A stretch of DNA of 30,532 bases. It comes from an uncultured Lachnospiraceae bacterium. Lineage in GTDB: Bacteria > Bacillota_A > Clostridia > Lachnospirales > Lachnospiraceae. Location: positions 1 to 30,532 of the forward strand of contig CANOBT010000060.1 of the NCBI GenBank assembly GCA_947564305.1, given 5' to 3'. Both the position numbers and the translations under genes were made by a program. The stretch's first letter is position 1. Each line of letters opens with the position of its first letter. Shown here one piece after another: positions 1 to 30,532 of the stretch. The notes beneath the pieces are model-generated. The model made no database searches, was not told the origin of the DNA, and saw only the letters and a program-made list of their open reading frames with translations.

Positions 1-168
1 TTTGTAGAGAAAAAAATTGCACTTGCAAAATATGAATACCAGCAGAGCAAAGGGGCTTTTACCCTATATTTTTATAACCTTACAGATGATGAGAAATCGG
101 ACCTTATCCCTAAAAATTATGAGACGGGAAGTGGTACGCAACTGGAATTAGAAGATATTTGGGGATAA
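1..168 (+). CDS. C-terminal end of an unidentified protein (5' end outside window)
   Basis: An open frame enters from the left edge and stops with TAA at 166-168, giving 55 residues that end in LELEDIWG. The segment is hydrophilic, rich in Lys, Glu and Tyr, and has no membrane segment or motif that I recognise. The stop is followed within 20 bases by a terminator-like hairpin, which supports it being the true end of a plus-strand gene. The function cannot be judged from this fragment. Confidence 0.6.
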   Translation, partial: FVEKKIALAKYEYQQSKGAFTLYFYNLTDDEKSDLIPKNYETGSGTQLELEDIWG

Positions 169-184
169 ATCTGTATTTATTAAA

Positions 185-215
185 GGGAGCTATCATTGAT
201 AGACTCTCTTTTCTC
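185..215 (+). terminator. Probable terminator of the left-edge gene
   Basis: GGGAG-CTATCA pairs with TGATAG-(A)-CTCTC around a very short loop and is followed by TTTTCTC. It lies directly after the stop codon at 168. The stem has one bulged base and the T-tract is interrupted, so efficiency is uncertain. Confidence 0.5.
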
Positions 216-312
216 TTATATCTGTCAGGTACAAGAGACACCATTTTCTGCTCCATATCTTAACGGGTGACAACATTATACATTACATGCACTTCTTTGC
301 GTGAAACGGGAT

Positions 313-350
313 TCTGTCTATGCTTCATCCTAGCATAAAGTATAGACAGA
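313..350. repeat. Strong isolated inverted repeat in the 169-563 gap
   Basis: TCTGTCTATGCTT (313-325) pairs with AAGTATAGACAGA (338-350), 12 of 13 bases Watson-Crick with one G-T, around a 12-base loop. There is no T-tract on either side, so it is not an ordinary terminator. It could be a relic of a mobile-element end or a regulatory stem. The rest of the 169-487 gap holds no gene that I can support. Confidence 0.5.
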
Positions 351-487
351 AACAGCAAAATTATGTGTATATTCATCCCATTAAATTGTCTTACTCATAT
401 AAATATCATTAATTGCCTTACAATTTTCTTCCAATAATTGATTACGCATTTCTGTAAAATACAATTTCATCTTTTCTTCTTTTATTA

Positions 488-542
488 CTTCAGACCAGGT
501 TGGTCCGAAGCAATAAAAAACCGCCTGCGTCAGCCAGCGGTT
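488..542 (-). terminator. Terminator of the RelE/Phd operon, preceded by a second hairpin
   Basis: On the minus strand AACCGC...GCGGTT is followed by a TTTTTT run (515-520), a classic intrinsic terminator 20-50 bases after the toxin stop. Immediately beyond it, 488-497 and 501-510 form another inverted repeat (cttcagacca/tggtccgaag, one mismatch) with a 3-base loop. Confidence 0.8.
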
Positions 543-563
543 CCATCGTTACCATATTTTGTC

Positions 564-902
564 TTATCCTTCGTTGTCATTCTGCGGCAGATCAGGAAAG
601 AGAATCCGAAGATAATCCCGTCTGCCGTAGAGAACACGGTCAATATACACATCCTGCCCGTTCACACGGTAAAAAACCATGTAATTTCCACTGATGAGAA
701 ATCGGTAGTCACTTTCTATATCTGTCACAGAGGACAGCAAAGCGCCAATTTCTGTAAAATTCTCCAGTTCGTCAACGGCGTCCATGATTTTGTTTACGGT
801 ATTTTCAGCGGCTTGCGGATTGCATAATTCAAAGACAATATACTCCCAAATCTCGTCCATGTCGTTCTGGGCTTCCGGAGAGTAGTGGATGCTATTCTTC
901 AT
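564..902 (-). CDS. RelE/ParE-family toxin of a type II toxin-antitoxin pair
   Basis: The 112-residue product has the RelE/ParE pattern: an N-terminal strand (IHYSPEAQNDMDEIWEYI), two helices with a central AAENTVNKIMDAVDEL segment, and a beta-sheet core ending in YRFLISGNYMVFYRV...VYIDRVLYGRRDY. The YRFLISGNYMVFYRV and RVLYGRRDY blocks are the most diagnostic. Members of the family either cleave ribosome-bound mRNA (RelE) or poison gyrase (ParE); the sequence does not decide which. The gene starts inside the end of the antitoxin gene (11-bp overlap), so the two are translationally coupled. About 20 acidic residues lie after the core, a slightly long tail. The likely role is post-segregational stabilisation of the element. 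Confidence 0.88.
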   Translation of the reverse strand: MKNSIHYSPEAQNDMDEIWEYIVFELCNPQAAENTVNKIMDAVDELENFTEIGALLSSVTDIESDYRFLISGNYMVFYRVNGQDVYIDRVLYGRRDYLRILFPDLPQNDNEG

Positions 903-1152
903 TTGCCTTCGCCCGGAAATGTGCTCTCACATCCGAGGGCGAAAGCCATCCCTTTTCCTCTCCTGATTTTTTCCCTTTTGCAAGCTCACCCATGAGTTTT
1001 AAGGTTGCCCATGTTTTTTCATAGTCCTGCATGTCAATGATTGCATAACGTCCGCGTCCGTTTTTGGTAAGAAAGACTGGTGCGCCCACAGATACATCAC
1101 GGAGTACATCACTGTAATTCCTCAAATCAGAGATTGGTTTGATATTTGGCAT
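892..1152 (-). CDS. Phd/YefM-family antitoxin
   Basis: The 86-residue product begins MPNIKPISDLRNYSDVLRDV and continues with VGAPVFLTKNGRGRYAIIDM, the conserved N-terminal DNA-binding core of Phd/YefM antitoxins. The C-terminal half (from about residue 45) would wrap the toxin. The start at 1152 was chosen because GGAAAGGAGA lies 8 bases upstream; a frame extending to 1224 would run through the promoter at 1178-1206. The antitoxin precedes and overlaps the toxin gene, the standard order for this family, which normally represses its own promoter. Confidence 0.88.
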   Translation of the reverse strand: MPNIKPISDLRNYSDVLRDVSVGAPVFLTKNGRGRYAIIDMQDYEKTWATLKLMGELAKGKKSGEEKGWLSPSDVRAHFRAKANEE

Positions 1153-1177
1153 AATCACATTCTCCTTTCCTGCCCTT

Positions 1178-1206
1178 AGTATACTCTGATTTGATGTAAA
1201 ATTCAA
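1178..1206 (-). promoter_or_regulatory. Promoter of the antitoxin-toxin operon
   Basis: On the minus strand TTGAAT (1206-1201), a 17-bp spacer, and TATACT (1183-1178) lie 26 bases upstream of the antitoxin start. Phd/YefM proteins normally bind near such a promoter; I see no clear operator palindrome. Confidence 0.65.
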
Positions 1207-1553
1207 CAGCATATTTTGCAACAATATTTTATTGAGCGCTCCATATGGATTTCGAGAGGCTTCCGGTCTTGAAGAGGACGAAACAGCAGCACCGTGTACC
1301 CCACACAGATCCGGATAGCCCCCATCAGGTCGCCGTCCTCAACGTTTCCATGAGTTTCTCTGTCCCGCTTTTCTCTTATTGTTTTTCTTTCTAATGAACT
1401 TCGTATACATGCTTATATATTCAGTTACATACTTGTGGCTGTATGATAGCATGAAACATCTTCTATTCCATTAGCATTTTCGCTACCGGGCAAAGATGTT
1501 CCAAGGGTATTGAACCATTATATTTTATGCAATTATACATAACTTCTTAAAAA
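1207..1553. other. Gap without an intact gene; possible coding relic on the minus strand
   Basis: The stretch 1230-1370 is markedly more GC-rich than its surroundings. Read on the minus strand it gives a short open run beginning GDLMGAIRICVGYTVLL and no start or intact gene, so it may be the remnant of a lost gene. From 1375 to 1553 the DNA is AT-rich and I see no gene or clear signal. Confidence 0.35.
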
Positions 1554-2575
1554 TGATACCCTTTTCTTCGCCTTTTTACTTTTTATTCGTTTTTTTGCTC
1601 TTTTCCTACAAAATGATACCTTTTTCTTCGCCTGTTTTTAACAATAAAATGCCGACCATTATAGTCAATATGGAGTTTGGCAAAAGCATAATGCAGAATA
1701 CATATTTTTGATGCTAATTATTTCGCCGATTTTACCTCTTTTTCCATTTTTGTACTTTTTTTTACAAAATGATACCTTTTTTTTCGCTCTTTTCATTGTC
1801 TCCGCCGCATTAACCCACTCGGTCAACTGCAATATTTATTATACAGAACTTTTTTTGATACCACTTTTTTCGCCTTTTATTTATTATTCATTACACAAGT
1901 ACCTAATCGACAATTTTTGATTCCTTTTTCTTCGCTTTTTTTACTATTTTTTTCAATAATTGTTTAGGCTGATGTCCTGACAATATAACTTTATATCCAA
2001 TTCTTGCAAAAATGATACCTTTTTTTTCGCCTTTTTATTAATAATGAGTGGAAGTCTATTATTTAAGAGAAAATGATACCTTTTTTTTCGCCTTTTTCTC
2101 AAGCATCATTTTTTTGTATTCATCAAATAGCTTTATAACATATTTTCCTGTATTAGAAATCGTAATATGATACTTTTTTTTTCGCCATGTAGCGTTTTTT
2201 ATGTTGTTTTCTTCGCCAAATCACATAAAAAAATAAAATGAAACCAGTAATTTCGCCGTTTTTTTCAGAAACAAGATGATAATAAAAAAATTTTTACGCC
2301 AAAAATTACTCTTCGTCTCATTTTATTGTATTTTTGATACCTCTTCATTCGCCTTTTTTATGTTAAAACCTTAAATTTGAGAATATTTAACCTTTTGATA
2401 CCTTTTTATTCGACCAAAAAAGATCAAAAAAATTTTTTTGTCCTATATTTCTTTCGGGAACCCCCTCGATTTCTTTATTTTCGGAAAATGATGCCTTTTT
2501 ATTCGCCAATTAAATATCCTTCATAAACTGCTGTAATATCATGCTTTTTCAAAAATTGATACTCTTTTTTTCGCC
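1554..2575 (+). repeat. Iteron-like array: 19-bp direct repeats in seven pairs, probable replication origin
   Basis: Copies of a 19-bp unit (consensus TGATACCTTTTTTTTCGCC) start at 1554, 1614, 1709, 1770, 1856, 1918, 2013, 2074, 2168, 2239, 2335, 2396, 2489 and 2557, all in the same orientation. A half-copy ending in TTCGCC lies at 2199-2217. The two ends (TGATACC and TTCGCC) are conserved and the middle is a T-tract. Start-to-start distances alternate between about 61 and about 94 bp, so pairs recur roughly every 155 bp. The spacers between copies differ in sequence. The array ends about 12 bp before the promoter of the putative initiator gene. This is how iterons bound by a plasmid Rep protein are usually placed, although typical iterons are contiguous or about 21-22 bp apart. 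Confidence 0.8.
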
Positions 2576-2587
2576 TTTTCGCCATGA

Positions 2588-2616
2588 TTTACATTTCTGC
2601 CAAAACATTCTATAAT
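2588..2616 (+). promoter_or_regulatory. Promoter of the putative initiator gene
   Basis: TTTACA (2588-2593), a 17-bp spacer, and TATAAT (2611-2616). It begins 12 bases after the last 19-bp repeat, so a protein bound to the array could repress its own transcription. The predicted transcript start near 2622 leaves about an 80-base leader before the TTG start at 2703. Confidence 0.7.
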
Positions 2617-2702
2617 GCAACTTGAGGATACCATATTATGTGTTTTGTAATATGGATAAATACAATATCTATTTTGATATGGATATGGAAAGGAGCGCTA
2701 CT

Positions 2703-3920
2703 TTGGAACTGAACAGCTATGCACGCATTGGTAAAGCGGTTATTACAAAAGCAATCGGACTTCAGAAAAATTATAAAGAAGTCTATGAAAAATCTGAAGA
2801 TAAACTGAACGAAGAGAAGTCCGGATGCCATAATTGTGAAGTATGCAAATTAAAGTGCCGTTTTTCCGCATTAGGAGTTACAGAGGTCTGCGATGCGCTG
2901 AATGAGCAGTGCCGGACATGCTCCCAGGCTGTGTGGGAAAGTACTTACACTACACATACCAAGTATATCAATGAGAAAAACCGTTATGGCTACCAGCCGA
3001 CACTTAAGGTGAACGCCATCAAGCTTTTTATTACATATCATTTCCTACAGCCTGATACACTTGGTTTCATAAAGAACGTAAGTGTAAAGGAACTTGCTGA
3101 GCTTCTCGACTGCACTCCTGCTACGATCCGTTCCAGTAACGAAATCCTAAGTTCCTATGAATATTGCTACTTTTGCAATTCCGGTATTTCTGATAACCAT
3201 ATCAATGTATACATACCGGAATATAAAAATTATCATAAGCCGGCAAGCGAGGGTGGACGGGGATATCTCAGTCTGTCAAGCAATATGCTCTCCGAACTGC
3301 TGGCTGTCGATCATCTAAATACGCTCCGCCTTACAATAAAGGGGATCCTTGAAGTGGATAACGCCTCTGCTTATGATGCTGCAAATCCAAATTTAACAGA
3401 TGTTACCTCTACATTTGACAAATTACGCGGTTTTCTCCCATCATATTGTAAACGCAATGTAATCCGCAAAGCATTGGAACAGGGCAATGCCATTTTCCAG
3501 TATTCTTTCTCAGACAGTTCTGTAACTTTCAGTATGAAGCAGGAATACGCTAAGAAGAATATGCGTAAGGCTATGCTTTTGGAAAGCGAGCAGGAAGTTA
3601 AAAATCATGTTGATTCTCTCAATGATGTGCTGGAACTTGCAAATGATAAAGAGTCTTACGCTGATCCTGAACGCACGCAGGCTCTTTTAACCATGTTCTC
3701 CATTGGTTCATTCCACCGGTACCCGTCATTGATCCTGACTAATGATGATTACCGTGATCTGGCATCCATGTGCATCCAGTATAACATGAACATGGTAAAA
3801 CAGGCAATCTCGTGTGTATATAATGACTACATAGCAAAGCGCAGGCCAGTGGAATCTTTTGGAGCCCTGACCCGCCATTATATCCGCAATATGTCCGTAT
3901 TTAATATTTTCGCTTCATAG
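2703..3920 (+). CDS. Putative replication initiator (Cys-rich, winged-helix protein)
   Basis: The 405-residue protein has no family name that I can assign with certainty. The start is taken as TTG at 2703 because AAAGGAG lies 7 bases upstream; a longer frame from 2622 begins at the predicted transcription start and has no ribosome site. Residues 42-52 hold C-x2-C-x2-C-x3-C (Cys42, 45, 48, 52), followed by Cys63, 70 and 73, a zinc or iron-sulphur type cluster. A helix-turn-helix follows around residues 125-150 (VSVKELAELLDCTPATIRSS), and the C-terminal half is helical and basic. The gene sits directly downstream of the long iteron-like array and upstream of further repeats, so a Rep role is inferred from position plus the DNA-binding domain. 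A transcriptional regulator is the main alternative. Confidence 0.55.
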   Translation: MELNSYARIGKAVITKAIGLQKNYKEVYEKSEDKLNEEKSGCHNCEVCKLKCRFSALGVTEVCDALNEQCRTCSQAVWESTYTTHTKYINEKNRYGYQPTLKVNAIKLFITYHFLQPDTLGFIKNVSVKELAELLDCTPATIRSSNEILSSYEYCYFCNSGISDNHINVYIPEYKNYHKPASEGGRGYLSLSSNMLSELLAVDHLNTLRLTIKGILEVDNASAYDAANPNLTDVTSTFDKLRGFLPSYCKRNVIRKALEQGNAIFQYSFSDSSVTFSMKQEYAKKNMRKAMLLESEQEVKNHVDSLNDVLELANDKESYADPERTQALLTMFSIGSFHRYPSLILTNDDYRDLASMCIQYNMNMVKQAISCVYNDYIAKRRPVESFGALTRHYIRNMSVFNIFAS

Positions 3921-3946
3921 AGGGCTTTTTTGTTGTGCCCTTTTTT
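3921..3946 (+). terminator. Possible terminator after the putative initiator gene
   Basis: AGGGC (3921-3925) pairs with GCCCT (3937-3941) around an 11-base T-rich loop and runs into TTTTTT. The stem is only 5 bp, so it is a weak candidate. Confidence 0.45.
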
Positions 3947-3970
3947 CCTTTTTTCTATATTTTCTCTGTT

Positions 3971-4116
3971 TTTTCATCATTATTTTCCATATTTTTCCAT
4001 ATTTTTATCTGTCTAACCGGAAAAAAGTTTTCCACTCTTCAAAAGTTTTCATCCACATTACATTTCTTTTCATCCTTTATTGCTAAGTTTTCATCCATTT
4101 CAAAAATAATTCATCT
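3971..4116 (+). repeat. Second repeat cluster, TTTTCATCC at 21-bp steps
   Basis: Exact TTTTCATCC occurs at 4046, 4067 and 4088, exactly 21 bp apart; the first and third share the longer form AGTTTTCATCCA. Weaker versions occur at 3971 (TTTTCATCA), 4028 (TTTTCCACT) and 4108 (AATTCATCT), and TTTTCTTCC occurs at 4150. A 21-bp step is two helical turns, as in classical plasmid iterons. The region is strongly biased to T and C, so some of this may be low complexity. Confidence 0.5.
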
Positions 4117-4383
4117 ACAAATATGATGTTTTAACCCCCTGGTTGTGGATTTTCTTCCACTTTTTTCTAACCGTTTCCCTATATATTTCCGGTATTCATT
4201 GATTTTACTGGGGTTTTGGAACATCCTTTTACCAATTACTGTTTTAATATCTGTATAATATCTGTTCTAATATATGATAAAGAATGAATAAGATGACAGC
4301 CTCTTCCATCCATTTTTATCTATCCATATGATGAAAGAAAACCAAAGACAACTATATTATATATTCGTTTTGTATTAAATACA
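4117..4383. other. AT-rich gap between the origin region and dnaE
   Basis: No gene can be supported. A TTGTGGATT segment at 4143-4151 is only loosely similar to a DnaA box. The stretch could belong to the origin as an AT-rich unwinding zone, but nothing in it proves this. Confidence 0.4.
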
Positions 4384-4419
4384 ACAAAAAAATACGGGAG
4401 CTGTCAACCAACCCCCGTA
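4384..4419 (-). terminator. Terminator of the dnaE transcript
   Basis: On the minus strand TACGGG and CCCGTA form a stem with a 15-base loop followed by TTTTTTTGTTG, 12-48 bases after the dnaE stop. This closes the replisome block on its downstream side. Confidence 0.75.
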
Positions 4420-4431
4420 CATACTATTAAA

Positions 4432-7400
4432 TTATCTAAGTCTTACATTTTCCTGCCCCAATAAATCGCATAAAGAATTCCATGATTCCTCATTAACCAA
4501 AAGACGGGTTGTATCCAGACATTTCACCTGCCTTGTATTTCTCAGGTAAATCTTTATCTGAACATCACCGATATACCTTGGATAAAGCTGCTCCAGTTTA
4601 TGGTTAAGTTTTTCGTACTCCTGAATATTAGAAAACTGAAGCCATATTTCGGAAATGGAAGCATTTATCGGTGTCATTTTTTCAAAGATAAGTGTTGCAT
4701 TCTTATCATCCTCATTCTTTACAGTTCCGGTAAAAAAAACTTTTTCCCCTTCTTTCATCTTTTCGCAGTAATCATCGTACTTTTGCGGAAAGACAACCAC
4801 CTCTATACTGCCAACCAGATCCTCCAGTGTAATAATTGCCATTTTCTTTTTCTGACGAGTCTGTTTTTCAGTTATTGAGGATATTATCCCGCCTACTGTG
4901 ACCGTTTTCCCGTCTTTCAGAACACAGCTCTCTTCCGTCTGCTGAAAATCGGTGCTTTTAGCCGTTACACCGGACATCCATTGCAGGTAAAGTTCATCCA
5001 AAGGATGCCCGCTCAGGTAAATGCCGAGAACCTCTTTTTCGTCCGCAAGCAGTGTTAAGAGCGGAAACTCTTCTTCCTGTACGGTTTTTTTTGCTGCAAA
5101 CAGGCTGAATAACGGGGTCTGGCCTGCCATTCCATTCTTTTTTTCATAGCTGATCCTGTTTAAAATTTCGGGATACTGTTCCATCATATACTTTCTTGTG
5201 TGTCCAAAGCAATCCATAGCCCCGGATTTGATCAATGCCTCTATGGTTCTTTTGTTGAAGGTACTGTAGCAATTCATGCGTGAAATAAAATCTTTCATGT
5301 CCTGGAACGATTTTTTTGAACGTTCCCCACAAAGGTCTGAAACGCAGTTATCGCCTACATCACGGATAGATGCCAGAGAGTAAATAATTGCATTTTGCCG
5401 AACCGTAAAATCCAAATTTCCGCAATTGACATCGGGCTTTGTTATGGGAATTGACAGCTGCCGGCTTAAAAGAAGGTACTCTGCAGTCTTTCCTGTATCA
5501 CTCCTTACGGAACTCATCAGTGCGGCAAGAAACTCTGCCGGGTAATAATATTTCAGGTAAGCCGTCTGGTATGCAACTACGGCATAAGTCGTTGCATGGG
5601 ACTTATTGAAGGCGTATTTGGCAAAATCAATCATCTGGTCAAAAATTCTGTTTGCTGCATCTTCCGGGATACCGTTGCTGATGCAGCCTTTAACATGCTC
5701 ATTGCCGGAAAGGAATACCTTCCTTTCATCCTCCATGACCTTGCTTTTTTTCTTTGACATTGCGCGCCTTACCAGGTCGGCCCGGCCGTAATTATAGCCG
5801 GCCAGCGCCCTTACAATCTGCATTACCTGTTCCTGATAAATGATGCACCCGTAAGTAGGGTCGAGAATTTCCTTTAATTGAGGAATCTCGTAGGTGATGC
5901 TTGCCGGATCTGCTTTTCCGCTGATATATTTGGGGATAAAATCCATAGGTCCCGGACGGTAAAGCGATATTCCGGCAATCAGGTCTTCCAGATTTTGTGG
6001 CTTTAATTGGCGCATAAAGCTTTTCATGCCACTGCTTTCCAGCTGAAAAATACCGTCTGTCTGTCCTGTGCTGATATACTGGAAAACAGAGGGATCCTGG
6101 TAATCAAACGTAACCTCGGCATTATAATTCTGTTTTATTGCGTCCCTTGCCTTTTGTATGACTGTCAATGTCCGCAGGCCCAGAAAGTCCATTTTTAACA
6201 GACCGAGTTCTTCCAAAGTGGTCATGACAAACTGCGTTGTCAATGCTCCTTCACTGGAGAGGCAGACAGGTACGAAAGATGAAACTTCTTTCGGGCAGAT
6301 AACAACACCCGCTGCATGCGTAGATGTATGCCGCGGCAGTCCTTCAAGGCATTTTGAGATATCAATCAGCTTCCGTATGGCATCGCTGCTTTCATATTTT
6401 TTCTTAAGTTCCGGCACATCTGTAAGGGCGCTGTCAAGCGTGGTTTTTGCATCCGTTGGAATAAGCTGGCTAATCTGGGAAACCGTTGAAGCCGGTATCC
6501 CGAGTACACGTCCAACATCCCGTATTACGCCTTTAGCGGCAAGAGTACCGAAGGTAACAATTTGTGCAACCTGATCCTTGCCATATTTTGACACAACATA
6601 GTCAATAACTTCGTGGCGCCGTTCATAGCAGAAGTCGATATCAATATCAGGCATCGTTACACGCTCCGGATTAAGGAAACGTTCAAAAAGCAGGTTGTAT
6701 TTCTTGGGATCAACCTCCGTAATTTTCAAACAGTAAGCAACAAGGCTGCCAGCAGCGGAGCCGCGTCCGGGACCGACCGGTATGCCGTTTTCTTTGGCAT
6801 AATTGATAAAATCCCATGTAATCAGGAAATAATCGACGAATCCCATCTTTTTTATTGTGTTAAGCTCATAAGAAAGTCTGTCCTCATGTTCTTTATAACA
6901 ATCGGGGTAGCGCTCCATCAGTCCGTCTCTGCACAGTTTGTTTAAATATTCCCACGAATCATATCCCTTTGGCGTTTCAAACTGCGGCAAGTGATAATGG
7001 TTAAAAGTAAATTCAACCTGACAACGGTTCGCTATTTTTTCCGTGTTTTCCAAAGCTTCCGGCATTTCAGGAAAGAGCTGGTACATTTCTTCAGGTGACT
7101 TTACATAGAACTGGTCTCCTTCGTAACGCAAGCGGTCTTTGTCTGTCAGCAGTTTTTTTGTCTGTATGCACAAAAGGACATCGTGTGCCTCGGCATCCTC
7201 TTTCCTTGTATAATGTACATCATTTGTGGCGACAAGAGGAATATCCAGCTCTTCATGCATCCGCACCAGCAGCTGATTGACTTTCTTTTGTTCGGGAATT
7301 CCGTGGTCCTGCAGTTCTAAGAAATAATTATCCCTGCCAAAAAGCGACTGGTAGAGCATTGCGGTTTCACAGGCTCCTTTGTAATTGCCCTGTGAGAGCT

Positions 7401-7833
7401 TTTTGGGCACTTCTCCGGCGAGGCAGCCGCTCAGCGCGATTAAACCCTTATGATGGGCAGAAAGCGCCTTAAAATCGATTCTGGGGCGGTAATAAAAACC
7501 GTCTGTAAAGCCGAGCGATACCAGCTTGATAAGGCTCTGATAGCCTTCATTATTTTCGGCAAGCAGTACAAGGTGATAATAACCGCGGTCGTTTTTGTTT
7601 GACATGGAATCCTGGGCGACATATACTTCGCACCCGATGACCGGATGAATCCCGGCTTCCTTTGCGCATTTGTAGAAATCCACAACTCCATACATTACCC
7701 CGTGATCCGTGATGGCTGCGCTTTTCATTCCAAGCTCTTTAACGCGTTTTATGTATTCGGAAATTTTGTTTGATCCGTCCAGCAGACTGTAAGGCGTATG
7801 GGAATGCAGATGTGCAAATGATATTTGATTCAT
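4432..7833 (-). CDS. dnaE: DNA polymerase III alpha subunit (DnaE type)
   Basis: The 1133-residue product is a full-length C-family replicative polymerase. It starts with a PHP domain (HLHSHTPYSLLDG at residues 8-20, then AITDHG), contains GPGRGSAAGSLVAYCL in the polymerase core, and carries the catalytic aspartates in PDIDIDF (residues 395-401). Helix-hairpin-helix and OB-fold regions follow, the OB-fold at about 970-1045. It lacks the internal exonuclease domain of PolC, so it is DnaE. AAAAGGAGGAAC gives a strong ribosome site for ATG 7833. It is last in the minus-strand replisome block, behind dnaX and a HolB-like gene. Low-GC Firmicute chromosomes already encode DnaE and PolC, so this is presumably an element-borne extra copy that lets the element copy itself or escape host control. 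Confidence 0.95.
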   Translation of the reverse strand: MNQISFAHLHSHTPYSLLDGSNKISEYIKRVKELGMKSAAITDHGVMYGVVDFYKCAKEAGIHPVIGCEVYVAQDSMSNKNDRGYYHLVLLAENNEGYQSLIKLVSLGFTDGFYYRPRIDFKALSAHHKGLIALSGCLAGEVPKKLSQGNYKGACETAMLYQSLFGRDNYFLELQDHGIPEQKKVNQLLVRMHEELDIPLVATNDVHYTRKEDAEAHDVLLCIQTKKLLTDKDRLRYEGDQFYVKSPEEMYQLFPEMPEALENTEKIANRCQVEFTFNHYHLPQFETPKGYDSWEYLNKLCRDGLMERYPDCYKEHEDRLSYELNTIKKMGFVDYFLITWDFINYAKENGIPVGPGRGSAAGSLVAYCLKITEVDPKKYNLLFERFLNPERVTMPDIDIDFCYERRHEVIDYVVSKYGKDQVAQIVTFGTLAAKGVIRDVGRVLGIPASTVSQISQLIPTDAKTTLDSALTDVPELKKKYESSDAIRKLIDISKCLEGLPRHTSTHAAGVVICPKEVSSFVPVCLSSEGALTTQFVMTTLEELGLLKMDFLGLRTLTVIQKARDAIKQNYNAEVTFDYQDPSVFQYISTGQTDGIFQLESSGMKSFMRQLKPQNLEDLIAGISLYRPGPMDFIPKYISGKADPASITYEIPQLKEILDPTYGCIIYQEQVMQIVRALAGYNYGRADLVRRAMSKKKSKVMEDERKVFLSGNEHVKGCISNGIPEDAANRIFDQMIDFAKYAFNKSHATTYAVVAYQTAYLKYYYPAEFLAALMSSVRSDTGKTAEYLLLSRQLSIPITKPDVNCGNLDFTVRQNAIIYSLASIRDVGDNCVSDLCGERSKKSFQDMKDFISRMNCYSTFNKRTIEALIKSGAMDCFGHTRKYMMEQYPEILNRISYEKKNGMAGQTPLFSLFAAKKTVQEEEFPLLTLLADEKEVLGIYLSGHPLDELYLQWMSGVTAKSTDFQQTEESCVLKDGKTVTVGGIISSITEKQTRQKKKMAIITLEDLVGSIEVVVFPQKYDDYCEKMKEGEKVFFTGTVKNEDDKNATLIFEKMTPINASISEIWLQFSNIQEYEKLNHKLEQLYPRYIGDVQIKIYLRNTRQVKCLDTTRLLVNEESWNSLCDLLGQENVRLR

Positions 7834-7844
7834 ATGTTCCTCCT

Positions 7845-7877
7845 TTTAAAAAGGCAGATGCCACTTATGGCACCTGC
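7845..7877 (-). terminator. Terminator-like hairpin directly in front of the dnaE ribosome site
   Basis: On the minus strand GCAGGTGCCA (7877-7868) pairs with TGGCATCTGC (7863-7854), one G-U pair and a 4-base loop, and is followed by CTTTTT. The T-run merges into the AAAAGGAGG ribosome site of dnaE. It may end the upstream transcript or attenuate dnaE. Confidence 0.65.
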
Positions 7878-7905
7878 AGTACTGGTTTGTGTTTTTGCAA
7901 TTCTG

Positions 7906-8152
7906 TCAGGAATACAGAGTAACAGAATTGCCAAGGTAAATGACCTGTATCATGGAAAGCTCCGTGTATACAGATAAGTATTTTTTTAGTATCAGAAATA
8001 CAGGATAAAGCGTTGTTTCGTAAGAAAAAGCCCCTGTTTTTCTGCAGCAGTTTATCGCCGCGGAAAACAAAGGGCTATCCAGATGCCGTTCAAGGCAATG
8101 CTTCAGATACCATTCCTCTATTATATTTGGTTTATAGATTGCAGGGAGATAT
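7906..8152 (-). other. Open frame continuing past the dnaX stop in the +1 frame
   Basis: After the dnaX stop at 8153, the frame one base ahead stays open for about 82 codons to TGA at 7906. It uses ordinary-looking codons and reads like protein (KYDPKYLPAIYKPNI near the beginning, YLGNSVTLYS at the end). A terminator-like hairpin follows. I find no ATG with a ribosome site at its own beginning; the nearest candidate is TTG 8205 inside dnaX, behind GAGAGG. It may be a small coupled gene, the product of a +1 frameshift extending DnaX, or the remainder of a dnaX tail after an indel at TTTAAAA. Confidence 0.4.
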
Positions 8153-9586
8153 TTAGGGTCGTATTTTAAACAGATCGGAAGCTGGCGTGGAGCCGGAGCT
8201 TCCAATCTCCTCTCCGTCCGGCTCTTCCGGTCTGTCTGATTGCATCCCTCCTTCCCGATCCCCTTCTTTCCGGTAGTTTTCAGCATATACAGAATATAAT
8301 TCCTCGTCTGTAAACCGCTGGATTCCGGAAGATGTTTCAAAAGGTACGTCATACTGATCCGCCGTGTGGAACTGTCCTCCGGCTTGAGGCGCTGCCCGTG
8401 AACGGGAATTGTCTGCAGGTTGGGCGCTCATTAGTTTTCTGACCGTAGATTTAAGTTCTGCCAGTTCCTGCTCCAGTTTCCGGATGGTTGCTGACATAAC
8501 TGCAGGATCGCTGTCTGTAAGCTCATGGTTGCTCATTTTTATAAGGGCGAGCTTGATATCCATGATGGGATTTGCGCTGCCCCTTATGGAGCCCCGCAAA
8601 TCGCAGCACTGTTCACACAGCCAGTAAAGACGTTCAAAGGTCATGCCGTTGCCAATTTCTAAGGCAGATTGCACATAGTCTTTGCTGTGCAGCACGGACT
8701 CTGGCTGTCCAGTGGTTTTGATGGTAATGATATCCATTAAAGCGGACAATATGGATTCTGTTATCAAGGCGGGCGATTTACCCTGCCCTGTCAATTCATC
8801 CAGACAGTTGAGGGCGGATTGGGTGTCATAAGCAGATATTGCAGACAATGCTGTTAAAATGCGGTCGCTGTCCAATGAACCTAGTCTTTTTTTTGCAGCC
8901 TCGGTCGTGATATTGTTATCGGTGCTTGTCAAGAGCTGCTCCAATATGCCCAAAGCATCACGTAACCCTCCATTGGCATTCCGTATAATGAGGTTCAGCG
9001 CGTCTTCTTCGCAAACTGCATTCTGTTCTTTCAGCACTTCTTTTAAACGCTCCCTCATAGGTTCCGGCGCGATTGGATGGAAAACATATTCTTCGCACCG
9101 GCTCCGTATTGTAACCGGTATTTTATGCAGTTCCGTTGTACAGAGGACAAATACACAGTACGACGGGGGTTCCTCCAATGGTTTTAACAGCGTGTCGAAG
9201 GCTGCTGTTGACAGGTTGTGAACCTCGTCTATGATAAATACTTTTCTCTTAAGCTGGACGGGACGGTATTTTGTCTGTGCCAGCATTTCCTTTATTTTGT
9301 CAACTCCGTTGTTCGAGGCGGCATCCAGTTCCAGCACATCAAGGCTTGTGCCGTATGCAAGGCAGTTAGGGCATTGCCCGCAGGGACCGTCTTCTGTCGG
9401 GTGTTCACAGTTTACAGCCTTTGAAAGAATTCGCGCTATTGTCGTTTTGCCGGTGCCTCTATGACCGGCGAAGAGATACGCATGGCCGAATTTCTGGGAG
9501 AAAGACTGCTTTTTTAATGTAATAAGCACGTCCTCCTGCCCCTTGACCTCGGTAAAGTCTTTCGGGCGGTATAAATTATATAGCAT
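8153..9586 (-). CDS. dnaX: DNA polymerase III clamp-loader subunit tau/gamma
   Basis: The 477-residue product is a clamp-loader AAA+ ATPase. It has the YRPKDFTEVKGQ start, Walker A GHRGTGKT (41-48), the zinc-binding cysteines typical of DnaX (60, 69, 72, 75), Walker B DEVH (120-123) and the arginine-finger SRC (162-164). The start at 9586 follows AAAGGAGGAACCTA; a longer frame from 9613 has no such site. After about residue 360 there is a Ser/Pro/Glu-rich linker and then an early stop, so the length lies between a gamma form and a full tau. The polymerase-binding tail expected of tau is not obvious in this frame, but an open +1 frame continues beyond the stop. The gene lies between the HolB-like and DnaE genes, so these three probably act as one replicase. 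Confidence 0.92.
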   Translation of the reverse strand: MLYNLYRPKDFTEVKGQEDVLITLKKQSFSQKFGHAYLFAGHRGTGKTTIARILSKAVNCEHPTEDGPCGQCPNCLAYGTSLDVLELDAASNNGVDKIKEMLAQTKYRPVQLKRKVFIIDEVHNLSTAAFDTLLKPLEEPPSYCVFVLCTTELHKIPVTIRSRCEEYVFHPIAPEPMRERLKEVLKEQNAVCEEDALNLIIRNANGGLRDALGILEQLLTSTDNNITTEAAKKRLGSLDSDRILTALSAISAYDTQSALNCLDELTGQGKSPALITESILSALMDIITIKTTGQPESVLHSKDYVQSALEIGNGMTFERLYWLCEQCCDLRGSIRGSANPIMDIKLALIKMSNHELTDSDPAVMSATIRKLEQELAELKSTVRKLMSAQPADNSRSRAAPQAGGQFHTADQYDVPFETSSGIQRFTDEELYSVYAENYRKEGDREGGMQSDRPEEPDGEEIGSSGSTPASDLFKIRP

Positions 9587-9626
9587 TAGGTTCCTCCTTT
9601 TATTGTGGTTCATCCGACACAGGATG

Positions 9627-10553
9627 CTATGGCTCTTTTACCATACAGCGTATCAGATCGAAAAAATCGTTTTTGGAATAGCTGCTGTTTTGCCATTGCT
9701 TCTGATGGGCTGACAGTCGGGAACAGATCTGATAAATATGCGGTAAGGAATAAAGCTCGCTAAGGCTCTTAAAGTCCATGCTGTTTTCCGCCTTTGAAAT
9801 CATCAGTTTTTGCAGCAACAGCTGTTCAAACAGGTAATAAAACATCTGCAGCGCCACCCAATAATGTGCCGAATGTACTTCGTAGAAATTTTCAGGGTCT
9901 TTCTCCCGGATCAGATGGAGTATTTGAAATAATTCTTCTTTTTTCCGGGCCAGCATAAGGTTTTTGCAAGTTTCCAGTAATGCGGGATAGCAATCACCCA
10001 TATTTTCAATGGCATGGGGGCAAAAGTCACACAGATAAGCAGCAAACAGTAATTCTTCCCGAGCGATACCCTTTTCCAAGAAGTATGGTGATATCTCTTC
10101 TACGGATAAGGGATCGAATGAAATAATATTGCAGCGGCTTTTTATTGTTTCAAGCAAAGCATCCTGGTTACAGAGAAAAATAAGGACATTTGTGTGGCTC
10201 TTGTCTTCCAGTAATTTCAACAGCTTATTTTGTGCCTGGACGTTCATGTTTTCCGCATTGCACACCAAAAAAAACTTTTTTCCTTTTAACGCGGCAAGGG
10301 AACTCTTATCAAGGAGAGCAAGTACATCCTCTACCTTTATGGTATCCTGTTGCCTGTCAAGAAGGAAAAAGTCGGGGTTTTTATACAGTTCATCACTGCC
10401 ACATCCCATAAGCTGTGCAATGACATCCATTGCTGCCTGCCGCTTACCAAGCCCCCGTTTCCCCAGTAATATGAGGGGACCGGGATTCTGGGACATGGCA
10501 TAAGAATTAAGGTTAAGGAATGCTTCATCATTTCCTATAAAAGTTTTATCCAT
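9627..10553 (-). CDS. holB: DNA polymerase III delta-prime subunit (HolB-like clamp loader)
   Basis: The 308-residue product has the AAA+ delta-prime pattern: IGNDEA at the start, a Walker-A-like GKRGLGKR (31-38) with Arg where Thr/Ser is usual, NAENMNVQAQNKLLKLLED (98-116) and SRC (138-140). The altered P-loop suggests weak or no ATP hydrolysis, as for delta-prime in other bacteria. ATG 10553 was chosen because AAAGGAG lies 10 bases upstream and because it overlaps the stop of the preceding OB/HD gene by 8 bp, indicating coupled translation. The C-terminal third is divergent from chromosomal HolB. Together with DnaX it would load a sliding clamp; no clamp gene is present here. Confidence 0.82.
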   Translation of the reverse strand: MDKTFIGNDEAFLNLNSYAMSQNPGPLILLGKRGLGKRQAAMDVIAQLMGCGSDELYKNPDFFLLDRQQDTIKVEDVLALLDKSSLAALKGKKFFLVCNAENMNVQAQNKLLKLLEDKSHTNVLIFLCNQDALLETIKSRCNIISFDPLSVEEISPYFLEKGIAREELLFAAYLCDFCPHAIENMGDCYPALLETCKNLMLARKKEELFQILHLIREKDPENFYEVHSAHYWVALQMFYYLFEQLLLQKLMISKAENSMDFKSLSELYSLPHIYQICSRLSAHQKQWQNSSYSKNDFFDLIRCMVKEP

Positions 10554-11532
10554 TATCCGTATGCTCCTTTTGTATGTATATATAATTATTAAGCGCGGGA
10601 TCAAATACTGAACCGCACTTGTCCTGATTGCTGAATAAAAAGTATTCAAGCCTGGAAACATCGCCCTGAAGCTGAATGGCATTTTTTAAAATAATAGCCT
10701 CACGAATCATTGGTTTCCTGTCGGTACTCTCATATACGCAGCCGATTGTATGCATCAAAAGGCTTTCTTCCTCTTCTGTCAGATTAAATCCGTTATTTTG
10801 CGAGAGCATCCGGCATAGATACTGTATCGTAAGTTCATGCAGGTTCAACGGGATTGATTCCGGGATGCGTTTCATTTCCGGAAACGGCTTTAACATGTTG
10901 ACGGTTCCGATTGCGTGAAGCAGCCCTCCGGCAATAACAAGATCGCTGTTGTAGGGCAAGGAATAAGATGGGTTTAAATTGTATTTTTCCAGTGAATAAG
11001 CCATGTATTTTGCAAGACATGTGACGCTCACACTGTATACCAAAAGCCCTCCGTTAAAGTTGTGATGCCCTTTCAAGGTTGCAGGGAGTATTTCAAAATC
11101 AGGAATACTTGTAAAGATATGATGTAAGAGATTACGGTAATTTTGTGACTTGACGGCTCCGATGTATTTATGGAGTAATTCCAAGTAGCTTTTTGTGTCC
11201 TTCTCAGATATGCCATTAACGTAATCTGAATACAGGTATTCATCCAAAAGCGCCATATGGGTTATTATCAATTGATAAGATGCATCCTGGTTCTGAACTA
11301 CCATTCCGTTAATCTGTACCACTTTTCCCACATAGCTTTCATATTCCGCTTCCATGTATTCTTCCCATATTGTGCCAAAAATTGTGCCGGTAGAATCCTG
11401 AAGCAAGACTTCTAAATATCTTTTTTTACTCTCACTTGTTTGTTTTTCAGCAATATTTCTTACATAAAAAGACGTTTCAATTGTCTTGGTAAAAAAATCA
11501 GATATTCCTGAAATATAGATGTTCTTTGGCAT
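10546..11532 (-). CDS. YhaM-like OB-fold/HD-domain protein with a degenerate HD site
   Basis: The 328-residue product has an OB-fold-like N-terminal part (about 15-95, including YLEVLLQDSTGTIFGTIW) and an HD-type domain (about 150-290), the order seen in the 3'-5' exonuclease YhaM. The signature positions diverge: GHHNFNGGLLVYS (155-167) where the family has a GGLLEHT-type segment, and LLHAIG (204-209) where LLHDIGK is expected. Loss of the metal-binding Asp suggests an inactive nuclease or a binding role. ATG 11532 follows AAAGGAGGAACCT. It is coupled to holB, so a replication or primer-handling role is inferred. The match to YhaM is recognised by pattern and was not searched. Confidence 0.7.
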   Translation of the reverse strand: MPKNIYISGISDFFTKTIETSFYVRNIAEKQTSESKKRYLEVLLQDSTGTIFGTIWEEYMEAEYESYVGKVVQINGMVVQNQDASYQLIITHMALLDEYLYSDYVNGISEKDTKSYLELLHKYIGAVKSQNYRNLLHHIFTSIPDFEILPATLKGHHNFNGGLLVYSVSVTCLAKYMAYSLEKYNLNPSYSLPYNSDLVIAGGLLHAIGTVNMLKPFPEMKRIPESIPLNLHELTIQYLCRMLSQNNGFNLTEEEESLLMHTIGCVYESTDRKPMIREAIILKNAIQLQGDVSRLEYFLFSNQDKCGSVFDPALNNYIYIQKEHTDNG

Positions 11533-11547
11533 AGGTTCCTCCTTTTG

Positions 11548-13137
11548 TTAAACTGCCCTTTTTATGACAGCGCTGCTCGACAGCTCGTTTAGAAGCTGCT
11601 TATAATATTTCTCAATAAGCCTGTTCAGTTCCTCTGATTCAGGATAGGCATATGTAAGGGTGGGCTCTAATAAAGAGCTTTTTACCTTAAGAATCCGGTT
11701 GAAGTATATCTCTCCGCATCTTGCAAAAATTTCCGCCCGGCGGAAAAAATACTTTAAATTATACTTGCTGGAACCTTTCAGTTTTTTTGTTACTGCAGGA
11801 TCAAGATTCTGCATTCCCCTTAAGAATTCTGCCTTATATGCCTTTACAATGGCATCAAAGTCTACCTCAAGGGATAAATCGCCAAGCTGCTCATCCAGCA
11901 TATGGAAATGTTCGTGTATGAACGAAGACGGGGTCTGTATGTCCACGCATAGATTGCGTATACTCGGATAGTACAGACCGCTTGCCTTGTGTTTCCCAAG
12001 TTTCCGGAAACGCAATGTTACTTCCATGAAGCTGGAACCGGAAAAATACTGCTTGTTGATTGCCTTGTACTCCTCTTCTATTTTTCTGACTGCATCTAAG
12101 TCTACATCTTCATCGAATTCTACATACCCAAAATAGTTATGGAAGCCGGAGCTATCCATTGCCTTCTGGATAGATATAGGTATATTCTTTTTGGTGATGT
12201 ATGCTGTTGCAATCTTCTTGTGAAGGGATTCCCTGTGCTGGAATTCATTTTGCACATCCTGGAATACATCAGCAACCTGATAAAACAGGTAAACCAGCTT
12301 AGAGTAAAGAGTATAATCGGGGCTGTAGTAATAAGACGGAAGGTGTCCGTCCTGCCTGTTAATTCTTCTGAACAGGAACTCCAACGGTACGGCTTCCTTA
12401 TCATTAAGAAATCGGATTAATGGAGTAGAGAGTGTGTGATCGTTGATGTCAACATTAAGCTCATTCAGCTCCTTTGAAAAAATATTTGATATTAATGGGG
12501 AGATATCTTCCGAAATAATTGAGTAAAGACAATTACATACAGACATATGTGCCAAAAAATCAATGACATTACTAATTCCTATGTTGTAATTCGGGTTACT
12601 CCTCATATGATAAAATCCCATTTTCCTTTTTGAAGTGGAGCCGATGCCTCCGTAGAATTCAATTTTTTCAGATCCTATTAACTCTACCCTTAATATATGG
12701 CTTGTTTTCAGCGTTGCCGCTGCAATTTCTGCGCCACCATGTTCTTCAGGATTGGGGAAAGAAAAGGATAATTTATCCTTATATATTCCTGCAAGATTAG
12801 ATAAAAAAGGGATTCCCTGAACAGCCAGAGAATCCTCGTTCTTAATTTTGCATAGTTTTGCCTGAATGAATTTTCCTATGACCTTAATGATGTTGTCATA
12901 GTGTGATGCAGAGTAATAATCAACCATAGGGAAAGGCAGGTTCAGGAAACTGTGCATGTTCAATTTTGGGAGCATAGCTTTATAAGTGCTTTCCCTTTTA
13001 AGGCTGATTATACGGTTGCCTTTGAGAAAATCAGTATTCCCTGAGAATGATTCTGAAGCCGGCATTCCTGGTGGAAAGTATACACCCATTTGATAAAGTA
13101 TTTCGTCAGTAATTGGCTGACTTTGTTTTTTCTTCAT
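11548..13137 (-). CDS. Unidentified protein with an HExxH zinc-metallopeptidase motif
   Basis: The 529-residue product has no full-length family that I recognise. Its C-terminal third contains SFIHEHFHMLDEQLG, an HExxH motif (His408, Glu409, His412). It is followed about 60 residues later by RRAEIFARCGEIYF, which resembles the EMFAR-type helix supplying a further ligand in zincin domains of large polyvalent proteins on mobile elements. The N-terminal 400 residues are mixed alpha/beta with no clear motif. ATG 13137 follows AAAGGAGGATTTAAA. It sits inside the replisome block, 15 bases before the OB/HD gene. The substrate is unknown; processing of a replication or partition protein, or defence against host factors, are possibilities. 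Zincin assignment is moderately secure; function is open. Confidence 0.6.
   Translation of the reverse strand: MKKKQSQPITDEILYQMGVYFPPGMPASESFSGNTDFLKGNRIISLKRESTYKAMLPKLNMHSFLNLPFPMVDYYSASHYDNIIKVIGKFIQAKLCKIKNEDSLAVQGIPFLSNLAGIYKDKLSFSFPNPEEHGGAEIAAATLKTSHILRVELIGSEKIEFYGGIGSTSKRKMGFYHMRSNPNYNIGISNVIDFLAHMSVCNCLYSIISEDISPLISNIFSKELNELNVDINDHTLSTPLIRFLNDKEAVPLEFLFRRINRQDGHLPSYYYSPDYTLYSKLVYLFYQVADVFQDVQNEFQHRESLHKKIATAYITKKNIPISIQKAMDSSGFHNYFGYVEFDEDVDLDAVRKIEEEYKAINKQYFSGSSFMEVTLRFRKLGKHKASGLYYPSIRNLCVDIQTPSSFIHEHFHMLDEQLGDLSLEVDFDAIVKAYKAEFLRGMQNLDPAVTKKLKGSSKYNLKYFFRRAEIFARCGEIYFNRILKVKSSLLEPTLTYAYPESEELNRLIEKYYKQLLNELSSSAVIKRAV
11731..11745. repeat. Palindrome copy 1 (C-centred), inside the metallopeptidase-like gene
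   Basis: TTCCGCCCGGCGGAA, identical to the two copies at 13339 and 13378. On the coding strand it encodes the FRRAE residues next to the EIFAR motif, so here the palindrome is also under protein constraint. Confidence 0.7.
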
Positions 13138-13182
13138 TTTAAATCCTCCTTTTATTAAAGATAGCCGCTGAATATACACGGC

Positions 13183-13211
13183 AAAATAAAAAAGGACATC
13201 AAAGATGTCCT
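13183..13211 (-). terminator. Terminator between the primase-like and metallopeptidase-like genes
   Basis: On the minus strand AGGACATC-TTT-GATGTCCT is an 8-bp perfect stem followed by TTTTTTATTTTG. It lies 46-74 bases upstream of the start at 13137, so it either ends the primase-like transcript or attenuates the downstream replisome genes. Confidence 0.75.
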
Positions 13212-13338
13212 CATAATAGTGAATAAGACCTACTGCTAGGAATTAAGTAAACGGACTGCGTGCTGCAGAACCATAAATAAAAAATGTTTTATACAGTATA
13301 ACAAATCAAAGGCGGCATGACAAGAAAAAAGTCAAAAA

Positions 13339-13392
13339 TTCCGCCCGGCGGAAAAATTGAGAGGTTCACATGGAAAATTCCGCCCGGCGGAA
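13339..13392. repeat. Palindrome copies 2 and 3 (C-centred)
   Basis: TTCCGCCCGGCGGAA occurs at 13339-13353 and 13378-13392, 39 bp apart, each with A/T flanks. They lie just past the end of the primase-like gene. The 7-bp arms flank a single central C. Candidate binding sites for ParB or another dimeric protein. Confidence 0.75.
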
Positions 13393-13424
13393 TTTTTAAA
13401 AAATAATACAGGCATATAGCAAAA

Positions 13425-14654
13425 CTATACACCTGTATTTTCCTTGACCAATTCGTAATTCGGACGGATATTGATTGAAAGTATATCGTCCAACCCTTTA
13501 CCAAAGCCCGGATTCCAAAAAGCGACTCCTATATGGAAGTCCTGCAAAGACAGGAATTCTATGATTTTGTCTTCATACATCAGGACAGACTGATTAATAT
13601 ACTTGTCAGAATCATATGCAATAATCAGTATCCGGCAGCCGCGCGATTTTAGGTAATCCAGTACAGTAAAACCGTTTTCAGATTGCTCCAACAATTTGCT
13701 AAATGAGTTTACCCCGGGAATTGATATCACGGGAATGCGGAGAATGTGGTTGGCATAGATAGCCTTTTTTTCTCCTTCCGTAATATAGCAGACCGTGTAA
13801 TCATCATGTGCTGGATTGTCGTACAATCCGATATGGCTTCCTGAACGGCAGCCGTTTATATATGCGTTTGCCAATGCGCCGGTTGTCGTTTTGGTTTCAA
13901 AGTAAGAAGAAAAATTATTGTACTTGTTCTTTTCCTTTCCTGAATCATCAACCTGTGGATGATCCAGGCGTATCCTGAGTCTGTATAGGCAGTGGTTGTG
14001 ATCGTATAGCGGAATTAAAATGCCGGATGTGCCGGAAAAAGTCCATTTTCCGTCTTGCTTTTGATAAAAACCGGGTACGCCTTTTAAGGAGCTGAATTCA
14101 TGGATCAGTTCCAGTGCAATACGTTCCCTGTCATATGCGTTGTAATGGGAACTGTTGTTTACCGGAAGGGAGCGCAGCATGGAACGCTGTATCAGTTCTA
14201 TCGGCCAGCCTTCCTTTGCCAGATATCGTACATGCATCTTGTTTAAGTGCAGATGCTTTAAAAAAGAGCGGTATATAAGGTCGAGTTCATGGTTTGGCTT
14301 TGCCGGAACTGATAAAGTGTCATCAGCCATGCGGTTTTTGGACTGATCCGAAGGAATCTGCTTCGGACGTTCCTTTCGCGGGTGCCGCTGATTGTATCCG
14401 CTGTTCTGAAGCAGCCACTCGTCACGGTCGGCATCATATAGTTCGCGGTCTTTATACAGACAGGAACCGTCAGTTGTTTGTTTGATATAGACGTATTCCC
14501 TGTTGTTTACCGGACTTATAATGTCTATGCCTGAAAGAATTCTTCGGCAGTAGTAGAGCTGCGTGGACGGACTTGCTTCCTGAATGGAGCACCAGTCGGG
14601 TTTTCCGCAGATTGGGCAAGGTTCTCTTTTGGAGACGTTTCGAAAATTTGACAT
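13425..14654 (-). CDS. Zinc-finger/Toprim primase-like protein (DUF3854 type)
   Basis: The 409-residue product begins with a zinc-finger-like set, CPICGKPDWC then YYC (Cys13, 16, 22, 36), as in the CHC2 finger of primases. The C-terminal half carries a Toprim-type domain: CYITEGEKKAIYAN (acidic Glu293), VISIPGVNSF, and IIAYDSDKYIN (Asp348, Asp350), then a GKGLDDIL segment near the end. This is the arrangement of DUF3854 proteins on plasmids and integrative elements. The likely role is primer synthesis or DNA processing at the element's origin. ATG 14654 follows AAAGGAGG. It is the first gene of the minus-strand block, transcribed from the divergent region shared with parA. Confidence 0.78.
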   Translation of the reverse strand: MSNFRNVSKREPCPICGKPDWCSIQEASPSTQLYYCRRILSGIDIISPVNNREYVYIKQTTDGSCLYKDRELYDADRDEWLLQNSGYNQRHPRKERPKQIPSDQSKNRMADDTLSVPAKPNHELDLIYRSFLKHLHLNKMHVRYLAKEGWPIELIQRSMLRSLPVNNSSHYNAYDRERIALELIHEFSSLKGVPGFYQKQDGKWTFSGTSGILIPLYDHNHCLYRLRIRLDHPQVDDSGKEKNKYNNFSSYFETKTTTGALANAYINGCRSGSHIGLYDNPAHDDYTVCYITEGEKKAIYANHILRIPVISIPGVNSFSKLLEQSENGFTVLDYLKSRGCRILIIAYDSDKYINQSVLMYEDKIIEFLSLQDFHIGVAFWNPGFGKGLDDILSINIRPNYELVKENTGV

Positions 14655-14824
14655 TTCATCCTCCTTTCACGATTGCCGATAAGCAGTCGTTGGACAATGC
14701 AATTTGCCTGTCCTGATTAGAATCAACCTGTGATTCACGTGCGGCATATGTGCGCAGAAAAAGGCACGAACAGGCAAAAGCCTGATAATGCCCCTGGTTA
14801 AAAAATAAAATAGTCAATAGTGAA
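14655..14824 (-). other. Long structured leader of the primase-like gene
   Basis: About 165 bases separate the predicted promoter from the start codon. On the minus strand TTTGCCTGT and ACAGGCAAA can pair across roughly 60 bases, with smaller stems inside (AGGCTTTTGCCT; AATCACAGGTTGATT). I do not recognise a known riboswitch class. Regulation through RNA folding is possible but unproven. Confidence 0.35.
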
Positions 14825-14854
14825 AGTATAATACAATTATTTTATCGTGTGCAA
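14825..14854 (-). promoter_or_regulatory. Candidate promoter of the replisome block
   Basis: On the minus strand TTGCAC (14854-14849), an 18-bp spacer, and TATACT (14830-14825). A palindrome copy begins 20 bp upstream at 14875. Confidence 0.5.
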
Positions 14855-14874
14855 TAAATGGTTTTTATTTAAAA

Positions 14875-15029
14875 TTCCGCCGGGCGGAAAAATGAGTACA
14901 ATAATTCATGAAAGTGTGCAGATTTTTTCGATATGGGACAAACATATCTTTTTTGGTTGAAAAATTCCGCCGGGCGGAATTTTTGGGGAGAATTTATGAT
15001 TAGGATATTGATTTTTCCGCCGGGCGGAA
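14875..15029. repeat. Palindrome copies 4, 5 and 6 (G-centred) between the divergent operons
   Basis: TTCCGCCGGGCGGAA occurs at 14875-14889, 14965-14979 and 15015-15029. These are the reverse complement of the three left-hand copies, so the central base is G in place of C. They lie between the primase-like promoter and the parA promoter, a typical position for parS-like sites or for operators bound by ParA or ParB. Confidence 0.78.
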
Positions 15030-15047
15030 AAAATAATTAGAGAAAAC

Positions 15048-15076
15048 TTGATTAATTGAAAAAAATCTAGTATCAT
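15048..15076 (+). promoter_or_regulatory. Promoter of the parA-parB operon
   Basis: TTGATT (15048-15053), a 17-bp spacer, and TATCAT (15071-15076), 71 bases before the parA start. The last palindrome ends 18 bp upstream, so a bound protein could regulate partition gene expression. Confidence 0.6.
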
Positions 15077-15147
15077 AAAAAATGACATGGGAAAGAAAAA
15101 AGCGACATAGGAGAAAATGATACAGCACTCAGCAGGAAGGAGACATT

Positions 15148-16170
15148 ATGTCAGAGAAAACTTGGAAAGAAAAAATGGAGGCTCTGCTAAAACAGAAGAA
15201 GTGGGATATGAAAGACTGGCATAGGGCATTGGGGCTGAATCAGTGGCAGCTGGAGAACCTGATGGCTATGGATACGACGCAGTTGGATCCGGAAAGCCTT
15301 CAGAATATCTATGATGACACAAAGGCAGCAAAATTAGACAAGAAGATGATGAGGTTCGAATCGCCGGTTATAATTGTTGTATGGACACATAAGGGAGGGA
15401 CGGGAAAATCTACAACAGCAATGAATATGTCGTATGAGCTTTCGCGGAGAGGTTATAACGTGCTTGGCATCGACATTGACAGCCAATCGGACATGTCGAG
15501 TGTCCTTTATCCCAATTATCTCGAACAGCCCGATGTCAGCTTCTATGAGGCTTTCTCCATGCATGACGACTTTATGGAACCGGGATATATAAGGCATACC
15601 GAGTATGTGAATTTAGATATTATACCGGGTTCGGCTAAGTGCGAAGGACTGGAAGGGCAGCTTGGTGTACTGGATCAAAACATAAGAGGCCGTATATGGG
15701 AAAAATGTCTGAGAACCATACGGAAGGACAACTACTATGATTTTATATTTGTAGATATGGATAAAACGGCGGGGCTTATGAACGTTGCAGCGCTGGCAGA
15801 GGCTGATTTTGTATTGTCTCCTCTGGAACCTGCTATTTTTGCAGTGAAAGCCGTTCCACCGGTTTTGGCCCAGGTGGAGGAAGTGCGCAAGAATAATCCC
15901 AAACTGAAAATTTTGGGGTTTCTGTACAATAAAGTGGATATGCGTAAAAAGAGATCTTTGCCCGAATCCCTCGAGCTGGTGGAGGAGATAGCACCGGGGC
16001 TTGCCTTCAAGAGTTTCATAAAAAACGATGCCAATATTGATAATTCGCAGCGTGAACATTATCCGCTAGGGGTTTACAATAGAAGCTGTGCAGCAAACAA
16101 ACAGATGATAGAAGTTGCAGATGAATTGCTGGAGAAGGTTAAGGAAAAATCAGATAAGGTGGTGAAGTAA
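15148..16170 (+). CDS. parA: ParA-family partition ATPase
   Basis: The 340-residue product is a deviant-Walker ATPase: KGGTGKST (82-89), IDIDSQSDMS for the A' region, and YDFIFVDMDKT at the Walker B position. About 70 residues precede the ATPase domain and look like a helical DNA-binding or regulatory module, as in ParA proteins that repress their own operon. The Walker B region reads DMDKT where ParA proteins usually have a D-x-P-P type sequence. ATG 15148 follows AGGAAGGAG. The gene runs directly into parB with no gap (TAA then ATG). It would drive segregation of the element together with ParB and a centromere, for which the flanking palindromes are the best candidates. Confidence 0.9.
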   Translation: MSEKTWKEKMEALLKQKKWDMKDWHRALGLNQWQLENLMAMDTTQLDPESLQNIYDDTKAAKLDKKMMRFESPVIIVVWTHKGGTGKSTTAMNMSYELSRRGYNVLGIDIDSQSDMSSVLYPNYLEQPDVSFYEAFSMHDDFMEPGYIRHTEYVNLDIIPGSAKCEGLEGQLGVLDQNIRGRIWEKCLRTIRKDNYYDFIFVDMDKTAGLMNVAALAEADFVLSPLEPAIFAVKAVPPVLAQVEEVRKNNPKLKILGFLYNKVDMRKKRSLPESLELVEEIAPGLAFKSFIKNDANIDNSQREHYPLGVYNRSCAANKQMIEVADELLEKVKEKSDKVVK

Positions 16171-17115
16171 ATGGCTGGCAAAAAAGGTAGTGTAGATAAT
16201 GCCGCATTCTTAAGGCAGGTATCCGCAAATGCACAATCCGCTACACAGGATGTTTCAAAGACGATGGAAAAAATAGGCCTGGGTGAGATTGCGGAAAAGG
16301 GAAAAAAGAAGTTAACTCATGTTGACGTTTATAAAATGGTGGATGCTCCGGAAGAATGGAATAAATATCCGAGATTGAAAGATAACCAGGTAGAGAAATA
16401 TCTTGAACTAAAGATGTCGATTTATGAAAAAGGTATCGAGGATCCTCCTATTTTGTGGGAAAGATCAGACGGTAAATATATGATACTGGCCGGACATAAC
16501 AGGCGTGATATCAGCTGTGAAATCATACAGGAATGCCGTGAGGAACCGGGGTTTGAGGAGGAAAAGTATCGCTATCCGGCCTGCATCGTATATGCGGCGG
16601 ACGAACTGAGTGAGGAACAGGCTAGAGGAATTATAGATGATACAAACCTTTACCGGGACTTTTCAAAACTTCCGCAGAAAGTGAAAATAGAAATTATCAA
16701 ATCGAGAATGGATGTTTACAAAAGAAGGCGGTACAGCAAAGGCGAAAGGATAGATCAGCTTGCAAAGGAGCTGGGTATCAAGAAAACGGCAATTTATGAA
16801 AACCTGTCGATCAGTGAGAACGTCTATGCACCATTACAGGAACTGTACTATGATGGGAAACTGAAGAGAAAAGCGATATTAAAGTTTACATACTTTGATG
16901 GAGACACCCAGCAGTGGATATATGAAAATTTCAAGGATCGGATAACAGAGGCAAAGGTGAATGCACTAAAAAAGAATATGAACCGGGATGCTATCGCAAA
17001 CGTATTTAATGCGGAAGCACAGGGTATTAAGAAGCTGACTGTAGAGATTCCTGCAGACCGTGTAGAGGAATTCAGGGGAATGCTTGAAGAGTGGTTGATA
17101 AAGGTTGGAAAATAA
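16171..17115 (+). CDS. parB: ParB-family centromere-binding protein
   Basis: The 314-residue product has a ParB/Spo0J N-terminal domain (about 60-165) including EKGIEDPPILW and AGHNRRD (107-113), the counterpart of the GERRxxA nucleotide-binding box. A helix-turn-helix follows at about 191-212 (GERIDQLAKELGIKKTAIY), and the C-terminal part is probably for dimerisation. The first 50 residues are a flexible, Lys/Ala-rich region likely to contact ParA. The start ATG abuts the parA stop, so both come from one mRNA. A hairpin terminator follows 25 bases later. It probably binds the 15-bp palindromes upstream of the operon, although that is inferred from position. Confidence 0.9.
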   Translation: MAGKKGSVDNAAFLRQVSANAQSATQDVSKTMEKIGLGEIAEKGKKKLTHVDVYKMVDAPEEWNKYPRLKDNQVEKYLELKMSIYEKGIEDPPILWERSDGKYMILAGHNRRDISCEIIQECREEPGFEEEKYRYPACIVYAADELSEEQARGIIDDTNLYRDFSKLPQKVKIEIIKSRMDVYKRRRYSKGERIDQLAKELGIKKTAIYENLSISENVYAPLQELYYDGKLKRKAILKFTYFDGDTQQWIYENFKDRITEAKVNALKKNMNRDAIANVFNAEAQGIKKLTVEIPADRVEEFRGMLEEWLIKVGK

Positions 17116-17140
17116 AATAAAAAAATTAGTAGAATTGGTA

Positions 17141-17180
17141 AAAGGATACCGGAGTTATGAGACTTCGGTATCCTTTTTTT
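17141..17180. terminator. Bidirectional terminator between parB and the small minus-strand gene
   Basis: AAAGGATACCGGAGT (17141-17155) pairs with ACTTCGGTATCCTTT (17162-17176), one G-U, around a 6-base loop. TTTTTTT follows on the plus strand and an A/T-rich tract on the other side. The stop of the minus-strand gene overlaps the first base of the loop-side stem. Confidence 0.85.
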
Positions 17181-17490
17181 GTAACGGCATAGGGAACTGT
17201 TCGGGCGTTGCAAATGAGCTTATATAGAACTCATCCTTGCTGATTGCGTCAAGATACTTGCTGATTGGGAAACGTGATTTTCTGCCAATGTATCCTGATT
17301 TGCGTATGTAGTAGTTTGTCATGTCCATTAGGTACTCTATGTCATCTTCTTGATACGGATATTCTGTGTATAGAATTTGGCGCAGTACACATAGGGTCTC
17401 CGGTTTGCAGTGGTAAAACCCGGACTTATTGAGAATTACACGTTCTAATAGCCTTAAATATTCGGCGTATAGGAATTGGGGAGCTGCCAT
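17155..17490 (-). CDS. Small uncharacterised protein divergent from the RHH/coiled-coil gene
   Basis: The 111-residue product matches nothing that I recognise. It is rich in Tyr and aromatic residues (YAEYLRLLERVI, YTEYPYQEDDIEYLMDMTNYYIRKSGYIGRKSRF), is largely helical by appearance, and has no signal peptide or membrane segment. ATG 17490 was chosen because AAAGGCGGTG lies 5 bases upstream. It has its own strong promoter at 17527-17555 and ends inside a shared terminator. The TGTAATACA repeats in the divergent region suggest joint control with the gene at 17750. It may be a small regulator or partition accessory; this is only a guess from location. Confidence 0.6.
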   Translation of the reverse strand: MAAPQFLYAEYLRLLERVILNKSGFYHCKPETLCVLRQILYTEYPYQEDDIEYLMDMTNYYIRKSGYIGRKSRFPISKYLDAISKDEFYISSFATPEQFPMPLQKKDTEVS

Positions 17491-17504
17491 ATAATCACCG
17501 CCTT

Positions 17505-17690
17505 TGTAATACTTTTCTTTGATTAAATTATATAACAAATATTTCAAAAAATCAATATAATGTATTACGCATAAAAATTAAAAAACAGTGAATATACAAG
17601 AAAAAATAATGTAATACACTATAATGTATTACACATTTTTGTGATACAGATAAAAAATTTTTTACTAAAAAACTATGTAATGTATTACAT
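17505..17690. promoter_or_regulatory. Cluster of TGTAATACA operator-like repeats
   Basis: TGTAATAC(A) or its complement TGTATTAC(A) occurs at 17505, 17561, 17610-17618, 17625-17633 and 17681-17689. The pair at 17610/17625 forms a perfect inverted repeat, and 17675-17690 is a palindrome with a 2-base centre (ATGTAAT-GT-ATTACAT). The copies flank both divergent promoters, and the last one ends 2 bases before the plus-strand -35 box. They are probably operators, most likely for the RHH protein at 17750. Confidence 0.7.
17527..17555 (-). promoter_or_regulatory. Promoter of the small minus-strand gene
   Basis: On the minus strand TTGATT (17555-17550), a 17-bp spacer, and TATAAT (17532-17527), 37 bases before the start codon. 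A TGTATTACG copy lies 6 bp upstream. Confidence 0.75.
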
Positions 17691-17691
17691 A

Positions 17692-17719
17692 TTGAAAAAG
17701 AGCAAGAATGGTGTATAAT
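17692..17719 (+). promoter_or_regulatory. Promoter of the RHH/coiled-coil gene
   Basis: TTGAAA (17692-17697), a 16-bp spacer, and TATAAT (17714-17719), 31 bases before the start codon. The palindrome at 17675-17690 abuts the -35 box, suggesting repression or autoregulation. Confidence 0.75.
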
Positions 17720-17749
17720 AAAAGAAAAAGAGTCTAGGAGGATATAGGC

Positions 17750-18574
17750 ATGTCAGGTACTGAGAAAAAAGCAAAGGCTCCAACGCCGTTTCGCATAGAG
17801 CAGGAAACTGCGGATAGGTTTCGGGAGGCAGCGAAGGCGTTTTCAAATCAGGATGCTGCACTGAATGCATTGTTGGCAGCCTTTGAAAGAGAAAAGATAC
17901 AGGAAGCAAATCCGCAGTTTTCAGAAGATATGAATGTATTTGAAAAATATCAAAGGTGTTTGTCGGCAAAATTTGCCGATGTGCTAAAAGCACTGTCGAC
18001 AGCGGATGACAGAGCAAGGGTGGATGTACAGAAACTTCTGGACTCCAAGGATGCTATGATCACCGAGCTGCAGGAAGCCTTAGAGGGTGCCAGGAAGCAT
18101 AAGCAGACATATGAAGAATTGTATAATGGGGCGGAAAAAGAGAAAAAGGCGATTGAGACCAGCCTGCATAATGAACAGATGGAAACAGAAAGACTAAGAC
18201 AGGAAATGCAGGAAAAGGCGGATCAGCATGCCTCTATATTGTCTGATAAGGAAAGACTGAATGATATTTTGAGCCAGAATGTATCAGAACTTCAGGCAAA
18301 AATAAGTGAGTATCAGGAATACCCGAAGCAGATGCAGGAGAGAGATGTCCAGATTAAGGAGCTTAATATAAAAGTGCAGGAGCTTGAAAGTCAGATAAAA
18401 GATTCAGAATATCAGCATAAGGTGGAATTGCTGGATATTGAAAGAAAGCATGAGAAGGAAAAAGCTGATATAAAAGCGCAGTTCGATGAAAAACAGGAAG
18501 TTCTTAGGGAGAAATATGAGAAGGAGATAGAGAAATTAAGGCAAAAATTGGAGGAAAGTCAAAAGAAGGGATAG
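17750..18574 (+). CDS. Ribbon-helix-helix-like DNA-binding protein with a long coiled coil
   Basis: The 274-residue product begins with a ribbon-helix-helix-like module: PTPFRI strand, then two helices (about 18-31 and 33-46, QETADRFREAAKAF and NQDAALNALLAAF). From about residue 90 to the end it is almost entirely charged heptad sequence rich in Glu, Lys and Gln, a long coiled coil. The architecture recalls KfrA-type plasmid proteins, which pair a DNA-binding head with a coiled-coil tail and help segregation, although KfrA uses a different head. AGGAGG lies 8 bases before ATG. Position next to parAB and the operator cluster upstream support a role as an autoregulated partition accessory or nucleoid-like protein. 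No exact family is claimed. Confidence 0.6.
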   Translation: MSGTEKKAKAPTPFRIEQETADRFREAAKAFSNQDAALNALLAAFEREKIQEANPQFSEDMNVFEKYQRCLSAKFADVLKALSTADDRARVDVQKLLDSKDAMITELQEALEGARKHKQTYEELYNGAEKEKKAIETSLHNEQMETERLRQEMQEKADQHASILSDKERLNDILSQNVSELQAKISEYQEYPKQMQERDVQIKELNIKVQELESQIKDSEYQHKVELLDIERKHEKEKADIKAQFDEKQEVLREKYEKEIEKLRQKLEESQKKG

Positions 18575-18632
18575 GCAATTTGCCGATTGTGCACGGTATT
18601 CATACTTATATTGTTTTATAGTTTTAATGAGA

Positions 18633-18671
18633 TTGACAAACACACATTATTTTTGTATAATTTGATGTGTG
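18633..18671 (+). promoter_or_regulatory. Consensus promoter and inverted-repeat operator of the AbiE operon
   Basis: TTGACA (18633-18638), a 17-bp spacer, and TATAAT (18656-18661) is a perfect consensus promoter. CACACAT (18641-18647) and ATGTGTG (18665-18671) form an inverted repeat around the -10 box, which fits the known autorepression by AbiEi antitoxins through inverted repeats. Confidence 0.85.
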
Positions 18672-18693
18672 AAAAGTCAAAGGAGTGATTGCT

Positions 18694-19287
18694 GTGCAGG
18701 CTAAGGATACAATAAATTTATTATTAGAAAATTCCCCAAGCGGAACAATTACTGCAAAACAGGTGACAGAATGTGGGGTACATCGAAGTGTGTTGCAAGA
18801 GCTTGTAGAGACGGGAGATTTATATCGTTATGGGCGGGGGCTCTATATACGAAGTGATACATGGGAAGATGACTTTTATCTGCTTCAATGTAAATATGGA
18901 CGAGGGATTTATTCCCATGATACATCATTGTATTTACTCGGATATTCAGATAGGACGCCGGCGAAATATACAATGACGTTTCCTAAAGGATATAATGCCC
19001 CTTCTCTGAAGCAGGAAAGTATCATAATCAGACGCGTTATACCAGATAATTATTCATTTGGAATTATTGAAATAAAATCACCAAGCGGAAATCCCATCAT
19101 GATATATGATCTTGAAAGGACGTTGTGCGATATTGTGCGTGGAAGTGGCAGCGATATTCAAGTTGTAAATGAAGCAATGAAGCGATACGCAGCTTCTAAG
19201 GAAAAAAATATTCATAAACTGATGAAGTATGCCGAACAGTTACGTGTGGGACCCAAGATACTGCGTTATATGGAGGTATTGTTGTGA
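18694..19287 (+). CDS. abiEi: AbiEi-family antitoxin (type IV toxin-antitoxin)
   Basis: The 197-residue product has an N-terminal winged helix (ITAKQVTECGVHRSVLQELVETGDLYRYGRGLYI is the typical segment, about residues 20-53) and the C-terminal AbiEi domain with YSHDTSLYLLGYSDRTP and MIYDLERTLCDIVR. GTG 18694 is taken as the start because AAAGGAG lies 8 bases upstream; the GTG at 18685 lies inside that ribosome site. AbiEi proteins neutralise the nucleotidyltransferase AbiEii and repress their own promoter. The gene overlaps the toxin gene by 4 bp. Confidence 0.9.
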   Translation: MQAKDTINLLLENSPSGTITAKQVTECGVHRSVLQELVETGDLYRYGRGLYIRSDTWEDDFYLLQCKYGRGIYSHDTSLYLLGYSDRTPAKYTMTFPKGYNAPSLKQESIIIRRVIPDNYSFGIIEIKSPSGNPIMIYDLERTLCDIVRGSGSDIQVVNEAMKRYAASKEKNIHKLMKYAEQLRVGPKILRYMEVLL

Positions 19288-20129
19288 TAACCAAAAATCC
19301 GATGCAGCTTAAAGCGTTCATTAAGAAAAAGGCGGCTGAGAAAAATATCTCGGCCCAACTTGTCATGCAGAATTATATGTTGGAACGCTTGCTGGAAAGA
19401 ATTTCCCTTTCCCCATACAAAAAGAATTTTATATTGAAAGGCGGTTTCTTGATTTCCGCAATCGTTGGACTGGATACACGGACAACTATGGATTTGGATA
19501 CGACAATAAAAGGTTTTACGCTAACCCATGAATCCATTCGGACGATTTTTGCAGAGATATGTATGGTTGAAGTAGAAGATGATGTAAAATTTTCGATAGA
19601 GAATATTTCGGACATACGAGAAACAGATGATTATCCAGGGATACGTGTTTCCCTTAAAGCAATCTATTCTCCAATCAGCGTACCTCTTACGGTTGATGTT
19701 ACGACGGGAGATATTATTACTCCTAGAGAAATTGAGTATACATTTAAGCTGCTATTTGATGATCGGACGCTTAGTATTCTGGCTTATAATCTGGAGACGG
19801 TTCTGGCAGAAAAGATTGAAACCGTGCTGTCACGCAGTATTGCCAATACGCGCCCAAGAGATTTTTATGATATACATATTATTTATGTTCTGCGTGGTAC
19901 AGAATGTGATAAAGATATTTTAAGACAGGCATTGGAACGGACGACTAAAAAGCGAGGAAGCGGTCATGTGATGCAGAATTTTATGGATATTATCGAAGAA
20001 ATCAGAGCTAGTCATCAAATGCAGAGTCTTTGGAAAAAATACCAAAATAATTTTGATTATGCCAGTGATATTTCTTTTGAGGAAGTCTGTAATACAATTC
20101 AAAGTATTATGAGTGAAGTTATGGTATAA
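19284..20129 (+). CDS. abiEii: AbiEii-family nucleotidyltransferase toxin
   Basis: The 281-residue product carries the four motifs of AbiEii/MenT-type toxins: KGGFLIS (52-58), TMDLD (68-72), VDVTTGD (137-143), and AEKIETVL (175-182) with RPRDFYD (190-196). These enzymes transfer nucleotides to RNA targets such as tRNA, halting growth; some AbiE systems also give phage abortive infection. The start is GTG 19284, inside the GTGA that ends the antitoxin gene. On this element it would both stabilise inheritance and possibly defend against phage. Confidence 0.92.
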   Translation: MITKNPMQLKAFIKKKAAEKNISAQLVMQNYMLERLLERISLSPYKKNFILKGGFLISAIVGLDTRTTMDLDTTIKGFTLTHESIRTIFAEICMVEVEDDVKFSIENISDIRETDDYPGIRVSLKAIYSPISVPLTVDVTTGDIITPREIEYTFKLLFDDRTLSILAYNLETVLAEKIETVLSRSIANTRPRDFYDIHIIYVLRGTECDKDILRQALERTTKKRGSGHVMQNFMDIIEEIRASHQMQSLWKKYQNNFDYASDISFEEVCNTIQSIMSEVMV

Positions 20130-20160
20130 GGCATGTGTTTTTAAAGATTATAAGAAGATT

Positions 20161-20191
20161 TAGCCTCTTTCAAAAATTATGAAAGAGGCTA
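20161..20191. terminator. Hairpin between the convergent AbiE and transfer operons
   Basis: TAGCCTCTTTCA (20161-20172) pairs perfectly with TGAAAGAGGCTA (20180-20191) around a 7-base loop. T-tracts are weak on both sides, but it lies between two converging genes, the usual place for a bidirectional terminator. Confidence 0.7.
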
Positions 20192-20195
20192 TTGT

Positions 20196-21155
20196 TTAAA
20201 ATGAGATAGAATGCCGTATTGCCGTTAAATGTCCGTCCTCTTCTAGTTCGCATGAATATATTGAATCGAGAGGAGGGGAAGAGATCAGCAGGCTGTCCGG
20301 ACAAAAATATACGGGAAAGCTTTCTAATAGTGGCACGTTCTGTATGTGAGAGTATAACGTCAGCGCCATTGACAGGTTTTCTGTCAGGTAGATAACGAAT
20401 GGCGCAAGGTATTCATCAGAGTGCCTTTGGATCCAGATGTGCAGCATTTTAAGCCGGGTAAGGTTGTTTTTTATCCAGTTTCCATACTCCCTGCAGGAGA
20501 ACACAAAAAGCCATATATGCTCATTCCCCTTGAAAACAGGATGTGTTGCATTGCAGCAAAGGACGGCATCAATGGTAAAAGGGGTAGAGCCGATTTTTGT
20601 GCTTTTTAAGTATTGCAATGAGGCGATATAGGTGCTATATTGCTGCTGGAACCGTATCAGGAACTGGTTTAATGATGCAAGCTCCAGCTTGCGGACAGTG
20701 GAAATGGATGCAGTAGCTGCCTGATGGCAGTCCGGGGTGATGGAGGCCATATATGTATACGCTGCCTGGGATAAACAGTACAGACGGAGCGGAGAGGCAG
20801 TAGCCAATACTCCGTCTGTTTGTTTCGCGGTGTCTGTAAAGGCATATCGAAGAATAATTCCGGCTTTTTTTAGTTTATTCAGGTTGCTTAGGTAGGATGG
20901 TTTCTGATAGCCCTGATGCAGCGTGTGGTTAAGCAGGAATGCTATATTATTGCTGTTTGTGTATGGATAGTGGGCCAAAATCTTCATTATTTCAATGTCG
21001 ATAAGATTGATAATCCGCTTTTGCAGCAAAAGTTCGATTTCAGAGTGGCTGCAGTTTTTATTGCTGTTTTCGAGCAAAAGTTCCCACCCGGGGTTCATAT
21101 GGAAAGGGGTTTTTGCAGTAAAAGGTTCCGTTTCTGCTATTTCTTTATAGTTCAT
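20196..21155 (-). CDS. Winged-helix protein, possible degenerate Replic_Relax relative
   Basis: The 319-residue product is not confidently identified. Residues 45-140 look like a winged helix (INLIDIEIMKILAHYPYT, SYLSNLNKLKKAGIILRYAF, LYCLSQAAYTYM), the layout found at the start of Replic_Relax proteins. The later part contains PFTIDAVL (192-199) and WLFVFSCREYGNWIKNNLTRLKML, which could correspond to the nuclease-like core but without a clear E-x-D pair. The gene is last in the transfer operon, 16 bases after the coupling-protein stop, with AAGGAGG before ATG 21155. A plausible role is an accessory DNA-processing factor. This relation to the gene at 23595-25193 is inference. Confidence 0.45.
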   Translation of the reverse strand: MNYKEIAETEPFTAKTPFHMNPGWELLLENSNKNCSHSEIELLLQKRIINLIDIEIMKILAHYPYTNSNNIAFLLNHTLHQGYQKPSYLSNLNKLKKAGIILRYAFTDTAKQTDGVLATASPLRLYCLSQAAYTYMASITPDCHQAATASISTVRKLELASLNQFLIRFQQQYSTYIASLQYLKSTKIGSTPFTIDAVLCCNATHPVFKGNEHIWLFVFSCREYGNWIKNNLTRLKMLHIWIQRHSDEYLAPFVIYLTENLSMALTLYSHIQNVPLLESFPVYFCPDSLLISSPPLDSIYSCELEEDGHLTAIRHSISF

Positions 21156-21171
21156 AAGTCCTCCTTATATT

Positions 21172-23598
21172 TTATAGAATATCATCAATATTTTCGCTGC
21201 CGTCAGGCAGTGAATTTGGGGGTGTTTGGTCTGTATTCCCTGAGTTGTTCGATATGGGCTTTTTGACTGCGCTCTGAAAATAGCTTAATGGCGTTCCAGG
21301 AAGGAAGCTGTAGTTTGTTTCCTGCTCCTGGGAGGGTATGATGTCATCAGGAATATCCAAATCATCCGGAATAGGGCTGTCCGTATTGACAGTAACCGGA
21401 TAAAAGGCGATGTTGTTTCTCTTTATGTTCTCCCAGTCTGTGGGTTTTAGGAATTCCACAATTCCCTGTAAAGCGGGAAGAGGACGCCCGTTTCTGGTTG
21501 TAAAGAAGGTAACTTCCTGAAAATCCTTCATTCTGATATCAATTTCCTCAAGGAAATTCTTCTGTGTTATCATTTCCCGGCTGGAAAATGAATAATGCGG
21601 AGAACTGTCAGTGATGGCAGTTTCTGTTGTTGACTGCTGTACTTCTGCCACATCATGCACGCCTGCCAAAGCAGAGAAAATTTCCATATCAGAAAGGGAA
21701 GACCGCCCGAATACAATGATATGGGCGCACCCAAGAATGACGCCTTTCAAATATTTGGTGATTTCGTTCTTTTCCATCTGATCCAATGTCTGGATTGCAA
21801 CAGTCATTGCGACCCGGAACTTACGGAATAATGAGAAGTTTTTTTCTAGTGAAGGATGGATCAGCACGGGAAGCTCGTCTACATAGAAAAAGTGAGGGAC
21901 GCGCGTAAATTCCGTTCCCGGGCGGGATAACACTGCATTGTTGAAGGAAAGCAGAAAGAACAGTCCGAATGCAACGGCATCGGTGTCGCCGCTGGCAAGG
22001 TTGTAGTTACATACCGTAACTTCGCCATTGGCTAATGCCCGGTCAAAATCAATGCTGTTCTGCGAACAGAAAATCTCCCTGTTGGCAGGCATCAGCAGGA
22101 ACTCATTGATAATGTTACGGGTACCGCGGCTTTGATCCTCCATTTTATCCCTGCCTTTTCCGAGCAGATCTTCACGTATGTATTGGATAATAAAGGCGTA
22201 CTGTTTTGTGCTCTGGTCCAGTTCTTCCAGTTTATCAACGTACTCCGTAAGTAAATTAAAATTATTGATGATTGCCTGTAAGTCTGTAGGCGTGGCCTGG
22301 CGTTTTCGCAATATGGGTACGGTTGCCATCACCAGAATGGCAAGATTGGCAATCATCTGGCGGTTCAGACCGGTAAAGTAAGAGTCTGCTTTTCCCTTTA
22401 AGTCCGTTATTGCCTGCATGACATCGGAAAAAATGACGGCTCTCTTTACGATCATCTGGTTTTTTGCCTCATCTTCCATATGGGTAGGGATGTAAAACGG
22501 GTTTAGTCCGATAGTGTTCTTTTTGTGCTTTCCGTCTGTATCGCGGACTGCATCTATCCGGTTGTATGGAATGCCGCGCACATCGCACAGGCGGCATACA
22601 TCGTCCGTTAAGGAATCGTCCGGAGCAAGAACGGTAAGTCCGCATATGGGATAATTAAGGCGGATATTTTCCAGCTCCGCCTGTATATCCTTAAGTTTGT
22701 GGTCAATGTCTGCAGGTGATATACTTTCCGGCTGTTTTACAATAGGAATGCAGTCGTTGACGGAAAAACTTCGTGTATTGGCGGGAGGGGAGTATGCGAT
22801 AAGACCGGCGGATTCCAGCTGCTTTACATGGAATTTCTGCATATCCTCTGCTTTGCACCGCATATTTAAGTCGTCACGGATAGCTGGAAGAATTGTGGAG
22901 GACGTTTTTCCTGTACCGGAGGTCCCGTCAATCAGCGTGTGCAGGAAACGGTCTTTTGCATATATAGTAATGTTTTTTCCGGTGTTTATGTCACGGACAA
23001 TATTCATGTTATACGAAATCTCATTTTTTTTCTGGGATTCCGGTTCTATGGAATGTGTTATCTTATATGCCAGTACTTTTTTGCGGCACGCAGGATCCCG
23101 GAGTGCAAAAAAGACTCCCTTTGATAAGAGGAGGCCGATAGGGATAAGGGGCAGCTGCGTTACTATACGTCCAAGCAGTAATACCATATTTTTTGTAAAA
23201 GCCTCATCCACGGGAAGGCGCAGGATTGCCGGGAGAAAAATACGGGACAATCCGCAGTAAATCAGTGAGAGCAAAATCAGGAAAACGGAGGATAGTATGC
23301 TTCCCAGGCAGAGCAGCTTTATCTGATGGAAGTTATAAAAAGAATACTTTGTGCCATAGAGATAAAGCAGTATTGGAGCGACTATCCAGAATACAAGGTA
23401 TACAGGGTGCAGGGGGATAAAGCTGTAATCAAGTCGGTAAAGGGAAACGAGAAATCTGAAAATAAAATGCAGCATATGCAGGAATAAGATCAGGTATCCG
23501 GCATTAACGGGCAGCATAGCGCGGTTTCCCTTTAAATTTTCCGCGGCCTGTTCTCTGATACTTTGAAAGTAACTTGTAAGGAAAGACGTTTTACTCAA
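21172..23598 (-). CDS. VirD4/TraG-type conjugative coupling ATPase
   Basis: The 808-residue membrane protein has four predicted N-terminal membrane segments (about 33-52, 62-81, 94-118, 137-160), then Walker A GTSGTGKTS (225-233) and Walker B FFYVDELP (Asp574, Glu575). A TraG/TraD-like C-terminal region follows (AIQTLDQMEKN, IIVFGRSSLSDMEIF). Coupling proteins deliver the relaxosome to the type IV secretion channel. The start is TTG 23598: AAAGGAG lies 9 bases upstream, and the TTG overlaps the TGA of the preceding gene. No relaxase or other channel genes are in this window, so the remaining transfer genes must lie elsewhere. Confidence 0.9.
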   Translation of the reverse strand: MSKTSFLTSYFQSIREQAAENLKGNRAMLPVNAGYLILFLHMLHFIFRFLVSLYRLDYSFIPLHPVYLVFWIVAPILLYLYGTKYSFYNFHQIKLLCLGSILSSVFLILLSLIYCGLSRIFLPAILRLPVDEAFTKNMVLLLGRIVTQLPLIPIGLLLSKGVFFALRDPACRKKVLAYKITHSIEPESQKKNEISYNMNIVRDINTGKNITIYAKDRFLHTLIDGTSGTGKTSSTILPAIRDDLNMRCKAEDMQKFHVKQLESAGLIAYSPPANTRSFSVNDCIPIVKQPESISPADIDHKLKDIQAELENIRLNYPICGLTVLAPDDSLTDDVCRLCDVRGIPYNRIDAVRDTDGKHKKNTIGLNPFYIPTHMEDEAKNQMIVKRAVIFSDVMQAITDLKGKADSYFTGLNRQMIANLAILVMATVPILRKRQATPTDLQAIINNFNLLTEYVDKLEELDQSTKQYAFIIQYIREDLLGKGRDKMEDQSRGTRNIINEFLLMPANREIFCSQNSIDFDRALANGEVTVCNYNLASGDTDAVAFGLFFLLSFNNAVLSRPGTEFTRVPHFFYVDELPVLIHPSLEKNFSLFRKFRVAMTVAIQTLDQMEKNEITKYLKGVILGCAHIIVFGRSSLSDMEIFSALAGVHDVAEVQQSTTETAITDSSPHYSFSSREMITQKNFLEEIDIRMKDFQEVTFFTTRNGRPLPALQGIVEFLKPTDWENIKRNNIAFYPVTVNTDSPIPDDLDIPDDIIPSQEQETNYSFLPGTPLSYFQSAVKKPISNNSGNTDQTPPNSLPDGSENIDDIL

Positions 23599-25193
23599 TA
23601 TAGATCACTCCTTTCTGTAAGAGATAACTGCCCGGTAAAGTCGTCAAAATCAATCATGGCGGGCAGCCAAAGGTTTTCTTTTTTAAAATATGCGCTCTGC
23701 ATGGCAGGTGTCTGATACAGGTCTGCCTTTTTGTCCAAAAAACAGATATGCACACAGGCATTTTCCGGCTTCTGAAGGATATTGGACAGCTCAGACATAA
23801 ACTGGACTGCATCCTTTCGGTCTGAAACCAGCAATATGAGCAGGCAGTCCAGTGCTTTCCGGTGTTTCCGCAAAAAAAAGCGGACACGTTCGCGTCCGCC
23901 AAGGTCGTGCACAATATCCTCGAATATGATTACGGATTGGGAAGAATCCGTATTTTCAAAAGTGTTATAAAAAAAGAACCGAAGCTCCCCTGTATCAGAC
24001 AGGTACTGGGAGGGATTGTATTTCCATGCCTCTAAGTTCTGCAGTCCCATATGGAACAGGATTTGTGGAAACCATAGCTGTAGACGATATTCTTGCTGAA
24101 AAAGAAAAGGTATGTTATCTGCCAGCCTGTGGTTAGGAATGGCATACAAACGCATACCCTGTCTAATACGGTAATGCAGAGTGGCGTAGTGGCGGTTATC
24201 CAGTATGCTGTAAAATTTCTGTTTCAGACGTTTCAAAAAAAGCGCGTCCTGATTGGAAACGCGCTCATCCTGAAGGGATGTATCATATAGGAATTCTTTT
24301 TTCATAAGGACGGCATCGTTTAATGAGATATCGGGATATTGCCTGCACAGATTCCTTAAAATCATTTTGTCGTTTCCTGACAGCAGGCATAAATAAGGAT
24401 AGCTGCCATTCTCCATAATGTCGCAGAATGCTGAAAAATGTATTGCTTTATCCTGTTCCTTCTCCAGAGCCTGCCATATGCGGATGGCCTTTAGCAAGAT
24501 CCGGTATACGGAATAGGGCGATTTCTTTACCGGCGGCAATTTTACTTCCGTGTTTAATGTAAAAACAAGGGCATTTTTCATTACATTCTTGCCAAGAAAC
24601 AGATCAGAATCCATATATTGTGACAGCTTATTTTCTAATGCAGCATCTCCCTGCGTACGGTTATCCAGCTCTATGTAGTAATTGCCGTATCCTGTTTCAA
24701 GCAGACCGTCACATCGGGGTGTCTGTTGTTTTTCCGATGCTGCCTGATAGCGTGCCTCCAATTGCCATACGGGGAGAATTTCAAGGTATGGGCAGGAGAG
24801 ATACGCAAAGTATAAATCGTTGGTGTGGATGCGGTGTGGGAGTTGCTGCTGGCTTGTCGGGGGTCTGCGCTCAAGGTCAATCTGCTTTGTGCTTAAAAAA
24901 GTACTGCTAAAAATCTTTTCCAGGCGCGTTTTCCCTTTTGCAGTCAGGATGAAATACCTTACACGATTGGTATTTGGCAGGGTCTTACCCGTTATGTATC
25001 CCTGTTCTGTGAGCTTTTTCAGGCTCAGTCGCCCTCCAGTGGTGGAAATGCCATGAAGTCCAGTGGCTGATAACTGCTGGTAGGTTAATGTATTTGCCTG
25101 AGCGAGAATAAAGAGGTCGCAGTCGCTTTTGCTCAGGGAAAGCAGGCCGGCTTCCTTAATCAGTGTATCTTTGTAATTTAGTGTGTTTTGCAT
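23595..25193 (-). CDS. Replic_Relax-like protein (winged helix plus nuclease-like fold)
   Basis: The 532-residue product starts with a winged-helix region (about 20-95). It then has CDGLLETGYGNYYIELDNRTQG (161-182), which matches the Replic_Relax pattern in which an Asp, an E-x-D/R-x-T strand and a Lys/Tyr helix (Lys189, Tyr193) form a PD-(D/E)XK-like core. Such proteins accompany coupling ATPases on plasmids and integrative elements and are linked to relaxation or mobilisation of DNA. About 330 residues follow with no recognised domain, a larger C-terminal part than I would expect. ATG 25193 follows AAAGGAGCACTTAA. It is the first gene of the transfer operon. Confidence 0.65.
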   Translation of the reverse strand: MQNTLNYKDTLIKEAGLLSLSKSDCDLFILAQANTLTYQQLSATGLHGISTTGGRLSLKKLTEQGYITGKTLPNTNRVRYFILTAKGKTRLEKIFSSTFLSTKQIDLERRPPTSQQQLPHRIHTNDLYFAYLSCPYLEILPVWQLEARYQAASEKQQTPRCDGLLETGYGNYYIELDNRTQGDAALENKLSQYMDSDLFLGKNVMKNALVFTLNTEVKLPPVKKSPYSVYRILLKAIRIWQALEKEQDKAIHFSAFCDIMENGSYPYLCLLSGNDKMILRNLCRQYPDISLNDAVLMKKEFLYDTSLQDERVSNQDALFLKRLKQKFYSILDNRHYATLHYRIRQGMRLYAIPNHRLADNIPFLFQQEYRLQLWFPQILFHMGLQNLEAWKYNPSQYLSDTGELRFFFYNTFENTDSSQSVIIFEDIVHDLGGRERVRFFLRKHRKALDCLLILLVSDRKDAVQFMSELSNILQKPENACVHICFLDKKADLYQTPAMQSAYFKKENLWLPAMIDFDDFTGQLSLTERSDLY

Positions 25194-25212
25194 TTATTTA
25201 AGTGCTCCTTTC

Positions 25213-25245
25213 TGTTCAAAATAAAAGCCACAGAATCTGTAGCTT
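25213..25245 (-). terminator. Terminator-like hairpin in the leader of the transfer operon
   Basis: On the minus strand AAGCTACA (25245-25238) pairs with TGTGGCTT (25231-25224), one U-G, around a short loop, followed by TTATTTTG. It lies between the promoter at 25317-25346 and the ribosome site, so it is more likely an attenuator than a normal terminator. Confidence 0.55.
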
Positions 25246-25316
25246 AAATAACCTGTTGCCAGGAATTTGATCTGTATTTTGTCCAAAAGGAACTAAATGC
25301 TAATAATAACAAAGGT

Positions 25317-25346
25317 ATTGTAGCATATGAAAGTTATAGCTGGCAA
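25317..25346 (-). promoter_or_regulatory. Candidate promoter of the transfer operon
   Basis: On the minus strand TTGCCA (25346-25341), an 18-bp spacer, and TACAAT (25322-25317). It predicts a leader of about 115 bases containing the hairpin at 25213-25245. Confidence 0.45.
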
Positions 25347-25655
25347 GATATAAGTGGTATTTTATAGTGTGTTTTATTGTGTGTGAAAATAATAGATTAA
25401 ATTATAAGTTCGTTTCTTTCATTCTACGTGGGGACGCAAAGTTGTACATTGCATAAAAGGGATTGAAAATTCTTTTGGCAGAACATAACATAATTTTGTT
25501 TATATAGACAGTTTTTTGTTCAAGAACAATAAAAAGGTGAACATTCGCTTAAATACTTTCAAAATTACTGTTTAAATCACAAAGAACCAGTATCCTATAT
25601 GGGACTAATCAAAGAAACAGAAGATTATTTAGAGTAGAGGAGAAAAGATAAAAAC
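25347..25655. other. AT-rich gap separating the transfer operon from the glycosyltransferase region
   Basis: No gene, repeat or hairpin can be supported. AGAGGAGAAAAGATAAAAAC just before 25656 supplies a ribosome site for the decayed gene. A change in gene content occurs across this gap, but I see no direct repeat that would mark an element boundary. Confidence 0.4.
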
Positions 25656-26356
25656 ATGTCTTTAGCAGTATGTGTATTAGCAAAAAACGAGGAAAAACGG
25701 ATTGCAGATTGCATAAGACCAGCATTACGTCATGCAAACGAAGTTATTGTAGTTGATAATGGAAGCGAAGATCGTACAGTTCAAATTGCAAAAGAGTTAG
25801 GCGCTACTGTATTATTTTTCGGATGATTTGTTTGATCTAGCAAGAAATAAGTATTTAGAGTATGCTCATTCCGAATGGATATTGGCACTAGATTGTGATG
25901 AACGTATGTATGAGAGAGATTTGATTAGAATAAAAAAGGTAACGGATGAGGATAAAGATTCAAATGGTTTTTTTATACCTTCATTTCAGTATTATGGTAA
26001 TGGACAATATGCTCTTTTCTTTATTTCAAGGTTGTATAGAAAACAAGAAGGAATTTTTGTGGAGACGAGAAGGTACATATGCAGTATTTGTATAAGCTTA
26101 TTATGCGCAGAAAAAATATGAGCAGGCATTGGGCTATATAGATGATGCAATGAAATACATGTCAATGTATCCGCATCATCATATAAATAAATGGTGGATT
26201 TGTAAACTGTGTTCTGAGAATTACGAAATAGATGAAAATATTTTATCTGAATTTTACTTGGAAAATTTGAAGTTACCATTATCAAAAAATACAATTTATC
26301 CACATCAAACTAATTTTATACAATCAATAAATTTTGATGAATTGAGAAGGAGATAA
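25656..26356 (+). pseudogene. Decayed family-2 glycosyltransferase
   Basis: ATG 25656 opens a typical glycosyltransferase start (MSLAVCVLAKNEEKRIADCI, then VIVVDNGSEDRT) that stops at 25824. The same protein continues one frame over from about 25819 (SDDLFDLARNKY, then WILALDCDER, the nucleotide-sugar/metal segment) to about 26060. It then resumes in a third frame through 26356 (AQKKYEQALGYIDDAMKYM, a TPR-like tail) with an in-frame TAA at about 26086. At least two frameshifts plus a nonsense codon, and a total length far below that of intact relatives, show that it is broken, probably with an internal deletion. Confidence 0.85.
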
Positions 26357-26462
26357 AAATGATTTTACGTGGTCGAACAAATGGTGAATGGAAGTTAGTT
26401 ATTTAAGTGATAGATAATTCCCTGTTTGAAAACTGATAAAACAGCAAAGGAGGCATGAGACA

Positions 26463-26637
26463 ATGCTTCAGATAGCAGTCTGTGAGGACGAACAGGGATA
26501 ACCTCATAGGCATCTTGAAACCACTTTTAGACAATTACATAGAAGAGTACCGGGTCACAGATTATAATGAGATGCTCTCCATACGCATTGAGGGCGGCGT
26601 AGAAAAGGAAGTAAGGATAAAGAACAGCGACCAGTAA
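26463..26637 (+). pseudogene. Relic of a two-component system (response-regulator start fused to kinase-like piece)
   Basis: AAAGGAGG precedes ATG 26463, which reads MLQIAVCEDEQG and stops. MLQIAVCEDE is the usual opening of AgrA/LytR-type response regulators. Overlapping in the next frame (26497-26637), DNLIGILKPLLDNYIEEY resembles the N-box region of GHKL sensor kinases (LLDNAIEA). The two pieces seem to have been joined by a deletion. The kinase match is tentative. Confidence 0.5.
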
Positions 26638-26852
26638 GCACAGGCGGGAAAGGTACTGGAATCGGGTCTTTTGGTATAATTTAGAACCAATTTAGAGAAA
26701 AATCATAAAAAATCTGTACTTCAGGGAAAAATCTTTACCTCGGGGTGAAAGTATAAGATTTTATGTACAGTTTCCGATAATAAAAATAACAGTGCAGTAT
26801 ATGCGCGGAAATGAAAAACGGATTTTAAGAAAAGGATCAAGGAGGAGAAAAT
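26638..26852. other. Gap upstream of the glycosyltransferase-exporter operon
   Basis: About 215 AT-rich bases with no gene. TATAAT occurs at 26675-26680 but the -35 region (GTACTG) is poor. CTGTAC near 26713 and GTACAG near 26764 can pair over about 50 bases. The promoter of the downstream operon probably lies here but cannot be fixed. Confidence 0.35.
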
Positions 26853-27905
26853 ATGATATCAGTAATTATGCCTACACATAATAAATCCATGTATTTGAAC
26901 TTTACCTTGTTGGCTTATAGAAATCAAACAAGTAAAAATTTTGAAATTGTATTGGTTGATGATGGTTCCACTGACAATACACGAAACGTTTACGAAGAAA
27001 ATAAGGAATTTCTAAATATTACTTATTTGTATCAAACAAAAGGTAATGCTGCAAAAGCAAGGAACGTGGGCTTAGCACATGCAAAGGGCGATATGATCGT
27101 TTTTGCAGATGACGATAGGATACCATGTGAAGAATACATTTTAACAATAGAAAAAACTCTAAAAGGTCGTAAAAAATCGGTTCTTATAGGTTATAAAGAA
27201 GAAATTTTGACAGTATATCAAAGATTCATCAATTTACAGGATTCTGTAGAAGCGGTTGCACGCAGAAAACTATGCTGCAAAAAAGAGGATAAGATTGAAT
27301 GCGGCGAAGTTCTGATAGATGAGAATGATATTCTGAATAATTTTTCTGATACAATGAAAAATATGTTTCTTAAAGTCCCCTATGATAATTATATGTTTGT
27401 TACAGACAAGCTTGGTAATGAGATGAAGGGCTTTCGTTTGGGATGGGCAATGGCGACTACTGCTAACATTGCATTTTGTCGTGAGGGAGCAGAAAAAATC
27501 TTTTTTGATGAAAATTATGTCGGATGGGGAGTGGAGGATATTGATTTTGCATACCAGTTAAAGGAAGCGGGATTTAGCTTTTTCTTTTGCAAGGAGGCAA
27601 TAAATTACCATCAAAAGCATTTGACGAATTCTAAAAAATGGGAAACTTTCAAGCGGAATATGACATATTTTTGTATTAAATATCCAAATTTAGATGTGTT
27701 CTTTTATTATCAGTCGTTCCAAAGCAGAGACAAATCGTTCGATTATTTAAAAGGGAATGAAATGTTAATGGAAATAGAAGAGCAAAAGGATGACAGCATT
27801 GTTAGGTGTTTCGTAAATCATATGTTCCATTTATGGAAAGAACAGCAAAGCGGTATATTTGAGCAATATAAAGGAGAAATCAATGAGTCAAATTGTTGTA
27901 AATGA
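26853..27905 (+). CDS. Family-2 glycosyltransferase
   Basis: The 350-residue product has a GT-A fold: MISVIMPTHNKS at the start, LVDDGSTDNT (nucleotide binding), AKARNVGLAHAKGD and FADDDR (the DXD-type metal site), and a WGVEDIDFAYQLKEAG acceptor-side motif. It would transfer a sugar from a nucleotide donor to a glycan or lipid acceptor at the cytoplasmic face. No membrane segment is seen. GGAGGAG precedes ATG 26853. The end overlaps the ABC ATPase start by 23 bp, so both are translated from one mRNA and the exporter may move the product of this enzyme. Confidence 0.88.
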   Translation: MISVIMPTHNKSMYLNFTLLAYRNQTSKNFEIVLVDDGSTDNTRNVYEENKEFLNITYLYQTKGNAAKARNVGLAHAKGDMIVFADDDRIPCEEYILTIEKTLKGRKKSVLIGYKEEILTVYQRFINLQDSVEAVARRKLCCKKEDKIECGEVLIDENDILNNFSDTMKNMFLKVPYDNYMFVTDKLGNEMKGFRLGWAMATTANIAFCREGAEKIFFDENYVGWGVEDIDFAYQLKEAGFSFFFCKEAINYHQKHLTNSKKWETFKRNMTYFCIKYPNLDVFFYYQSFQSRDKSFDYLKGNEMLMEIEEQKDDSIVRCFVNHMFHLWKEQQSGIFEQYKGEINESNCCK

Positions 27906-28869
27906 TCTGCATAAAGATTTTTATGTGAATGTATCAAAAGGTTCTGGAGTGACTGGAATGGTGAAGAGTCTTTTTAGCAGAGAGAAAAAAACAGTCGAAG
28001 CAGTCAAGGGACTGGATTTTAAAATAGAAGAAGGAGAAATGGTAGGATTTTTGGGACCTAATGGTGCAGGAAAGTCAACTACGATAAAAATGCTGACAGG
28101 GATATTGACACCTTCTAACGGTGAGATATCCGTGTGCGGTCTGACACCTTGTAAAAAGCGGCAGCAGAATGCAAAAAACATAGGGGTGGTGTTCGGACAG
28201 AGGACACAGCTATGGTGGGATCTGCCCGTGAAAGAATCATTTCTTCTGCTTAAGAAAATGTATGAAATTGAAACGGGAACATATGAGGATAATATTGCCT
28301 ATTTTACGGATTTATTAGATATGGAAGACTTTTTGGACAGGCCGGTAAGACAGCTTTCCCTGGGACAAAGGATGCGCTGCGATCTGGCGGCGGCTTTCTT
28401 ACATAATCCGAAAATTATTTACCTAGACGAGCCGACGATCGGCTTGGATATCACGTCTAAAAAGAGGATAAGGGAGTGCATAAAAGAAACGAACAGAAAA
28501 CGTAAGACTACGATCATTCTGACGACTCATGACATGGCGGATGTAGAGCAGCTGGCAGACAGGGTGATGGTGATCAATCATGGAAAAATGGTCTATGACG
28601 GAGATATGGCAGGATTACAGCAACAGTACCGCCGCAGCAGGAATGTTGTTTTTACTTTAAAGGACAGCAGGGTGGCATTCACCGGTTTTAGGATGGACAA
28701 TCAGCGGATCGAATGGCAGCAGCGTGCAGAAGAACTGATCCTGAAGGTGCCGGCATCCGTTTCGGCGGGCGAAATGATTTCACTTGTTATGGCACAGTAT
28801 CCGGTGGAGGATGTCAGAATCGAAGAGACACCCATAGAAGATATTATTGAGGAGATCTATAATCAATGA
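27883..28869 (+). CDS. ABC-2 exporter ATPase
   Basis: The 328-residue product has Walker A GPNGAGKST, the Q-loop region VVFGQRTQLWWDLPV, signature LSLGQRMRC, Walker B IIYLDEPTIGLD and the H-loop TTHD. The FGQRTQLWWDLP segment and a roughly 90-residue C-terminal extension are typical of ATPases paired with DUF990-type permeases. ATG 27883 follows AAAGGAG 7 bases upstream, inside the end of the glycosyltransferase gene. The next gene starts 4 bp before its stop. The cargo is unknown: a lipid-linked glycan, a peptide or an antimicrobial are all possible. Confidence 0.93.
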   Translation: MSQIVVNDLHKDFYVNVSKGSGVTGMVKSLFSREKKTVEAVKGLDFKIEEGEMVGFLGPNGAGKSTTIKMLTGILTPSNGEISVCGLTPCKKRQQNAKNIGVVFGQRTQLWWDLPVKESFLLLKKMYEIETGTYEDNIAYFTDLLDMEDFLDRPVRQLSLGQRMRCDLAAAFLHNPKIIYLDEPTIGLDITSKKRIRECIKETNRKRKTTIILTTHDMADVEQLADRVMVINHGKMVYDGDMAGLQQQYRRSRNVVFTLKDSRVAFTGFRMDNQRIEWQQRAEELILKVPASVSAGEMISLVMAQYPVEDVRIEETPIEDIIEEIYNQ

Positions 28870-29675
28870 GAAAAAAAGCAGATAAATACCTGGGGCTTTT
28901 ATGGATACGCATGAGAGCGTCCGTACAGTACCGGTTTTCTTTTGTTTCGGGAATTATTTCCACCCTGCTGCAGATTGCGATCCAATATGCGATCTGGACG
29001 CAGGTATTTAAAAACCGCGTTTCCATTAATGGATTTGAAAGGGCAGATATGTTTACCTATCTTTTGGTGAGTCAGAGTCTGCTCATAATCTTTTCTTTTC
29101 GGAATGCACCGGAAAGAATGATTTCCCAAAAGATAAAACAGGGGGATATTGCGCTGGAATTAATCCATCCGGTTCAGTTTACGTTGGCCAGATTCTTTGA
29201 AAATCTGGGAGACAGTGTGATGAACATCGGGATTGCCATTTTGTTTGTTGTGGTATGCGGCTGTGTCTTTCCGGATTTTATCGTCCCCAAAAGTATAGGC
29301 TCTGTACTTATGTTTCTGTTAAGTGTGTGCTTCAGCTACCTGATCATGTTTTTTATTAGTGCCATGGCAGGTTATCTAACCTTCTTTACTATGAATTTTT
29401 GGGGGATATATAATGCCAAAAAAGCAATCGTAGATTTTCTGTCCGGAGCGTTGATCCCGATCGCGCTATTTCCGGAATCGGTTCGATGGATATTTTCATA
29501 CCTGCCTTTTCAGAACATTGTGTATACGCCCGTTATGATCTTTCTGGAAAAATATACAATGCGGGAATGTGGGGTACAGCTTCTGATACAGTGCATCTGG
29601 ATGATTGTCCTGATGTGTCTGAATGAGTGGGTTTACAAAGTCTCGGTACGGAGGATATCAGTAAATGGCGGTTAG
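28866..29675 (+). CDS. ABC-2 permease, first subunit (DUF990 type)
   Basis: The 269-residue product has six likely membrane segments, an N-terminal cytoplasmic helix (YLGLLWIRMRASVQYR) and an ERMISQKIKQGDIALELIHPVQF stretch between segments two and three that is characteristic of ABC2_membrane_6/DUF990 permeases. Its start overlaps the ATPase stop by 4 bp and its stop lies inside the next gene. It would form the channel as a heterodimer with the following subunit. Confidence 0.85.
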   Translation: MRKKADKYLGLLWIRMRASVQYRFSFVSGIISTLLQIAIQYAIWTQVFKNRVSINGFERADMFTYLLVSQSLLIIFSFRNAPERMISQKIKQGDIALELIHPVQFTLARFFENLGDSVMNIGIAILFVVVCGCVFPDFIVPKSIGSVLMFLLSVCFSYLIMFFISAMAGYLTFFTMNFWGIYNAKKAIVDFLSGALIPIALFPESVRWIFSYLPFQNIVYTPVMIFLEKYTMRECGVQLLIQCIWMIVLMCLNEWVYKVSVRRISVNGG

Positions 29676-30465
29676 AAAATTCTTTTCTTTATATGGGGCG
29701 ATGCTGTTAAAAAACATGCGCGAGAGTACAGCCTATAAATTTGATTTTATTCTTGGGATTTTGGCACATTTGCTGATACAGGCATCCTCTCTGCTGTTGG
29801 TGATGACAGTCTACACACATACAGACTCCATGGGCGGGTTTACTTTTGAGCAGAGTCTTATTTTGTATGGGTGTTCCCTGCTTGCGACAGGAATTGAGGA
29901 GTTCTTTCTGCATAATGTATGGTCCATCAGCAGGCATGTGAACATGGGGACTCTGGACAGCGTACTGCTCCGCCCGGTCAAGCCTATCCTGATGCTTGTC
30001 ATGGATGGCACCAGCATTCATGGTTTTATTTTGGGGATCTGTGGTGTGGTTTGTCTGATCGTCGGATTTGCGCAGGGCGGGATTTCTTTTGGAGGGTGGA
30101 AATGTCTGTGGCTTATTTTGTGTTCTGTCAGTGGGGCATTTATTATTTTTTCCATCACATTGATCATGGAGACGCTGGCTTTTTGGTTCACGGATGTAGT
30201 GAATGCAGTCGTTATGGTGGATAACCTGCGTCAGTTTGTACGTTATCCGATCACTATTTACCAGCCATTTATCAGAAATATTTTGATTTTTATTATTCCG
30301 TATTCGTTTACCTCCTTTTTTCCGGCAGCCCTCATGCTGGATATGGAAGAGTATTCGTATTACGCATATTTTACACCGCTTATCGCATTAAGCATGGTGA
30401 TAATTGCAAGTCTGTTCTTTCAATTTGGATTGAAATTTTACCATAGCTCGGGTGGCGGGCAGTAA
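29665..30465 (+). CDS. ABC-2 permease, second subunit (DUF990 type)
   Basis: The 266-residue product again has six likely membrane segments, with SISRHVNMGTLDSVLLRPVKPIL matching the loop of the other subunit (KQGDIALELIHPVQF) in position. ATG 29665 overlaps the preceding gene by 11 bp. The similarity of the two permeases suggests an old duplication and a heterodimeric transporter. It ends 67 bases before the window edge; no terminator is seen in that tail. Confidence 0.85.
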   Translation: MAVRKFFSLYGAMLLKNMRESTAYKFDFILGILAHLLIQASSLLLVMTVYTHTDSMGGFTFEQSLILYGCSLLATGIEEFFLHNVWSISRHVNMGTLDSVLLRPVKPILMLVMDGTSIHGFILGICGVVCLIVGFAQGGISFGGWKCLWLILCSVSGAFIIFSITLIMETLAFWFTDVVNAVVMVDNLRQFVRYPITIYQPFIRNILIFIIPYSFTSFFPAALMLDMEEYSYYAYFTPLIALSMVIIASLFFQFGLKFYHSSGGGQ

Positions 30466-30532
30466 TTTTTAAAAAGAAGTTTTACCGTATTGGAAGCATG
30501 TCTGAAAACGGAGATAATAAACGTTTAATGAA

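Follow-up and report, generated by a model that had tools for sequence, protein, structure and literature searches.

The stretch of DNA analyzed here (the window, 30,532 nucleotides of a contig from an uncultured Lachnospiraceae bacterium) carries, between a gene that we call X and a gene for a 405-aa protein, an array of bipartite sites that, judged from sequence, is very probably an iteron region controlling plasmid replication, whichever protein binds it. We give an even chance to the fuller form of this reading, in which the product of X is the binder. The same geometry recurs, in other letters, on large Firmicutes plasmids, and this recurrent layout points to a previously undescribed variety of plasmid replication control; our searches of open-access text listed no account of such an array.

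The array consists of 14 copies of TGATACC-N7-TCGCC, all on the plus strand between positions 1554 and 2575, which fall into seven pairs. Each copy comprises two half-sites in one orientation, whose starts lie ~12 to 13 bp apart around a mostly AT-rich middle. Pair 1 (1554 to 1632) is made up of sites 1554 to 1572 and 1614 to 1632, pair 2 (1709 to 1788) of sites 1709 to 1727 and 1770 to 1788, pair 3 (1856 to 1936) of sites 1856 to 1874 and 1918 to 1936, and pair 4 (2013 to 2092) of sites 2013 to 2031 and 2074 to 2092, both perfect copies of TGATACCTTTTTTTTCGCC. Pair 5 (2168 to 2257) contains sites 2168 to 2186 and 2239 to 2257, between which a trained matrix calls a weak 15th copy (2199 to 2217); pair 6 (2335 to 2414) contains sites 2335 to 2353 and 2396 to 2414, and pair 7 (2489 to 2575) sites 2489 to 2507 and 2557 to 2575. 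The within-pair steps are thus 60, 61, 62, 61, 71, 61, and 68 bp, the 71-bp step being divided by the weak copy into 31 and 40 bp, and the steps between pairs are 95, 86, 95, 94, 96, and 93 bp, for a pair period of 147 to 167 bp. The region from 1500 to 2650 holds 6 exact matches to the pattern, 12 at ≤1 mismatch, and 14 at ≤2 mismatches, against a mean of 0.03 sites (maximum, 1) at ≤2 mismatches in 300 dinucleotide shuffles. The coordinates, orientation, pairing, and steps given in the original prediction were all reproduced. Its further claim, of a T-tract at the center of each copy, fails for copies 1709 and 2239, which lack the tract and keep only their half-sites. The minus strand of the whole window yielded zero matches at ≤2 mismatches, and the trained matrix called zero sites on the reverse strand of the array region. 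A search of the organism's own genome (5.49 Mb in 309 contigs) at ≤3 mismatches to the 19-mer returned 16 matches, 12 of them inside the array; the reversed pattern, used as a control, returned 8. TRF did not report the array as a tandem repeat, and the inverted repeats within the region are short or imperfect.

Comparison with related loci reveals that the positions of the sites are conserved where the sequence between them is not, as had been proposed. Ten of 12 genome-contig loci of the 405-aa family (L014 to L022 and L024) bear a TGATACC-type array upstream of the gene; the F. orotica contig (L025) bears an upstream array of different sequence, and L023 bears none. Across eight loci scored with one matrix, the farther of which encode proteins only 52 to 56% identical, the gene-proximal sites hold their places at about −146, −214, −307, −368, −464, −504, and −535 from the start of the 405-aa gene. 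The split of pair 5 into 31 and 40 bp recurs in L016, L017, L018, L020, L021, and L022, and as 31 and 41 bp in L024, whose array extends to as much as 1.45 kb and 19 sites. Between the window and L022 the sites are 78% identical and the spacers 62% (shuffled spacers, 60%); the corresponding values are 77% and 55% (shuffled, 54%) for L024 and 86% and 65% (shuffled, 59%) for L017, and L016, with spacers 94% identical, is too close to judge. The conservation profile peaks at the sites. The predicted super-period of ~155 bp holds for the window's clade and in part for its nearest relatives, but not for other lineages. As a separate observation, MAG G332 holds two contigs, L016 and L020, whose versions of the module differ (TGATACCT.. 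and TGATACCAT..); these are perhaps compatible coresident plasmids, or perhaps a binning mix.

Distant 405-family loci, comprising complete plasmids and one phage-plasmid, carry upstream of the 405-family gene arrays that differ in sequence: GTAGA..GGAGTAA in E. eligens, TTGTCT..TCCGTTCT in Aneurinibacillus, TTTCTCC..TTCGTG in Virgibacillus, TTTTTACG..CGCACTT in Paenibacillus thiaminolyticus, TTGGTAAC..CCGTAC in Exiguobacterium, GACCGTAT..TCCGTACTT in the C. difficile phage-plasmid, and TAGTCCG..TTGTGCG on the F. orotica contig. When each whole fetched locus was scanned de novo for bipartite words, 8 of 10 lineages had their top cluster directly upstream of the 405-family gene, and zero sites were called on the reverse strand in these eight. 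No site cluster appeared in the 17 kb of L023 that were scanned, and the top cluster of L013 (pCd5_2), which is also the top cluster of that whole plasmid, is a 48-bp tandem repeat, present as eight units at L013 positions 1437 to 1780, 4 to 5 kb before the 405-family gene. Five further lineages were found through X (the plasmids P. polymyxa pSC2, Niallia pMEGANia, and P. megaterium pFDU301A, and those of Pontibacillus and Alkalihalophilus), and in all five the stretch scanned, from X to the next open reading frame (ORF), is filled by a site cluster; L179 has one reverse-strand site. The arrays range from 6 sites to the 32 called in L183 (P. megaterium pFDU301A), where steps of 31 and 33 bp mostly alternate.

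What these arrays share is helical phasing, and the case for it rests on comparison across lineages because the window's 14 copies alone give a best period, over 8 to 14 bp, of 8.45 rather than ~10.5. For periods restricted to 10 to 11 bp, the phasing of the window's steps exceeds that of jittered controls (P = 0.0035), and the 68-bp step lies about half a turn out of register. For the 66 steps of ≤120 bp in eight lineages, the best period is 10.68 (R = 0.55), with 0 of 3,000 jittered sets as high; with the window left out, the best period is 10.54. This period of 10.54 and its phase, fixed beforehand, fit the five later lineages (n = 69; 0 of 5,000 null sets), and the fit holds without L183 (n = 39) and without L182 as well (n = 29), with 0 of 5,000 null sets in each case. 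Twelve lineages pooled peak at 10.66. The original placement of the sites on one face of the DNA is therefore clear across lineages and only rough in the window taken alone.

Gene X accompanies the array wherever we found one. The window retains the codons for the 55 C-terminal residues (1 to 168, plus strand) of an X of ~480 aa, recognized by tblastn to the X of L018 to L024 and by a profile match; the remainder lies beyond the window, and the organism's own genome holds an X without internal stops at C230:24723 to 26165. X is a gene of ~470 to 530 aa upstream of the array, with related copies in all 12 loci compared and in the window's own genome; it is inverted in Aneurinibacillus. A ParE/Phd-type toxin-antitoxin pair (564 to 1152) sits between X and the array in the window, and L017 has other ORFs there. 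Of the ten lineages reached through the 405-aa protein, all eight with an array have X, and neither of the two without one does; these two, the L023 genome and pCd5_2, are separated on the tree, each near array-bearing relatives (with long-branch warnings). Within these ten lineages the odds of such a match of X to array (eight and two) are 1 in 45, uncorrected for kinship, and pooling with the five X-found lineages gives a Fisher P value of 0.0095, which is biased by this sampling, in which either the 405-aa protein (eight lineages) or X (five) served as the query. X accompanies the array in all 13 lineages, and the 405-aa family does so in 9 of them. A search with X listed 28 plasmid records, among them the five compared here. 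In Pontibacillus the ORF that follows the array encodes a relative of the 405-aa protein (E about 1e-60). In P. polymyxa, Niallia, Alkalihalophilus, and P. megaterium no such relationship was detected for that ORF (best E, 0.06; hhalign probability, ≤1.4%), and tblastn with two 405 queries found no 405-family gene anywhere in those four plasmid records, although the ORFs in question may be homologues too divergent to recognize.

The product of X bears a faint resemblance to known initiators. Six of eight X relatives resemble Pfam RPA (PF10134, "Replication initiator protein A") at an E value of 1 or better, over about residues 213 to 378 of X only, and one of the eight passes the curated cutoff; P0134, the X copy nearest the window's clade (99% identical to the X of L016), scores 17.7 against 27 bits. 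Direct scans of X from L022, L025, L010, L011, L012, L179, and L182 at stricter limits gave no RPA match, and our search for relatives of X among solved structures found none. Source records name X "RepB family plasmid replication initiator protein" or "replication initiator protein A."

The 405-aa protein, encoded at 2703 to 3920 on the plus strand from a TTG start, was originally put forward both as a putative initiator beside the array and as its binder, and these two claims have parted ways. Models predict tandem winged helices over about residues 3 to 286, an initiator-like fold that agrees with the first claim, followed by a predicted helical C-terminal region without a clear known fold. 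Cysteines 42, 45, 70, and 73 are invariant in 85 sequences. Pfam gave two subthreshold HTH matches and none over a curated cutoff, and NCBIfam gave no match at an E value of 0.01. The family has 151 database relatives, 120 of them listed, but few genomes carry it (1 of 61 and 1 of 295); the C. difficile phage-plasmid relatives of the 405-aa protein and of X belong to PHROG 13905 and 13763, to which no function is assigned.

The claim that the 405-aa protein binds the array is doubtful, and X is the first candidate and likeliest binder, because the array tracks X: two lineages (L023, of which 17 kb were scanned, and pCd5_2) keep the 405-aa gene and show no such array, and four (P. polymyxa, Niallia, Alkalihalophilus, and P. 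megaterium) have X and a phased array with no detected 405-family gene. The alternative, to which we accord a minority share of our confidence, is that the 405-aa protein is a RepE- or pi-like iteron binder that sets one winged helix on each half-site, with X as an accessory. It draws on the prediction that this protein, and not X, has the fold of known iteron binders, on its gene running in the same direction as the array in all nine lineages having both, and on the adjacency of that gene to the array with a promoter at fixed offset in the window's relatives; against it, Foldseek alone returned zero matches at an E value of ≤0.001 (best, 1.1e-3).

That promoter invites a different reading, in which the array merely controls transcription of the 405-aa gene and plays no direct part in replication. 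A promoter-like TTTACA-N17-TATAAT spans 2588 to 2616 on the plus strand ahead of the 405-aa gene; its −35 element begins 31 bp downstream of where the last site starts, an offset identical in all eight loci examined (the window, L016, L017, L018, L020, L021, L022, and L024), and its spacer is 17 bp in seven of these and 18 bp in L021. Inverted repeats of the kind that form an operator at the rep promoter of F/R6K-type plasmids score no better here than shuffled sequence in the window (P = 0.51), with P < 0.05 in two of eight loci. We nevertheless consider purely transcriptional control quite unlikely, since up to 1.45 kb and 19 sites (L024), or 32 sites (L183), is a great deal of DNA for a single promoter, and the array is present where the downstream gene is a different one. 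Less credible still, and in our judgment very improbable, is a parS-like centromere read by a partition protein: genes for ParA and a ParB-like protein are indeed on the element (15148 to 17115), and par genes lie close to the 405-family gene in E. eligens, but those of the window lie ~12.5 kb from the array, and across replicons the arrays follow X while the place of the par genes varies. The reading that we prefer remains a replication-control iteron region, with X first in line as its binder.

The original prediction also suggested that the array could be an origin complex; iteron-like sites within a replication locus agree with it, but skew and duplex stability speak, modestly, for duplex opening past the 405-aa gene in preference to the array itself. 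This noncoding gap (3921 to 4431; 511 bp) separates the 405-aa gene from the convergent dnaE and is the candidate opening site. It contains DnaA-box-like matches, among them TTTTCCACT (4028) and TCATCCACA (4049), all with one mismatch and five in number against 1.8 expected (P = 0.025); TTTTCATCC at 4046, 4067, and 4088; and a conserved AT-rich block at about 4201 to 4300. Against this placement, L022 and L025 show an excess of DnaA-box-like matches upstream as well. In 10 of 12 loci the least stable 80-bp segment is found downstream of the gene, although the differences are small; in the window's own locus it is centered near 4353, and in L012 it lies at the edge of the gap.

We fitted GC skew with two segments in ten replicons or contigs and expressed the distance between module and change point as 2d/N. 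The ori-like change point of F. orotica falls within 700 bp past the end of the gene (2d/N, 0.007), followed by E. eligens (0.010), Aneurinibacillus (0.046), P. thiaminolyticus (0.080), and pCd5_2 (0.091); the window's clade gives 0.148, 0.154, and 0.188, and on the contigs of 113 to 147 kb, which are only putatively circular, the change point is 9 to 11 kb off. Exiguobacterium, of weak skew, gives 0.295, and Virgibacillus is a miss at 0.718, with change points at 63 and 220.5 kb and the gene at 107.7 kb. Over eight lineages, misses included, change points lie near the module with a Fisher P value of 4e-4. An FtsZ-annotated gene sits at the Virgibacillus skew minimum (L127, 8115 to 9620; NZ_CP033050.1, 218 to 220 kb), 112 kb from the X/405 module, and possibly points to a second, TubZ-like replicon. 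The E. eligens plasmid (L010; NC_012780.1; 627 kb) has a skew near −21% except over ~48 kb (290.5 to 339 kb) that start near the module, as if replication were almost one-way; a survey of such replicons (PMC7858055) names Firmicutes, and "eligens" is absent from its main text.

Third-position skew was examined in three elements of the window's clade, two of them nearly identical. Minus-strand genes left of the array have values of −0.22 to −0.31, dnaE −0.01 to 0.00, and minus-strand genes at 11 to 16 kb +0.18 to +0.23; the 405-aa gene, at −0.06 to −0.09, resembles most of the few plus-strand genes on the left and is unlike the plus-strand genes on the right, which have values of +0.20 to +0.48. 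With strand controlled, the shift in skew falls past the 405-aa gene and before dnaE in all three, for which reason we favor a start in this gap. Together these sequence signals constitute modest evidence for an opening site beyond the 405-aa gene.

The gene content of the element, which includes pol III, par, coupling-protein (TraG/TraD-type), and Replic_Relax genes, makes it probable that this is a conjugative plasmid encoding polymerase III components of its own. The minus strand to the right of the gap (4432 to 14654) codes for dnaE (DNA polymerase III alpha; 4432 to 7833), dnaX, and delta-prime-like, OB-fold, and DUF3854 proteins, the last of which we take to be primase-like; a large part of a replisome is thus encoded on the element. 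In L018 (partial), L021, L022, and L024 the gap is likewise followed by an ORF for pol III alpha. An AbiEi/AbiEii-type pair lies at 18685 to 20129. Relatives with 405-aa genes 98 to 100% identical occupy contigs of 113 and 114 kb.

We propose a single replication module that comprises X, the phased array, the second initiator-like gene, and the gap that contains the DnaA-box-like and AT-rich sequences. Each site would be bound by one protein with two reading heads, in one orientation; as the sites lie near whole helical turns apart, bound molecules would face roughly the same side and could touch, being brought together by looping or wrapping of the intervening DNA. Such a complex could set replication frequency by sensing initiator dose and holding plasmid copies together, and may help replication to start in the gap past the 405-aa gene. 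The last site abuts the 405-aa promoter, so occupancy probably also controls expression of that gene. A broader proposition we would venture only tentatively: that large Firmicutes plasmids share a device in which the little-known initiator X binds long arrays of bipartite sites in helical register (at least 29 bp apart) and builds a single wrapped or looped complex, constant in geometry even though every letter of the site may change with its protein, and in which an exchangeable second initiator acts at a separate opening site downstream. Replication control of Firmicutes megaplasmids is poorly known, and the products of the module are "hypothetical protein" in nearly all records examined. 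If our reading is right, cooriented sites at multiples of 10.5 bp between X and a second gene are a sequence-independent origin signature that would find the origins of replicons of up to 1.44 Mb and could serve in building vectors for gut Lachnospiraceae. Some 13 natural versions of one geometry, with differing site sequences, could then reveal how initiators read spacing and which initiator reads which site.

Among known systems, the module most invites comparison with the iteron plasmids F (RepE) and R6K (pi). Like them, it has same-orientation repeats of ~19 bp beside an initiator-like gene: the several direct repeats of 17 to 22 bp in one orientation are present as 14 or 15 copies of 19 bp, none reversed, and the gene beside them encodes a protein with two predicted winged-helix domains. 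DnaA-box-like (one-mismatch) and AT-rich sequences nearby are candidate counterparts of the DnaA boxes and AT-rich unwinding element of such origins. Classical iterons, however, are closely packed, about two helical turns apart, and here none of the 142 steps measured in 13 lineages is shorter than 29 bp (31 bp in the window), sites <15 bp apart being uncallable by construction; the wider spacing noted at the outset thus stands. A lineage here has 6 to 32 sites, the second gene stands between the array and the candidate opening region, and a second protein, X, accompanies the array. Origins named in PMC4980987 have two to seven iterons; phasing counts in those systems as well, since half a turn between iterons abolished cooperativity. 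The array works like iteron control, yet we do not file it as an iteron plasmid of the F/R6K type, because its packing is not close, neither the 405-aa protein nor X belongs by sequence to a curated family, and the binder is putative. To the RPA family of Pfam (PF10134), the X relatives are weakly similar, mostly below the curated cutoff, and one depositor name agrees. Unlike the origin of Vibrio cholerae chromosome 2, whose RctB sites are 11/12-mers and 29/39-mers (PMC6090056), the array has no RctB-type set of sites, and its TGATACC-N7-TCGCC consensus has no GATC. The iteron chromids described in PMC6090056 belong to beta- and gammaproteobacteria, whereas the hosts here are Firmicutes, and the array is built from a single class of 19-bp bipartite site.
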